A DNA stretch of 64,000 nt from Pedobacter sp. (lineage in GTDB: Bacteria; Bacteroidota; Bacteroidia; Sphingobacteriales; Sphingobacteriaceae): assembly GCF_031119335.1 (NCBI RefSeq), contig NZ_JAVHXT010000001.1, positions 470,548 to 534,547 on the forward strand, written 5' to 3'. Below the pieces are notes generated by a model. The model had not been told where the DNA came from, searched no databases, and saw only the letters and a program-made list of their open reading frames with translations. Shown here piece after piece: positions 1 to 64,000 of the stretch. A program made the position numbers and the translations under genes. Every line of letters begins with the position of its first letter. Position 1 is the first letter of the stretch.

Positions 1-50
1 GGGAAAGGGGAGAATTAAAACTGAAGCTATTTAAAATTGCTTACCTATAA

Positions 51-185
51 CTACTTCTCACTTTTCTTCCTTTGGTTAGCCTCCGCTTGTTTTACTTCAT
101 CCTTTTCAGCTAGCGGTTTATCCGTTTGCAACCTTGGCTTTTTGCTTTTATCCTCTTTGGTCGTTTTGTTTTTATCGGTTTTCAT
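51..185 (-). CDS. small lysine-rich hypothetical protein
   Basis: A 44-residue reading frame starts at an ATG and ends at TAG. The product is almost entirely charged or polar (about a quarter lysine), with no hydrophobic segment, cysteine or recognisable motif, so it is probably cytosolic and disordered. It stands alone and is divergent from the BatA-type gene to its right. Short frames of this composition can arise by chance in A-rich DNA, so reality is uncertain. No function is proposed. Confidence 0.35.
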   Translation of the reverse strand: MKTDKNKTTKEDKSKKPRLQTDKPLAEKDEVKQAEANQRKKSEK

Positions 186-354
186 CGTTTTATCTTTAAA
201 GAAATAACATTTCAGGTTTAAGTTTGTTAATTACTTTTTAATAATGGGTATTAATACCTTATCGCTTTGCGTTAAATGCTTTGTGCTATAAAATTGTAAA
301 TGGTTCCCCTGCGTACGGGATAAAATCGAAAATCTTTTGTACCTTTGGTTTTTA

Positions 355-2412
355 ATGAATTTCCTCTATCCGGGCTTCCTTTTTGCACTTTTAGCGGTAT
401 CAATCCCGATAATCGTCCATTTATTCAATTTCCGGAAATTCAAGAAAGTCTATTTCAGCAACGTAGCATTTCTTAAGGAAGTAAAAGAGCAAAACTCATC
501 CCGAGAAAAACTTAAAAACCTACTGATTTTAGCCGCTCGTATTTTGGCTATCGTTTTTTTGGTGCTTGCATTTGCCCGCCCATTTATCAGCGGTAACGCC
601 GAAACGAATAAGGCAAACGGCAATATTATAAGCATCTATTTCGATAATTCTTACAGTATGGATGCCGTAAATAAAGAGGGAAGTTTGTTAGATGAAGCCA
701 AACGCAGAGCGAAAGAAATTGTAAAGGCTTACCAGCTTAATGATCGTTTCCAGCTGCTAACTAACGATTTTGAAGGGAAGCACCAGCGCCTGTTAAATTC
801 GGAGGAGTTTATACAAGCAGTAGATGAAGTGAAGATATCTGCTGCTAGCAGGAATTTGCAGCAGGTCGTTAATAGACAACAAGGCGTTTTTACGGGCACA
901 GCCAATCGTTATGCCTACGTAATTTCCGATTTTCAACAAAACTTTGCCGGCAAAGAACCCATCAAAAAAGAGCAAAGCACGCAGCTTGCCTTAGTGAAGT
1001 TAAGTGCTAACGAATTGCCTAATATTTCGGTAGATAGTGTATGGTTTCTTTCTCCTGTGCACCAGCCAAATGTTTCAGAAAAAATCATTGTTCGTCTAAA
1101 AAACTTTGGCAATGAAGAAGCGAAAAATGTTCCGCTAAAGTTAACAATTAACAATCAACAGAAAGCTGTTGGAAGTATTAACGTAGCTGCGGGAGCAACC
1201 GCCATCGATACACTTTCTTACAGTGGCTTAGGTTTGGGCTGGCAAAAAGGAGTGTTGAGCATTAAAGATTTTCCTTTAACGTTCGATGATGAACTGAATT
1301 TCAGCTTTCAAGTCAATGCCAATCAACAAGTGCTTAGCATTAATGGCAATAAAACTGCTAAATACATAGAAGCACTTTTCAATGCAGATCCTTATTTTCA
1401 ATTGACATCAGTTTCTGAAAATAACATCAACTACGCCGCTTTTTCAAATTACAGCTTAATTATACTGAATGGAATTGCCCAACCTTCTAGTGGTTTAGCG
1501 CAAGAACTTAAAAATTATGTGAATAATGGTGGTTCAGTAGTTGTTCTGCCATCTACATCTGTTGATATTGGCACTTACTCCGCATTCCTAAACACATTGA
1601 ATTTACCAGTGGTTGCAGGTTTAGTGACTGAGCCAACTAAGGTTTCGCAAATAGAATTGAAACATCCACTGTTTAAAGATGTTTTCGAAAGTTTACCAAA
1701 AAACATGGATTTACCCTTGGCTAATCGATATTTTACTTATACTGATAACAGCAGGATAGCCAAAGAACCTTTGTTACAACTACCCGCTGGAAAAACCTAT
1801 TTGGCTCGCTATCCCATGTCGTCGGGGCAAATTTTCTTAGCGACTACAGGTTTAGAAGAAGAGGATGGAAATCTTTCTAAACATCCACTTTTTGTACCGC
1901 TTATGTATAAGATAGCTTTCGAAAGTGCTAAAGATCAGCCATTGTTCTACACTATTTCTAAAGATAATTTGATCACTTTACCATCGGTTAAACTTGGGGC
2001 AAATCAATCTTTAAAATTAATTGGTGATGGTTTTGAAGTTATTCCCGATATCAGCCACCAAAATGGCAAAACGTTACTATATGTAGCAGACCAAATTCAA
2101 AAATCTGGATTTTACAACGTTAAAAAGGCAGACTCAACGATAGCGCTTGTTGCTTTTAATGATGATAGAGCAGAATCTAACATGAAATATGATAGCCAAG
2201 CCGACTTAGAAGAGCGTTTCGGAGAACGTCTTGGTACAAGTCGTATCAATTTCATCGATGTCAAAAAGGAAAATATTTCATCGGCCATAGCCGAAAAAAA
2301 TAACGGAACTGAGTTATGGAAACTTTGCCTAATTTTGAGCTTAATTTTCATAGCTGCAGAGATATTGTTGGTCAGATTTTATCGGATTAAAAATAAACAC
2401 ATAGGAACATAG
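355..2412 (+). CDS. BatA/vWA-domain membrane protein
   Basis: The N-terminus matches the BatA (aerotolerance regulator N-terminal) family: a membrane segment, the basic stretch HLFNFRKFKKVYFSN and a second membrane segment at about residues 55-77. A von Willebrand A-like region follows, with a MIDAS-type D-x-S-x-S (DNSYS) near residue 100. A last transmembrane helix lies about 25 residues from the C-terminus. The family is common in Bacteroidota; its role is thought to be envelope-related and is not settled. The frame is open upstream to a TTG at 337, but ATG at 355 gives the normal start MNFLYPGFLF. A TACCTTTG element (340-347) resembling the Bacteroidota -7 box ends 7 bases before this ATG, so the transcript may be nearly leaderless. 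The last codons overlap a short inverted repeat. Confidence 0.8.
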   Translation: MNFLYPGFLFALLAVSIPIIVHLFNFRKFKKVYFSNVAFLKEVKEQNSSREKLKNLLILAARILAIVFLVLAFARPFISGNAETNKANGNIISIYFDNSYSMDAVNKEGSLLDEAKRRAKEIVKAYQLNDRFQLLTNDFEGKHQRLLNSEEFIQAVDEVKISAASRNLQQVVNRQQGVFTGTANRYAYVISDFQQNFAGKEPIKKEQSTQLALVKLSANELPNISVDSVWFLSPVHQPNVSEKIIVRLKNFGNEEAKNVPLKLTINNQQKAVGSINVAAGATAIDTLSYSGLGLGWQKGVLSIKDFPLTFDDELNFSFQVNANQQVLSINGNKTAKYIEALFNADPYFQLTSVSENNINYAAFSNYSLIILNGIAQPSSGLAQELKNYVNNGGSVVVLPSTSVDIGTYSAFLNTLNLPVVAGLVTEPTKVSQIELKHPLFKDVFESLPKNMDLPLANRYFTYTDNSRIAKEPLLQLPAGKTYLARYPMSSGQIFLATTGLEEEDGNLSKHPLFVPLMYKIAFESAKDQPLFYTISKDNLITLPSVKLGANQSLKLIGDGFEVIPDISHQNGKTLLYVADQIQKSGFYNVKKADSTIALVAFNDDRAESNMKYDSQADLEERFGERLGTSRINFIDVKKENISSAIAEKNNGTELWKLCLILSLIFIAAEILLVRFYRIKNKHIGT

Positions 2413-2436
2413 GTTAACTAATGTGTCTATGTGGTT
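2396..2436. repeat. small inverted repeat at gene end
   Basis: CACATAG (2398-2404) and CTATGTG (2428-2434) face each other around a GTTAAC centre. The element covers the last codons and stop of the BatA-type gene, so the C-terminal residues NKHIGT are encoded by the repeat. Confidence 0.4.
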
Positions 2437-2464
2437 AAAAGTTGAAAAATAAAAATAGAAATTC

Positions 2465-3724
2465 ATGAGCCTCTTAATTAAGGGAATTACCATTGCCGAT
2501 GCTAATAGCGAGTTTAGCGGAAAAACTTGCGATGTGAGAGTTGATAAAGGAAACATTGTTGCCATTGAAAGTCAACTCGAAGCACAGAAATCGGAGACAG
2601 TTTTTGAAGGTAACGGTGCCGTTCTATCGCCAGGTTTTTTCGATTTGAATTGCGTTTTCGGCGATCCGGGATTAGAAACTAAAGAAGATATTCAAACTGG
2701 TACTGCGGCTGCGGCAGCTGGTGGCTTCACAGGAATTGCCATTATGCCAAATACAAAACCGGTAGTGCACAGTAAAGGTGAGGTAGAATACATTTTGAAC
2801 AGAGCTAAAGGTAATTTGGTAGATGTACATCCGATAGGTGCAATTAGCCAAAATTTGGAAGGAAAGGAACTGGCCGAGATGTTCGATATGAAACAGGCAG
2901 GTGCCGTTGCTTTTGCAGAGGCTGGAAAGGCAATTGCCGACGATGGTTTTATGAGCCGAGCTTTGCAATATGCTTTAGGTTTCGACGGTTTGTTGTTTAC
3001 CCATCCAGAAAATAAGGCATTGGCCGGAAAAGCGCACGTTAATGAGAGTGCAACTACTATTTTGTTGGGCATGAAAGGTATTCCAGCATTGGCCGAAGAA
3101 ATGCAGGTTTCTAGGGATATTTTCCTAGCGCAATACCATAATGCTCCAATTCATATCAGCAATATTTCTACGGCAGGTTCGGTAGCGTTAATTAAAAAAG
3201 CCAAGAAAGATGGCGTAAAAGTAACGTGCGATGTTGCCGCACATCAGTTGGTATTTACAGAAGAATTGCTGAACGATTTCGATAGCAATTACAAAGTAAA
3301 GCCGCCATTACGTAGCAAAGCCGATAATAAGGCTTTAATTAACGGTTTGAAAGACGGAACTATTGATGCAATTTCTTCGCAACACTGTCCGCACGAAATT
3401 GAGTTTAAAAATGTTGAATTTGAGATTGCGAATTACGGTATTATTGCACTGCAGACGGTACTACCGTTATTAGTACAAGCTGGCTTAGATACCGCGTTAA
3501 TTGTAGAAAAATTGGCTGTAGCACCAAGAAACTTGCTTAAATTGGAAGTTCCTGTAATTAAAGTAGGAGCAGTAGCAAATTTTACAGTTTTCAATGCTAG
3601 CAAAGAGTGGAAATTCAATAACGAAACGAATAAATCAAAATCGGCTAACTCGCCTTTGTTCAATAAAACATTAAAAGGAAAAGTAGAATTGGTTTATAAT
3701 AACGGGAAGTATATAACATATTAA
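2465..3724 (+). CDS. dihydroorotase-like protein, probably non-catalytic
   Basis: This 419-residue protein aligns along its length with class I dihydroorotases, the amidohydrolase enzymes that cyclise carbamoyl-aspartate in pyrimidine synthesis. The strand 1 metal motif, normally HxH in a PGFID-H-H context, reads N62-C-V64 (FFDLNCVFGDPG). The H in the usual HICHVST motif is N (HISNIST), and the catalytic Asp of TDHAPH is Gln (SSQHCPH, Q306). The fold motifs around these sites (CDVAAHQLVFT, KVKPPLRSK) are intact, so this is a maintained pseudoenzyme rather than a decayed gene. Non-catalytic dihydroorotase homologues (PyrC') are known to support aspartate transcarbamoylase in some bacteria; whether that applies here is inference. 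No other pyrimidine gene lies nearby. Automatic pipelines will probably call it pyrC. Confidence 0.85.
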   Translation: MSLLIKGITIADANSEFSGKTCDVRVDKGNIVAIESQLEAQKSETVFEGNGAVLSPGFFDLNCVFGDPGLETKEDIQTGTAAAAAGGFTGIAIMPNTKPVVHSKGEVEYILNRAKGNLVDVHPIGAISQNLEGKELAEMFDMKQAGAVAFAEAGKAIADDGFMSRALQYALGFDGLLFTHPENKALAGKAHVNESATTILLGMKGIPALAEEMQVSRDIFLAQYHNAPIHISNISTAGSVALIKKAKKDGVKVTCDVAAHQLVFTEELLNDFDSNYKVKPPLRSKADNKALINGLKDGTIDAISSQHCPHEIEFKNVEFEIANYGIIALQTVLPLLVQAGLDTALIVEKLAVAPRNLLKLEVPVIKVGAVANFTVFNASKEWKFNNETNKSKSANSPLFNKTLKGKVELVYNNGKYITY

Positions 3725-3733
3725 AATATACGT

Positions 3734-3863
3734 CGTCATTGCGAGGTACGAAGCAATCTCCTGCCTGTCATTCTGAGCAAAGCGAAGAATCTAAAAACAA
3801 ACAGATTCCTCCTAACGTGGGAATGACAAGGTGCTTAACATTGCTTCATTCCTCGCAATGACG
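3734..3863. repeat. nested palindromic intergenic element
   Basis: CGTCATTGCGAGG (3734-3746) is exactly inverted as CCTCGCAATGACG (3851-3863). Further in, GAAGCAAT pairs with ATTGCTTC and GTCATTC with GAATGAC. It fills the spacer between the dihydroorotase-like gene and the next CDS. The layout is that of dispersed REP/MITE-like intergenic DNA in Bacteroidota genomes. Confidence 0.7.
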
Positions 3864-3879
3864 AATAAAGAAAAGCAAA

Positions 3880-4554
3880 ATGAACAACATCGTAAAAAAG
3901 ACAATAACAGCTTCATTATCCAAGTTTGGTGAAGTAAATAAGGCAGCTAGCGTTGAAATAACGCATAAATTGACAGCAGTTTTCGAAGCTGATGCTGATT
4001 TTATGGATAAAGTAGAAAAGTTTGATGCAGTTTTTGATGAATATCCAAAGTTCGAAGAGCTAAGGGAGGTATTTTTCGATTTGTTGATGATCAATTTCTT
4101 TACCAGCGATGTAAATAAATTGGAAGAAGATTATCTAGAATCGAAAGAATGGGAGGCTATAGAAGATGAAACCATTGATAGGGGAACTGAATTATTGAAC
4201 TTGCTATTGTACATCAACGAGTGCCACGACGAGCAGATAAAACCAGAACTGGAAGATTTCTTGAAGGAGTTTTTATTGGTTGATGAAGATGAATTCCAAG
4301 ATGAATTTCATATCTACGAAGATTTGATAAGCAACCAACAATTGGCAGAAACAAGCATTCAGGAAATTTGCGAAAATGCCAAAATTTTAAACTTAGCAGA
4401 AGAAATGCAAGAACTGTTTGTGCCCTTCATGGCATTTTTCTTACAACCAGTGGCAACAGAGCAAGCTTTTAAAGATTTCGAAAAATATAGTAACAATAAG
4501 GCTTTTGATGCGTCTGTTTATAGTTTAATTACTAATTTTAACCAAACTAGATAA
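3880..4554 (+). CDS. acidic hypothetical protein
   Basis: The 224-residue protein is very acidic, especially residues 45-155, with many short Glu/Asp-rich helices predicted by eye. There is no signal peptide, membrane segment or known motif. It ends 10 bases before the DUF4199 gene, so the two are probably co-transcribed. The start ATG lies just after the palindromic element and no in-frame upstream alternative looks better. Length and codon use look like a real gene. I do not recognise the family. Confidence 0.65.
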   Translation: MNNIVKKTITASLSKFGEVNKAASVEITHKLTAVFEADADFMDKVEKFDAVFDEYPKFEELREVFFDLLMINFFTSDVNKLEEDYLESKEWEAIEDETIDRGTELLNLLLYINECHDEQIKPELEDFLKEFLLVDEDEFQDEFHIYEDLISNQQLAETSIQEICENAKILNLAEEMQELFVPFMAFFLQPVATEQAFKDFEKYSNNKAFDASVYSLITNFNQTR

Positions 4555-4564
4555 CAAACTAATT

Positions 4565-5146
4565 ATGGACAAAACAATTAACATCAAAAGTGAAGCCTTA
4601 AAAAACGGATTAATTTGGGGCGTAATTAACATTGTAATTTTTTTAGTGACTTGGTACGTGGCGCCAAGCTTAATGAGTTCTTATTGGTATGCAGCATTCT
4701 CCCTAATAATAGGTTTGGTGCTGGCTGTATTTTTCTGCTTAGATATGCGTAAGAAATTAGGCGGATATTGGACTTTTGGAGAAGCCCTGTGGCCAATTTT
4801 TGTGATGTTCGTATTCGCAATGGGTCTGATGTTCGTATTTAACATACTTTTCGGTAAGTTTATTGATACGACTTATCCAGAACAGATGAAAGAAATGGTA
4901 ATGACTAAGACAGAAGCCACCATGAAATCATTTGGTTTAAGTGATGAAGAAGCTGCAAAGGCGTTGGATAAAACTCGCGAAAATCTAGATCAACAGTTTA
5001 CGCCTACATTTAGCCAAGCGGTAATGGCGTTCGGAATATCTGCAATTATGTATTTTATTGGTGCGCTTATTTTTGCATTGATTTTCAAACGTAGCAATCC
5101 AAACCCATTTGCTGGTCAAAACGATCCAAATTTCGGAACGAACTAA
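4565..5146 (+). CDS. DUF4199 membrane protein
   Basis: A 193-residue protein with four hydrophobic helices: two at the N-terminus (about 15-35 and 38-58), one at about 75-95 and one at about 150-172. A charged loop separates the third and fourth. The pattern and the GYWTFGEALWPIF-type segment fit the DUF4199 family, which is common in Bacteroidota and has no known biochemical role. It follows the acidic protein by 10 bases and is closed by a strong terminator, so this pair probably forms a transcription unit separate from the glycosyltransferases downstream. Confidence 0.75.
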   Translation: MDKTINIKSEALKNGLIWGVINIVIFLVTWYVAPSLMSSYWYAAFSLIIGLVLAVFFCLDMRKKLGGYWTFGEALWPIFVMFVFAMGLMFVFNILFGKFIDTTYPEQMKEMVMTKTEATMKSFGLSDEEAAKALDKTRENLDQQFTPTFSQAVMAFGISAIMYFIGALIFALIFKRSNPNPFAGQNDPNFGTN

Positions 5147-5167
5147 GACATTTCGAATTATATTTTA

Positions 5168-5218
5168 AACGTGCAAATTATCTCAATTTATTTGATGAAA
5201 TTTGCACGTTATTTTTTT
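5168..5218 (+). terminator. rho-independent terminator
   Basis: A perfect 12-bp stem (5168-5179 with 5199-5210) is followed by A and a run of seven T. It sits 21 bases after the DUF4199 stop codon. Confidence 0.85.
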
Positions 5219-5281
5219 ATGGCGATTGTATGTTTAGATGATTGATCTCGATACGCAATGCGCAATACTCAATACTAACGA

Positions 5282-6232
5282 ATGGACATATCAATTGTAG
5301 TACCGCTATATAACGAAGACGAGTCGCTGCCCGAGTTAATTTCTTGGATAGATGATGTAATGCAGAAAAACAATTTCTCTTATGAAGCCATTTTTATTGA
5401 CGACGGAAGTACCGACCGTTCTTGGCAGGTAATTACAGAACTGAAATTGAGGTTCGCAAGTATTAGAGCTATTAAATTCAGACGTAACTATGGTAAATCT
5501 GCAGCTTTGAATGTAGGTTTTGCTGCGGCGCAGGGCGATGTTGTCATCACTATGGATGCCGATTTGCAAGACAGTCCAGATGAAATACCAGCACTTTACA
5601 GTAGAATTAAAGACGAAGGTTATGATGTAATCTCGGGCTGGAAGAAAAAACGCTACGACCCAATTACAAAAACCATCCCTACAAAATTGTTTAACGCCGC
5701 AACGCGTAAAATGAGTGGCATCCAACTGAATGATTTCAACTGTGGCTTAAAGTCATACCGTAACGACGTTATTAAAACCATCGAAGTTTATGGCGAAATG
5801 CACCGTTACATTCCCGTATTGGCCAAATGGGCTGGATTTACTAAAATAGGAGAGCAGGTGGTAGAACACAGAGCTCGTAAATACGGTGTCACCAAGTTTG
5901 GCCTAAGTAGATTTATCAATGGGTTTTTAGATTTGATGTCTATTTTCTTCGTAGGTAAGTTTGGTAAGCGCCCCATGCACTTTTTCGGTTCTTTGGGCGT
6001 GTTAAGTTTCTTCATCGGTATCATCATGGCTATCTATATTATGGTAGAAAAGCAGGTGCATATCTGGAACAATTTACCATACCGCAATTCTACAGACCAA
6101 CCCTTGTTTTATTTAGCATTGGTGGCTATTGTGGTAGGTTCACAGATGTTTTTAGCAGGTTTTGTAGCCGAGTTAGTTGGTCGTAACGCCCCAGAAAGAA
6201 ATCAGTATTTAATAGAAAAAGAGATAAGCTAG
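5282..6232 (+). CDS. family 2 glycosyltransferase, DPM1/GtrB-like
   Basis: A GT-A fold glycosyltransferase of 316 residues. It has the start ISIVVPLYNE, the nucleotide-sugar motif DDGS near residue 40, the metal-binding DADLQDSPDEIP near residue 97, and a C-terminal half with two transmembrane helices (about 235-258 and 275-300). This is the layout of polyprenyl-phosphate sugar transferases (dolichyl-phosphate mannose synthase and bactoprenol glucosyltransferase types), which charge a lipid carrier on the cytosolic face of the membrane. The sugar cannot be read from sequence. A second GT2 gene follows after a spacer carrying a small hairpin. Confidence 0.85.
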   Translation: MDISIVVPLYNEDESLPELISWIDDVMQKNNFSYEAIFIDDGSTDRSWQVITELKLRFASIRAIKFRRNYGKSAALNVGFAAAQGDVVITMDADLQDSPDEIPALYSRIKDEGYDVISGWKKKRYDPITKTIPTKLFNAATRKMSGIQLNDFNCGLKSYRNDVIKTIEVYGEMHRYIPVLAKWAGFTKIGEQVVEHRARKYGVTKFGLSRFINGFLDLMSIFFVGKFGKRPMHFFGSLGVLSFFIGIIMAIYIMVEKQVHIWNNLPYRNSTDQPLFYLALVAIVVGSQMFLAGFVAELVGRNAPERNQYLIEKEIS

Positions 6233-6241
6233 AAGGAGAGA

Positions 6242-6263
6242 AGGCGGAAGGTTTTGTCCGCCT
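6242..6263. repeat. spacer hairpin AGGCGGA/TCCGCCT
   Basis: AGGCGGA (6242-6248) pairs with TCCGCCT (6257-6263) between the two glycosyltransferase genes. A related GGCGGAAGGT sequence recurs before hscB. There is no T-run, so it is more likely a repeat element than a terminator. Confidence 0.45.
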
Positions 6264-6304
6264 AACCCCTCTGCCTTGCCGCCCTCTACCTTCAACCTTT
6301 ACGT

Positions 6305-7270
6305 ATGTTTTTCTCAATAATCATCCCCTTATACAACCGTCCGCAGGAAATTAAAGAACTGCTATCCACTTTGTGTAAACAAACTTACATGCAGTTTGAG
6401 GTATTGGTAATAGAAGATGGTTCTGTAAAAGATGCGAAGGATATTGTTGCCAGTTTTGAGAATAAGCTTGATGTTAAGTACTTCTATAAAGAAAATTCTG
6501 GACAGGGTTTTTCTAGAAACTTTGGCTTCGAACGTGCCAAAGGCGATTACTTCATTATCTTCGATTCGGATATTTTAGTTCCTTCTGATTATTTGGAAAC
6601 CGTGAAGGACTATTTGTTTGAGCACCAATTAGATGCTTTTGGCGGTCCAGACGCTGCACACGAAAGTTTTACGCCGGTTCAAAAGGCCATCAGTTACGCC
6701 ATGACATCGCCATTTACAACGGGTGGTATTCGAGGCAATAAAAAACATATCGGACAATTTCATCCACGCAGTTTTAACATGGGGCTTTCTAGAGAGGTCT
6801 ATGAAAAAGTAGGTGGATTTATACTCACTCGTTTGGGCGAAGACATCGAGTACAGTATTCGTATCCATGAAAGTGGATTTAAAATTGGCTTAATTCCAGC
6901 GGCAAAAGTTTATCATAAACGCAGAACGAGTTTTAAGCAGTTTTATAAACAATTGCACTTTTTTGGAAGGGCTCGTATCAATATTTACAAACATTTCCCT
7001 TCAGAGCTAAAAGCAGTACATTTCTTTCCTGCATTTTTCACTTTAGGATTGGGGTTTACCATTGCATGTAATGTGTTATATCGCCCTTTGGCATACGTTT
7101 GTAATTTCTTTCTGTTACTTTACTTTTTGTTGATATTTTTTCATGCTTGGCAGGTAAATAAATCAATAAAAATTGCATTTTTGAGTGTAATAGCATCCTT
7201 TATCCAACTTACCGCTTATGGACTAGGTTTTATACAGGATTTTGTGAAGAGGGTGGTGTTTAGAAAGTAA
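6305..7270 (+). CDS. family 2 glycosyltransferase
   Basis: A 321-residue GT2 enzyme: FSIIIPLYNRPQE at the N-terminus, EDGS near residue 36, the metal-binding DSD (FDSDILVPSDY) near residue 90, and GEDIEYSIRIHESG near residue 178 carrying the catalytic-base ED pair. Two hydrophobic segments follow (about 238-260 and 265-285), so it is probably membrane-attached. It differs from its upstream neighbour in lacking the DxDLQD motif and belongs to a chain-extending type of GT2. Acceptor and sugar are unknown. Confidence 0.82.
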   Translation: MFFSIIIPLYNRPQEIKELLSTLCKQTYMQFEVLVIEDGSVKDAKDIVASFENKLDVKYFYKENSGQGFSRNFGFERAKGDYFIIFDSDILVPSDYLETVKDYLFEHQLDAFGGPDAAHESFTPVQKAISYAMTSPFTTGGIRGNKKHIGQFHPRSFNMGLSREVYEKVGGFILTRLGEDIEYSIRIHESGFKIGLIPAAKVYHKRRTSFKQFYKQLHFFGRARINIYKHFPSELKAVHFFPAFFTLGLGFTIACNVLYRPLAYVCNFFLLLYFLLIFFHAWQVNKSIKIAFLSVIASFIQLTAYGLGFIQDFVKRVVFRK

Positions 7271-7271
7271 A

Positions 7272-7317
7272 GCGATAAGCGTTTGGCGATTTTACATCAA
7301 CGCCAAATGCTTATCGC
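7272..7317. repeat. 17-bp inverted repeat in spacer
   Basis: 7272-7288 and 7301-7317 are inverted copies matching at 16 of 17 positions around a 12-base loop. It occupies most of the spacer after the second glycosyltransferase gene. No T-run follows. It is probably a dispersed palindromic element that may also shape mRNA 3' ends. Confidence 0.6.
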
Positions 7318-7338
7318 CAGACGAATAACAATAAGACA

Positions 7339-8214
7339 ATGATTAACTACTTAAAAGAAAGCACCTTTGCTGTAAAGGATGTGATTATGCAAGCTTGGAA
7401 AGTAACCAAAGAGAACTACTTTTCTATCGCTACGCTTTGCTTTCTAATTTTTCTAACAGCTTCAACTTCAACGTTTATGGCTTTCTTTATGGAAGATGTA
7501 AACATGGGGATTAAATTTATCATGCTGTTAATTTTTATGATGAGTTATTGTGTGGTAGAGCTTTGCCTAATTAAATATATTTTTAAGCTGTTAGACACCG
7601 AAAATGCTGATATACAGATTATAGAGACATTGCCAACTAGAAATGAAATTATCAAGTTTTTAATTGCAACAGTATTTTTTGGTTTGAGCATCTTTTTTGT
7701 TGGTATTTTACTGATGCCAGTGCTTTACCTGCTAGACTTGCTGTTGAAGTTATTGGTTAATCAAGGTGTAATTGATGGCTACGCTGAAACGGGCAAAATT
7801 ATCGTAAATATTGCAGTAGGTATAGCCGTACTAAGCATTTTCTTCACTTTTATCAGAATAATTTTCTTTCCATTTTTTATTATAGATAAACACAGCTCGC
7901 CTTGGGAATCTATTAAGCTAAGCCTGGCCACAACAAAGGGCAATTTTATTAAACTTTTAATGATTTTGTTAGGTTTGGTAGTGGTTCAAGCTATTGTTTT
8001 TGGCTTTTTCTACATCGTAATTTTGATGGGCTTTAGACTAGTGAACCTATTTCTAGATTACGATATTAGTCAGTACAGTTCGTTAATTGTAGTGGTATTT
8101 AGTTCGTTTGTGATTGTACCTTTTTCTACTGCTTTCTTTGCCGTAGCTTATCGTAAAATAATGAACGAATATAAAGGAGATGAACATCCTGATATTATTC
8201 ATAATATCATGTAA
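7339..8214 (+). CDS. polytopic membrane protein, unknown family
   Basis: The 291-residue protein has about six long hydrophobic helices, the first at about residues 29-50 and the last ending near residue 275. A charged N-terminal amphipathic stretch precedes them. It resembles the many Bacteroidota membrane proteins with a glycerophosphodiester-phosphodiesterase-type membrane region, but I see no diagnostic motif. It lies in the same direction as the two glycosyltransferases and may belong to the same envelope glycan or lipid pathway. Function is not assigned. Confidence 0.65.
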   Translation: MINYLKESTFAVKDVIMQAWKVTKENYFSIATLCFLIFLTASTSTFMAFFMEDVNMGIKFIMLLIFMMSYCVVELCLIKYIFKLLDTENADIQIIETLPTRNEIIKFLIATVFFGLSIFFVGILLMPVLYLLDLLLKLLVNQGVIDGYAETGKIIVNIAVGIAVLSIFFTFIRIIFFPFFIIDKHSSPWESIKLSLATTKGNFIKLLMILLGLVVVQAIVFGFFYIVILMGFRLVNLFLDYDISQYSSLIVVVFSSFVIVPFSTAFFAVAYRKIMNEYKGDEHPDIIHNIM

Positions 8215-8300
8215 ACCCCTAAATCCCCTAAAGGGGACTTGTATTTAAGAGAGATAATATGGCTATGGAAAAAAAAAGCCCCTTTAGGGGTTGGGGTATT
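8214..8300. repeat. CCCCTAAA-type inverted repeat overlapping a start region
   Basis: The left arm (about 8214-8241) contains CCCCTAAATCCCCTAAAGGGG. The right arm (about 8275-8300) contains GCCCCTTTAGGGGTTGGGGT, its inverted partner, and each arm is itself palindromic. The right arm lies inside the next CDS and encodes the residues SPFRGWG near the protein N-terminus. Confidence 0.75.
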
Positions 8301-9791
8301 AAATCAGTTTTAGGTAAGGTGTTTGCGTCTTTTGTAGTGAAAAGAATTGAGCGTTGGAAAACCGATGCTGTTGCTGCACAAGAACGTACATTACAGAAAC
8401 TTGTTAAAGAAGCAAGTCATACCGTTTTTGGTGTTGACCATTATTTCTCGGAAATCAAAAACTACCAAGATTTTAAAGCTAACATTCCCTTAAGAGATTA
8501 CGAGGATCTGAAACCTTATATAGAAAGGGTAGTAGCGGGAGAACCAGATATTTTATGGAAAGGTAAACCTTTGTATTTTGCTAAAACTTCGGGTACTACA
8601 TCTGGTGTAAAGTACATCCCACTTACCAAAGAATCTACACCAGAACATGTTAAAGCTGCCCGTAATGCGCTATTAACCTATATACATGAAACTGGCAATG
8701 CAAGTTTTGTAGATGGAAAAATCATATTCTTACAAGGCAGTCCGGTTTTAACGAAAAAGAACGGGATTAATATCGGTCGGTTATCTGGAATTGTGGCTCA
8801 TTTGGTGCCTGCGTATTTACAGAAGAATAGATTGCCAAGTTATCAAACTAACTGCATTGAAGATTGGGAGCAAAAAGTGGATGCCATTGTGGATGAAACG
8901 TTCCATCAAGACATGAGGTTGATCTCGGGTATTCCGCCTTGGGTACAGATGTATTTCGATAAACTAACGGAGAAATCGGGCGGAAAAAAAATCAAAGACA
9001 TCTTTAAAAACTTCCAATTGTTTGTATATGGCGGCGTAAATTATGAACCATATCGTGCAAAAATTGAAGCTAGCATTGGTAAAAAAATAGATGCAATAGA
9101 AACGTATCCGGCATCCGAAGGTTTCATTGCTTATCAAGATAGCCAAACTGAAAAAGGCTTATTGTTACTGGCAGATGCAGGAATTTTCTACGAATTTATT
9201 CCATCGGAAGAATACTATAACGAGAAGCCAACAAGGTTAAGTTTAGCAGAGGTAGAGCTAGATAAAAACTACGCTTTAATTCTGAACACCAACGCTGGTT
9301 TATGGGGCTACAGTATTGGCGATACGGTAAAGTTCGTTTCCCTAAGTCCTTACAAAATTGTAGTAACAGGTAGAATTAAGCACTTTATTTCCGCTTTTGG
9401 AGAACACGTTATTGGTGAAGAAGTAGAACATGCTTTGCTATCGGTAGCTAATGAAGAAGGAGTGGAGATTACGGAGTTTACCGTGGCTCCGCAAGTAAAT
9501 GCTCCGAACGCTGAGTTGCCTTTTCACGAGTGGTTTGTAGAATTTGCAAAAGCACCAGCAGACTTAATCGCGTTCGCTCTAAAAGTAGATAAAGCCTTGC
9601 AACAGAAAAATATTTACTATTTTGACTTGATTGAAGGAAATATTCTTCAGCCTTTAAAAATAAGAACCCTAGCCAAAGATGCTTTCGTGAATTACATGAA
9701 ATCGCAAGGTAAATTAGGCGGGCAAAACAAAGTGCCAAGGCTAAGTAACGATAGAAAAATAGCCGAGGGGTTGGAGAATTATATTGTTTGA
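8259..9791 (+). CDS. GH3 auxin-responsive-promoter family acyl-adenylating enzyme
   Basis: A 510-residue member of the GH3 family, which in plants joins acyl acids to amino acids through an acyl-adenylate; bacterial members are largely uncharacterised. The ATP/AMP loop TSGTTSG lies at residues 110-116, followed by a second nucleotide-binding region YPASEGFIAYQ, the motif GLWGYSIGDTVKF and the conserved C-terminal GRIKHFISAFGEHV. The protein seems complete. Its N-terminus is odd: the family-like sequence begins at GIKSVLGK, and the preceding MAMEKKSPFRGW is encoded by half of an inverted repeat, apparently an in-frame insertion. A transposase gene begins 5 bases after its stop codon. The substrate is unknown; the neighbouring glycosyltransferases may or may not be related. 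Confidence 0.85.
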   Translation: MAMEKKSPFRGWGIKSVLGKVFASFVVKRIERWKTDAVAAQERTLQKLVKEASHTVFGVDHYFSEIKNYQDFKANIPLRDYEDLKPYIERVVAGEPDILWKGKPLYFAKTSGTTSGVKYIPLTKESTPEHVKAARNALLTYIHETGNASFVDGKIIFLQGSPVLTKKNGINIGRLSGIVAHLVPAYLQKNRLPSYQTNCIEDWEQKVDAIVDETFHQDMRLISGIPPWVQMYFDKLTEKSGGKKIKDIFKNFQLFVYGGVNYEPYRAKIEASIGKKIDAIETYPASEGFIAYQDSQTEKGLLLLADAGIFYEFIPSEEYYNEKPTRLSLAEVELDKNYALILNTNAGLWGYSIGDTVKFVSLSPYKIVVTGRIKHFISAFGEHVIGEEVEHALLSVANEEGVEITEFTVAPQVNAPNAELPFHEWFVEFAKAPADLIAFALKVDKALQQKNIYYFDLIEGNILQPLKIRTLAKDAFVNYMKSQGKLGGQNKVPRLSNDRKIAEGLENYIV

Positions 9792-9796
9792 TTGAT

Positions 9797-10258
9797 ATGG
9801 CTGGAACATTTTCTCAGATTTACATACAAATAGTTTTTGCAGTAAAAGGGCGGGAGAGCCTAATAAACTCGATTTGGGAAGAGGATTTGTACAAATACAT
9901 TTCTGGGATTGTTAAAAACAAAGAGCAAAAAATGCTGGCAATTAATGGAATGCCGGATCATATCCATTTTTTGGTTGGATTAAAGCCGTCATGCTGTTTG
10001 TCTGATTTAGTTCGAGAAATAAAGAAATCGTCAAACGAATTTGTGAACGAGAAGCATTATTCGAAATTCAGATTTCAGTGGCAAGAGGGGTATGGAGCGT
10101 TCTCTTATAGCCATTCTTTATTAGATGATGTAATAGCATATATTAGCTGTCAAAAAGAACATCATAAAAAGAAAACATTTAAACAAGAGTACAAGGAATT
10201 CTTGGTGAAGTTTAATATTGAACATAAAGACGAATATTTATTTGAATGGTTGGACTGA
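9797..10258 (+). mobile_element. IS200/RAYT-like Y1 transposase
   Basis: An intact 153-residue HUH single-strand transposase of the IS200-like (Y1_Tnp) type. It has the metal-binding HxH in MPDHIHFLV (H55, H57) and the candidate nucleophile tyrosine in DDVIAYISCQKEHH (Y115). ATG at 9797 is preferred over an upstream TTG because MAGTFSQIYIQIVFA is the normal family start. It is a single gene without TnpB, and three evenly spaced palindromes begin 84 bases after its stop. Family knowledge makes this a likely REP-associated tyrosine transposase (RAYT). It sits tightly between the GH3-type gene and dxr. Confidence 0.82.
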
Positions 10259-10341
10259 AGGCTTACAAATGATGATGTGTTTATACCAGGAATTATTAAA
10301 ATTGGAAGAAAATAGGACGCCGACGCTGGAAATTGGTTTGA

Positions 10342-10458
10342 AACCCCGAAGGGGTTCTATGTTTATAGATAAAATAAATATGCTTTAGGTGCGACCCCGA
10401 CGGGGTCGTATGTTAACAGAAACGAATATGCTATAAACATCACATCCCTTCGGGATGT
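10342..10458. repeat. three REP-like palindromes at ~50-base spacing
   Basis: There are three hairpins: AACCCC-GAA-GGGGTT (10342-10356), CGACCCC-GAC-GGGGTCG (10392-10408) and ACATCCC-TTC-GGGATGT (10442-10458). Their centres are 51 and 50 bases apart. The two spacers resemble each other (TATGTTTATAG with ATATGCT, and TATGTTAACAG with ATATGCT), so the units are imperfect direct repeats. Their position beside a Y1 transposase gene matches REP/RAYT organisation. The spacers are not unique, so this is not a CRISPR array. Confidence 0.75.
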
Positions 10459-10528
10459 AAGAAGAAGGTAGTACATTTGAGGTTCTGTAGATGAAAAATA
10501 GAATTGCAACAATTCAAAAAGATTACAA

Positions 10529-11701
10529 TTGGACAATAAACACATATCCATATTAGGTTCAACAGGTTCAATAGGAACGCAAGCACTTGAAGTAGTGCGG
10601 GTAAACCCTGGTTTGTACAAAGTTGACGCTCTTACTGCACAGCACAATGCTGATTTACTAATTGCTCAAGCGCTGGAATTTAAACCAGAGTTGGTGGTAA
10701 TTGGTAACGAAAGTTTATATCAACAAGTGAAATCGGCTTTGCCAAATACTCAAGTTATTGCTGGCGAAGAAGGTTTAATAGCTGCAGTAACTTTACCACA
10801 AACACAGTTGGTTTTAACTGCTGTAATGGGTTCGGTAGGCTTAAAACCAACCATTGCTGCTATTGAAGCCAAGAAAGACATCGGCCTTGCCAATAAAGAA
10901 ACTTTAGTGGTAGCAGGGGAGCTGGTGATGCAATTGGCCGAACAACACGGCGTTAAAATCATCCCGGTAGATTCTGAGCATTCCGCTATTTTTCAGTGCT
11001 TGGTGGGCGAGGAGCAGAACGAAATTGAAAAAATTTTACTGACCGCTTCTGGAGGTCCGTTTAGAGGAAAAGATCGAGGTTTTTTAGCTACGATAACTAA
11101 AAATGAAGCCTTAAAACATCCCAATTGGGTGATGGGAGCGAAGATAACTATCGATTCGGCCTCCTTGATGAATAAGGGTTTGGAAGCTATCGAGGCAAAA
11201 TGGTTGTTCAATCTTCAACCAGAGCAAATTGAAGTGGTAGTTCATCCGCAGTCGATTATCCATTCTATGGTGCAATTTACGGATGGTTCTATCAAAGCAC
11301 AGATGGGCTTGCCAGATATGAAATTGCCTATTCACTATGCCTTAGCCTATCCGCAAAGATTAAAGGCAGATTTCGAGCGTTTTAGCTTTTTGAAATATCC
11401 AGAATTGACATTTTCTAAGGCAGATACAAAAAGTTTTCGTAACCTTGAGCTTGCTTACATCGCAATGGAAAGGGGAGGGAATATGCCTTGCATCCTAAAC
11501 GCAGCTAACGAAATAGTTGTAGATGCATTTTTGAAGGACAGAATAGGCTTTTTGGAAATGAGTGATGTAATTGAACAATGTATGGACGAAATTGAATTTG
11601 TATCTCATCCAACATTAAACGATTATTTAAAAGCAGATGAACTGACAAGAACCTTTGCTAAAGAATTAGTAACAAAACAGAGTATTACACATCTAAAATA
11701 G
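10529..11701 (+). CDS. dxr: 1-deoxy-D-xylulose 5-phosphate reductoisomerase
   Basis: Dxr converts 1-deoxy-D-xylulose 5-phosphate to 2-C-methyl-D-erythritol 4-phosphate with NADPH, the second step of the MEP isoprenoid pathway, in the cytosol. The 390-residue length is normal. The NADPH loop GSTGSIG lies at residues 10-16, the metal and substrate motif PVDSEHSA near residue 150, and ASGGPFR and NHPNWxMGxKITIDSAS-type motifs follow at about 180-222 (here KHPNWVMGAKITIDSASLMNKG). The start is a TTG at 10529: the nearest upstream ATG (10491) is out of frame, and the sequence after the TTG (DNKHISILGSTG) is the expected N-terminus. rseP follows 20 bases later, a common pairing in Bacteroidota. Confidence 0.93.
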   Translation: MDNKHISILGSTGSIGTQALEVVRVNPGLYKVDALTAQHNADLLIAQALEFKPELVVIGNESLYQQVKSALPNTQVIAGEEGLIAAVTLPQTQLVLTAVMGSVGLKPTIAAIEAKKDIGLANKETLVVAGELVMQLAEQHGVKIIPVDSEHSAIFQCLVGEEQNEIEKILLTASGGPFRGKDRGFLATITKNEALKHPNWVMGAKITIDSASLMNKGLEAIEAKWLFNLQPEQIEVVVHPQSIIHSMVQFTDGSIKAQMGLPDMKLPIHYALAYPQRLKADFERFSFLKYPELTFSKADTKSFRNLELAYIAMERGGNMPCILNAANEIVVDAFLKDRIGFLEMSDVIEQCMDEIEFVSHPTLNDYLKADELTRTFAKELVTKQSITHLK

Positions 11702-11721
11702 AAATACACGACAAATAAAAT

Positions 11722-13122
11722 ATGGACGGATTGATTATGGCGGGCCAGCTGTTGCTGGGGTTATCGATACTAGTAATTTTACACGAATTAGGACATTTTT
11801 TAGCAGCAAGAGCTTTTGGGATTAAAGTTGAAAAGTTTTACCTTTTCTTTGATGCTTGGGGTTTTAAACTCTTTAGCTTTAAGGTAGGAGATACAGAATA
11901 CGGTGTGGGATGGTTACCACTGGGCGGTTACGTGAAGATATCAGGAATGATAGATGAAAGCATGGATACTGAACAGATGGCTGCACCAGCACAACCTTGG
12001 GAATTTCGTTCGAAACCAGCTTGGCAACGTTTAATTGTAATGTTGGGCGGTATCATTGTAAACGTGATTGTAGGTATCTTCATTTTTTGGATGGTGGCTT
12101 TCAAGTACGGCAATACATTTATTCCTAACGATAAACTGGCAAATGGTATTAGTCCGGGTATAGTGGGTAAACAGATGGGCTTAAAGCCAGGTGATAAAAT
12201 TTTGGCGGTAAATGGTCAGAAGTTGATTTATTTGGATGAGATTTTGAGCTCTAAAGTGTTATTGAACAACACCAAGTTGACTATTTCTCGCGAAGGGAAG
12301 GCAATAGATTTAAGAGTGCCAGAGTCTGTTTTAGACAGCATCAGTAAATATAAAATTAGAGAGTTTGTTGGTCCTAGAATGGTAGCAATGAAAATAGCTG
12401 GAGTGCCAACTCCAGAAGAGTTGCAACCAAAAATGGGCTTTTTAGATAAAATTAAAGCAATTTTTGTTAAGCCGGAGCCCGTAAGTGTAGAGGCACCAGC
12501 CCATGCCGCAGGTATGAAAGTTGGCGACAGCATCTTGGCAATTAACGGCAAGCTTGTTAAGTTTCACGATGAAATTACCTCTGAAATTTCTAACAATAAA
12601 TCTAAGAAGATTTCAGTTGAAGTATGGAGAGGTGCTGAAAAATTGACATTGACGCCAACAGTATCTAAACAGGGAACTTTGGCTATTGTAATTCCACCAG
12701 TTAGGCCAGAAATGGTAACAATCCATTATGGATTTTTCGAATCGTTTTCTATTGGTGTTGATAAAGGCTGGACATCGTTTACAGACAATGCCAAAGGTAT
12801 CTGGAAGATGATTACGGGTAAATTGAGTGCTCGTAACATTAGTAGCCCTATTGGTATTATGGATGCTTATGGAAGCACATTTGAATGGGAGAAGTTTTGG
12901 ACTTTAACAGGGTTGATTTCGATGGCTTTAGCATTCATGAACTTATTGCCAATTCCAGCGTTAGATGGTGGTCATGTAGTGTTCTTGATCATAGAAATGA
13001 TAAAAGGAAAACCGTTGAGCGACAAATTTATGGAACGGGCACAGGTTGTGGGGTTCGTGATCTTGCTCTGTTTAATGGTATTTGCCTTCGGTAACGATAT
13101 ATTAAAGAAATTTGGAATATAG
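11722..13122 (+). CDS. rseP: RseP-type site-2 intramembrane zinc protease
   Basis: The 466-residue protein has the zinc motif HELGH at residues 21-25 in the first helix, two periplasmic PDZ-like regions (about 140-200 and 235-320) and the second catalytic motif near the C-terminus (NLLPIPALDGGH, third zinc ligand Asp). These define site-2 proteases of the RseP/EcfE class, which cut anti-sigma factors and remnant signal peptides within the inner membrane. Having two PDZ units is normal for the family. It is probably in an operon with dxr (20-base gap). No anti-sigma target is adjacent. Confidence 0.92.
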   Translation: MDGLIMAGQLLLGLSILVILHELGHFLAARAFGIKVEKFYLFFDAWGFKLFSFKVGDTEYGVGWLPLGGYVKISGMIDESMDTEQMAAPAQPWEFRSKPAWQRLIVMLGGIIVNVIVGIFIFWMVAFKYGNTFIPNDKLANGISPGIVGKQMGLKPGDKILAVNGQKLIYLDEILSSKVLLNNTKLTISREGKAIDLRVPESVLDSISKYKIREFVGPRMVAMKIAGVPTPEELQPKMGFLDKIKAIFVKPEPVSVEAPAHAAGMKVGDSILAINGKLVKFHDEITSEISNNKSKKISVEVWRGAEKLTLTPTVSKQGTLAIVIPPVRPEMVTIHYGFFESFSIGVDKGWTSFTDNAKGIWKMITGKLSARNISSPIGIMDAYGSTFEWEKFWTLTGLISMALAFMNLLPIPALDGGHVVFLIIEMIKGKPLSDKFMERAQVVGFVILLCLMVFAFGNDILKKFGI

Positions 13123-13130
13123 AAAGTTTT

Positions 13131-13185
13131 AAGGTGGAAGGTATAGGGTTTAGGGTTTCTCCCAACGCCTTGTACCTTCCGCCTT
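13131..13185. repeat. GGTGGAAGGTA inverted repeat before hscB
   Basis: AAGGTGGAAGGTA (13131-13143) pairs with TACCTTCCGCCTT (13173-13185), with one G-T position and further partial pairing outwards. The element fills the spacer between rseP and hscB. It makes the reading frame appear open upstream of the true hscB start. Confidence 0.55.
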
Positions 13186-13205
13186 TCATCCCTCCACTTT
13201 TAAAA

Positions 13206-13727
13206 ATGAATTACTTCGAACTTTACCAATTGCCAGTTTCTTTTCATCCAGATCAAAATGTGGTGAAACAGCAATTTTATGCGCTGAGCAAAAAGTACCA
13301 TCCAGATTTTTATATCAATGAAAGTCAGGAAAAGCAAGACGAAGTTCTAGAACTATCAACACTAAACAACAAAGCATTTCAGGTACTTAAAAATCCACAA
13401 AAAGTGCTTCAATATGTATTGGAACTGAAAGGAGTAATTAGCGAAGGCGAAAATTACACGCTACCTCAATCTTTCCTAATGGAGATGATGGATGTGAATG
13501 AAACCATCGTGGATTTACAATTCGATCCTGATGCTGCAAAACTGGCGGATGTGAGGGGAGAAATAGCTCAGATAGAGCAATCATTAAATACCGAATTGAA
13601 CAATCAAACTGCCCAGTTCGAAAATCAAGAACTTTTCCAGCAACAGGCTACGCTCGCGAATATCAAGGATATCTACTACAGAAATAAATACATCCAACGT
13701 TTGAAGGAAAGTTTGGCTAAGCTTTAG
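13206..13727 (+). CDS. hscB: Fe-S cluster assembly co-chaperone HscB
   Basis: A 173-residue J-domain protein: the N-terminus has MNYFELYQLPVSF, the HPD tripeptide at residues 32-34 (KKYHPDFY), and a C-terminal three-helix region (about 85-173) typical of HscB, which delivers IscU to the HscA chaperone. The frame is open upstream to 13134, but those codons lie in an inverted repeat; ATG at 13206 gives the family start and length. No isc or suf genes are adjacent. Confidence 0.88.
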   Translation: MNYFELYQLPVSFHPDQNVVKQQFYALSKKYHPDFYINESQEKQDEVLELSTLNNKAFQVLKNPQKVLQYVLELKGVISEGENYTLPQSFLMEMMDVNETIVDLQFDPDAAKLADVRGEIAQIEQSLNTELNNQTAQFENQELFQQQATLANIKDIYYRNKYIQRLKESLAKL

Positions 13728-13803
13728 TTGTTGTATTGTCATTAAACTAGATTAAGCGAGGCTCTTCTGTCTAAATCAACTAATTTAGCAGAAAATTCAA
13801 ATT

Positions 13804-14100
13804 ATGTCTTCTTTAAATCTATTCAGAAAAGTTGCCCTTGCAGAAGGTATCTCTTACATTTTATTATTGTTTATAGCCATGCCGCTTAAATATTGGGCAG
13901 ATATGCCGCTAGCGGTAAAATATGTGGGTTGGGCACACGGACTGTTATTTGTGCTTTATATTGCGTGTTTGGTGATGGCTTGGCAAGAGAGAAAGTGGAG
14001 TTTTCTAAAAGTTGTGATGTTATTTATAGCGTCTTTACTTCCATTTGTACCTTTCTATGTAGAAAAAAAGCTGAAAGAAGAAGATCCTATAGCAAATTAA
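13804..14100 (+). CDS. DUF3817 small membrane protein
   Basis: The 98-residue protein has three hydrophobic helices (about 15-30, 40-62 and 68-86). The N-terminal motif FRKVALAEGISYILLLFIAMPLK and the central GWAHGLLFVLY are characteristic of DUF3817, found in bacterial integral membrane proteins of unknown role. The 76-base gap from hscB suggests an independent promoter. Confidence 0.8.
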   Translation: MSSLNLFRKVALAEGISYILLLFIAMPLKYWADMPLAVKYVGWAHGLLFVLYIACLVMAWQERKWSFLKVVMLFIASLLPFVPFYVEKKLKEEDPIAN

Positions 14101-14164
14101 TACACTGTATATCTGTGCGAAACAAAATTTTAATAAAATAATTCGCCGATACTTTAAATAAAAC

Positions 14165-14195
14165 TTGCGTAATAGCTGGTGTTTTTATAGATTTG
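14165..14195 (+). promoter_or_regulatory. Bacteroidota-type promoter of tRNA-Leu
   Basis: TTG at 14165-14167, then a 20-base spacer and TAGATTTG at 14188-14195, fit the -33 TTTG / -7 TAnnTTTG promoter form of this phylum. Predicted transcription starts near 14202, about 15 bases before the mature tRNA. Confidence 0.6.
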
Positions 14196-14216
14196 CGCTC
14201 CCGCTTACGGAGAAAT

Positions 14217-14296
14217 GCCCAGGTGGCGGAATTGGTAGACGCGTTGGTCTCAAACACCAATGGGAAACCGTGCCGGTTCGATCCCGGCCCTGGGTA
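14217..14296 (+). tRNA. tRNA-Leu (CAA)
   Basis: The 7-bp acceptor stem (GCCCAGG with CCTGGGT, first pair G-U) is followed by a D-arm GCGGAATTGGTAGACGC, an anticodon stem TTGGT/ACCAA with loop CTCAAAC (anticodon CAA, codon UUG), a long class II variable region and a T-arm GCCGG-TTCGATC-CCGGC. No CCA is encoded. The extended variable region and the anticodon agree on leucine. Confidence 0.95.
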
Positions 14297-14303
14297 CAAA
14301 GCA

Positions 14304-14336
14304 AGCCTCGATGCAAATAGCATTGAGGCTTTTTTC
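14304..14336 (+). terminator. rho-independent terminator after tRNA-Leu
   Basis: AGCCTC (14304-14309) pairs with GAGGCT (14325-14330), extended inward by GATGC/GCAT, and is followed by a T-run. Confidence 0.85.
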
Positions 14337-14421
14337 ATTTAAATGAAAGCTTTAATTTAACAGACCACTCATTCTCTTGGTCAATTATTTATATCGACTA
14401 AAGTTTATTAGTTTTGTTAAA

Positions 14422-15483
14422 ATGGAAAAAAATAATTCAGGAGCTACAGGTGTTAAGGAAATTGCCCGTTTGGCTAATGTTTCTATCGGAACGGTAGACA
14501 GAGTGCTGAACAATAGGGTAGGCGTGTCTGAAAAGACAAAGGCTAAGATCCTGAAGATTATCGAAGAGCTTAACTATCAGCCCAACATTTTTGCCAGAAG
14601 GCTCGCTTCAAAGAAAAAACTTCGCTTCGCCACTTTAATCCCACAAGTGTCAGCAGAAACTAAGTATTGGGAGGCTCCGTTGAATGGTATTTTACAAGCA
14701 GCGGCAGAAATCAAAGATTTTGGTATTGAGGTAGCCCCATTCTTTTTTGATCAAAATGACAAAGCTACCTTTAATGAAAGTGCTGTAAAAATTAGAGCGG
14801 GCGAGTTCGATGGTATACTAATGGCACCAATGTTCGAAGAAGAGAGCATTGCTTTTATTGAAGACTGTAAGGAAAAGAAAATTCCATTGGTATTCATTAA
14901 TTCTGATATTCCTGGTCACAGCAACTTGTGCTACATTGGTCCTAATTTATACCAGAGTGGTTATTTAGCTGCGCACATAGTCAACTACCTCTCGCCAGCT
15001 AATAAGAAAACCCTTGTTGTGAATATTTCAAAAGAGATAGATTTACATCATCACTTGCTACGTAAAGAAGAAGGTTTTAGAAATTATTTTGAGCAAAACG
15101 GAAACACTAACAAATTGACCAAAATCGATATTCAAGAAACTGGATATGCACACATTCAACAAAAATTAAACGAGCAATTGGCAAAGGATAAATACGATGT
15201 GGTATTTGTAACCAATTCTAGGGTTTCTACGGTAGCTAGGTATTTTGAAGAAAATAAAATCAAGGATATCAAATTAATTGGTTACGATTTTTTGGAAGAT
15301 AATATCAACTACCTGAAAAATAAAACTATCGATTTTTTAATCTGTCAGAAGCCGCAGGAGCAGGGCTACAGGGGTTTAATGAGCTTATATTATCATTTGG
15401 TGCTTCATTCAAACATAGAGAAAGAGCAATTTATGCCAATTGACATCATTACCAAAGAGAATTATCTTTATTATAGCAATTAG
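14422..15483 (+). CDS. LacI-family transcriptional regulator of the amino-sugar locus
   Basis: The N-terminal LacI helix-turn-helix (about residues 9-60: GVKEIARLANVSIGTVDRVLNN, then the hinge helix region NIFARRLAS) is followed by a periplasmic-binding-protein-like effector domain (about 63-345). The frame opens upstream at 14377, but ATG at 14422 gives a normal 353-residue protein. It lies just before the susC promoter region and faces the same way. Three palindromic sites of the CGTGTACGTTAACG type occur before susC and in the nagX/nagB divergent region, and are its likely operators. An amino-sugar or its phosphate is the probable effector; that is inference. Confidence 0.85.
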   Translation: MEKNNSGATGVKEIARLANVSIGTVDRVLNNRVGVSEKTKAKILKIIEELNYQPNIFARRLASKKKLRFATLIPQVSAETKYWEAPLNGILQAAAEIKDFGIEVAPFFFDQNDKATFNESAVKIRAGEFDGILMAPMFEEESIAFIEDCKEKKIPLVFINSDIPGHSNLCYIGPNLYQSGYLAAHIVNYLSPANKKTLVVNISKEIDLHHHLLRKEEGFRNYFEQNGNTNKLTKIDIQETGYAHIQQKLNEQLAKDKYDVVFVTNSRVSTVARYFEENKIKDIKLIGYDFLEDNINYLKNKTIDFLICQKPQEQGYRGLMSLYYHLVLHSNIEKEQFMPIDIITKENYLYYSN

Positions 15484-15560
15484 TGCTCTTTTTTGCATAA
15501 AAATCTAACAAATCAATATTTTTTTGTCTTAAAATTTGGAAGTAAAATATTAATTACTAA

Positions 15561-15580
15561 TTTCGTGTACGTTACCGATA
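15561..15580. promoter_or_regulatory. LacI-type operator, site A
   Basis: TTTCGTGTACGTTACCGATA closely matches the reverse complement of site C (38998-39017), TTTCGTGTACGTTAACGAAA, differing at two positions. It lies 78 bases after the regulator gene's stop and about 450 bases before susC. Confidence 0.65.
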
Positions 15581-15983
15581 ACCAAATATAACTGTACTCT
15601 ATATTTTGTATGTGCAAAGGGATATATCCTCATGTATAAAGTTTATAAATATTAACTACTGTATTATGTTAAAACATCACGGGTTTTTAGAAGCTTACTG
15701 TGTTTCTTCATTTGTAATTTTATTATCTTACTTAAAGGCTAATGGTTTACCTGTTGCATTTAAGATACTAGGATTTCGCAGCATTATATTCCTGAAATTT
15801 GTAAAAAGTAAACTAATGCTACATAAAGAGCAAGGGATTTATTATTTTAATTGGTTTAATGAGACATTATCACTATCTGGCGATATTTCTCATTCAAAAG
15901 AAAAGATAGTTCATGTAAATGTTTTGTGCACCCTGATAAAATTTGAAAGACAATACTAATCAAACATATTTTTCCAACTAAAA

Positions 15984-15999
15984 ACGTGTACGTACACGT
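15984..15999. promoter_or_regulatory. LacI-type operator, site B
   Basis: ACGTGTACGTACACGT is a perfect 16-base palindrome and shares the CGTGTACGT half-site with sites A and C. It ends 30 bases before the susC ATG, a position fit for repression. Confidence 0.7.
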
Positions 16000-16029
16000 A
16001 AAAATATAACAACCTAAACCAAGCAAACA

Positions 16030-19000
16030 ATGAAAGAAAACAAACTATTCAAATTGATCCTGCTGGTATTATTAACCACCATTTTCAGCACTTTTTCTAT
16101 AAAAAATGTTGTTGCTAATAAAGGGGTGGTCAATATCCAGCAACAATTTTCGGTAGTAGGTACAGTAAGCGATGAGAATAATTTTAAATCGCCAGGAGTA
16201 ACTGTACTTAACAAGAAAACCAAACAGACTGTTGTAACTAACGTAGATGGTGGGTATAGCATTAGAGCATCTAATGGCGATACAATACAGGTAAGGATGA
16301 CAGGATATGCTACCCAAACATTTGTGGCCAGAGATACAAGGAAGCGAGTTGATATTTCGCTTAAGGAAGACGTACAATTATTAAGAGCTGTACAGGTAAC
16401 TACAGCACTTGGTATCAAGAGGAGCGAAAAGGAATTAGGCTACGCTGTTACCCAAGTTGACGGCGATGATATCAACAAGGCTAAAGAAACCAACATAATG
16501 AACTCTTTATCTGGTAAGGTGGCTGGGTTGGTAATTAATAGTGGTGCAGGCGGACCTGCGGGCTCTTCGAGAGTAGTAATTAGGGGCGCAACGAGTATTA
16601 CTGGTAACAATCAGCCTTTGTACGTAGTAGACGGTATTCCTATGGATAATTCTAACTACGGCCAAGTAGGAACTGATCAATATGGCGCTGGTGTAGATAT
16701 GGGCGATGCGATTTCTGCTATCAATCCTGATGATATTGAAAGTATTTCTGTATTAAAAGGCCCAGCTGCAGCTGCATTGTATGGAAGTTTGGCCGGTAAC
16801 GGTGTAATACTAATCACTACTAAAAAAGGTACGAACAATAAAGAGTTAGGAATAGATTTTAACAGTACTAATACCATTGAAACACAGTTAACTAGATACG
16901 ATGATGTACAGTATCTGTATGGGCAGGGCCGAAATCAATTAATACCAACAGACCAAGCTACTGCATTTAACTCACTGTTCGTTAATTTCGGTGCAAGATT
17001 AGATCCTAATATTAGTTATGTTGGTTTTGATGGCATAACAAGACCATATGCGTTGGTTGAGAATAACATCCAGAATTTTTTCCGTACCGGATCATCTTTC
17101 AACAATACCATTGCTTTATCTAGTTCAACAGACAAATCGAGCTTCCGATTTTCTGCTGCAGATCTTAGATATGATGATATTGTGCCAGCAAGTGATATCA
17201 GAAGAAATACGTACACTTTTTCTGGCCGTTCTAAATTTGGTAATAAACTCACGCTTGATGTAAGAGCTTCTTACATGGATGAACGCGTAAATAATAGAGC
17301 TGGCTTAGGAGATTCTCCATCTAATATAGGTTGGGCATTTAATGGTTTAGCTAACAATATCGATCAACAATTATTTGCCACCAATTATACAAATCCGCAG
17401 GGCGATTATTTGGATTGGGGTGGAGGACAATTTCGTTTAAATCCGTATTGGGTAATTAACGAGATGTATAACAAAACGGATAAAGATAGACTTACTGGGG
17501 CGCTTAATGCTACCTATCAGTTTACAAAAGCTTTTAGTATCAACGCAAAGGCGGCCACCGATATCACTTTTTTAGATTATGAGAGTTACCGACCAATGAC
17601 CACTCCGGGCGCTCTTGGTGGTCAACTAGATCAAACCAAGCGAACTTTTACCACTAATCAAGTAGAAGTTTTAGCTAGCTACACCAAACAGGTTAATAAA
17701 GATTTTAATTTATCTGCAAGAATGGGCGGAAGTATCAACAAACGTATCCAAAAAGGGACAGTTTCCGCATTCTCCAATATGGTTGTTAAGGATGCAATTA
17801 CCCCGGGTAGCTACATAGATAAATCTGTGTTAGATAGTTACATTCCTCGTGAAATTAGATCTGTGTATGGTTTGGTAACTGTTGGTTTCAAAAACTACTT
17901 GTTTTTAGACGCTACTATTAGAAATGATGTTTCTTCTACCTTACCAGATGGCAACAACAGTTATACTTATCCCTCTTTATCTGCCAGTTTTGCTTTTACA
18001 GATGCATTTAATATAAAGAGTGATATTTTATCTTTCGGAAAGCTGAGGGCTTCTATAGCTGAGGTAGGAAGTGATACAGATCCGTTTATGTTAGACATGT
18101 ACTACATGTTGAACCAGCTTCCATTTAACGGACAATTGAATGGCAAAATATCTTCTAATGTTATACCTCCAAGTGATTTAAGACCAACAAGAACAAGATC
18201 TATTGAGTTTGGTACAAACATGAGGTTCTTTAAGAATAAAATCAATTTTGATGCAACTTTCTATAAATCAGATTCTAGAGATCAGATTAACAGAGTGCCA
18301 GCACCAGAATCTTCTGGATTTACCAACCAATTAATTAATGCTGGGGTAATTACCAACCACGGAATTGAATTATTGATTTCAGGTAGTCCATTATCAAATA
18401 AAAGCAAAGTTAAATGGAATGTAAGTGTAAACTTTGCTAGAAATAGAAGCGAAATAAAATCTCTATCCGATCGTGTAGGAGATTTCTTAACGCTGTCGCA
18501 AGCACGTTGGGCTGGTTTGCAAGTGGTAGCCAAGCCGGGTGAGCAATATGCAACCTTAATGGGTACCGATTTTAAGAGAGACCCTGACGGCAACGTTATC
18601 CTAAATTCTAGCAGTTTATTACCAATTATAGATCCAACACTGAGAGTATTAGGTAAAGGTATTTTCGACTGGACTGGTGGTATCACCAACCGAGTGTCTT
18701 ATGGTAATTTTAGCTTAGGTGCAGCATTAGACGTAAAATTTGGTGCAGATATGTTCTCGATGACCAATTTGTTTCTACATGCTAGAGGATCTGCCAACGC
18801 CACGCTAGAAGGTAGGGAAGAATGGATACTTTCTGAAGAAAGACGTTTGGCAGAAAAGAAAACATTTGCCCAATGGCAGGCAGAAGGCAAAGTTGGTGGA
18901 TTTGTACCAAAGGGAGTAATTAATACCGGTACAGAAGCAAATCCTGTTTACGTTACCAATACAAGAGCTATGGACCCTTCGTTATATTGGTCTACTTTCG

Positions 19001-19284
19001 TTACCGACGGTTCTATGGTAGCTCCTCCGTTTGTTTATAAAGCCAGTTATGTAAAAGTAAGAGAGTTAACATTCATCTATACTTTACCTCAAACACTAAA
19101 CAAGAAATTAGGTGTTAAAGGGGCTTCTTTAGGATTGGTAGCCAGAAATCCATTCATCATCTATAAAGACGTACCAAACGTAGATCCAGATTCTAACTAC
19201 AACAACAGTAATGGTCAGGGTTTAGAATATGGCTCGTTACCAACGCGTAGAGGTTGGGGCTTTAACCTTAATGTAAAGTTCTAA
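16030..19284 (+). CDS. SusC/RagA-family TonB-linked outer membrane transporter
   Basis: A 1084-residue outer membrane protein that imports oligosaccharides together with its SusD partner, powered by TonB-ExbBD. Visible parts are a signal peptide (about 1-29), a carboxypeptidase-like regulatory domain (about 40-110, with TVSDENNFKSPGVTV and the DGGYSI motif), a plug domain (about 130-260, with VAGLVINSGAGGPAGSSRVVIRG and the SusC-typical YVVDGIPMDN), and a beta-barrel ending in aromatic-rich NLNVKF. It is the first gene of the probable operon through 28753, 30 bases after operator B. The neighbouring GH18 and GH20 genes and nagA/nagB point to chitin or another GlcNAc-containing glycan as substrate. 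Confidence 0.95.
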   Translation: MKENKLFKLILLVLLTTIFSTFSIKNVVANKGVVNIQQQFSVVGTVSDENNFKSPGVTVLNKKTKQTVVTNVDGGYSIRASNGDTIQVRMTGYATQTFVARDTRKRVDISLKEDVQLLRAVQVTTALGIKRSEKELGYAVTQVDGDDINKAKETNIMNSLSGKVAGLVINSGAGGPAGSSRVVIRGATSITGNNQPLYVVDGIPMDNSNYGQVGTDQYGAGVDMGDAISAINPDDIESISVLKGPAAAALYGSLAGNGVILITTKKGTNNKELGIDFNSTNTIETQLTRYDDVQYLYGQGRNQLIPTDQATAFNSLFVNFGARLDPNISYVGFDGITRPYALVENNIQNFFRTGSSFNNTIALSSSTDKSSFRFSAADLRYDDIVPASDIRRNTYTFSGRSKFGNKLTLDVRASYMDERVNNRAGLGDSPSNIGWAFNGLANNIDQQLFATNYTNPQGDYLDWGGGQFRLNPYWVINEMYNKTDKDRLTGALNATYQFTKAFSINAKAATDITFLDYESYRPMTTPGALGGQLDQTKRTFTTNQVEVLASYTKQVNKDFNLSARMGGSINKRIQKGTVSAFSNMVVKDAITPGSYIDKSVLDSYIPREIRSVYGLVTVGFKNYLFLDATIRNDVSSTLPDGNNSYTYPSLSASFAFTDAFNIKSDILSFGKLRASIAEVGSDTDPFMLDMYYMLNQLPFNGQLNGKISSNVIPPSDLRPTRTRSIEFGTNMRFFKNKINFDATFYKSDSRDQINRVPAPESSGFTNQLINAGVITNHGIELLISGSPLSNKSKVKWNVSVNFARNRSEIKSLSDRVGDFLTLSQARWAGLQVVAKPGEQYATLMGTDFKRDPDGNVILNSSSLLPIIDPTLRVLGKGIFDWTGGITNRVSYGNFSLGAALDVKFGADMFSMTNLFLHARGSANATLEGREEWILSEERRLAEKKTFAQWQAEGKVGGFVPKGVINTGTEANPVYVTNTRAMDPSLYWSTFVTDGSMVAPPFVYKASYVKVRELTFIYTLPQTLNKKLGVKGASLGLVARNPFIIYKDVPNVDPDSNYNNSNGQGLEYGSLPTRRGWGFNLNVKF

Positions 19285-19355
19285 ACAAAGTAAAATGAGC
19301 ATCTCACAAGCGGTTATAAATAAACTTATTAGGTAGTAGAGATAAACTTAAAAAG

Positions 19356-20945
19356 ATGAAAAAAATTAAATATATAGTATTACTAACGGTTGGTTTAAGT
19401 GCATTGTCCTGCAAGAAAATTACCGATCAGAATACAGATCTTACCAGATCAACTAATCTAGATCCAACAAGCCAGTTGATGTTTACACAAGCTTACTTTT
19501 CTGGGGATTTAGGTATACAAGAAAGAACGAATTATTTTTTGCTCATACCAATGATGCAACAGTTTGCAGGTGCTTTTAACATGAGCTTCGGGGCTGTGTA
19601 TAATAAAACACCTAGTCAAATGTGGAGGGCATTTGAAAACAGTTACCAGAATGATGTAGTTAACATTGTGGATGCTGTAGAACGTACCAACGGTGTTGCC
19701 AATAAAACAAATTTGAATGCGATGTGTCGCATTATGAAGGTTTACATATTTGCCCGATTGACAGATTTATATGGTGATATTCCATATTCTGAAGCTGGAA
19801 AGGGAAATTTGGCGGGTATCATAAGACCAAAGTATGATACACAAAAAGAGATTTATGATGATTTCTTTAAAGAACTAGCAGCTGCTTCGGCACAATTGGA
19901 TGCAACTAAAGACCCAGTTCCAAACGAATATTTCTACAGGGGAAATATTTTAGCTTGGAAAAAATTTGCTAATTCCCTCCGCCTACGTTTAGCAATGCGT
20001 TTAGGGAAAAGAGATCCAGAAAAAGCAAAACTAGAAATACAGGCGGCATATAATGCAGGTTTGTTTACTAGCAATGCTGATATCTGTATGATAAGGCATG
20101 AAAATGTGCCTAATAGCTATCAAGATATCAGACCTAATGGGATATCTGCAGCTTGGAATAGTAAAAATGAGATGGGACGTGTGGTAAACACGTTTTTAGA
20201 TGCACTCAGACTTACCAGTGATCCACGTTTCAATCATATTATTAAATGTTATAGAGAATTTGTTCCGGTAGCACCTACCAGATTTTTAGAAAGAGAAGAC
20301 ATTACAGCACAAGTTAAAGCTAAAATGAACTTGGTTGGTGGCATACCAGGTGCTACAAATTCCGAAAATCCACTAACTGTATCTGGAACAATTACACTGG
20401 CTAATGGAAGTGCTTATACACCAACTAGTTTAGATTTAAAACCTCAACTTAATCATAACCTACTGAGAAATGATGCGCCATTTTTTCACCTTACTTATGC
20501 AGAGGTTGAATTATTACTGGCTGATGCTACGGTACGTTTTGGGCTAAACTTAGGGGGAACTGCTGAAGAGCATTTTCACAGAGGAGTAGAAGCAGCTATG
20601 AGGCAGTTGAGTTTATATCCAAATGGTCCAGTGGTAACGGCTACAGAAATTAGCAACTTTAAGGCAGTAAACCCTTTAACTGTTGGTTCAGAATTGCAAC
20701 AAATTAACACCCAGTTATGGATTGCTTTATTACTAAACGGTAATGAAACTTATGCCAACTGGAGAAGAAGTGGCTATCCAATTCTCATTCCATCGCCAAC
20801 AAATAATTCGGCTTCGCAAACTATTCCAAGAAGATTTGAATATCCAAACAATGAGAAGTTACAGAATACAACGAACGTTAACGCTGCAATTCAACGCTTA
20901 GGCGCCGACGATTGGACAAGACGTGTTTGGTGGGATCAAGAATAA
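19356..20945 (+). CDS. SusD/RagB-family glycan-binding lipoprotein
   Basis: A 529-residue surface lipoprotein that forms the lid of the SusC transporter. The signal peptide ends in a lipobox (LSALSCKK, acylated Cys near residue 19). The N-terminal helical region contains ARLTDLYGDIPYSEA, typical of SusD-like (SusD/SusD-like_2) proteins, and the C-terminus has the conserved WRRSGYP-type segment (NWRRSGYPILIP). The gene follows susC by 71 bases in the same operon. Confidence 0.93.
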   Translation: MKKIKYIVLLTVGLSALSCKKITDQNTDLTRSTNLDPTSQLMFTQAYFSGDLGIQERTNYFLLIPMMQQFAGAFNMSFGAVYNKTPSQMWRAFENSYQNDVVNIVDAVERTNGVANKTNLNAMCRIMKVYIFARLTDLYGDIPYSEAGKGNLAGIIRPKYDTQKEIYDDFFKELAAASAQLDATKDPVPNEYFYRGNILAWKKFANSLRLRLAMRLGKRDPEKAKLEIQAAYNAGLFTSNADICMIRHENVPNSYQDIRPNGISAAWNSKNEMGRVVNTFLDALRLTSDPRFNHIIKCYREFVPVAPTRFLEREDITAQVKAKMNLVGGIPGATNSENPLTVSGTITLANGSAYTPTSLDLKPQLNHNLLRNDAPFFHLTYAEVELLLADATVRFGLNLGGTAEEHFHRGVEAAMRQLSLYPNGPVVTATEISNFKAVNPLTVGSELQQINTQLWIALLLNGNETYANWRRSGYPILIPSPTNNSASQTIPRRFEYPNNEKLQNTTNVNAAIQRLGADDWTRRVWWDQE

Positions 20946-20996
20946 AATATTGAGATTATTAATGTAGAAACAACAGTAATATAAAAATCAAAAGAG

Positions 20997-22430
20997 ATGA
21001 AAAAAATTAAATTACTAGCGTATATATTGTTTTCGTTTGCATTGTTTTTAGGATGCAAAAAAGACGATGTTAAAGAGCAGGAGGAAAATAGTACGTTTAT
21101 TCCCCGAATTTTAGTAGGAAGCTCTGCAACAATATTCCCTGTACCGGGTACAACTCAATTACTAGACATTGGAGATGAGATTGATTTTTCTTCGGTACAA
21201 TTTACGCCGGCTGGCAAGGTGAGTGTGATCTGGAAAGTAGACGACGTACAAGTAGCAACTGGCGAAGATTACATTTTCAAAGCAACTACACCTGGCGAAC
21301 ACAGAATTAAAGTAGAGGCCACTTATGAAGGAATTACAGTAAATCGTTACAAAGACATTTTTGTGTTTTCAGACGGACAGGTTTCGTTCACACAAAAACC
21401 ATATACTAAAGTAGTGATGTCTTATCTTTCTGCCAGCGCAACCTTTGTGCAAATGAATGAAAATATCAGATGGAAAGATGTAACACATGCAGCGTTTAAA
21501 GGTGCTGCAGTTACTCCTGGTGGCGAGGTAAGTTTTGTAGAAGCTACAACTGATAGAAAGATAGAATTTTTTGTGCAAAAGGCACATTCAGAAGGTGTTT
21601 CTGCATTATTAGGAGTTAGTGGAACTTTATCTCTAGACGGTTGGAGTGTTTACAACAGTAGCGATTTTGGCGTAAGACTTAGAGATGCTGCTAAGAGAGA
21701 TGAAATAGCCCAAAAAGTAGTTGATTTTGTTAACCTACACCATATGGATGGGGTAGAAGTAAGAATGTCGGACGTTGGTAATGATGTTGAAGCAACTTTT
21801 CAAGGTAACATACAAGCTATTGGAGCTTTTGTAGATCGTTTACGTACGCTATTTGGGCCAAATAAAATAATTACGGTTTCTGTAGCTTCTCCAACGTTAA
21901 CTAGAGCAACCGGTGTATATTCTACTTGGGTAGTAGCAAAATATCTACCAGCTCAATTTAATAATGCTAATTGGATAAATGTTAGGGCTTATCTACAGTC
22001 TGCTTATTGGGGAGGTGTAAACGTACACGGCCAACCTTCTAATTACGAATTGATGGCAGAAGGGGTTAATTATTGGAAAACAAGAGTGCCACTAAATAAG
22101 ATTGTTGTTGGTATTCCAGCAATTGGAATTAGACACCTACAAACAACAACGCAGGCCAATGGGAATGTAATTAATAATGGCTGGGGAAACACTTTCTTCA
22201 ATTTTATACCGTACAGAGAAATTATAGCACAAAATTCTGCTAATGTAAATGAAGATTATACTGCTGCTATTTCGAGAGGTGTGTATTATAATGGTATCCC
22301 AACAATAACGCGTAAAGTGCAGTTGCTAAAAACTGAGAACGTTTTAGGAGCTTACGTATGGGCTGGCGAAAATGACACTGTAGACGATGCAACTTCTATC
22401 ATAGCAACAATTTCAAAAACTATAAAATAA
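20997..22430 (+). CDS. GH18-fold surface lipoprotein lacking catalytic residues
   Basis: A 477-residue lipoprotein (lipobox LFLGCKK) with an N-terminal Ig/PKD-like domain (about 45-130) and a GH18-type TIM barrel (about 137-475). The family catalytic signature DxxDxDxE reads D251-G-V-E254-V-R256-M-S258, so two of the three aspartates and the proton-donor glutamate are gone. The rest of the barrel is well kept. It occupies the SusE/SusF position right after susD. By analogy with non-catalytic GH18 lectins (concanavalin B, YKL-40), I infer a surface glycan-binding protein that holds GlcNAc-containing chains for the SusCD pair. Its stop overlaps the next start (TAATG). Confidence 0.85.
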   Translation: MKKIKLLAYILFSFALFLGCKKDDVKEQEENSTFIPRILVGSSATIFPVPGTTQLLDIGDEIDFSSVQFTPAGKVSVIWKVDDVQVATGEDYIFKATTPGEHRIKVEATYEGITVNRYKDIFVFSDGQVSFTQKPYTKVVMSYLSASATFVQMNENIRWKDVTHAAFKGAAVTPGGEVSFVEATTDRKIEFFVQKAHSEGVSALLGVSGTLSLDGWSVYNSSDFGVRLRDAAKRDEIAQKVVDFVNLHHMDGVEVRMSDVGNDVEATFQGNIQAIGAFVDRLRTLFGPNKIITVSVASPTLTRATGVYSTWVVAKYLPAQFNNANWINVRAYLQSAYWGGVNVHGQPSNYELMAEGVNYWKTRVPLNKIVVGIPAIGIRHLQTTTQANGNVINNGWGNTFFNFIPYREIIAQNSANVNEDYTAAISRGVYYNGIPTITRKVQLLKTENVLGAYVWAGENDTVDDATSIIATISKTIK

Positions 22431-23407
22431 TGAAGTTACTGAAGATTTTAATGACCCTATGTTTACTTCTGGTTGCTGAATTTTCTCAGGCACAATTTAA
22501 GGTAGTAGGCTACATTTGGTCTAGAAAAAACATAGTGCAAGATTTGAAAAAAATTGACCTTGACAAAATTACCCATCTAAATATCGCTTTTATTAATCCA
22601 ACACCAGAGGGAGATTTTAAAGATGTACCAGGCGTAGATACCGTAGTTCAAATTGCACACCAGAAAAACATTAAGGTTTTAATGTCTTGTGGCGGAGGTA
22701 GCAGTCATGCTTATTATGCTAAATTGTTAACAGAGAAATACAGGAAAGATTTGGTTAAAAACTTTATTAAAGTAGTAGATAGATACAATTTAGATGGTAT
22801 AGATGTTGATTTGGAAGGCGATGATATTGATGCGAACTACGAACCTTTTGTAGTTGGTTTGCGCAAGCCTCTAACCAAAAGAAAGAAGCTTTTAACCTCC
22901 GCAGTTGCTTGGTGGACTAGAGCTCGTATTACCGATGTAGCATTGGCGCAGTTCGATTTCATCAACATCATGGCTTATGATAAAACTGGCCCTTGGAAAC
23001 CAGAAGTGCCAGGGCAACACTCCCCAACTTCTTACGCAGAAGAGCATTTAGCTTATTGGCACAACGAAAGAGGTTTGAAGAAAGAAAACTTAAATGTGGG
23101 TCTTCCATTTTATGGCTATGGTTTTGGAGAATTACCTAGCAAAGACAGAGCCTTTAGACAGATTTCTTGGAACGATGTGGTAACCAAATATCCAGATAGG
23201 ATGGATCACGATGAAATTGTACTGCCAAACAGTGCTGGAACAATTTACTACAACGGCAAGAAAACCATCAAAGAGAAAACGGAACTGGCTACAAGGCAGG
23301 GTGGCGGTGTAATGATTTGGCAATTGCTTTATGACAGTTTCGACAGCAATTCGCTATTAAATCTCATCAATAATACTTACAAAAACACAACAGTTTCAGG
23401 CAAATAA
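22430..23407 (+). CDS. GH18 chitinase / endo-N-acetylglucosaminidase, secreted
   Basis: A compact 325-residue GH18 enzyme with a Sec signal peptide (cut after about FSQA, residue 21) and no lipobox. The catalytic signature is complete: D122-G-I-D125-V-D127-L-E129, with E129 as proton donor. MSCGGGS (strand 3) and INIMAYDKTGPW (strand 6, substrate Tyr/Asp) are also present. There are no extra binding modules, so it is probably periplasmic or released. Its start overlaps the upstream stop by one base. It is paralogous to the next gene with strong similarity throughout. GH18 covers both chitinases and endo-beta-N-acetylglucosaminidases, and sequence alone does not decide. Confidence 0.9.
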   Translation: MKLLKILMTLCLLLVAEFSQAQFKVVGYIWSRKNIVQDLKKIDLDKITHLNIAFINPTPEGDFKDVPGVDTVVQIAHQKNIKVLMSCGGGSSHAYYAKLLTEKYRKDLVKNFIKVVDRYNLDGIDVDLEGDDIDANYEPFVVGLRKPLTKRKKLLTSAVAWWTRARITDVALAQFDFINIMAYDKTGPWKPEVPGQHSPTSYAEEHLAYWHNERGLKKENLNVGLPFYGYGFGELPSKDRAFRQISWNDVVTKYPDRMDHDEIVLPNSAGTIYYNGKKTIKEKTELATRQGGGVMIWQLLYDSFDSNSLLNLINNTYKNTTVSGK

Positions 23408-23414
23408 AATTGAT

Positions 23415-24449
23415 ATGAAATTTCCTCAATATTTATTGTTTATGCTATTGCTATGCCTTATCGCTTGTAAAAAGCAGAAAAAAGATGAGGTATCGCCACC
23501 CAGAGAAGAGGTAGCGGAGGAAACTTTTGTACCCAAAAAACAAAACTTTAAAGTAGTAGGATATATTTGGTCTAGGGCAAATATCTTAGATGAATTGGTT
23601 AAAGTAGATTTTGATAAAATTACCCATCTTAATATTGCTTTTATTAATCCAAATCCTACTGAGGCAACATTTGCGGATATGCCTGCGCTACATACTGTGG
23701 TTAGAACTGCTCATCAAAAAGGTGTGTATGTTATGCTTTCGTGCGGGGGAGGCAGTCCTCAAAGGTATTACACCGAATTGCTTAGGACTAAGCGTGCTAC
23801 GCTGGTTAAGAACTTCATCGACTTTGTTGACAAATACAAGTTAGATGGCATAGATGTAGACTTAGAAGGGGATGATATTGACGCCAATTACGAAGCTTTT
23901 ATAACCGAACTAAAAGCACCTTTGGTAGAGCGTAATAAACTATTAACAGCGGCAGTAGCCTGGTGGACAAGAGCTAGAGTTACCGACAGAGCGCTACACG
24001 CATTTAATTTCATTAACATTATGGCTTACGATGCTACAGGTCCATGGGATTTGACCAACCCCGGGCAGCATTCTCCATTGTCTTACGCAGTACAGCACCT
24101 TAATTATTGGCACGGGCAACGAGGTTTGGTTAAAGAAAAGCTGGTGCTTGGGGTTCCTTTCTATGGCTATGGCTTTGGAACAGCTTTTACCAACAATGCT
24201 TCGTTAAGGCAAATGTCTTGGCAAACGGTTCAGCAGAATTATTCAGATTGGGTAGATGCAGACGCCATACCTTTTCCTAACAATGGTGGTACATTTTACT
24301 ATAATGGCAAAAAGACCATAAAGGAAAAAACAGAACTAGCTGTAAAAGATGCAGGTGGGATAATGATATGGCATTTATTGTATGATAGCGATAACCAAAA
24401 CTCACTCTTAACACTAATTGATAAAACCCACAAAGAGGCTACGAAATAA
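23415..24449 (+). CDS. GH18 chitinase / endo-N-acetylglucosaminidase, lipoprotein
   Basis: A 344-residue GH18 enzyme and tandem paralogue of the previous gene, 7 bases downstream. It differs at the N-terminus: a lipobox (LLCLIACKK) and an acidic linker suggest anchoring at the outer membrane. The catalytic signature is intact (D144-G-I-D147-V-D149-L-E151), as are MLSCGGGSP and INIMAYDATGPW. The pair probably splits the work, with one surface-attached and one soluble enzyme of similar specificity. Confidence 0.9.
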   Translation: MKFPQYLLFMLLLCLIACKKQKKDEVSPPREEVAEETFVPKKQNFKVVGYIWSRANILDELVKVDFDKITHLNIAFINPNPTEATFADMPALHTVVRTAHQKGVYVMLSCGGGSPQRYYTELLRTKRATLVKNFIDFVDKYKLDGIDVDLEGDDIDANYEAFITELKAPLVERNKLLTAAVAWWTRARVTDRALHAFNFINIMAYDATGPWDLTNPGQHSPLSYAVQHLNYWHGQRGLVKEKLVLGVPFYGYGFGTAFTNNASLRQMSWQTVQQNYSDWVDADAIPFPNNGGTFYYNGKKTIKEKTELAVKDAGGIMIWHLLYDSDNQNSLLTLIDKTHKEATK

Positions 24450-24482
24450 AATTCAATTGCCAATTGTGATAAACCAAAAGAA

Positions 24483-26339
24483 ATGATGAAGACACTCAAT
24501 TTATTAAGCTTACTACTTGTTGTGTTTATGTCCTGTAAGGGAGATAAAAGTGTTAAACCAGATGGCGAAGACCAAAAAAAGGAAGAAGTTGTATCGATTA
24601 GAAAAGGTAGTCCTTTTGATATTAATGGAAGATTAAAGTTGGCGGGTACAAACATTGTAAACCAAAAAGGAGCAGCCATACAATTACGTGGTATGAGTAC
24701 GCATGGCTTGCAGTATAGAGGTAATTGTTATAATGAAACTTCGTTAAATCTTCTGATGCATGGTTGGGGTATTGATGTGCTTCGTATTTCGATGTACATA
24801 CAAGAGGGAGGCTATGAAAAAGACCCGGTTTACTTTACCAAATTTGTAGATGATTTAGTAGAAAAATGCTATAAAGAAGGAGTTTACGCTTTAGTAGATT
24901 TTCACATGTTAGATCCTGGAGATCCAAATTATAATACCGAGAGAGCAAAAGTGTTTTTTGAGCACATGTCTAAAAAACATGCCAGCAAAGGCAATGTGAT
25001 CTACGAAATCTGTAATGAGCCAAATAACAAGCAATATGAAGTTACTTGGCCAATGATCAAAAACTATGCAGATCAAATTGTTCCCATCATCAGAAATAAT
25101 GATCCTCAATCTATCATCATTGTAGGTACACCAGAACACGCATCGAGGCCAGATTTGGTAATTGGAAACAAGCTGGCTTTTGAAAATATCATGTACACCA
25201 TGCACTTCTATGCGGCAGATAAATGGAGTGCCAACCACCAAGGTAGAAGAATGGGCTACGTATCTAAAGCTATTGCCAATGGTGTTCCGGTATTTGTAAC
25301 CGAATTTGGAACACAAGACGGCTGGGGCGATGGTGCTAACGATTTCGTAATGTCGGCCAAGTGGATGAAATTCATGGAAGAACGAAAGATCTCTTGGTGT
25401 AACTGGAACTACTCTGATAGTCCGCTGACAGGTGCAGCTTGGAAAACAGGAACATGCCCGAATGGACCATGGAGCGAAGAAAACTTGAAGGAAGCGGGAA
25501 AATGGATCAGAACGCAGTTAAGCACACCTGTAGATAATTGGACTGGAAATTACTTGCCTTGGAATTGGGAATACAATTTGGCTTCTGGTACTGGATCTGG
25601 AACGAGTTTAACTGCTACATCAGCTGTTCAAGTTTCAGAATCTAAAGTTGGTACTCCTGGCTTTTTACCATACCCAGCTATTGGCGCAGCAAGAACAGTT
25701 GTGGCGGCAAATGCAGGGGCTGGATTTAACCTTAATAATGGTGTATTAACTATTGGTGCAAGTAATGGTGCCGCTCCTAATAAATTCTCGTTGTATGATA
25801 TTGCAGGTTCCTCAACTTTGGTGAATTTATCTTTCAAATTATCGTTTAACAATAGCGTAAGCGGTACTGCAATTTTGGCAATTGGTGGTGGCGACGGAAA
25901 TCTTTTTAAGGCTAATGATGCTTACTCGAACAGCAAGCAAGAAGGCCTATTTGCAGCAATTAGGTTTTTGGTAGGCACCAATTCGTCAAATGCGCAATAC
26001 AGATATTTAGATGGCAGCTCTTATGTTCATAGATCTCACGATGTGGATGTTTTCCCTAGAACAAGCGACCTAAACTTTGAGGTGTATTGCAACAACACGG
26101 GTAATCCTAGGGTGTACAAAAAGGATGGGGTAGATTATACTTTACCTGCTGCATCATTTCATATGTATGTAAATGGAACAGCCGTTAAATATAGTGGTTC
26201 ACAGAACATCGCTTCAACAGGCGAACTGTTGCCTTACATGCCAATTGACGCTTTCATGGTTTCGGGAGCTAGCAGCACTGGAAACACTTTGAACTTTTCA
26301 GTAAGCAATATCAAAATCAAATCATTAATAGGAAACTAA
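24483..26339 (+). CDS. GH5 glycosidase with C-terminal unknown domain, lipoprotein
   Basis: A 618-residue lipoprotein (lipobox VVFMSCKG). Residues ~45-345 form a GH5 clan-A barrel with acid/base E179 (YEICNEPN) and nucleophile E274 (VTEFGTQDGWG), plus the GH5 motifs HGLQY and MHFYA, close to bacterial endoglucanase-type members. Residues ~360-618 form a beta-rich domain, starting WNWEYNLASGTG, that is repeated in the next two genes. In a locus for amino sugars the substrate may be chitosan or a mixed glycan rather than cellulose, since some GH5 members are chitosanases; this is inference. There are two adjacent ATG codons at the start, and the choice does not matter. Confidence 0.88.
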   Translation: MMKTLNLLSLLLVVFMSCKGDKSVKPDGEDQKKEEVVSIRKGSPFDINGRLKLAGTNIVNQKGAAIQLRGMSTHGLQYRGNCYNETSLNLLMHGWGIDVLRISMYIQEGGYEKDPVYFTKFVDDLVEKCYKEGVYALVDFHMLDPGDPNYNTERAKVFFEHMSKKHASKGNVIYEICNEPNNKQYEVTWPMIKNYADQIVPIIRNNDPQSIIIVGTPEHASRPDLVIGNKLAFENIMYTMHFYAADKWSANHQGRRMGYVSKAIANGVPVFVTEFGTQDGWGDGANDFVMSAKWMKFMEERKISWCNWNYSDSPLTGAAWKTGTCPNGPWSEENLKEAGKWIRTQLSTPVDNWTGNYLPWNWEYNLASGTGSGTSLTATSAVQVSESKVGTPGFLPYPAIGAARTVVAANAGAGFNLNNGVLTIGASNGAAPNKFSLYDIAGSSTLVNLSFKLSFNNSVSGTAILAIGGGDGNLFKANDAYSNSKQEGLFAAIRFLVGTNSSNAQYRYLDGSSYVHRSHDVDVFPRTSDLNFEVYCNNTGNPRVYKKDGVDYTLPAASFHMYVNGTAVKYSGSQNIASTGELLPYMPIDAFMVSGASSTGNTLNFSVSNIKIKSLIGN

Positions 26340-26352
26340 ACTAAACAACAAT

Positions 26353-27228
26353 ATGAAAACTAGATTTTTAACATTAGCCATTTTGGGCCTAGCTGTAACC
26401 GCAGTTAAAGCACAAACTTATGGTACCTGGAAAGGCTCAAAAGAAGCTACTTCTTGGAACTACGATTTGGGAACAGGAACAGGTTCTGGCAAGAAATTTA
26501 ATGCAGGTTCGGAAGCAAAAACATCTGAAGCTAGCAAAGACAAACCTGGCTTTTTGCCATTCCCTGCAGTGGGTACAGCTAGGGTAGTGGTTGCTCCATC
26601 TGCTGGTGCTGGTTTTTCGGTAAATAAATCGGCGATTAATTTTGGAGCTAGTAACTCAGAAGCACCAACCAAATTCTCGGTAACCGATATACCTCAATCA
26701 TCGCCAGTGGGCAGTTTGTTTTTCACTTTATCATTTAACGATGGAACAAAAGGTACTGCAGTTTTAGCTTTCGGTAACTCGCAAACAAGCTTGTTCAAAA
26801 ATGCAGCTGCCTACAACAACAGAAAGCAAGAAGGGCTATTTGGCGCTATCAGATTTATGGTAGGTAGCACTTATACCAATCCCGAGCATAGGTCGGCTAG
26901 CGGATCGTCTTATATGCACAAGCCTTACGATACTGATATTTTCGATAAAAACGGAAACCTAAATGTAGAGATTTACAGCAACAACTCTAAAGAAGAGCAG
27001 TCGTTCACTCGTAAAGGAAATGTTTACGCCATACCAGCTCAAACATTCAAAATCTTTGTAAACGATAAGGCTTTAAAGCTAAACGGTTCAGAAAATCTTC
27101 CTGCAACGGGTGAATTAGATGCAAATATGGCTATCGATGCTTTTATGCTATCTGGTGCTAGTAGTGCCGAAAATACTTTAAGTTTCTCTATTAGCAATAT
27201 CAAGGCAGGTACATTAACTCAAAATTAA
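26353..27228 (+). CDS. secreted protein consisting of the GH5-associated unknown domain
   Basis: A 291-residue protein: a signal peptide cut after AVKAQ (about residue 21), then a single domain clearly homologous to the C-terminal domain of the preceding GH5 protein. Shared landmarks include GTGTGSG, PGFLPFPAVGTARVVVA, AGAGFSVN, KQEGLFGAIRFMVG, LNVEIYSNN and IDAFMLSGASS. The domain looks beta-rich, with no catalytic motif that I recognise. The gene begins 13 bases after the GH5 stop. A carbohydrate-binding or accessory role is plausible from its fusion to GH5 and its operon position, but unproven. Confidence 0.75.
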   Translation: MKTRFLTLAILGLAVTAVKAQTYGTWKGSKEATSWNYDLGTGTGSGKKFNAGSEAKTSEASKDKPGFLPFPAVGTARVVVAPSAGAGFSVNKSAINFGASNSEAPTKFSVTDIPQSSPVGSLFFTLSFNDGTKGTAVLAFGNSQTSLFKNAAAYNNRKQEGLFGAIRFMVGSTYTNPEHRSASGSSYMHKPYDTDIFDKNGNLNVEIYSNNSKEEQSFTRKGNVYAIPAQTFKIFVNDKALKLNGSENLPATGELDANMAIDAFMLSGASSAENTLSFSISNIKAGTLTQN

Positions 27229-27256
27229 TCACATATCAACCTTTAAACCAACCATT

Positions 27257-28753
27257 ATGAAATTAAAACTTCTACTATCTACAGGTCTACTTTTGGTAGG
27301 CACACATTTGGCTAAAGCACAAGCTACTTATGGTACTTGGGTGGGTGCTAGTCAGGCTACATCTTTTGATTATAATGTTGCTGCGGGAACTCTGGGAGCT
27401 AACTATGCTTCGGAGGCACTAGCTAAAACTTCTTTATCAACCACTTCTTCTGTTGGATTTTTAGTAGCGCCATCATCTGGAACAGCTAAAGTACACACAG
27501 CAGCTAGTGCAGGTCCTGGGTTTACAATCGATGGTTCAAAGCTAACTTTCTCAGCTAGTAACCTAGCAGGAAACGCAAATAAGTTCGCTATTTATGGTCT
27601 AGAAAATACGTCTGCAGTTACAAGTATCTTTTTTAGATTGAATTTCAATAATGCTGATACTCAGCCTGTCGCTAATGCTTCAGAACGTACTCAAATCACT
27701 ATAGCTTTTGGTAAATCATCAGCCGATAACATTTTTGAAAATAATAGTCAAATGTGGGATCAAGTACTGACTGGAATATTTGGAGGGTTTAGATTTCAAA
27801 TTGGGGGTCTTCCTAACGGAGGAGTACGCCATTATAGAACAAATGTTGGTTCTCCCTACGGTTATACTGGTGCAGATGCCCCAAGCAACAGCAACACAAT
27901 ATTTAACAAAACATCTGATTTAGATGTAGAAATTTATTGCAACAACACTGCTACTGATAAACAGTATAGTAGGTTAGGGGGTGCACCGATTACATTACCA
28001 GGGAGAACTTATAATGTTTATGTAAATGGTGTGTTGTTAATTGTACAGATTACAGCACCAAATCAAATTTCTAATATTCCTGCATCAGCAGAAATAGCGG
28101 CAGATACTAAAATAGATGCTATGTTTATATCTGGATATAACTTAAAATCTGGTAGTGTTGGTAACATATCTATCAGTAACATCAAATTCGGTTGGATACC
28201 TGAAAGTGTTTTACCAGCAGATTTAACTTCGTTTACAGGAAAGAAAACAAGTAATGGCGCAGAATTAAACTGGGCTACCGCATCTGAAAAAGACAATGAT
28301 TATTTCGAGGTTTTAAGAGCATCGCAAGATGGTGTTTTCAAAGCAATTGATAAAGTAAACGGAAAAGGAACTACTAACGGAAACAGCAACTATCAATTCG
28401 TAGATCAAAATCCTTTAAACGGAAATAATTACTATAAATTGAAGCAAGTAGACTTAAACGGAAATAGCAAAGAATATGGTCCGGTAATCGTAAGTTTTGA
28501 TTTGACAACAAGTAAATTAGCAGCTTCTGTAAATGCAGATCATCATTTATTGCTCACTTATCAAGCTACCGAAAACACAAATGCTGATATCACCATTGTT
28601 GATTTAAACGGAAAGAAATTGATTTCTCAAAAAATGAATTTTACTAAAGGTTTAAACCAAGCAAAGCTTGATGTAAGTGCATTGCCTAAAGGATTGTATT
28701 TAATTAAACTTGGCGCTAAAGGAAATAATAGTGCTGCAAAATTTATAAAGTAA
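27257..28753 (+). CDS. T9SS-exported protein with the same unknown domain
   Basis: A 498-residue protein with a signal peptide (cut near AKAQ, residue 22), a divergent third copy of the unknown domain (about 25-312, with YGTWVGASQATSFDYN, SAGPGF, GIFGGFRFQIGG, LDVEIYCNN and IDAMFISGY), a fibronectin-III-like segment (about 318-415, LTSFTGKKTSNGAELNWATASE) and a C-terminal type A sorting domain of the type IX secretion system (about 425-498, ending PKGLYLIKLGAKG). It is therefore probably delivered to the surface or released by T9SS. It is the last gene of the susC-led run; a hairpin follows. Confidence 0.8.
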   Translation: MKLKLLLSTGLLLVGTHLAKAQATYGTWVGASQATSFDYNVAAGTLGANYASEALAKTSLSTTSSVGFLVAPSSGTAKVHTAASAGPGFTIDGSKLTFSASNLAGNANKFAIYGLENTSAVTSIFFRLNFNNADTQPVANASERTQITIAFGKSSADNIFENNSQMWDQVLTGIFGGFRFQIGGLPNGGVRHYRTNVGSPYGYTGADAPSNSNTIFNKTSDLDVEIYCNNTATDKQYSRLGGAPITLPGRTYNVYVNGVLLIVQITAPNQISNIPASAEIAADTKIDAMFISGYNLKSGSVGNISISNIKFGWIPESVLPADLTSFTGKKTSNGAELNWATASEKDNDYFEVLRASQDGVFKAIDKVNGKGTTNGNSNYQFVDQNPLNGNNYYKLKQVDLNGNSKEYGPVIVSFDLTTSKLAASVNADHHLLLTYQATENTNADITIVDLNGKKLISQKMNFTKGLNQAKLDVSALPKGLYLIKLGAKGNNSAAKFIK

Positions 28754-28779
28754 CATAAAGATATCAGTGTAATGATGAC

Positions 28780-28816
28780 GGTCTCAGACACAATCGGGGG
28801 ATGTAAATCTGAGACC
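28780..28816 (+). terminator. hairpin at end of susC-led operon
   Basis: GGTCTCAGA (28780-28788) pairs exactly with TCTGAGACC (28808-28816). The nearest T-run begins several bases later (GCTGTTTTT), so it may be a weak terminator or an mRNA-stabilising hairpin. Confidence 0.5.
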
Positions 28817-28888
28817 ACATTATGCTGTTTTTAATTAATAATTTTAGTGTTTGATGTTCTTAAACCCATTGTCTAAATAACATCTCAA

Positions 28889-30472
28889 ATGGTTAGGTTT
28901 AAACTAAAAAGAATTGTGGTAATGAAAGTAAATGTAGTGAGGTTGATTGTTTTAATAACGGTATTTTTGGGTTTTACGGTAAATGTCAATGCAACCAATG
29001 CTGCTGTTGCCAGAGAGTTCCCAATAAAAGGCTTCCATCTTGATTTAAGGATACAGGCCATGAAAATGCCTGCATTAAAGGCATTTGCAGAGAAACTCAG
29101 CCAAAATGGTATTAATACCTTGGTAATGGAGTGGGAGGCAACCTATCCCTATGAAAAACATGCCGTAATTTCTAATAAATATGCTTACAGCAGAGCCGAG
29201 GTAAAATCTTTCATCGCTTATTGCGATTCGTTAAAAATTGATGTTATACCCCTGCAACAGAGTTTCGGTCACGTAGAATATATTCTTAAACATTACCGCT
29301 ACAAAGATTTAAGGGAAGACCAAAAAGATTATTCTCAGGTAAACCCAATCAAGGAAGAACAGTGTAAAGCATTATTTGCCGATTTGTTTGCGGATATGGT
29401 AAGTACACATAAATCACCATATTTCCACATTGGTGGCGATGAAACTTATTTGTTGGGACGTTCACCGGAATCTAAACGTAAAGCTGATTCGCTAGGCATG
29501 GGACGTTTATACGGTGATTATATCAAAATGCTCTGCGAATTGGTAGTTGCATTAGGTAAAAAACCTGTAGTTTGGGCAGATATCGCCTTAAAATATCCAG
29601 ATGCTTTAAAATCACTACCCAAACAAACCATTTTTATAGATTGGAATTACGGTTGGGAATTAGACCGTTTTGGCGATCACAAAAAGCTAATGAAAAGCGG
29701 CTTCGAAATTTGGGGTTCGCCAGCCATTAGAAGCTACCCAGATAATTACTTCTTAACCGATTGGGCTAAGCACTTCAATAACATCAAAACATTTATCCCA
29801 CAAGGAAAAGAATTGGGCTATAAAGGAATGGTAATGACTTCATGGTCTACTTCGGGTATCTACACCCAAATTGCAGAATCGCACAGCGACTTCATCGATT
29901 TGCATGCCATCAGAAGAGTTTATCCAATATCGGGCTTTAACTTATTAATCGATGGTTTCTTAAATGCAGTTGCTTCAGAAAAACCATTTCAGCCGAATGA
30001 GTTTGTAGAGAAATATGCAGTAGAAAAATATGGTTTTAGCAAAGCTGATGCTAAAACATTTTGGAATGCCCTAAAATTGGCTCCTTACGAAGTAAATCAA
30101 GGTAAAGTAAACAAGCCAAATTTCACGGTGCAACAATTGGGAGACAGTGCTTTGTTTACGCTGAATACCTTAAGAAAATTGAAGCCAACCAAAAATATAA
30201 ATGAGTTTAGCCACTACTTGCTTATGTCTAATATTCGTTATAACTATTTGGTCACGATGGAAGTAGAGGTAGCCTTAAATCAACCAACTTTTAAACTAAC
30301 TGATGCTGCTGGGCTATGGAAGAAATTGGCTGCACTAAACACGGCAGAAGTGGACAAGGACTTTAAAGAATTGAATGCGTCGCTTTTGCATGATGATGAA
30401 ATCAAAGAAGAAACCAGACTAAGAAACTTTAGGTACATAGACTTGGTAGCGCGTTTAAACAAACTAAAATAA
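28889..30472 (+). CDS. GH20-family beta-N-acetylhexosaminidase-like enzyme
   Basis: A single-domain GH20 barrel protein of 527 residues (numbered from the first ATG). The GH20 catalytic pair is in HIGGDET (D184-E185), where Asp orients the substrate 2-acetamido group and Glu is the proton donor. Other barrel motifs are GFHLDLR at strand 1, QQSFGHVEYIL and KKPVVWADI. The N-terminus is a signal peptide; a start at ATG 28922 would give the tidier MKVNVVRLIVLITVFLG and 516 residues and is equally likely. It lacks the GH20b and CHB_HEX domains of the larger GH20 at 35161-37746, so the two are not recent duplicates. It is followed at short distance by transporter and nagA genes. Confidence 0.85.
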   Translation: MVRFKLKRIVVMKVNVVRLIVLITVFLGFTVNVNATNAAVAREFPIKGFHLDLRIQAMKMPALKAFAEKLSQNGINTLVMEWEATYPYEKHAVISNKYAYSRAEVKSFIAYCDSLKIDVIPLQQSFGHVEYILKHYRYKDLREDQKDYSQVNPIKEEQCKALFADLFADMVSTHKSPYFHIGGDETYLLGRSPESKRKADSLGMGRLYGDYIKMLCELVVALGKKPVVWADIALKYPDALKSLPKQTIFIDWNYGWELDRFGDHKKLMKSGFEIWGSPAIRSYPDNYFLTDWAKHFNNIKTFIPQGKELGYKGMVMTSWSTSGIYTQIAESHSDFIDLHAIRRVYPISGFNLLIDGFLNAVASEKPFQPNEFVEKYAVEKYGFSKADAKTFWNALKLAPYEVNQGKVNKPNFTVQQLGDSALFTLNTLRKLKPTKNINEFSHYLLMSNIRYNYLVTMEVEVALNQPTFKLTDAAGLWKKLAALNTAEVDKDFKELNASLLHDDEIKEETRLRNFRYIDLVARLNKLK

Positions 30473-30493
30473 CACATCATAATCTCCCGTAAA

Positions 30494-31819
30494 ATGTCAT
30501 CACAAAACCCCATTCAGGTAACTTCGCTAAGTAAGAAAGATACGCTCATTTCTATTGCTTTAATAGGATTGCTGTTTTTCATATTTGGTTTTGTAACCTG
30601 GATCAATGCCATCCTTATTCCGTTTTTCAAAATTGCTTGCGAGCTTAATCATTTCGAATCTTATTTAGTTGCTTTTGCATTTTATATCGCTTATTTGGTG
30701 ATGTCGTTGCCCGCCGGTTATCTCCTTAAAAAAGTAGGCTTTAAAAAAGGAATGATGATTGGATTTTGGGCAATGTGTATCGGTGCACTGCTTTTTGTCC
30801 CGGCCGGCTTAACTAGAACTTATGGTATTTTCTTAACAGGATTATTCACCTTAGGTATTGGTTTAGCGATTTTACAAACAGCCGCCAATCCATACATTAC
30901 CATTTTAGGACCAAAAGAAAGAGCTGCGCAGCGCTTTAGCGTAATGGGTATCTGTAATAAAATGGCGGGTATTTTGGCGCCTTTGCTTTTTTCTGCGGTG
31001 GTGTTAAAATCCACAGACAGCGCTTTGTTTAAGCAAATAGAATTAATGCAAGGTTTGGAAAAAGCTGCGGCTTTAGATGAACTAATCCAACGTGTGGTAA
31101 TGCCTTACAGTGTAGTTGCTTTAATACTTTTGGTACTCGGCTTTTTTGTAAGATATTCTCCACTGCCAGAAATAGATACGGATAGCGAATCTGATGAGGT
31201 TTCTACTGCAAATGCCGGTAAAAATAGCATTCTAGACTTTCCTTATTTGGTTTTGGGCGCTATCGCGATTTTCTTTCACGTAGGTTCACAGGTAATTGCG
31301 GTAGATAGTATTGTAAACTATGCCACACACCACGGAATGGATTTCATGGAAGCTAAAACTTTTCCATCTTATACTTTAACCGCAACTATTATTGGCTATT
31401 TATTGGGAATAAGCTTTATTCCAAAACTTATTTCTCAAAAAACAGCGCTGAAGATTTGCACCTTATTGGGTTTAACCTTAAGCTGTTGCATCCTACTGTT
31501 TTCCGGGCAAATTACCTTGTTCGGTCATCAAACCGATATTTCGGTATGGTTTATTGTGTTATTAGGTTTCGCCAATTCTATGATTTGGGCAGGTGTTTGG
31601 CCTTTGGCACTAGATAATTTAGGCAGGTTCATTAAAACAGGCGCATCCCTTTTAATTATGGGACTTTGTGGTAACGCTATTATGCCTCTATTATATGGTT
31701 ATTGGGCAGATTACCACAGTTTAAGAGAAGCTTATTGGGTATTGATCCCTTGTTATGCCTACTTAATTTTTTACGCTTTCTATGGTCACACTTTAAAAAG
31801 TTGGGCTTCTAAAAAATAA
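30494..31819 (+). CDS. FucP/NagP-type sugar:H+ symporter (MFS)
   Basis: A 441-residue inner membrane protein with about 12 hydrophobic helices, starting after about 18 residues (IALIGLLFFIFGFVTWINAILIPFFK). FGFVTWxNxxLIPF and the segment AANPYITILGPKERAAQRFSVMGICNK are hallmarks of the fucose/glucose-galactose MFS family. The same family includes the GlcNAc permease NagP of other bacteria. Between a GH20 gene and nagA (6-base gap to nagA), GlcNAc is the most likely substrate. Assignment to GlcNAc rests on context, not residues. Confidence 0.87.
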   Translation: MSSQNPIQVTSLSKKDTLISIALIGLLFFIFGFVTWINAILIPFFKIACELNHFESYLVAFAFYIAYLVMSLPAGYLLKKVGFKKGMMIGFWAMCIGALLFVPAGLTRTYGIFLTGLFTLGIGLAILQTAANPYITILGPKERAAQRFSVMGICNKMAGILAPLLFSAVVLKSTDSALFKQIELMQGLEKAAALDELIQRVVMPYSVVALILLVLGFFVRYSPLPEIDTDSESDEVSTANAGKNSILDFPYLVLGAIAIFFHVGSQVIAVDSIVNYATHHGMDFMEAKTFPSYTLTATIIGYLLGISFIPKLISQKTALKICTLLGLTLSCCILLFSGQITLFGHQTDISVWFIVLLGFANSMIWAGVWPLALDNLGRFIKTGASLLIMGLCGNAIMPLLYGYWADYHSLREAYWVLIPCYAYLIFYAFYGHTLKSWASKK

Positions 31820-31825
31820 TCCCCC

Positions 31826-33025
31826 ATGAGTAATTATATCAAAATATTTAATGGCAATATTATCACTCCAAATGGGGTTTTAAATGATGGTACGCTATTA
31901 ATTTCAGATGGAGAAATAGCAGAAATAAGTGCCAGAAATATTGAGGTAGCTAACGCTGTAGAAATAGATGCACAAGGGAAATACGTTTCTCCAGGCTTTA
32001 TAGATATGCATGTACATGGTGGTGGCGGTCACGATTTTATGGACAACACCTTGGAAGCTTTTCTAACCATTGCTAAAACACATGCGCAATACGGTACCAC
32101 GGCTTTAATGCCAACCACTTTAAGTTGCGAGAAAGAAGATTTACTAACCACACTTGCCATTTACGAACAGGCTGATGCTCTAAATCGAGAAGGCGCAGAT
32201 TTTCTAGGTATCCATATTGAAGGGCCGTATTTTGCGATGTCGCAAAAGGGAGCGCAAGACCCAAGGTATATCCGCAATCCAAATCCGGCAGAGTACAAAG
32301 AAATACTGGCGGCTTCAAAACATATTAAAAGGTGGAGTGCTGCCCCAGAATTGCCAGGAACTATTGAGTTTGGTCAGTTCTTGAAACAAAACAACGTGCT
32401 TGCTGCAATTGCCCATACTGATGCCATTTACGAAGAAGTTGTAAAAGCTTATGAAGTTGGTTTTACCCATGCTACACACTTTTATTCGTGTATGTCGGGA
32501 GTTTCTAGGCGTTACGCTTATCGCTACGCGGGAGTAATAGAAAGCGCTTATTTAATGGATGATATGACGGTTGAGATCATCGTTGATGGTGTTCATTTAC
32601 CTGCGCCATTGTTAAAATTAATTTACAAAATAAAAGGTACAGAACACACCGCCCTAATCACCGATGCCATGAGAGGTGCGGGAATGCCCGAAGGGCCAAG
32701 CAAACTGGGTAGTTATAAAGATGGTTTGGACGTCATTATCGAAGATGGTGTTGCCAAATTACCAGATCGTACTGCGTTTGCGGGTAGCGTAGCGACAACA
32801 GATAGATTGGTGAGAAATATGATGGCATTAGCCGATGTTTCTTTGTTGGATGCCGTTAAAATGGCTAGTGCCACACCGGCTAAAATCTTAAATATTCAGG
32901 ATAGGAAAGGAGAGTTGGTAAAAGGTAAAGATGCCGATATCGTAATTTTTGATGAGGAGATTAATATAGATACCACTATTGTTAAAGGCAATGTGGTTTA
33001 CAGTAAAGAGAAGATAGCAATTTAG
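31826..33025 (+). CDS. nagA: N-acetylglucosamine-6-phosphate deacetylase
   Basis: NagA removes acetate from GlcNAc-6-phosphate, giving glucosamine-6-phosphate for NagB. The 399-residue protein has the amidohydrolase motif H62-V-H64 (FIDMHVHGGGG), metal ligand E132 (GIHIEGPYF), metal-site histidines H197 and H218, substrate histidine region THATHFYSCMSG and catalytic D280 (ITDAMRGAG). It follows the transporter by 6 bases. The pathway also needs a GlcNAc kinase, which this window does not contain. Confidence 0.94.
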   Translation: MSNYIKIFNGNIITPNGVLNDGTLLISDGEIAEISARNIEVANAVEIDAQGKYVSPGFIDMHVHGGGGHDFMDNTLEAFLTIAKTHAQYGTTALMPTTLSCEKEDLLTTLAIYEQADALNREGADFLGIHIEGPYFAMSQKGAQDPRYIRNPNPAEYKEILAASKHIKRWSAAPELPGTIEFGQFLKQNNVLAAIAHTDAIYEEVVKAYEVGFTHATHFYSCMSGVSRRYAYRYAGVIESAYLMDDMTVEIIVDGVHLPAPLLKLIYKIKGTEHTALITDAMRGAGMPEGPSKLGSYKDGLDVIIEDGVAKLPDRTAFAGSVATTDRLVRNMMALADVSLLDAVKMASATPAKILNIQDRKGELVKGKDADIVIFDEEINIDTTIVKGNVVYSKEKIAI

Positions 33026-33031
33026 ATAACA

Positions 33032-33141
33032 AACCACAAAGACACAAAGAACACTAAGTAAGAATAATATTTTGAATTATTTAGCGCTAAAATTTGCTCG
33101 CTTTAGAAATAGAGCTTTGTGTCCTTAGTGTCTTTGTGGTT
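33032..33141. repeat. AACCACAAAGACAC inverted repeat
   Basis: The left arm (33032-33058) and right arm (33115-33141) are inverted copies of an AACCACAAAGACAC-type sequence, with two short blocks exchanged. This kind of element is widespread between Bacteroidota genes. Its right arm reads through in the frame of the next gene and produces a false longer N-terminus. Confidence 0.7.
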
Positions 33142-33154
33142 AATAACAAAAAGT

Positions 33155-33796
33155 GTGAGAAGATTAGAGATACCTTTTTTAGATACAGATGGAGTGCAGG
33201 AAGTTGAACAAATCAGTCAGTTAATGGATGCTTTGAAAACAACACCTATTGATTGTAATCCGTGGCCTGCTTATCAGGCAAATGCCGATGCTAAGTTTTC
33301 GATGGCGCATAACGGTCAATCTATTTTATTGAAATATGTGATTGCCGAAAAATACCTTTTAGCAAATGAAGTAACTAACGGGAATATCCATAATGACAGC
33401 TGTGTAGAGCTTTTTATTGCTTTTGATGAGCATGGCTATTATAACTTAGAATTCAATTGCTTAGGTTTTACCAAAATAGGTTACGGAACTGGTAGGCATG
33501 GGCGTAGATTATTGCCTGTCGATGTGATTAAGCAATTGAGTTTTTCTTCTAAAATTAACTCCAATAGTACCATTAATAGCAATACCGGTTTCGATTGGGA
33601 AATTATGTTAGTAATACCTAAAGCGATTTTTACCAAACATCAAATCACTTCTTTTAATAACCTAAAAGCAAAAGGTAATTTCTATAAATGTGGCGATGGT
33701 TTACCGCAACCTCATTTCCTTACTTGGAATATGATAGAAGCCGAAAAACCTGATTTTCACAGGAAAGAATTTTTTGGAGAGCTGGAGTTTAGTTAA
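33155..33796 (+). CDS. CBM9-like carbohydrate-binding protein
   Basis: A 213-residue protein resembling CBM9-like (DOMON-type) domains: DAKFSMAHNGQSILLKYVIAE, then NDSCVELFIAFDEHGYYNLEFNCLG, and an aromatic-rich end (LTWNMIEAEKPDFHRKEFFGEL). No signal peptide is visible, so it seems cytosolic or needs another start. GTG at 33155 is chosen because upstream codons lie within an inverted repeat. It is the last plus-strand gene of this block. Homologues usually bind sugars or accompany glycan-degradation genes; a catalytic role is not evident. Confidence 0.7.
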   Translation: MRRLEIPFLDTDGVQEVEQISQLMDALKTTPIDCNPWPAYQANADAKFSMAHNGQSILLKYVIAEKYLLANEVTNGNIHNDSCVELFIAFDEHGYYNLEFNCLGFTKIGYGTGRHGRRLLPVDVIKQLSFSSKINSNSTINSNTGFDWEIMLVIPKAIFTKHQITSFNNLKAKGNFYKCGDGLPQPHFLTWNMIEAEKPDFHRKEFFGELEFS

Positions 33797-34080
33797 TAGT
33801 TTGCCGATGGCTTTAAACTAAGCTGTTTTCTATTCTCCTATGTCATGTCGAGGCTACGAGACATCTACTTTTAGTCTAATAGATTTACTTCGTAGCTGCT
33901 TCGCGGTCTTCGCTATGCTCTAAATGACAAAGACATTTGCTCTTCGCGATTTGTAATCGCGAAGTTGTATCGGTGGATTTATAATCTACATTAGTTCGTT
34001 TAAGGATTACAAATCCTTTGATAGGGCTTCCAGATTACAAATCTGGAAGAGCGAGGCAAGAATACGTATCAGCAGCAGTT
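33797..34080. other. convergent spacer filled with repeats
   Basis: This 284-base gap between convergent genes has no credible CDS. Its left part (about 33838-33930) has a GTCATGTCGAGG-type sequence akin to the element at 3734-3863. Its right part carries the ATTACAAAT palindromes listed separately. Confidence 0.5.
33942..34049. repeat. cluster of GATT-ACA-AATC palindromes with variable stems
   Basis: There are four hairpins. CTTCGCGAT/ATCGCGAAG (33942-33964) has the core inverted. A weaker GGATT-TAT-AATCT lies near 33975. AAGGATT-ACA-AATCCTT spans 34002-34018, and CTTCCAGATT-ACA-AATCTGGAAG spans 34027-34049. The core GATTxxxAATC is constant, while the outer stem bases differ yet remain paired. 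Confidence 0.7.
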
Positions 34081-34776
34081 TTAATCCCACCAAAAATATA
34101 GTCGTTTTGTTTTTTTCATTTCGTCAGCTAAAACTTCAACCGAGCCTGCTCCCTGATCAACTACGTCTGGACACACTTTATAAACTTCTTTAGCAAATTC
34201 ATCCCAATTTTTAGGCTCATTATGAATAATAAATTCACACCAGTCACCTGAAGCACCAATAAGTTCAAGGGAATACTTTTTGTCGAAACCTTTTATTATT
34301 GATATTAAGCTATCATTAGTTATGTTCCAATTTATACCGTCAGTTGCAACCTGCTTAAGGATAGTAAACTTGTCTATCGTATTGAGAACCCCAATGTTGT
34401 CAGGTTTATTATTGAAGTTGTTTTCTAAAAGGAAAATGCTATATCCTTTTTGTTTGAATTTATCCTTCAATGAAAATACTAAGTCATATGATTTAGTATT
34501 AGCTTCAGAAAAAACAAGTCCTTTCAGAAAAATTGGATCTGCTTCAATTTCAGAGTCTTTAGTTATGATTTTTGAAAGAGAGTAATGGAAGGGTTCAATT
34601 TTACTCGTATTAAGATCTCTTATATCTTTGATAATTGTAGTGTCAAGTCGTAATGAGTCACAAATATTTCTCTCTTCTTTTGTCAAAATATAGCTCTTTT
34701 CAGTAGTTGAGGAATTGCAACCTATTGCAAATGTTAAAATGGCAAGAAGGAAAATTTGAATACGTTGTGAATTCAT
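34081..34776 (-). CDS. hypothetical lipoprotein
   Basis: A 231-residue protein with a lipoprotein signal (FAIGCNSS, Cys near residue 20). The mature part has no motif I recognise; GASGDWCEFIIHNEP is a notable central segment. It is alone on the minus strand, convergent with the CBM9-like gene, and separated from the GH20 gene by a terminator, so it is probably not part of the sugar locus. Function unknown. Confidence 0.6.
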   Translation of the reverse strand: MNSQRIQIFLLAILTFAIGCNSSTTEKSYILTKEERNICDSLRLDTTIIKDIRDLNTSKIEPFHYSLSKIITKDSEIEADPIFLKGLVFSEANTKSYDLVFSLKDKFKQKGYSIFLLENNFNNKPDNIGVLNTIDKFTILKQVATDGINWNITNDSLISIIKGFDKKYSLELIGASGDWCEFIIHNEPKNWDEFAKEVYKVCPDVVDQGAGSVEVLADEMKKTKRLYFWWD

Positions 34777-34924
34777 CGGTATAATTTAAATCAATAATAA
34801 TTATCCAATATGCAATACTTTATAATCCTAATCTCTACAGAATAGAACGATTTTACAAATTTAGTAGCGTGTTATTTATCATCCTAAAACTATACAAATC
34901 TATAAATCATCAAAGTATATAAAA

Positions 34925-34960
34925 CAAAAAACTCCTAATCAAATGAATAGGAGTTTTTTT
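34925..34960. terminator. bidirectional rho-independent terminator
   Basis: An A-run, ACTCCTA (34931-34937), loop, TAGGAGT (about 34948-34954) and a T-run form a symmetric hairpin that can stop transcription in either direction. It lies between the hypothetical lipoprotein gene and the GH20 hexosaminidase gene, downstream of the latter on the minus strand. Confidence 0.75.
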
Positions 34961-34994
34961 AATTAATCTGAGTTTTGGTCTTAATTCTCCCTAC

Positions 34995-35060
34995 TGACCC
35001 TGAAATAAATTCAGGGTGACGGTATATGGGCAGTTCGTCATGCTGAATTCATTTCAGCAT
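34995..35060. repeat. CCCTGAA/TGCTGAA palindrome pair
   Basis: ACCCTGAA-TTCAGGGT (34997-35017) is followed by TGCTGAA-TTCAGCA (35041-35059), joined by GTGACG and CGTCAT. This is a two-hairpin dispersed element between the terminator and the 3' end of the GH20 gene. Nothing else was seen in this gap (34777-35160). Confidence 0.6.
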
Positions 35061-35160
35061 CAGCTTTTAGGTACCTTGTTAGATATATATATTAACACAC
35101 AGACGTAATCCTTTTGATAGACAATAAAAACATTCAAAACTCACGTTGATTTAAGTGTTT

Positions 35161-37746
35161 CTATCTCACCACTTTCACCGTTCTACCACCTCTACCATCA
35201 GCATTAAATACCCTTAACTTCATATTATCTTGGTAAGCAATTGAAGTTGCATATTTAAGGCTTTGAGCGGTGGGTTCAGACCCATCTACAGTATATCGTA
35301 TTGTTAAATCTGGGTACAAAACATTGGCTTCAACTTTATCATCTTTAACCACATAACCAGGCGTTGGTATACGGTACTGGAAACCACCAGCGTAATGGTT
35401 TAATCGAGGTAACTCGTTTTTACTCATTTTGTAGATAAAAGTAGACCAACTGTAATTATACAACTGTTTACGCAAATCATCGTTTGATTGAGATATGGTA
35501 CTCCATTTAGGTTCTTTCTCCCATGCACGTTCTGCCAAACCTATTATCTTCGGTAAAAACAAATATTCGAAGCGCTCTTTGCTGTGCAATACTTCGCTCC
35601 ACAATGGCGCTTGTAAGCCTACAATATTTGCTTTCGCATTTTCGTTTAGTTTGTCCATTCCACTATAGTAATTTTTAGGTAATGGATTACCGTACTGATC
35701 TTCGGCTTGGTTGCTGTAATAATCAAATGGCACAAAACTGAAAGGCTTATCTACATCAACATAACCACCCCAATACTGACCAATTTCGTTGTAATCTTTA
35801 TTATAGGCCAAATCTAAATACATGTTGCTTACATTGGTTAATACCACTTTGTAGCCGGCGTTAGCCAATTTATAAGCCAAATCTTCGTTACCTTTTAAGT
35901 TATTCCAAACATCGGTATGGAAGTTTTCGTTAGCAAAACGAGTATCTAAAACCATCTGTTTTTTGCCATTTACCAACTGCTTTTTCAAGCCAATTTCTTC
36001 CCATCCCGAGAGGTAAAGATTTTTAGCTTTTAGTAAGGCATTTACCTTGGTAAAATAATAATGCCACAACTCATCTACATTTTCAATAGACTTGTCTTTT
36101 TCTAATAAAGCTTTAACCGCTGGAGATTTCTCCCATACACCAGCAGGAACTTCATCGCCACCAAAATGAATAGTTTGCAATGGTGCACCAGCATCTTTGT
36201 ACATGGCTACGGTTTCATCAATAATTTTTCCAATAAAATTGTAAACGGATGGTAGTGCAGGGTTAACTACGTTATCGTTAAAACCTTGTACCGAACGATA
36301 AACAGATCGGTCTTCTAAATCTCGTAGTAAAAATTGCTTGGCTTCTTTCGGTTTTCCAACTTTCATCAAACGTTTATAACGAGCATCCATCGCTTTAATG
36401 GCAGCTCTGGCGTGTCCTGGTGTTTCATATTCTGGGATAACCTTGATATGTCTAGCATTAGCATATTTCAAAATTTCAATAAAATCAGCTCTGCTTAAAT
36501 GACCGCTTCCGTAAGGATTGTTCACCGTTGGACCAGAACCATACGAGGGGAACAGATGTGCGTTTTCAGTTAAAGTATGTCCGCGTCTGCTACCCACTTC
36601 GGTTAATTCTGGCAAGCCGTTTATGGCAATTCTCCAACCTTCATCGTCGTTAAAATGCAGGTGAAATACATTGATTTTGTAGAACGATAGCACGTCTAAA
36701 ACTTTCAGAATTTGTGCTTTTGGCTGGAAGTTTCTCGAAATATCCATCATAAAAGCACGATGCCCAAATCTTGGTTCGTCTTTAATTTTACAGAAAGGGA
36801 GTGCCATACGCGACTGTCTAGCTTTCCACGCATCGGCAGGCATTAAGCTTTTTAAAGACTGTATGCCATAAAAAATGCCAGCAGGTTTAGCCGCTGTGAT
36901 TTGAATTCCTTTCTCATTAATGGCTAATTCGTAAGCTTCTAACCCCAAAGCTGGGTTTAATTTTAAGATAATCAGCTCGTCTCTTAAGGCAGCAACGGTA
37001 ATTGTTGAGGGATCAAATTCTCCGTTTTTTGCTCCTTTAGCTTTGGTCGGAGTCACCCTGTCTGAAACCAACACTTTTTCTAGTTCTGCTATCAGATAGG
37101 CTCTCTCTTTTTCGAAAACAGGATCGGCTATCACGTTAATATCGAGATCTAAATAAAACTGACCACCAAGATTTTCGTAGCTTACAGGCGTGGGTAAAAT
37201 AGGGCTTACAGCAAAAGTAGCTATTTTTTTAATTGATTTATTTTGCTCAAATATTTGCTTGGCAATCGCTTTTTCTTGCTCACTATAATCAACCTTAGAA
37301 ACATTTTTTAGAGATAACGCTACTGGTTTTGACGGTTGACTGTCGTAAACGATGTAAAAACCTTCTGAATAATCGGTGATGTTTTTTAAACTCCTCGATA
37401 ATATTTTAACACTAGCAGATTGTTTTGGTGCAATGCCTTTAAAGTTTTTGCCAGGCGACACCGTAAACAAATCGCCGTTTAAGTGGGTAATTTGTAAGTT
37501 TAGCGAATCTGCACCTGCATTACGCGGATTGCCAGAGTTAAAGTATATTTTCCATCCTTTAGCGGGAAATGGAGTAGAGGATGGGTTCGTTAAAACCAAT
37601 TCTGAAAGTGTATTGCCACTGTTATTATGGTTTGTTTCTATGATATTCCAAGTTAAATTAACTTTTTGAAGTAGTGTCTTTTTCTGAGCAAAGGTTTGAA
37701 CGGCAATTAACAAAAGGCAAAAGCTCGTAAATAATTTTTGTTTCAT
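35161..37746 (-). CDS. multidomain GH20 beta-N-acetylhexosaminidase
   Basis: An 861-residue chitobiase-type enzyme: signal peptide (about 1-20), N-terminal CHB_HEX-like carbohydrate-binding domain (about 25-165), GH20b domain (about 180-310), GH20 catalytic barrel (about 325-760) with HFGGDEVPAGVW (catalytic pair D531-E532) and RHIKVIPEYETPGHARAA, and a C-terminal chitobiase/hexosaminidase domain (about 790-861). It removes terminal GlcNAc from chitooligosaccharides, probably in the periplasm. Downstream of the acetyltransferase gene on the minus strand (26-base gap), it forms a two-gene operon under the operator C region. Confidence 0.92.
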   Translation of the reverse strand: MKQKLFTSFCLLLIAVQTFAQKKTLLQKVNLTWNIIETNHNNSGNTLSELVLTNPSSTPFPAKGWKIYFNSGNPRNAGADSLNLQITHLNGDLFTVSPGKNFKGIAPKQSASVKILSRSLKNITDYSEGFYIVYDSQPSKPVALSLKNVSKVDYSEQEKAIAKQIFEQNKSIKKIATFAVSPILPTPVSYENLGGQFYLDLDINVIADPVFEKERAYLIAELEKVLVSDRVTPTKAKGAKNGEFDPSTITVAALRDELIILKLNPALGLEAYELAINEKGIQITAAKPAGIFYGIQSLKSLMPADAWKARQSRMALPFCKIKDEPRFGHRAFMMDISRNFQPKAQILKVLDVLSFYKINVFHLHFNDDEGWRIAINGLPELTEVGSRRGHTLTENAHLFPSYGSGPTVNNPYGSGHLSRADFIEILKYANARHIKVIPEYETPGHARAAIKAMDARYKRLMKVGKPKEAKQFLLRDLEDRSVYRSVQGFNDNVVNPALPSVYNFIGKIIDETVAMYKDAGAPLQTIHFGGDEVPAGVWEKSPAVKALLEKDKSIENVDELWHYYFTKVNALLKAKNLYLSGWEEIGLKKQLVNGKKQMVLDTRFANENFHTDVWNNLKGNEDLAYKLANAGYKVVLTNVSNMYLDLAYNKDYNEIGQYWGGYVDVDKPFSFVPFDYYSNQAEDQYGNPLPKNYYSGMDKLNENAKANIVGLQAPLWSEVLHSKERFEYLFLPKIIGLAERAWEKEPKWSTISQSNDDLRKQLYNYSWSTFIYKMSKNELPRLNHYAGGFQYRIPTPGYVVKDDKVEANVLYPDLTIRYTVDGSEPTAQSLKYATSIAYQDNMKLRVFNADGRGGRTVKVVR

Positions 37747-37772
37747 ATATTTTATATTTAGTTCTGGTGATA

Positions 37773-38906
37773 TTAAACTTTTACGTAGATCTTCTTCTTA
37801 TCGAGGATTAATCCTATTATCCAAAGCAACAGCATATATAATATTGCAAATACTAGGGAAGCATTTTTATCGGCTAACCAACTGGTTAAACCATTTTTGT
37901 AGAATAAAGATGGTAAAGAAGAGCCATCAATTTTAATGAGGTATAAAAGCTTCATAATTATCCAAGCGAGAATGTAGATAAACAGTGCATTTTTACCGAA
38001 AACCTCAAAAAAGTAAGTCCATTTTTTGAAATTAAGTACGTCAATTAATGCGATTAATAAGCCTGTGATTACTAAATCCCAACCCAAAGAAAAAAGTACA
38101 TAAGAGCTGGTCCAAATAGGTTTGTTGATAGGGATGCTGTAGTTCCACACAAAACCTAAGGCTAAAAAGGCTATGCCCACACCCACTAAGCGATAAACAG
38201 CGGTAGGATTATTCCCTTGTTTTTGCAGATATTTGCCAGTAAGATAACCAATTAATACGTTTACGATGGCAGGAAAAGTGCTCAGTAATCCCTCTGGATC
38301 AAAAGCAACACCAAAACCCTGATATAAATTTTTGCTGTTGAAGAGGAAATCATCTAAAGCTTTGGCTGCATTTCCTTCTAAACTGTAAGGGTTGCCCAGC
38401 TGACCAAAATAGTATAAAATACCCCAGTAAGTAAGTAATATTACTGCACTTATAACGGCAATGGATGTTGTTTTTCTAAAGAAATAGATGATTAAACTTC
38501 CAAAGAAATAACACAAGGCGATACGCTGCAAAACCCCAAATATCCTAACCTCTAAAAAGTTTTTTAAAGAAACACTGCCATCTTCGCCAAATACTACAAA
38601 TGGAAAGAGATTGAGTAGTAGCCCGATGATAAAGATAATGAGTGCTCGTTTAGCTACTTTTTTAAAGAAATCTCCAAAGGAAACCTCTTCTAGTTTTTTT
38701 AAGCTAAAGCTCAAAGCATTACCTACTACAAAAAGAAAAGTAGGGAATACAAGGTCTGTTAAGGTAAAACCATGCCATTCTGCGTGTTTAAAAGGTGCGT
38801 AAATGTGGCTCCAACTGCCGGGAGTGTTTACTACAATCATTAAGGCAACGGTTAATCCTCGTAAAACATCTAAGGATAAATACCTTTGCGAAATCGTCTT
38901 CTTCAT
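37773..38906 (-). CDS. HGSNAT/NagX-like membrane acetyltransferase (DUF5009 type)
   Basis: The 377-residue polytopic protein starts RYLSLDVLRGLTVALMIVVNTPG and contains KHAEWHGFTLTDLVFPTFLFVVG, the motif set of the heparan-alpha-glucosaminide N-acetyltransferase family (COG4299). About ten hydrophobic helices follow. The lysosomal enzyme moves acetyl groups from cytosolic acetyl-CoA to glucosamine on the other side of the membrane; bacterial nag-locus members are called NagX and are little studied. It heads the minus-strand unit with GH20. Another copy lies after nagB. Acetylation of glucosamine is inferred from family and context. Confidence 0.82.
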   Translation of the reverse strand: MKKTISQRYLSLDVLRGLTVALMIVVNTPGSWSHIYAPFKHAEWHGFTLTDLVFPTFLFVVGNALSFSLKKLEEVSFGDFFKKVAKRALIIFIIGLLLNLFPFVVFGEDGSVSLKNFLEVRIFGVLQRIALCYFFGSLIIYFFRKTTSIAVISAVILLTYWGILYYFGQLGNPYSLEGNAAKALDDFLFNSKNLYQGFGVAFDPEGLLSTFPAIVNVLIGYLTGKYLQKQGNNPTAVYRLVGVGIAFLALGFVWNYSIPINKPIWTSSYVLFSLGWDLVITGLLIALIDVLNFKKWTYFFEVFGKNALFIYILAWIIMKLLYLIKIDGSSLPSLFYKNGLTSWLADKNASLVFAILYMLLLWIIGLILDKKKIYVKV

Positions 38907-38983
38907 TATTTTTAATAGTTCAGGTTTGAAGCATCATGTGATGGCTCCTTAATTTATTTGGTTGTTGAAAAACGTGTACTAAA

Positions 38984-38991
38984 CAAAAATA
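38984..38991 (-). promoter_or_regulatory. candidate -7 element of the nagX-GH20 operon
   Basis: On the minus strand this reads TATTTTTG, matching TAnnTTTG, and lies 78 bases before the start codon. Operator C lies immediately upstream and a CGTGTAC half-site (38973-38979) just downstream, so a repressor would cover it. Confidence 0.45.
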
Positions 38992-38997
38992 TAAATT

Positions 38998-39017
38998 TTT
39001 CGTTAACGTACACGAAA
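38998..39017. promoter_or_regulatory. LacI-type operator, site C
   Basis: TTTCGTTAACGTACACGAAA is nearly palindromic and is the reverse complement of a close match to site A before susC. It lies between the divergent nagX-GH20 and nagB-nagX units, so one regulator could control both. Confidence 0.7.
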
Positions 39018-39107
39018 AATATTAATTTAGCTAAATATTTAATTGATAGTGAAATGGAATGCTTCTATCAATTAAGTAAAAAACTCAATCAACCCTAATA
39101 AATTAAG

Positions 39108-39869
39108 ATGACAAACCTTGTTGAAACCAAACTAGATGTAAGAATTTACGAAGACAGAAAAAGCATGGGAGCGGCTGCTTCAGAGAAATTTGCTAAAGAA
39201 ATAACTGCTCTTCTAAAGACGAAGGATGAAATTAATGTAATATTTGCTGCAGCGCCTTCACAGAACGAATTTCTAGCAGCACTAGATTATGAAAACCTAG
39301 ATTGGAGCCGTGTAAATGCTTTCCACATGGATGAATATATTGGCTTAGCTGCCGATGCGCCGCAAGGTTTTGGTAATTTCTTGAAACATCGATTATTTGA
39401 TAAATTCAATTTTAAATCTGTAAACTATTTAAATGGCAATGCCGATGATATTGCTGCCGAATGCGAAAGGTATGCAGCTTTATTAAATCAAAACAAAGTT
39501 GATATGGTGTGCATGGGTATAGGAGAGAATGGACACTTGGCTTTTAACGACCCTCCAGTAGCAGATTTTGAAGATAAGCACATTGTAAAAGTAGTAGAAC
39601 TAGACGAAGTTTGCAGACAACAGCAAGTAAACGATGGTTGTTTTGCGACTTTGGATGAGGTGCCAAAAGAAGCATTAACGTTAACCATTCCAGCTTTGTT
39701 AAGTGCTACGTATATCAATTGCGTAGTTCCGGGTCCAACTAAAGCTGAAGCAGTAAATCATACCTTAAATAGTGAAATCAGTACGGAAAATCCTGCTACA
39801 ATATTAAGAACACACCCAAATGCGGTGTTGTTCTTAGATAAGGATAGCAGTCATTTGTTAACTTCATAG
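39108..39869 (+). CDS. nagB: glucosamine-6-phosphate deaminase
   Basis: NagB converts glucosamine-6-phosphate to fructose-6-phosphate and ammonia. The 253-residue length is usual for non-hexameric types. Visible motifs are the general-base region FHMDEYIGL (D75), the signature GIGENGHLAFNDPP (H143) and ALTLTIPALLSA. It lies 91 bases after operator C, with a NagX-like gene 10 bases downstream. It completes the GlcNAc-6-P to fructose-6-P route together with nagA. Confidence 0.92.
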   Translation: MTNLVETKLDVRIYEDRKSMGAAASEKFAKEITALLKTKDEINVIFAAAPSQNEFLAALDYENLDWSRVNAFHMDEYIGLAADAPQGFGNFLKHRLFDKFNFKSVNYLNGNADDIAAECERYAALLNQNKVDMVCMGIGENGHLAFNDPPVADFEDKHIVKVVELDEVCRQQQVNDGCFATLDEVPKEALTLTIPALLSATYINCVVPGPTKAEAVNHTLNSEISTENPATILRTHPNAVLFLDKDSSHLLTS

Positions 39870-39879
39870 CTTTAAAGAT

Positions 39880-41019
39880 ATGGCCGAGCAAACTTTACAG
39901 CCAATGCAGAATAGATACCTCTCTTTAGATGTATTAAGGGGATTGACCGTTGCCTTAATGATTGTGGTAAATACTCCCGGTGATTGGAGTAATATTTATG
40001 CTCCGCTAAGACATGCAGATTGGCATGGTTTTACACCTACGGATTGGGTGTTTCCCGCGTTTCTATTTGTAGTGGGTAACGCATTAAGCTTTAGCCTTAA
40101 AAAGATGGGGAAATTGAGTTCTTCGCAGTTTTTACCAAAAGTTTTTAAAAGAACTGCAATCATCTTTTTAATAGGTTTGTTCCTAAATGGATTTCCATTC
40201 TTCCATTACGAAGGAGATCAAATGGTGTTCAATAATTTATTGGATATTAGACTTTGGGGCGTGCTGCAACGTATTGCATTATGTTATTGCTTGGCTAGTT
40301 TGATGGTTTTTTACTTCAAAAAATCGACTGTAATTGTTTCAAGCATTGCTATTCTTTTAGGTTACTGGGCCATATTGTATTTCTTCGGAGACCAACCAGA
40401 CCCTTACAGTTTAGAAGGAAATGCAATAAGAAAAGTAGATTTAGCTTACTTGCCTATAAAAAATATCTACAAACATTATCCCATTCCTTTTGACCCACTT
40501 GGTTTATTAAGTACGTTGCCAGCTATTGTAAATGTAATTGCTGGTTATTTTACTGGAATTTTTATTCAAAAAAACGGTAATAATCTATCTTCTGTTTGGA
40601 AATTGTTTGCTGTAGGCACAGTTTCAGTAATTATATCATTAGTATGGGGCAGTTACTTTCCAATCAATAAAGCTTTGTGGACTAGCACTTACGTACTTTG
40701 CTCACTTGGCTACTGCCTAATTATTATTGGTCTATTAATGCTCATTATTGAGATTTGGCAGCTTAAACGTTGGGCTTATTTCTTCGAAGTGTTTGGCAAA
40801 AACCCTTTATTTATTTACGTACTGGCTTGGTTAGTCATAAGTGCAATGGGGGTAATTCGTATTGATGGCAGACCGTTAAAGGGTATTGTGTACAAAGCGG
40901 GTTTTACAGATTGGCTAACTCCAATTAATGCTTCATTATGGTTTGCTATTGTATATATGTTGGTGATGTGGATTATTGGTGTGGTATTAGATAAAAAGAA
41001 AATCTATATAAAGGTATAA
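39880..41019 (+). CDS. second HGSNAT/NagX-like membrane acetyltransferase
   Basis: A 379-residue paralogue of the protein encoded at 37773-38906, with the same landmarks (RYLSLDVLRGLTVALMIVVNTPG, RHADWHGFTPTDWVFPAFLFVVG, NPLFIYVLAW) and a near-identical C-terminus (VLDKKKIYIKV). The central helices differ substantially, so the copies are old and both kept. It is co-transcribed with nagB. One copy on each side of a shared operator suggests distinct acceptors or expression levels. Confidence 0.82.
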   Translation: MAEQTLQPMQNRYLSLDVLRGLTVALMIVVNTPGDWSNIYAPLRHADWHGFTPTDWVFPAFLFVVGNALSFSLKKMGKLSSSQFLPKVFKRTAIIFLIGLFLNGFPFFHYEGDQMVFNNLLDIRLWGVLQRIALCYCLASLMVFYFKKSTVIVSSIAILLGYWAILYFFGDQPDPYSLEGNAIRKVDLAYLPIKNIYKHYPIPFDPLGLLSTLPAIVNVIAGYFTGIFIQKNGNNLSSVWKLFAVGTVSVIISLVWGSYFPINKALWTSTYVLCSLGYCLIIIGLLMLIIEIWQLKRWAYFFEVFGKNPLFIYVLAWLVISAMGVIRIDGRPLKGIVYKAGFTDWLTPINASLWFAIVYMLVMWIIGVVLDKKKIYIKV

Positions 41020-41027
41020 ACGAGCAA

Positions 41028-41049
41028 AGCCCCGACATCCATCGGGGCT
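41028..41049. terminator. hairpin after second nagX
   Basis: AGCCCCGA (41028-41035) pairs with TCGGGGCT (41042-41049). There is no clear T-run on either strand, so termination efficiency is doubtful. It lies between convergent units. Confidence 0.45.
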
Positions 41050-41079
41050 ATTGCTACCAACCTAAACAAACTATTATCT

Positions 41080-41235
41080 TTAATGACGATGATTGCCATG
41101 TGCTTTTTCATCGCCTTGCGATTGATTTACTTTCTCTTTTTCGGATGATTTTTCCTCATGGCTATGGTCATGATTACATCCTGTGCTCATCAATGTAAAA
41201 CTGAGGAGAATTGCTAAAATCCTAATTGCTTTCAT
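41080..41235 (-). CDS. 51-residue histidine-rich lipoprotein
   Basis: A short gene whose ATG (41235-41233) directly abuts the stop codon of the upstream DUF4625 gene with no base between, implying translational coupling. The signal peptide ends in a lipobox (LMSTGC, Cys20). The mature peptide begins NHDHSHEEK and ends HGNHRH: seven histidines in 32 residues, with only polar residues between. It is a likely metal-binding peptide anchored to a membrane, last in a TonB-receptor gene set. Confidence 0.65.
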   Translation of the reverse strand: MKAIRILAILLSFTLMSTGCNHDHSHEEKSSEKEKVNQSQGDEKAHGNHRH

Positions 41236-41706
41236 CTATTGTATCTTAATGCTTAATCCTTTAATGGTTTGCCATCCTTCTTTATCTGTTAAACGTATCA
41301 TAAAATGATAATCTCCAGGGTCAACATCTGCAGGTACAACAATTTGTGCTGTAGCTTCGTGTTGTTTTGAGCCTGCTGGGATATTGTAGTTTTGAATAAA
41401 TATGAAAGGCTTTATAGGAGCTTTCTTAGCTTCAAAAGTACACTGGTTAACTTCTGTACTGTGGTTGTGATGATCAAAGTTGTGGTGAATATCCAAGCTA
41501 AAAGCTCCTAATTCTTTATTGTCACTAAAAGTGGCCTTAAAAGTGAAAGTTTGCCCACGTGTAACCACACCACATTGCGTTGGAAATGAATTAGCTGTTG
41601 CTAGAATTTCAGGATATTGAGTGTCTTTTTCTTCGTGATTATCTTTCTTACAAGCAGCGAAAATCAGTAATACTAGGGCAAATAAAGCTAAAGTCTTTTT
41701 CATCAT
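41236..41706 (-). CDS. DUF4625-type lipoprotein with histidine cluster
   Basis: A 156-residue lipoprotein (LIFAACKKD) with a beta-sandwich-like mature region and a central cluster LDIHHNFDHHNHSTEV. The C-terminus (DPGDYHFMIRLTDKEGWQTIKG) resembles DUF4625, a Bacteroidota family often found near TonB receptors. It lies between another exported protein gene and the His-rich short lipoprotein gene. Metal chelation at the surface or in the periplasm is inferred from the histidines and context. Confidence 0.7.
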   Translation of the reverse strand: MMKKTLALFALVLLIFAACKKDNHEEKDTQYPEILATANSFPTQCGVVTRGQTFTFKATFSDNKELGAFSLDIHHNFDHHNHSTEVNQCTFEAKKAPIKPFIFIQNYNIPAGSKQHEATAQIVVPADVDPGDYHFMIRLTDKEGWQTIKGLSIKIQ

Positions 41707-41769
41707 TAGTTATTTTAAGATGAAAGGAGGAAGGTAATGATTAGTCGGTATCCTCCTTTCGATATAATT

Positions 41770-42447
41770 TTAATGTTCTGCGTGTATCTCAAAGTTCAAT
41801 TTCAGCACGTCTTGTCCAGCAAATGCTGTTGCGTAATCGCTACGGTTCCAGTCGGCTCTAGTGATGGTGGCCTTAACGCCAGCATTTACTTTTCTGAGTA
41901 TAAAACTCACATTTTTAGTAGCTCCCTCATTACTGTGACCAATGGTGAAGTAGCTTACCACACCGGTAGTTGCAATGCCACCACTTCCAGATACCGCTGT
42001 GCCGTCGCCATAAGTGGTTTCTCTTGGTTGAAAAATAGCACCGCTTTCGTTGGTTGTATTTGCATTCAGAATGAAGTTGCCGCCAACTAAAAATGCCTTG
42101 TAATTATCTGCAGTTGCTTTGTTTGTGATAAAATCGTTTTGTACTTCTTTGCCAGTGTAGTCCCAAGCCTTCAGCTGTAGCTTGTAAACAGCTTCGGCTT
42201 CTAGATGTAGGTGTCCACCAGAAATAGCAGCACCTTTATTGTTGAACTTAACCACAGTTTGTTTGCCATTTGTACGGTCGGCAAGGTCATGAAAGTGGTC
42301 GCCGTGTGCATGACCATCCACTTCTGTGAAAATAAGTTCAGCTCTTTCTATTCCTTCTCGAATAGGATCGTCCTTATCTTTTTTACATGCGGTAAAAGCT
42401 GCTACAAATAAAAGCATGGCTGCTAGGGTAATTTTTCTTGTTTTCAT
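41770..42447 (-). CDS. metal-locus lipoprotein with HGDHFHD motif
   Basis: A 225-residue lipoprotein (FTACKKDKDD). The first part of the mature protein has VDGHAHGDHFHD followed by GGHLHLEAE, and the end reads NFEIHAEH. The family resembles proteins annotated 'type 1 periplasmic binding fold superfamily' beside TonB receptors in Flavobacteriia and Sphingobacteriia; I am only moderately sure of that match. It is the gene immediately after the receptor, 66 bases downstream across a short tandem repeat. The repeated histidines suggest transition-metal binding. Confidence 0.65.
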   Translation of the reverse strand: MKTRKITLAAMLLFVAAFTACKKDKDDPIREGIERAELIFTEVDGHAHGDHFHDLADRTNGKQTVVKFNNKGAAISGGHLHLEAEAVYKLQLKAWDYTGKEVQNDFITNKATADNYKAFLVGGNFILNANTTNESGAIFQPRETTYGDGTAVSGSGGIATTGVVSYFTIGHSNEGATKNVSFILRKVNAGVKATITRADWNRSDYATAFAGQDVLKLNFEIHAEH

Positions 42448-42455
42448 TTCTTAAT

Positions 42456-42486
42456 TGAATTATTGAATTATTGAATTATTGATTAT
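42456..42486. repeat. TGAATTAT tandem repeat
   Basis: Three exact 8-base units (42456-42479) plus a partial fourth lie between the TonB receptor gene and the next gene of the set. It is a simple repeat and may vary in copy number. Confidence 0.6.
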
Positions 42487-42513
42487 TGTGATTTTGTTAA
42501 TTGATAATTTTGA

Positions 42514-44913
42514 TTATTGGTCATTTACTTTAAAAGGTATTTTTAAGGATAGCACTACGTTTCTGCTTGCTTCTGGCAATTCAATTAGCCGATAAAAGCT
42601 AGTGTGATTAAGATATTTGGCATCAAATAGATTTTGAACTTGCAAACTCATATCTACGTTTTGTTTGTTAAAAACCAAGCTGCCGCCAAGCTGTAAATTC
42701 ACTATTTGATAGCCCGGTGTTTTCTTTTCTGGCGGAACGATATTCTCTTGTCTTGCAGTTAAGCGATAATCCACAGAGAAATACGTGTTGCTTAATTTTT
42801 CACCTAATTTTGGCGACCACGTTAAATTGAGCAAAGCAGATGGAGCAGGAGAGAAGGGTATCGTAAAGCCTTTCTTATCTCCCGAAAGCTGTTCGCTGTA
42901 CAGATATTCACCTAAAAACTCAGTGCTTAAACTTGGTAGCAATTGATAATTAACTTTCAATTCGGCACCGTAACGCACTACGCTACTTTGTTGGTATTCA
43001 AAAACTTGATTTCCTGCTCCGTAAAAGCGATCGTGGTAAGGTGTAGGGTTCAGGTAAATGTAGTTGGGGAAATAGTTGTAAAACGGATTGAAATTAACAG
43101 ACCATTTTTTCTCTGTCCAAGTAATTCCAAAATCGGCTTGGTAGGCAACCTCTGGATCTAAGTTTTCATTTCCTCTCTCAAAACTGAAATAGTGGTAGTT
43201 TACGCCGTTTGCAGCTAACTCTTTAGCGATAGGCATCCTAAAACTCTTGCCAATATTTGCTTTAACATTTAGCTTTCCAGGATTATAATTGGCACCAACC
43301 GACCAAACAAAACTGTTAAAGTTTCTAGAGAAATCTCTGGTTCTGGTTAATACTTCCTCTGTTTTAATACCATTTACTTCACGTTGAGAAGGAAACCAAT
43401 CGTCATATCTTTCAAATTGGTAAGTGCCATAATCATAGCGTAATGCGCCGTGTAATATCAAATCATTGTTAATGATATATTTATCGTAAGCAAACAGACC
43501 AGCATTAAATTGTTGAAAAGCTGGGATTAAAAAACTCCACCCGCTAATGTTATTGTCTTGATAATCTCCATTAAATCCAATCTGTAACTGATGCTTGTTG
43601 ATGCTAAAGCTATGCCTTAAGTTTCCAGAATAAATAGACTTGTGGTAAACCCGTTCCAAATTAATGGGGATAGACATATTTGTAGGATAAACTGGCGGCA
43701 TAAAACCATGTGCGGTGTAATGATTAAATTCCTGTCTATAATTATGTTGGAAGCCCAATTCTAGTTCGGTTTTACTATTTGAATGGTTAAACTCAGTGCG
43801 ATTAATCAACTTAAAGTGATTAACAGTCTGGTATGGTAACTGAATATCACGATCAGAGGCGTCATGTAAAGCTTCATCCACATTGCGTGGTTCTAAACCG
43901 TGTGCATTGGCGAAAAATCCAGTTTTTGCATAGCTATTGCTAGCATAAAATGCTGTTTTAAAAGTTTTACCGACATAGCCTGTGCTAAAGTGTAAGCCCG
44001 TTTCTCTTCCTGCAGTATTGCGTAATTGGTTGTTATGCAGATTTACAGCATAGTCGTAAACGTAAACTTTGTCTGTTGGTACACGGTAGTCTGCATAGTT
44101 TTGATAGGTAACTCTACTATCGAAAAACCATTTTTTATTACTGCCAAAGAGATTTACAGAACCACCATAATGTTTGTTATTGGTTTTGCCGATCAAATTA
44201 ACGCTGCCCCCCAAGTCTTGATTAAGCGGTACGGAAACTGGTTTCAAATTAATAGCGCCACCAATGGCATCAGAACCGTAAACAAAAGAGGAAGGGCCTT
44301 TAATTACTTCTATCTCGCCAGCCGCAAACTGGTCTATTTCCAGACCGTGATCGGCGCCCCATTGCTGCCCTTCGTGCTTAATCCCCTTATCTACCACCAC
44401 CACACGGTTAAATCCCATACCACGTATCAGGGGTTTCGATTGCCCAGAGCCAATGCCAATACTGCTAATTCCAGGTAATCTATCAAGTGTTTTCATCAAG
44501 CTCCCGCCCAGATGGCGCTGCACAAATTCTTGGTCAACAATGTCGATATTTCTCGCTTCGCTACTTTTCCTAATGGCTTGCGCATTGGTATTAATTTCAA
44601 CTGTTTTTAACTCGGTAACTTCAGGCTTTAACTTTGCATGAAAATGCTGTTCTCCTTTACTAATTTGAATGCGTTTTTCGTAATCAGCATAAGTTTTGGC
44701 TTGCACTTTTAAGTTGTAATTACCCAAAGGGATGTCCTTAAAAATTGCCGTGCCAGAAGCGTCAGTGTAAACCTCAATAGTACGTAGCCAAACTTTAGCA
44801 CCTTGTACTGGATTGTTTTGAGCATTGCTTACATATACCGAAACATCAGTGTTTTGCGCCAAAGCATAGCTTGCCAAAAAGCAGCTAAAGAAAAATGCAT
44901 ACCATTTCTTCAT
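42514..44913 (-). CDS. TonB-dependent outer membrane receptor, probable metal uptake
   Basis: A 799-residue receptor: signal peptide (about 1-19), a carboxypeptidase-like regulatory domain (about 22-100), plug (about 115-225, with GSLMKTLDRLPGISSIGIGSGQSKPLIRG and VIKGPSSFVYGSDAIGGAINL), and a beta-barrel. It lacks the SusC signature and has no SusD partner. The receptor type (close in layout to metallophore/zinc/copper receptors) together with four adjacent His-rich exported proteins points to metal acquisition. The metal cannot be deduced. It leads the minus-strand set 44913-41080. Confidence 0.85.
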   Translation of the reverse strand: MKKWYAFFFSCFLASYALAQNTDVSVYVSNAQNNPVQGAKVWLRTIEVYTDASGTAIFKDIPLGNYNLKVQAKTYADYEKRIQISKGEQHFHAKLKPEVTELKTVEINTNAQAIRKSSEARNIDIVDQEFVQRHLGGSLMKTLDRLPGISSIGIGSGQSKPLIRGMGFNRVVVVDKGIKHEGQQWGADHGLEIDQFAAGEIEVIKGPSSFVYGSDAIGGAINLKPVSVPLNQDLGGSVNLIGKTNNKHYGGSVNLFGSNKKWFFDSRVTYQNYADYRVPTDKVYVYDYAVNLHNNQLRNTAGRETGLHFSTGYVGKTFKTAFYASNSYAKTGFFANAHGLEPRNVDEALHDASDRDIQLPYQTVNHFKLINRTEFNHSNSKTELELGFQHNYRQEFNHYTAHGFMPPVYPTNMSIPINLERVYHKSIYSGNLRHSFSINKHQLQIGFNGDYQDNNISGWSFLIPAFQQFNAGLFAYDKYIINNDLILHGALRYDYGTYQFERYDDWFPSQREVNGIKTEEVLTRTRDFSRNFNSFVWSVGANYNPGKLNVKANIGKSFRMPIAKELAANGVNYHYFSFERGNENLDPEVAYQADFGITWTEKKWSVNFNPFYNYFPNYIYLNPTPYHDRFYGAGNQVFEYQQSSVVRYGAELKVNYQLLPSLSTEFLGEYLYSEQLSGDKKGFTIPFSPAPSALLNLTWSPKLGEKLSNTYFSVDYRLTARQENIVPPEKKTPGYQIVNLQLGGSLVFNKQNVDMSLQVQNLFDAKYLNHTSFYRLIELPEASRNVVLSLKIPFKVNDQ

Positions 44914-45097
44914 CAGAAAATTGAGAATTGTAGCATTGATGAATAAATGAAAAATCTAGCTTAACAGCTTAGAAAACTCCCATAGTTCATCAAAAACATC
45001 AAATAAATTGGAATACCTTAAAGGCATTCGAGTAAAAAATAATTGGATTGCGGCATTAAAACCATGCGAAGAGCATCGGCAGCCGTTTAAATAGAAA

Positions 45098-45448
45098 TTA
45101 GCTCAAAAGGCTAGGAGGCCCTTTGTTAGAGAAGTTTTGTAAGGTAAACTTATAAATCCTTGTATAAACAAATGTGTTTAATTCAGCGCAAACATCAGTT
45201 GGAATGTCAATTACAGGTGGATGTGACATCAAGATTTGCTTGCCTTTAATTTCGGCAGTGTATTCACAAATCAAACATTTTTCTGCTGCGCTAGAAATAG
45301 ATTTTTCTGTAGTAGTTTTTACAAAACTTTCATCGGCATGATGCGAGTGAAGCGTTTGTATGAATGGAATAACGAGAAATAATATCGCCAATAAAGTACT
45401 AGCAAATTTCTTCGCTACTTTAAGCTCGTATGTATTTCTTCTTTTCAT
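45098..45448 (-). CDS. small exported protein with HSHH and CxxC
   Basis: A 116-residue protein with one N-terminal hydrophobic helix (about 15-33), then TLHSHHADE and, in the middle, KCLICEYT (a CxxC). ATG at 45448 is chosen over a GTG at 45457. Small exported proteins with this layout commonly precede metal-related TonB receptor genes in Bacteroidota. It lies 185 bases upstream of the receptor gene in the same direction. Metal sensing or scavenging is an inference. Confidence 0.6.
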   Translation of the reverse strand: MKRRNTYELKVAKKFASTLLAILFLVIPFIQTLHSHHADESFVKTTTEKSISSAAEKCLICEYTAEIKGKQILMSHPPVIDIPTDVCAELNTFVYTRIYKFTLQNFSNKGPPSLLS

Positions 45449-45588
45449 TAATGACACAAAGTTGCAATTATTTCTTCTTTAAAAGAAAAAGAATTTCACT
45501 TTGTGGTTTTTTTTGACCTATAAATGTATAGCTGTAGCGGATAAAATGCATCACTACAGCTATTTATAGCTTTTAAGAATAATTGCAA

Positions 45589-45903
45589 TTATTTTGTTGC
45601 TTCTTTCTCAGTTTTCTTTACAGCACGTGGTTTTGCCACTTTTTTCTCTGCTGCAACTGGTGCAACTTCCTCAGTTTTTGCAGCAAGAGCTTCTACTATA
45701 GGCTTTGCAGTTTTATCAATTTCTTTAGAAAATGCCGAAGCGGTTTTTTCTATCAATTTTTTTAGCTTCTTATTCGGCTCAGCAAAGGTGCCAACTAGCG
45801 TAGTTAATTCAGTAATTAATGCGGCTTTAATTGCTTTTTCGGCTTGTTTACGATTGGTTTTCAGCTGCGCTTTTTGCTGCGCTCTCTGTTTGTCTTTCTT
45901 CAT
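45589..45903 (-). CDS. lysine/alanine-rich hypothetical protein
   Basis: A 104-residue basic protein. An N-terminal half of amphipathic helix (KQRAQQKAQLKTNRKQAEKA) leads to a C-terminal tail rich in Ala, Lys, Val and Glu (EEVAPVAAEKKVAKPRAVKK), reminiscent of histone H1-like or nucleoid-associated tails. There is no signal peptide. It stands alone between the metal cassette and a long gene-free stretch. DNA or RNA binding is only suggested by composition. Confidence 0.6.
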   Translation of the reverse strand: MKKDKQRAQQKAQLKTNRKQAEKAIKAALITELTTLVGTFAEPNKKLKKLIEKTASAFSKEIDKTAKPIVEALAAKTEEVAPVAAEKKVAKPRAVKKTEKEATK

Positions 45904-46504
45904 GGATTAAGCTTTTTTGCAAAGCTAGGGCATTAACGGGTTAAGTGTATATTATCATTATGTTAATGTTAAGTGCCGGTGTTAACATTGGGTTGATTTT
46001 GCTGCGCAGTGGTCAGTTTGTCAATAGTCATGCTTTAAAAAACAACCAATGACCAAATTCCAATAATCAACCAGCAGTATCGTCAATAATAGCTATTTTC
46101 TCTCCCTTTCAGGGAGAACCGAGTTTACGAGTTCATTGATACCATTAAGAAGTTAAATAATCATCAATAAATACCCAAATGGCAGAGAGGGTTTGTTTGG
46201 AAACCTCATACTAGCCCTCCCGACTATTCCTATCTTTCCTCCCCCTTAAATCCCCCTCCAAAGGGGGACACACGGTGCTTAAGCATTTTGCATATCCCCC
46301 TCTTCGAGGGGGCAGGGGGAGGAAAATAATATTTCCCAATATTTGTGTTCACACGATAGGAATGGTCGGGACAGGTACTCCTTAAAAAGTAGAGGGAATA
46401 GGTTAGTGCTAAAATGACCTAAATCACTTTTTAATCTGACCAACCTACCCCTAAAAAGTGTGCTGTGTCAATAATTTTGGCAAAAAGTACATTTCAATCA
46501 TTTT
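45904..46504. other. 600-base gene-free region
   Basis: No convincing CDS. It contains a large nested inverted repeat (46218-46371, listed separately). A -7-like TAATTTTG (46472-46479) lies 25 bases before the start codon of the gene at 46505, without a clear -33 partner. Confidence 0.5.
46218..46371. repeat. nested 154-base inverted repeat
   Basis: The outer 17-base arms (46218-46234 and 46355-46371) match inversely at 16 of 17 positions. Inside lie CCTCCCCCTTAAATCCCCC on the left and GAGGGGGCAGGGGGAGG on the right, plus local hairpins CCCCCTCCAAAGGGGG and CCCCCTCTTCGAGGGGG. It is non-coding and resembles a MITE. Confidence 0.65.
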
Positions 46505-48268
46505 ATGGTTCATCAATTTCATATCCCAGTTTTAGGTCTAGGTTTTTCTATAGATACACCGTTAAAGGTGGCTCGTTACGGTATCTCTTCGGTAGTTTCT
46601 ATCGTAGATGATGAATTAACCGAACGGATGCGTAAATATCATTCTCAAATGAACCTTTTAGAATATCATCCTATTACCAAAAATGAGGAAAATTTTAGAA
46701 CAAAACGTATTGCCGCCTACTTAAATTTGCTGCAAAGCTTAGTCGATGAGCAGTTTGAAGCACTGAAACAACAAGATTTTGTTGCTGGAAGTGATATTTG
46801 CAGGTATTTTGAGCTCTTGCCAGAAGGTTCTGTAATTAAGCATGGCTACGAATTAATGATGGAATATCCGGAAGGGGCGAGGAAGAAGATTTTTCAAGAC
46901 CGTTTGCGCCAACGTATGAAGAAGGGCAACATCGATGTCAACATCATGGCTAAGGTTGATAAGTTAAATTTTACTAAAGATGGAACTTACCTTGGTGATG
47001 AAAATACAGATGCATTATCGGCGCTGAGAGCTTTTGTAGAAAGTGATTTAAATGCTTCGGTGGTGCTTTCTGCAGGTATGAACCCACGTTTGTACAGTTA
47101 TATCGAAAAGTTTGACGGTTTTGTGCCTAACAGCATAGGTGAATTTAAAAAACGCATTATCTTAAAAGTTAGCGATTTTCGCTCTGCACTAATCCAAGCC
47201 AAATTTTTAGCAAAAAAGGGCCTTTGGGTTTCAGAATTTAGGATCGAATCTGGTTTAAATTGCGGTGGGCACGCTTTTGCTACCGACGGTTATTTGTTAG
47301 GCCCTATTTTGGAAGATTTTAAGCAGAACCGTCTTAAAATGCAGGATGAATTGAAAGGGCTTTATATCAAAGCATTGGCTCTAAAGGAAATCAGTTTAGA
47401 CGTAATTCCACAACAAAGAATTAGCGTTCAAGGCGGAATTGGAACAGCAAAAGAAAACGAATTTCTATTGAAATACTACAACTTAGATGCTACTGGTTGG
47501 GGAAGCCCATTTTTATTGGTGCCAGAAGTCACCAATGTGGATGAAAATACCTTAAACCAACTTGCAGATGCCAAACAAGAAGATTATTACTTAAGTAATT
47601 CATCTCCGTTGGGTGTGCTTTTTAACAATTTTAAATATAGCAGCGCCGAGCAGCTTCGTTTAGACAGAATTGCAGCTGGCAAGCCGGGCAGTCCGTGTAC
47701 AAAAAAATATTTGGTGAGCAATACCGAGTTCACCAAAGAGCCAATTTGTACTGCGTCGCACAAGTATCAGAAAATGAAAATTAAGCAATTAGATAGTCAG
47801 AACTTAGATGCGGTTGCCTATAAAGAAGCTTTTGATACTATTACAGAGAAGGTTTGTTTGTGCGAAGGTTTATGTACTTCTACCTATATCAAAACCAATA
47901 TGTTAAAGCCTAAAGAAACTAAGGCAGTGGCTATTTGTCCAGGCCCAAATTTGGCATTTTTTAATAAGGTTTATTCGTTAGATGAAATGGTGAAGCATAT
48001 TTATGGTAGCGTGAATTTGTTGGAAAAAGTGCAACGTCCGCATGTTTTTATTAACGAACTGAATTTATATATCGATTATCTACAAACTGAAGTTCAATTG
48101 TATTTCAAGAATATCAACGATAAGAAAAAGAAACACTTGGATGGTTTTAAAGACCAATTACAAAAGGGGATAAGCTACTACAAAGACTTGTTCAATGATA
48201 TTTCAAGTCAGAGTATTTTGAAAGAACTAATGGTGTCTGAAACTAGGCTTTCGAATACCAATATTTAA
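46505..48268 (+). CDS. TIM-barrel-like protein, possibly nitronate monooxygenase-related
   Basis: A 587-residue protein I do not recognise with certainty. Residues ~1-370 have an FMN TIM-barrel flavour: IPVLGLGFSIDTPLKVARYGISS at the start, FRIESGLNCGGHAFA in the middle and a phosphate-binding-like SVQGGIGTAKE near residue 310, as in nitronate monooxygenase and IMP dehydrogenase-type enzymes. The C-terminal ~200 residues carry six cysteines, including CLCEGLC, so a metal or Fe-S site is possible. No signal peptide. It lies 64 bases before the PAS kinase gene in the same direction, and may be regulated by or act with that system. Confidence 0.55.
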   Translation: MVHQFHIPVLGLGFSIDTPLKVARYGISSVVSIVDDELTERMRKYHSQMNLLEYHPITKNEENFRTKRIAAYLNLLQSLVDEQFEALKQQDFVAGSDICRYFELLPEGSVIKHGYELMMEYPEGARKKIFQDRLRQRMKKGNIDVNIMAKVDKLNFTKDGTYLGDENTDALSALRAFVESDLNASVVLSAGMNPRLYSYIEKFDGFVPNSIGEFKKRIILKVSDFRSALIQAKFLAKKGLWVSEFRIESGLNCGGHAFATDGYLLGPILEDFKQNRLKMQDELKGLYIKALALKEISLDVIPQQRISVQGGIGTAKENEFLLKYYNLDATGWGSPFLLVPEVTNVDENTLNQLADAKQEDYYLSNSSPLGVLFNNFKYSSAEQLRLDRIAAGKPGSPCTKKYLVSNTEFTKEPICTASHKYQKMKIKQLDSQNLDAVAYKEAFDTITEKVCLCEGLCTSTYIKTNMLKPKETKAVAICPGPNLAFFNKVYSLDEMVKHIYGSVNLLEKVQRPHVFINELNLYIDYLQTEVQLYFKNINDKKKKHLDGFKDQLQKGISYYKDLFNDISSQSILKELMVSETRLSNTNI

Positions 48269-48332
48269 GATTTGTGATGACCAAATCTGCTAAAATAACT
48301 ATCTTGGCGGCACACAGCCGATACACTTTAAA

Positions 48333-49526
48333 ATGGAAAGAGCCAAATTGTTAAACGCGATTATAGAGAATGCAATTGATGGAATTATTACCATCGATGA
48401 ATTTGGAATAATAGAACATATTAATCCATCAGCGTTAGCACTTTTTGGTTACGATAGAGAAGAGGTTACTGGTAAGAACGTTTCGATGTTAATGCCTCAG
48501 CCAGATAAAGCAAGACACGATCAATACATCGCAAACTATCGTCATAGTGGTCATGCACACATTATTGGTATAGGTAGAGAAGTGCAGGGGCAGCGTAAAG
48601 ATGGTTCGGTTTTTCCGTTCAGGTTAGGCGTTAGCGAAGTTAAATTTTCTGATAGAAGGATTTTTACAGGTTTTATCCACGATTTAAGCCGACAGAAGGA
48701 AGATGAATTGAAGATTAAAAGCTATACCGAAGAGCTTGAAAGTAAGATTAAAGAACGTACGCAAGACCTCATCAAGTCTATCAATGAACTGGAAACTGCG
48801 AAGGAACATGTAAGTGCATTGTTTGAGAAGGAGAAGGAGCTTAACCAATTAAAAACTAGATTTGTATCAATGGCTTCTCATGAGTTTAGAACGCCGCTAA
48901 GCTCTATCCAATTATCAGCTTCGCTTATCGATAAATATACCTCAAAAAATGATGCGGCAAATGTTGAAAAGCATACGATGAAAATCAAAAATGCAATTAA
49001 CAACCTAACCACTATCCTCAACGATTTCTTGTCTTTAGAAAAGTTGGAAGCGGGCAAGGTAGAGCCTACCGCCAATTGGTTTAACGTAATTGCATTTGCC
49101 GAGGAAATTGTGGAGGAAATGCAGCTCATCAGTAAACAGAACCAACTTATTGTCTACGAACATACGGGCACAAGTGCACAGGTTTTTTTAGATCATAACT
49201 TGTTGAAGAACTGCATCATCAATCTAATTTCTAATGCTATAAAGTACTCTGGTGAAGATACGATGATCCAATTTAATACCAAGCTTAAAGAAAACGAATT
49301 GATTGTAGAGGTAAAGGATAACGGCATCGGCATTCCAGAGATTGACAAGATCAACTTATTTGAACCATTTTTTAGAGCACATAATACCGGCGATATTCCT
49401 GGGACGGGATTAGGTTTAAATATCGTAAAACGATACGTAGGTTTAATGAATGGCACCGTAAACTGCCAAACCGAACAAAATAAAGGAACTACATTTACCC
49501 TCCATTTTAATTTTAACCATCATTAG
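48333..49526 (+). CDS. PAS-domain histidine kinase, FixL-like
   Basis: A 397-residue soluble kinase: one PAS domain (about 5-118), a coiled-coil linker (about 120-172), HisKA with phospho-acceptor H183 (MASHEFRTPLSS) and a HATPase_c domain (about 285-395, with NAIKYSGED, DNGIGI and GTGLGLNIVKRY). The PAS domain matches rhizobial FixL around the heme: H62 (RHDQYIANY) is at the position of the heme-ligating histidine and R82 (IIGIGR), exactly 20 residues later, at that of the distal arginine. Oxygen sensing is therefore plausible, though non-heme PAS proteins can share this motif. A response regulator gene follows 39 bases later. Confidence 0.88.
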   Translation: MERAKLLNAIIENAIDGIITIDEFGIIEHINPSALALFGYDREEVTGKNVSMLMPQPDKARHDQYIANYRHSGHAHIIGIGREVQGQRKDGSVFPFRLGVSEVKFSDRRIFTGFIHDLSRQKEDELKIKSYTEELESKIKERTQDLIKSINELETAKEHVSALFEKEKELNQLKTRFVSMASHEFRTPLSSIQLSASLIDKYTSKNDAANVEKHTMKIKNAINNLTTILNDFLSLEKLEAGKVEPTANWFNVIAFAEEIVEEMQLISKQNQLIVYEHTGTSAQVFLDHNLLKNCIINLISNAIKYSGEDTMIQFNTKLKENELIVEVKDNGIGIPEIDKINLFEPFFRAHNTGDIPGTGLGLNIVKRYVGLMNGTVNCQTEQNKGTTFTLHFNFNHH

Positions 49527-49565
49527 GGAAGCGAAGAACATCCTAATGAAATATAATTTAGCGCA

Positions 49566-50594
49566 ATGAAAAAAGTTTTAGTAATTGAAGACAACGACGA
49601 CATCAGGGAAGGCACAGTAGAGATTTTAGAATTGGCAGGTTACGAGGCGGTATCGGCAAAAAATGGTAAGATAGGCGTAGAACTAGCGCTTAGTTCATCT
49701 CCAGACATCATTTTATGTGATATTATGATGCCCGAGCTTGACGGTTATGGCGTACTTTATCTACTTAGTAAAAACCCAAAATTGGCTAATATCCCTTTCA
49801 TTTTTATGACGGCGAAGGCAGAAAGAGCCGATATGCGTAAAGGGATGGAAATGGGGGCGGATGATTACCTTACGAAGCCTTTCGACGATTTAGAACTGTT
49901 TAACGCTATTGAGAGTAGGTTGAAGAAGAAAAATCAGACAGTAGGTTTTAAATCTGGTCCTAAAGATTTACAGACCATTTTTTCAGAGCTAAAACAAAAA
50001 GGAAAAAGTAGAAGTTATGCCAACAAACAGGTAATTTATGTAGAGAACGATGAACCTAGTTATCTGTATTTTATCAAAAGTGGACAGGTGAAAACTTACA
50101 AACGCTTTAAGGATGGAAGGGAGTTGTCGTCGAATATTTATAAGGATGGAGATTTTTTCGGTTACGAAAGTTTATGCTGTGGTGTGCCTTACGCAGATAA
50201 TGCAGCAACTTTAGCCGATACCGAATTACTACTTATACCTAAGGCAGATTTTATGGATGCTTTGCTTAATCACCAAGAAATGGCTACAGCTTTCATCGAA
50301 TTGCTATCTGGAAATATTCGCTTTAAGGAAGACCAGATGCTAAAACTTGCTTATTTTTCTGTGCGTAAAAGAGTGGCCGAAGCTCTGGTTCAGTTATCTA
50401 AAAAGTTTGCTCCAAATAACGAAGACAGCTGTACACTCAAAATTTCGAGAGATGATTTAGCTGCCTTTGTAGGTACTGCAAGCGAAACTGTAAGTCGTAT
50501 GCTAGCTGATTTTAAAGAAGAAAAACTGATTGAGAAACACGGCAATGCTATTTATGTGGTTTCTATAGAGAAATTAAGTCATATTAAGCAATAA
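49566..50594 (+). CDS. response regulator fused to CRP/FNR-type regulator
   Basis: 342 residues in three parts. The receiver domain (about 1-120) has phospho-acceptor D52 (LCDIMMPELDGYG), the Thr at MTAKAERADM and Lys at TKPFDDLE. A cyclic-nucleotide-binding-like beta-barrel (about 145-255) contains GDFFGYESLC. A CRP-type winged helix (about 265-335) contains SRDDLAAFVGTASETVSRMLADF. Such REC-CRP fusions join in one protein the roles of FixJ and FixK. No FNR-type cysteine cluster is evident at the N-terminus. It probably receives phosphate from the adjacent PAS kinase. Confidence 0.88.
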   Translation: MKKVLVIEDNDDIREGTVEILELAGYEAVSAKNGKIGVELALSSSPDIILCDIMMPELDGYGVLYLLSKNPKLANIPFIFMTAKAERADMRKGMEMGADDYLTKPFDDLELFNAIESRLKKKNQTVGFKSGPKDLQTIFSELKQKGKSRSYANKQVIYVENDEPSYLYFIKSGQVKTYKRFKDGRELSSNIYKDGDFFGYESLCCGVPYADNAATLADTELLLIPKADFMDALLNHQEMATAFIELLSGNIRFKEDQMLKLAYFSVRKRVAEALVQLSKKFAPNNEDSCTLKISRDDLAAFVGTASETVSRMLADFKEEKLIEKHGNAIYVVSIEKLSHIKQ

Positions 50595-50615
50595 ATTGGT
50601 AAAGTGGCAGGCAAA

Positions 50616-51257
50616 TTACTGCGTTGCCACTTCTCCAGGTCTCGTGCTTTGTGATCCAGTTTCATTTGCCTTGTTGAACAGCGTTGTAGTTTCAGCCTGC
50701 TGCGAATGAATAGGAGACATCGAATTCTTCGCAAAATCTTTAATTACATCGCTTTGTAAATGCGCCGCTTCTTTAAATAAAGTTGTAAAAGATGCTTGCA
50801 ACATCTGCATTTTTTGCAGCACTTGCTGATCTAATGTTGGCGAACCCAATTGTTTAATCGCATCTAGCTCTTTTCGCTGGGCCTCAGACACGTTTCGCTC
50901 TAAAGTTAAGCCTTTCCCTTTGGCAATGCTTTCAATGTCTGTAAGCATTTTTTGGTAGCCGGGTGTGATTTTTTTTGCGAAGTTACGTAAAGCCTCATCC
51001 TTACTTTTAGCAGCAGCTGTAGCAAGTTCAATAGTGTACAGGCTTTGTGAGTAAGCAGAAATGATGAATGCTTTTTCGCCGCCATCCATGTTGATATCGG
51101 CTGTGTTTACCTGCGCTTTGGTCGTTACATCAATATTAGAATCTACTTCTTCGGCAGCGGTGTCGCGATGTTCTCTTTCTGATGAATTTGTGCAAGAGGC
51201 GGCAAGCATTATGGCTGCTGTTGAGCCTAAAACCATTATTTTATTTAGCTTAATCAT
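50616..51257 (-). CDS. DUF4142 lipoprotein
   Basis: A 213-residue lipoprotein: from ATG at 51257 the signal peptide ends LAASCTNS. The frame extends 15 codons further upstream, but that would bury the signal. The mature domain (about 60-190, with KAFIISAYSQSLYTIELATAAA and a helical bundle) fits DUF4142, a ferritin-like four-helix family of unknown activity. It converges on the response-regulator gene, their stops 21 bases apart. Confidence 0.75.
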   Translation of the reverse strand: MIKLNKIMVLGSTAAIMLAASCTNSSEREHRDTAAEEVDSNIDVTTKAQVNTADINMDGGEKAFIISAYSQSLYTIELATAAAKSKDEALRNFAKKITPGYQKMLTDIESIAKGKGLTLERNVSEAQRKELDAIKQLGSPTLDQQVLQKMQMLQASFTTLFKEAAHLQSDVIKDFAKNSMSPIHSQQAETTTLFNKANETGSQSTRPGEVATQ

Positions 51258-51410
51258 AATTGTTATAGTTGATATGTTTTCATATAACCATTTTCTGTTC
51301 AATTTGATTGCGGAAATTTGAAATTTCTCACCGGAACTTCAAATGCTGTCTTTCCCCAAAAAAATATCAAATTTTCAAACAATAACGTATTAAACGCTAT
51401 TAAATGAGGT

Positions 51411-52961
51411 ATGAATAATCATCACACCTTTTATAACCGCTCATATAGCAAGTTTTTGCATTTATGTATCATATTGTTGATTGCTGTCGTAGCATTTCCA
51501 GCTTGTAAGAAAAGTCAATCCGAATTAGGAAAACTAGCATTCAGTATAGCTAAAAATAAGGTTTTCAAAGAAATAGATGAGGAAACCTTTGCAGAACGTT
51601 TAAAAGTAGCTAACGCAGAACAAGCGAACTCCTTTAGAAATCCTAAGTTTATACAGACTTTTTACGAAAAGCATGAATATAATCCAGTTTTGTTATCGAA
51701 AATTTTAAAGGAAAAGCAATTAGATAGCATCATTGCTGTGTTTAATAATGCAGAGATGCATGGCCTGTCGCCTAAAATATTCAGGACAGCCCAACTACAA
51801 GCACTTAATGAAGAGTTAAAAGATAAAAGTAAGGTTAAAACCGTAGACGAAGCCTATCAACTGCTCACTAAATTGGAGCTTTCATTAGCTAATTCAATTA
51901 GTGATTACAGTAATGCGATGCAGTTTGGCATCATCAGTCCGAGGAAAATTTACGCACAGTACTATACTGAAACCAAGCGCCCATACGAAAAGAGTTTTGT
52001 TAATTCTCTCGAAGCAAATGATGTGAAAATGTTTTTAGATAGTGTGCAACCGAACGACAAGCAGTACGTAGCAATGCAGCAGGCTTTGCAACAGCAATCG
52101 CAACTTACGGGAACTGCAGCTGAGGAAATGCAAAGAATTTTGATGGTGAATTTAGAACGTTTACGTTGGCAGAATAAGCCCACAGGCGATAAATATGTGT
52201 GGGTAAACATTCCAGACTTTTCTTTAGATGTGATCGAAAAAGACAAATCAACTTTGCGTATGAAAGTTTGTGTGGGCGAGGGGAGAAATCAAGATTATAA
52301 GGATAAATTGGTGGAATATGATGAAACTGGTGTGAAGAAAGATCGACCGTTTAATAGGGAAACACCTCAGTTAAATAGTATCATTCATAGCGTGCAGGTA
52401 AATCCGGTATGGAATATTCCGGAAAGTATCGCTAGTAATGAAATCACGAAATACGCTGCTGCCGATCCGCATTATTTGGCTAATAACGCTATTGATGTTT
52501 ATCAAGATGGAAAAATTATCGACGATCCAGAAACGATAGATTGGTCGGAACCAGGAGCTGGAAAAAAATACAGCTTTAAGCAACGCCCCGGCGAAGATAA
52601 TTCTTTAGGTAAAATCAAATTTCTGTTCAATAACCAAAGTGCTGTTTACTTGCATGATACGCCTCATAAGGCGGCATTCAACAGACAGGTGCGAGCTGTA
52701 AGTCATGGTTGTGTGAGGGTAGAAGATCCTTTGGCTTTAGCGCAAGCATTATTTGACAGCGGATCTACCTTTGACGGTATTAAAAAAGCAATGCAAGACG
52801 GACAGCCGAAAGCAAAAGACATAGGACTGAAAAACAAAGTGCCAGTTTATCTCACATACAATACATGTTGGCTAGACAGTGCAGGGAAATTGCAATATCG
52901 CAAAGATGTTTATGGTTTAGATATCGTGTTGTATACACATCTAAAGCGTTTGATGAAATAA
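51411..52961 (+). CDS. L,D-transpeptidase (YcbB-type), lipoprotein
   Basis: A 516-residue lipoprotein (FPACKKS). An N-terminal helical region and peptidoglycan-binding-like segment (about 60-240) precede the YkuD catalytic domain (about 260-460), whose active-site motif is SHGCVRVEDP with C434. HSVQVNPVWNIPESI is characteristic of YcbB-like enzymes, which make 3-3 cross-links in peptidoglycan. Acting in the periplasm, it is divergent from the DUF4142 gene. Confidence 0.87.
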   Translation: MNNHHTFYNRSYSKFLHLCIILLIAVVAFPACKKSQSELGKLAFSIAKNKVFKEIDEETFAERLKVANAEQANSFRNPKFIQTFYEKHEYNPVLLSKILKEKQLDSIIAVFNNAEMHGLSPKIFRTAQLQALNEELKDKSKVKTVDEAYQLLTKLELSLANSISDYSNAMQFGIISPRKIYAQYYTETKRPYEKSFVNSLEANDVKMFLDSVQPNDKQYVAMQQALQQQSQLTGTAAEEMQRILMVNLERLRWQNKPTGDKYVWVNIPDFSLDVIEKDKSTLRMKVCVGEGRNQDYKDKLVEYDETGVKKDRPFNRETPQLNSIIHSVQVNPVWNIPESIASNEITKYAAADPHYLANNAIDVYQDGKIIDDPETIDWSEPGAGKKYSFKQRPGEDNSLGKIKFLFNNQSAVYLHDTPHKAAFNRQVRAVSHGCVRVEDPLALAQALFDSGSTFDGIKKAMQDGQPKAKDIGLKNKVPVYLTYNTCWLDSAGKLQYRKDVYGLDIVLYTHLKRLMK

Positions 52962-52984
52962 TGGTATGATATAGGTTTTACCTC

Positions 52985-53146
52985 TTGTGCATTTGTGAGA
53001 TTTAGCCACAGATACACAAATGAAATACAGATTTAAAACATACAAGAATTGAACTTTTGAACTAGAACACTTTATTGAGTGACAATATTTCGCTTCAATT
53101 TTATTTAAAAACAAAAAAATCTGTGCATCTGTGGCTAAATGCACAA
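52985..53146. repeat. TTAGCCACAGAT inverted repeat
   Basis: ATTTAGCCACAGATACACA (53000-53018) faces TGTGCATCTGTGGCTAAAT (53122-53140). Just outside, TTGTGCATTT (52985-52994) faces AAATGCACAA (53137-53146). The spacer is AT-rich and non-coding. Confidence 0.7.
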
Positions 53147-53191
53147 CATATAGGTTTTGATTTTTATAATGGCCTATAGATTTGGGCTAAA

Positions 53192-53229
53192 AACAAAGAG
53201 GCAGGTTTCTTCTATATCCGCCTTTTTGT
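53192..53229. terminator. terminator downstream of second L,D-transpeptidase
   Basis: ACAAAGAGGC (53192-53201) pairs with GCCTTTTTGT (53220-53229), with one G-U pair, and offers U-rich ends in both directions. It lies 22 bases beyond the stop of the minus-strand gene at 53251. Confidence 0.55.
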
Positions 53230-53250
53230 TTCTTAAAATCAAGCTATTCC

Positions 53251-54042
53251 TTAATCCATGTGAGTGGTTTGTATGTCGTTAGCGAAATTTGCGGCTAAAG
53301 TTTCGTTCAAATATTTTGAATGATAATCATTCTGCGATTTGTTGATGAAGAGCACTGTTTTGTCTTCAATAGTATGGATTACTTTATCTGCTAACTCCGG
53401 AGCAACTGCGGGACAACCTTGACTACGACCTAAACGTCCTAGCGCTTTAATGGTTCCATTACTTACATAAGGTGCGCCATGTACCACAATAGAACGACTT
53501 CTAGCATTTGAGTTGAAGCCTTCATCCATTCCGTCTAGTTTAAGTGACTTGCCATGAATTCCTCGGTAGATTTCTCCAGTAACATAAAAGCCTAAGCTAC
53601 TAGAGAACGAGTTATTGATATTGGAGAAGTTCGTAGCTTCATCGGCACCGCTATTTTGTCCATGTGCTACCCAAGTATTCAGTAGTAACTGTTTTTTATT
53701 TAAGTCGATGATGTAAAGCCTTTTTTGAGTGCTTAACTGATCAAAATCAGCTATGCTTAAAATCTGTTTTGACGAAGATGTTTGGCCAGCTTGTTTAAGG
53801 TTGTAGAAGCCAGTTAATGCTTTCTCAAAAACAGGTAAGGATAATCCAGCCTCCTTTAAATGAAGATCTGTATAAAGGTTGTTGATGTATAGGTTGTAAA
53901 TACTGTCGGCTGACAAAGGAGCTGCACTTGTAGCTCTTTCTATCTCTAAAGAAGTGCTTGGCTTACGAGCCGAAACTAGTAAAAAAACAAGTAAAATTCC
54001 TAATACGCCTAATCCAAAAAGGTTCTTTCTCACAATTCTCAC
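53251..54042 (-). CDS. YkuD_2-type murein L,D-transpeptidase family protein
   Basis: A 263-residue protein with an N-terminal signal or anchor helix (about 8-24) and a catalytic domain of the second YkuD type: FYVTGEIYRG, GMDEGFNSNARSRSIVVHGAPYVS and the active-site motif GRSQGCPAVAPE (C210). These proteins are annotated as murein L,D-transpeptidase catalytic domain proteins. It differs in class from the YcbB-type enzyme 290 bases away and is convergent with it. Confidence 0.82.
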   Translation of the reverse strand: MRIVRKNLFGLGVLGILLVFLLVSARKPSTSLEIERATSAAPLSADSIYNLYINNLYTDLHLKEAGLSLPVFEKALTGFYNLKQAGQTSSSKQILSIADFDQLSTQKRLYIIDLNKKQLLLNTWVAHGQNSGADEATNFSNINNSFSSSLGFYVTGEIYRGIHGKSLKLDGMDEGFNSNARSRSIVVHGAPYVSNGTIKALGRLGRSQGCPAVAPELADKVIHTIEDKTVLFINKSQNDYHSKYLNETLAANFANDIQTTHMD

Positions 54043-54258
54043 AATTAAAGGTTAGGTACGTATTTATCTATAAGCTCTAGTTTTGATTATGGTACAAATG
54101 TAGGATGATTATTCTTTATTTGTTTAATCTGTCTTTTATTCTTGCGATGAAATGACAATTGTATTTTAGCTTTTTAATAACGTTTTTACGTTTTAATTAG
54201 TGTGGGTAAGCTTGATGTGTTTTGGTCTAAAAGTAGGATTTATGCTGAATGTTGAAGC

Positions 54259-54292
54259 AAAAAAAACGCTCCGCAATTATATTGCGGAGCGT
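54259..54292 (-). terminator. rho-independent terminator of metalloprotease gene
   Basis: On the minus strand, ACGCTCCGCAAT and ATTGCGGAGCGT form a perfect 12-bp stem (54281-54292 with 54266-54277) followed by a T-run. It lies 22 bases past the stop of the gene at 54315. Confidence 0.88.
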
Positions 54293-54314
54293 CTATTAAT
54301 AAAGTTGATGGTTA

Positions 54315-56960
54315 CTATTTACCAACATCAGTTGCTTTGTCAATAATAAAAGTTAAAGCAGTTCTATGCGCTTTAGTTTGCTCATCTGTACTAGTTGCTG
54401 TAGCCAACTGACCTTTAATTTTATTCAAGGTAGCAAATGCAGCAGCTTTACTGGCATTGTCATAACCTCTAGGTGCTTCTACTATGGCAACGGCAGCTTT
54501 AACATACTCTGTTTGTAAATTCTGACGGAACAAGTTAACATTGCTTTTTAGATCTGCAGTGAAGATATCATCCGTTAAATCATTCATTACGCTAGCAACA
54601 GAATAAGTATTGCCATACAAACCACTATTACTAATTCTAGTTAAAGTAGTTGGGTGTAACAACTGTGCCAACGTACTCAATTGTAACGATAAGAAAGTAG
54701 CTTGAGGTTTAACATCTTCGTTATTGCCAAAGAAACCAAAACCTCTACGTTGTATTTGAAGGTAAGGGAATATCGCTTTGTCGGCATCAAAAGCATTTGG
54801 AGCAAATACATAAGTGCTTAACAATGCTAAAGCTTTCTTTTGATAAGCCTCAGGTACTGGTGTAAATGGTGCTGTAGTAGTTTGTTGGCCTACAAAGCTA
54901 CGATCTACGTATACACCACCAATGTAACGGCTCAATGCAGCAGCCATGCTAGCACGTTGTCCGTTTAATTGGTAGTATTTGCTACGCAATTCGTGGTAAC
55001 TTTGGTTTGGTCTGCTAAATCTATCTTTCAACTTAGGAATCATACTGTTGATCAATTTGAAACGATCTTCGCCATAAGCCACCATATCGTTAGTATGGTC
55101 ATTCACATTCACTCTTGGGTCGATACCGCCACCTGGGCTACGCATATCATCTGCATCGTTACCAAAAGCCAATTGCGGATCAGTACTTCTAGCCAAGATT
55201 TTATTTAAGCCAGCTTCTTCTTCCTTCTCGCTGAAAGGAGTGTAGCCATATTCGATAGCCCATAAATCATAAGGGCCAGCTTTTGTAGTGTAGTAATCGC
55301 CTTGTTTGCTACGGTCGCTACTGATATTGATAGCAGGATAATCCATTACAGAACCTTGTAAACCAATTTTACGGGTTAAGCTTTTATCGTTCATTTGCGC
55401 AGGGCTTAACATTTGGCTAGCCTTCATGTTGTGGTTTAAGCCAAGGGTATGACCCATTTCGTGCATAATTAAATAGTATAAGAATTGCTTGTGCATCTCT
55501 TTTACCGTTGCTGCTCTGGTAGCTTCATTAACGTCAGCATCTAAAACTTCGATAGCTGCTAAACCTGTTTGGTATTGCATGCTCAGCTCTTGTGCTAACG
55601 AACAAAATGCCATGTGGTTTTTGCCACCATGTTGGTGTCCACCTTGCGTTGCTGCTAAAGCCTGCTCCGGATTTTCCCACGGTAAGTTCATCGCCATTGA
55701 AGGACCACCATTGTACAAATCATCTTGTACTGCCGTTCCAGCGCCAGATTTCCACTCAACAGTAATATCTGCACCTAAAATTTGTCCTGTTAAAGGATTG
55801 TAAAAGCTTGGGCCAATTGCACCATAAGAAGGGTAGGCCGAAGATACCCAACGAATTACGTTGTAAGAAATATCTGAAGGATCCCAAGTAGCATTATCTG
55901 GCATTTGTTTCATTACCACTGCATTTTTGAAACCTGCTTTTTCAAAAGCTTCATTCCATTTTTCGCCTGCTTCTTTAATAATTGAGCGATATTCTAAAGG
56001 TGTAGTGTTCTCAATCCAGAAAACAATGGGCTCTACAGGCTCACTTAATTTAGCATTAGGATTTTTCTTTTTCAAATACCAACGACTAATAAAATCTTTA
56101 TACGGTGTAGCTCCAACAGAAGTTAAATTATCGACTTCGGCACCAAAATAACCTACTCTTGGGTCATCTCTACGTGGTCTGAAATCGTTTTGAGGAACCT
56201 CAAGGAAAGAATGTTGCATTTTAACGCGAACGTATCTAGCATCGGTAATATCTTTACCACCACCGTTTAAAGGCATTGGGTTATCGTAAGCTAAATCTAC
56301 CACAACATCGGTATTGCCATCAAAAGATTTTACAGTTTGATATTTAGATTTAGCAGCACTTAAGCTTCCTAAATTAAACATAGCACCAGGAGGCATACCA
56401 GGAGGCGTAACAGGTTTTACAGGGTCAAGTTTATCGCTTAAGAACAAACCATCAACAGAAATTAAGTAACCATCTGCATCTTTTGCGCTAAATTTATCTG
56501 CATAGAAAACTGCATCAGAAACGTCAACATTTGCGGCTTTGCTTACTGCATTGGCTGGGTCGTAATAAAATGCAGTATTTTTCTCCAAAAACTCGATTTT
56601 ATCATCCACTTGTTTGATTTGGAACAATTTGGTTGATCTAATCATGTTCTGGTTAAGGAACAATCTAGTGGGGCCACCCATCGAAAAACTTTGGTAGATA
56701 TAGTCTTTACCTAGTTGATCTTTTTTTACGTACAACTGCAGACTTCCAGTAACGGTGTCTCGGTACAAGGTAAATAAACCATCAATTTTCTTGCTCGATT
56801 TAGTTTTGTCGGCAACTGTTGGTTTTGGTGGGGTTGGGGGAGTGGTAGGAGCCACTTTTTTAGTGGTGTCTGCAGGTTTTTCTGCTTTTTTTGTTTCCTG
56901 TGCGTTGGCACTAAATGCAAAAAGAGCAGCAGCAGGAATTAACCATAAATGCTTCTTCAT
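54315..56960 (-). CDS. secreted zinc-dependent metalloprotease (DUF5117/DUF4953 type)
   Basis: An 881-residue exported protein: signal peptide (cut after ANAQ, about residue 20), a Pro/Thr/Lys-rich linker, then the DUF5118/DUF5117 regions (about 50-330) and a metzincin-like catalytic region (about 330-620) with the zinc motif H500-E501-MGH504-TLGLNH510 and a downstream SVMDYP Met-turn. The family is frequent in Bacteroidota; its substrates are unknown. It is a single-gene unit with its own terminator. Confidence 0.88.
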   Translation of the reverse strand: MKKHLWLIPAAALFAFSANAQETKKAEKPADTTKKVAPTTPPTPPKPTVADKTKSSKKIDGLFTLYRDTVTGSLQLYVKKDQLGKDYIYQSFSMGGPTRLFLNQNMIRSTKLFQIKQVDDKIEFLEKNTAFYYDPANAVSKAANVDVSDAVFYADKFSAKDADGYLISVDGLFLSDKLDPVKPVTPPGMPPGAMFNLGSLSAAKSKYQTVKSFDGNTDVVVDLAYDNPMPLNGGGKDITDARYVRVKMQHSFLEVPQNDFRPRRDDPRVGYFGAEVDNLTSVGATPYKDFISRWYLKKKNPNAKLSEPVEPIVFWIENTTPLEYRSIIKEAGEKWNEAFEKAGFKNAVVMKQMPDNATWDPSDISYNVIRWVSSAYPSYGAIGPSFYNPLTGQILGADITVEWKSGAGTAVQDDLYNGGPSMAMNLPWENPEQALAATQGGHQHGGKNHMAFCSLAQELSMQYQTGLAAIEVLDADVNEATRAATVKEMHKQFLYYLIMHEMGHTLGLNHNMKASQMLSPAQMNDKSLTRKIGLQGSVMDYPAINISSDRSKQGDYYTTKAGPYDLWAIEYGYTPFSEKEEEAGLNKILARSTDPQLAFGNDADDMRSPGGGIDPRVNVNDHTNDMVAYGEDRFKLINSMIPKLKDRFSRPNQSYHELRSKYYQLNGQRASMAAALSRYIGGVYVDRSFVGQQTTTAPFTPVPEAYQKKALALLSTYVFAPNAFDADKAIFPYLQIQRRGFGFFGNNEDVKPQATFLSLQLSTLAQLLHPTTLTRISNSGLYGNTYSVASVMNDLTDDIFTADLKSNVNLFRQNLQTEYVKAAVAIVEAPRGYDNASKAAAFATLNKIKGQLATATSTDEQTKAHRTALTFIIDKATDVGK

Positions 56961-57197
56961 TTTTAAGTTAGTTAGCTTTTTATTGAATTGATTTTAAGAA
57001 GGGATTTGTGTATCCGTTCCAATTTTTTAGCAAGATAAGGAATTTGTAAGAATTTTGAAATCAAATTAACAATCGAAATTCATTGAATTATCAAAAACTG
57101 TTTTAAATGTTTCAGCGTTTTTTTGCTTACTAAAAGGATTAAGTAAAAAATATGAAGTTGTAGAGGATGATAGGCGAAAGCATTCCTAATAGTTCTA

Positions 57198-59156
57198 TTA
57201 GTGAGGTATTGTGAACCAGAAATTGCTACCTTTTCCAGTTTCGCTATCTACCCCAATTTTACCACCATGTTTTTCGATAATTTCTGCCGAGATGTACAAG
57301 CCCAAACCTAAACCAGATGAATAAGCACCAAGGTTTTCAGCTTGGTAATAACGCTTAAAAATATGCTTTGCTTTTTCTTGCGGAATGCCTGGGCCACTAT
57401 CCGCAACAGAAATCTTGATACCTTCTGGCAAACGTTCCATATTTACGATAATTTCTTTCGAATCTGGAGCGTACTTAACCGCATTGTTCACCAAATTAAC
57501 TAAAACCTGTTCTATCAGTTGTACATCTGCTTCAATTTCAAGGTTTAAATCGCCCTTAAGTACTAATTCATGTTTGCCTAGTATATTTACTTCGCTGCAG
57601 CAATCTTTAACTAAATCGTAAATTTTAAACTTAGTTTTATTGATAGGAAAACGCCCTTGGCTAATACGATTAACATTCAGTAATGTGCTAATTAAGTTGC
57701 TAAGTTTGGTTAAGCTTCTGTTTGCTTGCTCAACAAGTTTACGAGAATTTTCTTCACTTAACCTGCCTTGCATTTTTTCTAACAGTTGTAAAGAGCCTTT
57801 CAGCGCTGTAACAGGAGTTTTTAACTCGTGGCTGGCTACATTAATAAAATCTTCTTTTTGCTGTAGCACTTTTCGGCGTTTTGTAACGTCTGTAAAAGAA
57901 ATAATTCCGCCAGTTAATTGATTGTCTTGATTTAATAAAGGCGCTGCATTAATAGAAATATAATGTCTTTCTCCAGAGGGTTTAACAATGGCAACCTCTT
58001 GGTCGTAAACAGGGAACTGTGTTTTAAGAATAATAAAGAGTGGATGCTCGTCTTTAGGTAGAAGCGAGCCGTCCAAACGCTCATTTGTCCATTTTTCATC
58101 GTTGTAATGGCGGTTCTTCAGATCATTTAGTGATACCCCCATGATGATTTGCGCCATACCATTAGCATACGTTACTTTTCCGTTTGTATCAGTAATCATA
58201 ACCCCTTCGGCCATGGTATCCAGAATACTTTGCAGCCGTTGTTCATTTGCTTCTAATTTTTTCCTAGCCAGTACTTGCTCAGTTACATCTACCGCTACAT
58301 CCATTACGCCAATAATAGTTCCGTCATTAATCAACGGTCTATAGCTAAAGTTGAAATATCTGGTCTGCACCAAGCCATTTCTCTTTATGGGTACGGGCTG
58401 CTCTGCGCCTTCTAAAGTCTTTCCGGTGTTAAATACTTCAAATAACATATTTACAGCCGGAGCGCCTTCAATTTCCGGTAGTCCTTCGAGTAGAGGTTTT
58501 CCAATAATATTTTTGTCTTTATCTAAAATCTCTAACATCGATTCATTTACCAGGTTTATGGTCATTTCTGGACCACGAAAAACCAGAATGGCAACAGGTG
58601 CCTTTTCAACCAATCTTTTAAAATCGGTTTCAGATTCTTGCAAACGAGTGTTAAGCCTATTAATATCTTTATTGATATGACGAAGCTCCAAGTTTGCAGC
58701 TTGCATATCGTCATCCGTTCTTCTTAAATCAGCAATTAATTGCTGTTCTCGTTCTTGTTTTTGAGCTAAACGGTCTAAGGCATCTACTTTGCTGCTAACA
58801 TCACGAGCGGTATGTAATATTGCAATAACCTTATTTTGTTCATTTTTAATTGCCCTATACTCAAAATCAAAAAAGGAGGTTTTAAGTTTTCCATTAATTT
58901 CCAAAGTTGCTGGCGTACTTGTGGCGGTATAGGTTTGCCCAGTTAGCCAAACATTTTTCAATAAAGCCACAAAGGGTTGCCCAGCAATTTCCGGAATAGC
59001 AATTTCAAATGTCTTGCCTATCACATTTGTATCTTTTCCCCAAATTTGCAGCATGCCCTGATTCACAAAGCTGATATGTAGTTCTTCACTATCATAAATA
59101 GCCGTGGCATCTATAGATTGTTCAAGAATTGCTAATTGAAGTTGTAGGGAAAGCAT
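57198..59156 (-). CDS. orphan triple-PAS histidine kinase
   Basis: A 652-residue kinase with no transmembrane segment: three PAS domains (about 10-120, 175-290 and 305-415, the first two with the same GKxFE/GKPLLE..PEI layout), a coiled coil between the first two (about 125-175), HisKA with H443 (NVASHELKTPVTALKGS) and HATPase_c (about 545-650, with NAVKYAPDSKE, DSGPGIP and GLGLYISAEII). No response regulator lies beside it, so its partner is elsewhere. The input signal is unknown. Confidence 0.85.
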   Translation of the reverse strand: MLSLQLQLAILEQSIDATAIYDSEELHISFVNQGMLQIWGKDTNVIGKTFEIAIPEIAGQPFVALLKNVWLTGQTYTATSTPATLEINGKLKTSFFDFEYRAIKNEQNKVIAILHTARDVSSKVDALDRLAQKQEREQQLIADLRRTDDDMQAANLELRHINKDINRLNTRLQESETDFKRLVEKAPVAILVFRGPEMTINLVNESMLEILDKDKNIIGKPLLEGLPEIEGAPAVNMLFEVFNTGKTLEGAEQPVPIKRNGLVQTRYFNFSYRPLINDGTIIGVMDVAVDVTEQVLARKKLEANEQRLQSILDTMAEGVMITDTNGKVTYANGMAQIIMGVSLNDLKNRHYNDEKWTNERLDGSLLPKDEHPLFIILKTQFPVYDQEVAIVKPSGERHYISINAAPLLNQDNQLTGGIISFTDVTKRRKVLQQKEDFINVASHELKTPVTALKGSLQLLEKMQGRLSEENSRKLVEQANRSLTKLSNLISTLLNVNRISQGRFPINKTKFKIYDLVKDCCSEVNILGKHELVLKGDLNLEIEADVQLIEQVLVNLVNNAVKYAPDSKEIIVNMERLPEGIKISVADSGPGIPQEKAKHIFKRYYQAENLGAYSSGLGLGLYISAEIIEKHGGKIGVDSETGKGSNFWFTIPH

Positions 59157-59233
59157 AAGCCGTTTAAATTATAAAGCTAGTTAATTTTTCTCAAACCGAT
59201 AATTAATAGCATAAATAGCTAATGGCTTAATCG

Positions 59234-60715
59234 CTATAGTTTTATCATCCAAACGTTGATGTCGTCGGTAGTCGAGATATTTAATTTCTTTCTTATTCTA
59301 TGCTTTTTCCCTTCTACAGCTCTTACCGATGCGCCGGTATATCTTGCTATTTCCTTTGTGTAAAAGCCAAGTCGTAGTTGTGCACAAATTGATAAGTCTG
59401 AAGTTGCCAATGTAGGGCATATTTCCATTAATTTTTGTATAAATACTGGGTGTAATTCCTTAAATTTAATGAGGAATATAGGGTCGTTGGCCATTGCAAG
59501 AGAAATCACTTCCCGCAAATCTTTGTCGTTAATCTTGTCGGCTATTGCCTCAGCCTTAAACTTTCCTAGTTTTTCATAAAGTTTCTCTTGTTCTAATTTA
59601 TGTTGTTCTACCGCCTTTTGATGTTTTTTGTTTAAGGATATTAAGATATATGTGAGGATCATAAGTAGTAAAATAAATCCACCAATAGCTGCAAAGTAGT
59701 AGTTCCTTTTACGATGTTGTTTTTGCTCCTCTTCAGTAATAATGATGTCTGATGATGCTTTTGTAGCATTTTTTTCTATATACGACAAGCTATCGGCCAT
59801 TCTACTGTACATTCTTAAATAAGTCACAGATTTACTGGTATCACCCAATAACTCATATATAGTAGAGAGTTTATAGTAACTGTCTTTTATGTTTCCAATA
59901 TTGTCTATTTGACTTGCTAATACCGATGCCTTTTTATAGTAGTAAAGTGCGGTATCTAAATTTCCTTCTTTTAATCCAATATCTCCCAATCCTGAAAAAG
60001 CAGGAAATGCGAACTTCTCAAGATGATGTATTTTAGCTGTTTGTAACGATTTTTGAAGATAATACTTAGCAGAATCTATTTTCCCAGCTTTCAAATAAAT
60101 ATCTCCTATGGCACTTTCTTGTATTACGGCGCCAGTCTTTGACACGCCACCTCCAATAATTTTAGCTTGTATTTCATAAGCCTTTTTCCGATAAAACAGA
60201 ATGGAATCAAAATTTAGCTTAACGATGTCACTAGTTTCGAAAGTATTTGATAAAATCATGTAAATCTTAGCCAGGTTGTTGTATCTGGGGTTGTCGTCTA
60301 CTATGTTTTCTGCGTATCGTTTAGCTTCTTTTAAATATAGCCTGCTTTTTTCAATGAAATATAAGCTATTGTAGCTGTTAGCTTGTAGTGCATAAAATTG
60401 AGAAATTCTTACATCATTTTTACTGCTCAATATGTAGGTTTTCCATTTTTGAAGTAGGTCAATTGTTTTGTCAAACTTATTACTGTTGTGTAAGTTTCCA
60501 GCTCTCAATAAAATACCGTCCACGACACCTAAACGATAGTTTGTCGCATGAGATTCTGTAATAAGTTGAGCTATGATCATTTCGCTCGAATCGACATTGG
60601 TTGTCAATTTTGCTAGAATAATTAAACTATCAATTTTTCGATTGTCAATTTGAGCATAACTAGACGTAATGAAACAGCATAGCAATATGCATTTCAGTAG
60701 TGTATATATTTTCAT
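59234..60715 (-). CDS. TPR - transmembrane - LuxR-type HTH regulator, copy 1
   Basis: A 493-residue protein in the order signal peptide (about 1-22), tetratricopeptide-like repeats (about 70-320, e.g. AKYYLQKSLQTAKIHHL and ALYYYKKASVLASQ), a transmembrane helix (about 338-358), a coiled coil (about 360-395) and a C-terminal helix-turn-helix (about 445-493, with ARYTGASVRAVEGKKHRIRKKL). It appears to carry a periplasmic sensor and a cytosolic DNA-binding domain in one chain. A paralogue lies at 61830-63332 and an anti-sigma-like gene is divergent from this one. Ligand and targets are unknown. Confidence 0.8.
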   Translation of the reverse strand: MKIYTLLKCILLCCFITSSYAQIDNRKIDSLIILAKLTTNVDSSEMIIAQLITESHATNYRLGVVDGILLRAGNLHNSNKFDKTIDLLQKWKTYILSSKNDVRISQFYALQANSYNSLYFIEKSRLYLKEAKRYAENIVDDNPRYNNLAKIYMILSNTFETSDIVKLNFDSILFYRKKAYEIQAKIIGGGVSKTGAVIQESAIGDIYLKAGKIDSAKYYLQKSLQTAKIHHLEKFAFPAFSGLGDIGLKEGNLDTALYYYKKASVLASQIDNIGNIKDSYYKLSTIYELLGDTSKSVTYLRMYSRMADSLSYIEKNATKASSDIIITEEEQKQHRKRNYYFAAIGGFILLLMILTYILISLNKKHQKAVEQHKLEQEKLYEKLGKFKAEAIADKINDKDLREVISLAMANDPIFLIKFKELHPVFIQKLMEICPTLATSDLSICAQLRLGFYTKEIARYTGASVRAVEGKKHRIRKKLNISTTDDINVWMIKL

Positions 60716-61089
60716 AGGTAATGGCGATGTCTGTTAATAATGCAGGGCATTTAACAATCGCAAAAATAATTCACAAGTGTTGAAAATTAGAAGTTTAGGT
60801 AGTTAATTCTGTTTGGTGTAAGTATTTGATTTTTAATAATTTAAATATGCGTGAGTAGAAGTGGGTAGAAATGTGTATCTCGTTTCGTCCCTTTTGTTAC
60901 GCTATAATTTCTAAATCCCAACTGAAAGGATTTAACTTAATTACGGTTAGATACACAGTATTTTAGATGTTTTACAGATCTTTTAGAAGGTGAGTAGAAG
61001 CGAGTATTCAAAGTTTCTTTATAGACCTTTTTTTCTATTTTCCTTTGTACCCATTAAAGCGGAGTTGGTTTTAACAAACAGCTAGACAA
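60716..61089. promoter_or_regulatory. divergent promoter region with repeated decamers
   Basis: The block 60851-60870 reads GTGAGTAGAA then GTGGGTAGAA, and 60990-61006 reads GTGAGTAGAAGCGAGTA, so the decamer pattern occurs as a tandem pair in two places 139 bases apart. In addition TGTGTATCT (60872-60880) is inverted as AGATACACA (60949-60957). They lie between the TPR-LuxR gene and the anti-sigma-like gene. They look like regulator sites, possibly for the flanking TPR-LuxR proteins. Confidence 0.5.
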
Positions 61090-61824
61090 ATGGACAAAAT
61101 TTTATTAACAGCCCGTTATGTTGAAGGTGATTTAAGTGAAAGTGAATTTGATGAATTTGAAGATATCATCAAGCATGACAAGGAATTGCAAGAGTATTTA
61201 GAGCACTACAAGATTATCAATCGCAGCTTAGATATGCAGTTGATGGGGGCATTAATGTCTTCAACTAGTGAAAAAGCTACTAAATCGTTGTCGATAAAGC
61301 AACATGAGCGTACAAAAGAGGTGAGCAATATAGCTCGTGTATTTATAATTGGTACTTTTATAGCCTTAGCAGTTGTTGTTGGCGTATTTTTTTTCTCTCT
61401 TAGCCACAATCATTATGAGCAATTTAAAGTTTCTGATGACGAAATGATTGCAACGTTTAGAAAATCACCATACAAAGACCTTAATGAAGCTGCCACACAT
61501 GTAAGCAATGGTGAATATTATGAAGCAAAGCAAATTATCGAAAAACTTTACTTGAAGAACCCAGATAACAATGAATTGGCAAACCATTATGCCGCAATAT
61601 TGATGGCTAACAATTGCTTGGAAACAAGCAAAGAAGTATTATATCCTGTTTTAAATGGTACCGATGCTAGCCTGAAATATGAGGCAGCTTATATGATTGC
61701 ATTGAGCTTTTTGAAGGAGGGAAATAGAACGGCATGTAAACAATGGTTAACTATGATACCACTGAATAGCGAAAGGTATGCACAAGCTAACCATTTGTTA
61801 AGTAAACTAATTGCTGATGTTTGA
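61090..61824 (+). CDS. anti-sigma-like membrane TPR protein
   Basis: A 244-residue protein: an N-terminal cytosolic segment (about 1-75) whose start ARYVEGDLSESEFDEFEDIIKHDKEL resembles the first helices of anti-sigma factors, one transmembrane helix (about 83-105), and a C-terminal domain with TPR-like helices (about 130-240, e.g. GEYYEAKQIIEKLYLKNPDNNELANHYAAIL). No sigma factor gene is adjacent. It lies between two TPR-LuxR regulator genes; its stop is 5 bases from the convergent stop of the second. It may interact with those proteins through the TPR region; this is inference. Confidence 0.65.
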   Translation: MDKILLTARYVEGDLSESEFDEFEDIIKHDKELQEYLEHYKIINRSLDMQLMGALMSSTSEKATKSLSIKQHERTKEVSNIARVFIIGTFIALAVVVGVFFFSLSHNHYEQFKVSDDEMIATFRKSPYKDLNEAATHVSNGEYYEAKQIIEKLYLKNPDNNELANHYAAILMANNCLETSKEVLYPVLNGTDASLKYEAAYMIALSFLKEGNRTACKQWLTMIPLNSERYAQANHLLSKLIADV

Positions 61825-61829
61825 TAGGA

Positions 61830-63332
61830 TTATACTTGCATCATCCATACATTAATGTCTTCGGTAGCGGGGATATTTAATTTTTTCCTAATCCTGTATT
61901 TTTTACCTTCTACGGCTCTTACTGTAGTTTTGGTATATCTAGCAATTTCTTTGGTGTAAAAGCCCAAACGAAGTTGAGCGCAAATAAGCAGATCTGTAGT
62001 AACCAGACTAGGCGCACGCTCCATCAATTTTTGAATAAATACAGAATGGTGTTCCTGAAATTTAATCAAGAATGCAGGTTCGTTAGCCATTGCTAAGCCA
62101 ATAATATCTTTTAATGTCTGCTCGTCAACCTTGTCAGATGATGTTTTCTCTTTTAGCTGCGCAAGCCTTTCATACAAATATTCTTGCTTCTCTTTATGTA
62201 GAGCAACGGTTTTCTTATGCTCTTTTCGTAGTTTTACAAGTATTAGGCTTATACTTAACACACCAATAATGGCTGCGCTAATAAGTAAGATATAATAAGA
62301 TGTAGTATTTTTAAACGCCGCTTCCTTTTCCTTTAAAATAAAATCTGAGGAAATCTTAACTGCTTTTTTATTTGCATTCGCTAAGCTATCGGCGATATGA
62401 CTATGTTTTTTCAGATACTCGAAAGATTTGTTTCTATCGCCTTTTTTTTCATAGGCTAAAGCTATCTTTTGATAAGAATCTTTAATAGCATTTACATACT
62501 TGGTTTTTAAAGAAATAGAAAGTGCTTTTTCATAATAAAACAGCGCACTGTCTAGATTATTTTTTTTAAGATGAATATCTCCAAGTCCTAAATGAGTATC
62601 TCCGATATATTTAAAAAGCTTGTTCTCTTTAATTATGGGAATAGCTTTCTGATAATAAATTTTTGCGGAGTCGAGTTTGTTTTTTAAGGTGTAAAGCCTA
62701 CCGATATCATTGATTTGAATAATCAATATAGATTTTGAAAAACTTTTTTGGGGTATATCTTTTTGTAAGTAATAAGATTTAAAACGATAGAATAGTGCTG
62801 AGTCGAGATAATTCGGTAGTGATTCTTGAAATTTAAAATTTACCGCCGTAATACCATAAATACGACCTAAGCTAATTCTTTTTTCATCTAGATCTGGTAT
62901 TCTTTCGGCAAATTTCTTTGCTTCTTTTAGGCATTGTGCGCTCTTTTCAAAAAAAGATAATCTACTGTAAGAATTTCCTCTTAACGCATATAAATGAGCT
63001 ATTTTTGCATTGTCCTTCGTTTCTATTACAATCTGTTCCGCATTAATCGTTGTGCGGATAGATTCCTCGAACTTACCATGGTTATGAAAGTTCACACCTT
63101 TGGCAAGCATTGCTGTGGCTATCCCCGTTTTATAATCTATAGCCCTAGATAATTTTATGGTTTTATCGATAACCGCATTACTAGAATCAAAATCTGTTAT
63201 TTCGATAGCTAGTTTATTTAAGCTGTCAATCTTTTTGGGGGTAACTTGAGCTAATCCAAAATTTATCTGGATAATAATACTAAATAATAGAAGTTTGAGG
63301 CGCAACGTCATATTTGCAAGATGTGTTTTCAA
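61830..63332 (-). CDS. TPR - transmembrane - LuxR-type HTH regulator, copy 2
   Basis: A 500-residue paralogue of the protein at 59234-60715 with the same order: signal peptide (about 1-28), TPR-like repeats (about 80-320, e.g. AKIYYQKAIPIIKEN and ALFYYEKALSISLK), a transmembrane helix (about 345-365), a coiled coil and a C-terminal HTH (ARYTKTTVRAVEGKKYRIRKKL). The C-terminal ~110 residues are the most similar part, so the two may bind related DNA sites while the periplasmic parts have diverged. Confidence 0.8.
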   Translation of the reverse strand: MKTHLANMTLRLKLLLFSIIIQINFGLAQVTPKKIDSLNKLAIEITDFDSSNAVIDKTIKLSRAIDYKTGIATAMLAKGVNFHNHGKFEESIRTTINAEQIVIETKDNAKIAHLYALRGNSYSRLSFFEKSAQCLKEAKKFAERIPDLDEKRISLGRIYGITAVNFKFQESLPNYLDSALFYRFKSYYLQKDIPQKSFSKSILIIQINDIGRLYTLKNKLDSAKIYYQKAIPIIKENKLFKYIGDTHLGLGDIHLKKNNLDSALFYYEKALSISLKTKYVNAIKDSYQKIALAYEKKGDRNKSFEYLKKHSHIADSLANANKKAVKISSDFILKEKEAAFKNTTSYYILLISAAIIGVLSISLILVKLRKEHKKTVALHKEKQEYLYERLAQLKEKTSSDKVDEQTLKDIIGLAMANEPAFLIKFQEHHSVFIQKLMERAPSLVTTDLLICAQLRLGFYTKEIARYTKTTVRAVEGKKYRIRKKLNIPATEDINVWMMQV

Positions 63333-63489
63333 ATATAATGATTATCAAGTTATAAATAACTTGTTAGAAGTTAAATCAAAATATATATAATATTCCTAAC
63401 TGATGTGCTTTAAAGCTAATATATTCTTAGAACTTGCGATATTGTAATGTATATTTTGTAAATCTTTATTTTAACTTCAAATTTGAAGG
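63333..63489. other. AT-rich spacer
   Basis: A short spacer between the second TPR-LuxR gene and the S41 remnant. AAGTTATAAATAACTT (63346-63361) is a perfect palindrome near the TPR-LuxR start. No coding or decamer signal was seen. Confidence 0.35.
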
Positions 63490-64000
63490 TTAATTTTTAT
63501 GCAAACTACTTATTACGCTGATCACTTTTTTTAATACTTCGTCTTCACCTTTTTTATTACCATCATGACTGGTACGATATCCACATGATGGGTATCTTTT
63601 CCATCTGGATATACAAACATCAATACCCGAAATCATGGTGCTTATACCGCCTGGAAGGTTAATTATTAGAAACATTACTATCTGCGCCTGCAGTTGTACT
63701 GCCAATAATCACCGAGTTTTTAACAGCCTTAAAGACCGTAGCTTGGTACTCCGATTGGCTTTGTGAATTTTCGTTTACCAAAACTACCAACTTACCTTGA
63801 TAGCGGTTTCCATCTCTGGTGATTTTTGCACCATCTCTAAAAACAAATTTCCCCGGATAATCTGAATTTCCGAAGGCTAATTTTGCAAAAGGGGGCGGTT
63901 CGCTTACAAAATTACCTCCCAAAGAGGAAGGAACGAAAGTAGATTTCGGTATAATTCGAAAGCGTAGACAATACCAGATAACAAAATAGTAGTCATTAGC
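63490..64000 (-). pseudogene. frameshifted S41-family peptidase remnant (3' part, 5' part beyond the window)
   Basis: Minus-strand translation in changing frames gives the end of an S41 (C-terminal processing-like) peptidase: RIIPKSTFVPS, then GNSDYPGKFVFRDGAKITRDG, KLVVLVNENSQSQSEYQ with the catalytic Ser in the SQSEYQ motif, and SVIIGSTTAGADSNVS. A stop follows near 63660. The expected LPGGISTMISGI continues in another frame, VYPDGKDTHHVDIVPV in a further frame, and KKGEDEVLKKVI back in the previous one. At least three shifts within 500 bases mark it as decayed (or sequencing errors). The upstream part lies beyond position 64000. Confidence 0.75.

What the first reader, a model, noticed from the sequence alone, without database searches (positions are those of the whole stretch)
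24483..28753. Three consecutive genes share an unrecognised ~260-residue secreted domain
The C-terminal half of the GH5 enzyme (residues ~360-618), an entire 291-residue exported protein, and the first ~310 residues of a T9SS-sorted protein are homologous. Shared landmarks are a WxYxL/TSxDYN start, PGFLPxPAxGxARxVVA, AGAGF, KQEGLFxAIRFxVG, LxVEIYxNN and IDAFMxSGAS. Seen directly: three tandem copies in three architectures (enzyme-fused, stand-alone, T9SS-exported). I know no family with this signature. Inference: a new carbohydrate-binding or matrix-forming module for GlcNAc-type glycans, provided in lipoprotein-anchored, soluble and T9SS-delivered forms.
Basis: partly seen in the sequence, partly recalled or inferred. 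Interest (0 to 1): 0.72.

Follow-up and report, generated by a model that had tools for sequence, protein, structure and literature searches.

The report
New lectin-fold module deployed three ways
Three neighbouring genes in a bacterial sugar-degradation cluster each carry a copy of one protein module that matched no sequence family in the libraries searched; it is predicted to fold like plant and animal lectins and likely helps the bacterium hold the polymer its enzymes cut, and the copy predicted to be exported to the cell surface differs far more between relatives than the other two.

The parts
16030..19284 (+). SusC-like outer-membrane transporter of the locus
   Evidence: ORF; name recalled from sequence and position, not scanned with Pfam; homologues recur next to the module
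19356..20945 (+). SusD-like lipoprotein
   Evidence: ORF; name recalled from sequence and position; homologues
20997..22430 (+). GH18-like lipoprotein whose catalytic motif is degenerate (DGVEVRMS in place of DGIDVDLE); likely a binding protein
   Evidence: PF00704 57.3 bits; motif comparison
22430..23407 (+). GH18 enzyme with intact DGIDVDLE motif, signal peptide
   Evidence: PF00704 132.4 bits; motif
23415..24449 (+). GH18 lipoprotein with intact DGIDVDLE motif
   Evidence: PF00704 137.3 bits; motif
24483..25538 (+). GH5 catalytic part (residues 1-352); NEP and TEFG catalytic-glutamate motifs; Cys18 lipobox-like start (by eye)
   Evidence: PF00150 181.1 bits; best solved relative 2cks endoglucanase E-5, E 1.9e-87; motifs
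25539..26336 (+). Module copy 1, fused to the GH5 (residues 353-618)
   Evidence: BLASTP E 3e-86 to copy 2
26353..27228 (+). Module copy 2, stand-alone 291-aa protein with signal-peptide-like start, no lipobox seen, no T9SS tail matched
   Evidence: predicted structure
27257..28204 (+). Module copy 3, N-terminal part of the T9SS protein (signal-peptide-like start plus residues 20-316); the hypervariable copy
   Evidence: BLASTP E 7e-42 to copy 2; divergence
28205..28753 (+). Linker region and T9SS C-terminal sorting domain of the third gene
   Evidence: PF18962 residues 435-497; TIGR04183
28889..30472 (+). GH20-like exported enzyme
   Evidence: PF00728 60.7 bits
30494..31819 (+). Sugar transporter (MFS-like)
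   Evidence: ORF and conserved position; name recalled from sequence
31826..33025 (+). N-acetylglucosamine-6-phosphate deacetylase-like (NagA)
   Evidence: ORF and conserved position; name recalled from sequence
33119..33796 (+). CBM9_2 family protein
   Evidence: PF16011 194.1 bits

Best explanation
GH5 residues 353-618, the 291-residue protein and residues 20-316 of the next protein are three copies of one module that gave no significant match in our Pfam, NCBIfam and PDB-sequence scans, and that is predicted to fold as a concanavalin-A/L-type-lectin jelly roll and likely works as a non-catalytic glycan-binding module for the polymer this locus degrades. Shown by calls: the homology, the lack of a match in the libraries scanned, the tight gene spacing, the fusions to GH5, GH18 and PL8 enzymes, the recurring stand-alone/T9SS gene pair, and the faster divergence of the T9SS-tailed copy. 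Predicted: the fold and the export route. Inferred: glycan binding, and a division of labour in which the enzyme-fused copy would hold the GH5 lipoprotein on its substrate, the stand-alone copy would capture fragments as a soluble protein (likely periplasmic, as it has a signal-peptide-like start but no lipobox or T9SS tail), and the T9SS copy would act as an exported surface lectin that meets the varying outside world. The ligand is likely a HexNAc-containing glycan here, with glycosaminoglycan-type ligands in the PL8 loci.
Against: No binding data exist, and a shared fold shows no function: the same fold hosts PL14 and PL36 alginate lyases, also among the matches. No coordinates were available, so no binding groove or ligand residues could be mapped. 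Two fused partners are not glycan enzymes (Exo_endo_phos, Endonuclease I). Of the 23 scanned fusions, 12 showed no catalytic domain over cut-off. Five of 14 collapsed locus groups have no HexNAc or PL8/GH88 marker, and loci of other taxa or with short flanks show one in only 8 of 31. In 10 of 16 multi-copy groups the copies do not cluster by locus. The context markers were chosen from module loci themselves, which favours the enrichment.
Confidence: 0.6

Rival explanations
1. The module is a homotypic assembly or matrix domain: enzyme, free protein and exported protein would stick to one another through the shared module and form a surface complex, rather than bind glycan.
For: The same module sits in three products of one gene cluster; copies form a locus clade in 6 of 16 multi-copy groups; a stand-alone gene directly followed by a module-plus-tail gene recurs in 16 of 21 cases.
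Against: The T9SS copy diverges much faster than its would-be partners, which is unexpected for a conserved self-interface; 10 of 16 groups do not cluster by locus; many fused proteins have no second copy in the stretch fetched.
Confidence: 0.12
2. The module is itself an enzyme, a new lyase or hydrolase on the concanavalin-A-like fold used by PL7, PL14, PL36 and GH16 enzymes.
For: PL14 and PL36 alginate lyases and a GH16 enzyme are among the structural matches; K107 92%, Y218 96%, R180 80%, E206 79%, Y208 76% and R167 71% are well conserved.
Against: Only G141 and N210 are invariant over 93 copies; E206 is also D 11% and Q 7%; Y218 is F in the window's stand-alone copy; the module is fused to enzymes of several unrelated catalytic classes.
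Confidence: 0.12
3. The module is a general adhesion or surface-retention domain of secreted Bacteroidota enzymes whose target is the cell's own envelope or exopolysaccharide, not the substrate.
For: Partners include nucleases and unclassified proteins as well as glycan enzymes; scattered distribution over the phylum; few markers around copies in other taxa (8 of 31 loci).
Against: Family loci are strongly biased to HexNAc/PL8 systems (22 of 30 versus 3 of 40); the stand-alone copy carries no export tail to reach a surface.
Confidence: 0.1

Closest known systems
Middle domain of sialidase BT_1020 (PDB 5mqr, residues 413-615)
   Different: Only 10-12% sequence identity, and it did not appear in profile searches even at E 10; its function was not found in the papers searched
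CBM-like domain of GH181 sialidase AmGH181/Am1547 (8axs, 8hls)
   Different: 6-10% identity; described there as unique to GH181; fused to a beta-propeller sialidase
L-type lectins (ERGIC-53, VIP36, Emp46/47, legume lectins)
   Different: 4-12% identity; metal-binding loops not tested; not parts of degradative enzymes (recalled)
CBM40 sialic-acid-binding modules
   Different: One weak PF02973 hit only (E 0.042); no sialidase domain in the fused partners scanned
Flavobacterium johnsoniae chitin utilisation locus (ChiA, CusC/D)
   Same: SusC/D pairs, GH18 and GH20 enzymes, and a T9SS-secreted component with a previously unidentified chitin-binding region (PMC5127042 passages)
   Different: There the binding region is inside one T9SS chitinase and was assigned other Pfam repeats; here one module is spread over a lipoprotein enzyme, a free protein and a T9SS protein

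Membership tests
Concanavalin-A-like / L-type lectin fold superfamily | Two-sheet antiparallel jelly-roll sandwich | tested here: met
Concanavalin-A-like / L-type lectin fold superfamily | Metal-binding loop and sugar site of L-type lectins | not testable with these tools
   No model coordinates were returned, so residues could not be superposed
CAZy carbohydrate-binding module (new family) | Discrete domain contiguous with a carbohydrate-active enzyme | tested here: met
   Fused to GH5 (window), GH18 (L045, L054, by BLAST), PL8 (L055, L094, L100, L101)
CAZy carbohydrate-binding module (new family) | Demonstrated carbohydrate binding without catalysis | not testable with these tools
   Needs a bench assay
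CBM40 (PF02973) | Significant profile match | tested here: not met
   1 of 17 and 1 of 39 members listed, best E 0.042, not significant
CBM40 (PF02973) | Glu/Arg/Arg sialic-acid site on the concave face (PMC5736709) | tested here: inconclusive
   Conserved R167, R180, E206 and Y208 exist but could not be placed in 3D
Concanavalin-A-fold lyases and hydrolases (PL14, PL36, GH16) | Conserved catalytic residues | tested here: inconclusive
   Only G141 and N210 invariant in 93 copies; structural rows present but catalytic positions not superposed
GH5 (catalytic half of gene 1) | GH5 profile and two catalytic glutamates | tested here: met
   PF00150 181.1 bits; NEP at 178 and TEFG at 273; closest solved relative 2cks
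T9SS type A cargo (gene 3) | C-terminal sorting domain | tested here: met
   PF18962 41.7 bits over 27; TIGR04183 37.4 over 23

The most novel reading that the evidence does not exclude
A lectin-fold module family in which sugar-degradation loci repeatedly rebuild the same kit (enzyme-fused, free and surface-exported copies) by duplication inside the locus, and in which the exported copy is a fast-diversifying surface lectin whose binding domain is swapped or driven to vary, on a sorting tail that varies less in this locus type, by phage or glycan diversity, while its siblings stay fixed.
Probability: 0.22. Interest if true: 0.75.

Novelty: new variant of a known kind. Interest (0 to 1): 0.52.

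Why it matters
If binding is confirmed, this adds a carbohydrate-binding module family to CAZyme annotation, covering proteins that had no significant Pfam or NCBIfam match in our scans and offering a probe for HexNAc and glycosaminoglycan polymers. The locus design, with one module used in a lipoprotein enzyme, a soluble protein and a T9SS cargo, is a natural experiment on where binding is needed. The hypervariable exported copy makes a testable case of diversifying pressure, or domain exchange, on a likely nutrient-capture surface protein in an environmental bacterium.

Tried and rejected
Membership in a catalogued family: Pfam, NCBIfam and PDB sequence searches gave for the module only non-significant rows such as MliC, urease and alphaRep. 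Rows for PF18962 and DUF3244 come with the full-length T9SS members; DUF3244 lies on the tail. NCBIfam was run on window proteins only. PADLOC, two proteins: nothing.

Plasmid-borne spread: no plasmid record matches the DNA or the stand-alone protein.

GlcNAc specificity as the single rule: rejected as too narrow, because PL8 and DUF4955/beta-helix fusions and two nuclease fusions exist.

'Copies always cluster by locus': rejected; 6 of 16 multi-copy groups do, 10 do not. Two of the six include one or two copies from other loci, and the window-type and second-type groups were merged from 3 and 8 loci by hand before the count.

Positive selection on the exported copy: not claimed. dN/dS of the window-type T9SS module is 0.17-0.28 with saturated dS, against 0.04-0.07 for the sibling copies. 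One pair of tails in the second locus type has a ratio of 1.44 on very small distances and is not used.

Mapping the binding groove: not possible, no coordinates. BT_1020 domain function: papers not held or uninformative. A search for chondroitin lyase, type IX secretion, concanavalin A-like and Pedobacter (three of four) gave no paper.

A name of '3-keto-disaccharide hydrolas(e)' on one distant homologue (P0067) was not backed by Pfam.

Four fetched loci (L115-L118) showed no module copy in the ORFs that my script called.

Full report
What is there. Three genes run head to tail on the + strand at 24483-26339, 26353-27228 and 27257-28753, with gaps of 13 and 28 bases, inside a run that starts with SusC/SusD-like genes and three GH18-family genes and continues with a GH20-like gene, a transporter, NagA and a CBM9_2 protein (SusC, SusD, transporter and NagA named from recall). 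Residues 353-618 of the first (GH5, lipoprotein-like start), residues 19-291 of the second and residues 20-316 of the third align along the module: 49%, 34% and 32% identity, E 3e-86, 7e-42 and 4e-32. The genome holds these three and one distant fourth copy (G000:C10:198091, 275 aa). The gene before that fourth copy has in L046 a counterpart (by gene order and visible similarity) with a weak polysaccharide-lyase match (PF14099, 27.1 bits, cut-off 29.9), and a GH20 lies about 6.5 kb away.

Is it a known family? Pfam and NCBIfam scans of the three proteins gave GH5 and the T9SS sorting domain but nothing significant for the module. Pfam scans of 17, 6 and 39 members (overlapping sets that include window copies) and three PDB sequence searches gave only non-significant rows for it.

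Who carries it. At E <= 0.001: 12 of 145 genomes of the genus (profile A1), 27 of 399 of the family, 10 of 395 of the class and 8 of 395 of the phylum (profile A2; each count includes the window's own genome, samples overlap, few candidates scored per genome). The window-type locus recurs in Pedobacter xixiisoli, Pedobacter sp. ASV28 and an assembly labelled Flavobacteriaceae bacterium PS02338; from contig lengths the first two are G163 and G131, which the tool places in the window's genus.

What it is attached to. I scanned with Pfam 23 proteins that are neither plain stand-alone nor module-plus-tail (window GH5; two, one, nine, ten). Over cut-off: GH5 (1), PL8 (L055, L094, L100, L101), beta-helix pectate-lyase-like with DUF4955 (L095, L097, L103, L104), Exo_endo_phos (L061) and Endonuclease I (L111): 11 of 23. 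The other 12 showed no catalytic domain over cut-off; L098 has a near-threshold Alginate_lyase match (21.6, cut-off 22.2). L096, L109, L114 and L123 were not scanned. By BLAST only: L047 and L048 are GH5 fusions, L045 and L054 GH18 fusions, and L093 matches the PL8 protein.

Context control. Module loci of the family (30 stretches of 10-22 kb): 22 carry at least one HexNAc marker (NagA, NagB, GH20, GH20-like, GH18: 16 loci) or PL8/GH88 (6 loci). SusD loci of 16 family genomes (40 stretches of 13-19 kb): 3 of 40 (BLASTP E 1e-10, half the marker covered; Fisher p 1.5e-8). Collapsing related loci by hand into 14 groups gives 9 of 14 (p 6e-5); the five without are L058/L059, L060/L061, L126 (beside an alpha-L-fucosidase), L127 and L128/L129. 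Limits: the markers were taken from the window and L055, so the test is not blind. The controls were picked by me from the top-scoring PF07980 rows (roughly every fourth row, leaving out one near a module locus, then a second set of 20 by eye), so they are not random. Module loci of other taxa or with short flanks show markers in 8 of 31, of which 27 contain a module hit.

The recurring pair. Of 21 stand-alone module genes in the fetched loci, 16 are followed directly on the same strand by a module-plus-tail gene, 9-96 bases away; the window is one more case. They are not independent: two of the 16 are window-type and eight belong to the second locus type. PF18962 matches 33 of 37 module-plus-tail proteins at E <= 0.01, not all over its curated cut-off.

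Tree. With 93 copies (quick maximum likelihood, SH-aLRT support), the window-type copies form one clade, ((stand-alone, GH5-fused), T9SS), support 96-99. In all, 6 of 16 multi-copy groups are locus clades at support 96 or more: window type, L127, L131, L099, L061 with L060, and L106 with L128/L129. Three of them (window type, L099, L106) hold all three architectures. Ten are not: seven with PL8 markers, L104, L126 and the GH20/beta-helix type. So the kit was likely assembled more than once by duplication in place, but not always.

The exported copy varies most. Between the window, P. xixiisoli (L047) and ASV28 (L048), the T9SS copy's module is 44-53% identical, its own tail 67-80%, the stand-alone protein 85-87%, the GH5-fused module 84-91%, and eight other genes or gene parts of the locus 68-96%; the lowest of these is the degenerate GH18 protein, at 68% (several compared in two genomes only). 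dN is 0.37-0.53 for the T9SS module versus 0.05-0.10 for the two sibling copies. In six loci of the second type the T9SS modules fall in two classes, 54-58% between and 81-98% within, while the stand-alone copies stay at 78-95%; there the tail (61-93%) is no more conserved than the module. Window versus L047 has tail dS 0.60 but module dS 1.87, which hints at different histories of module and tail. dN/dS of the module stays below 1, so this is acceleration or exchange, not shown positive selection.

Mechanism. I commit to a likely glycan-binding module placed where the locus needs it: on the GH5 lipoprotein, as a soluble protein, and as a T9SS-exported surface lectin. Shown: homology, architectures, context bias, divergence pattern. 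Predicted: fold, export. Inferred: binding, ligand class, location of the stand-alone copy. The literature searched (nine searches; listings, plus passages of PMC10067855, PMC5736709 and PMC5127042; no paper read whole) showed me no description of this family; most subscription papers are not in that library.

Verdict. Real, without a match in the libraries scanned, known fold, plausible function, untested. Interest comes from the three-way deployment, its repeated reassembly and the unexpected variability of the exported copy.

Noticed in passing
window 20997-22430: GH18-family lipoprotein in the third position after SusC/SusD has lost the DxxDxDxE catalytic motif (DGVEVRMS), so it is likely a binding protein built from a dead chitinase; it is also less conserved (68%, two genomes) than the other genes compared.
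   Followed up: partly
L044, L049-L053, L124, L125: A second locus type shares the GH20-like gene and the module pair (and, where in range, transporter, NagA and CBM9_2) but has no GH18/GH5 marker; instead there are a right-handed beta-helix protein (Pfam on L044 and L124) and a fasciclin-CBM96 lipoprotein (Pfam on L044), pointing to another HexNAc polymer.
   Followed up: partly
L060 and L061: SusC/SusD loci with Exo_endo_phos proteins, GDSL esterases and one (L060) or three (L061) copies of the module; target polymer unclear.
   Followed up: partly
G000:C10:188500-206500 (L043): A distant fourth copy of the module (275 aa) sits between a gene in the position of a PF14099-like lyase and a gene whose L046 counterpart carries a T9SS tail; no T9SS copy of the module beside it.
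   Followed up: partly
window 37773-38906 (-) and 39880-41019 (+): Two similar membrane proteins (NagX/DUF5009-like, name recalled) flank the NagB-like gene (name recalled) on opposite strands.
   Followed up: no
window 59234-60715 and 61830-63332, both (-): Two similar TPR-type regulator-like proteins (by eye) with near-identical C-terminal ends, on either side of a 244-aa gene on the other strand.
   Followed up: no
window 9788-10258: A 156-aa ORF resembling a REP-associated tyrosine transposase (recalled, not scanned), downstream of a GH3-auxin-like gene (recalled).
   Followed up: no
window 27257-28753 versus L047: Module and T9SS tail of the same gene have very different synonymous divergence (1.87 and 0.60), a hint of domain exchange.
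   Followed up: partly
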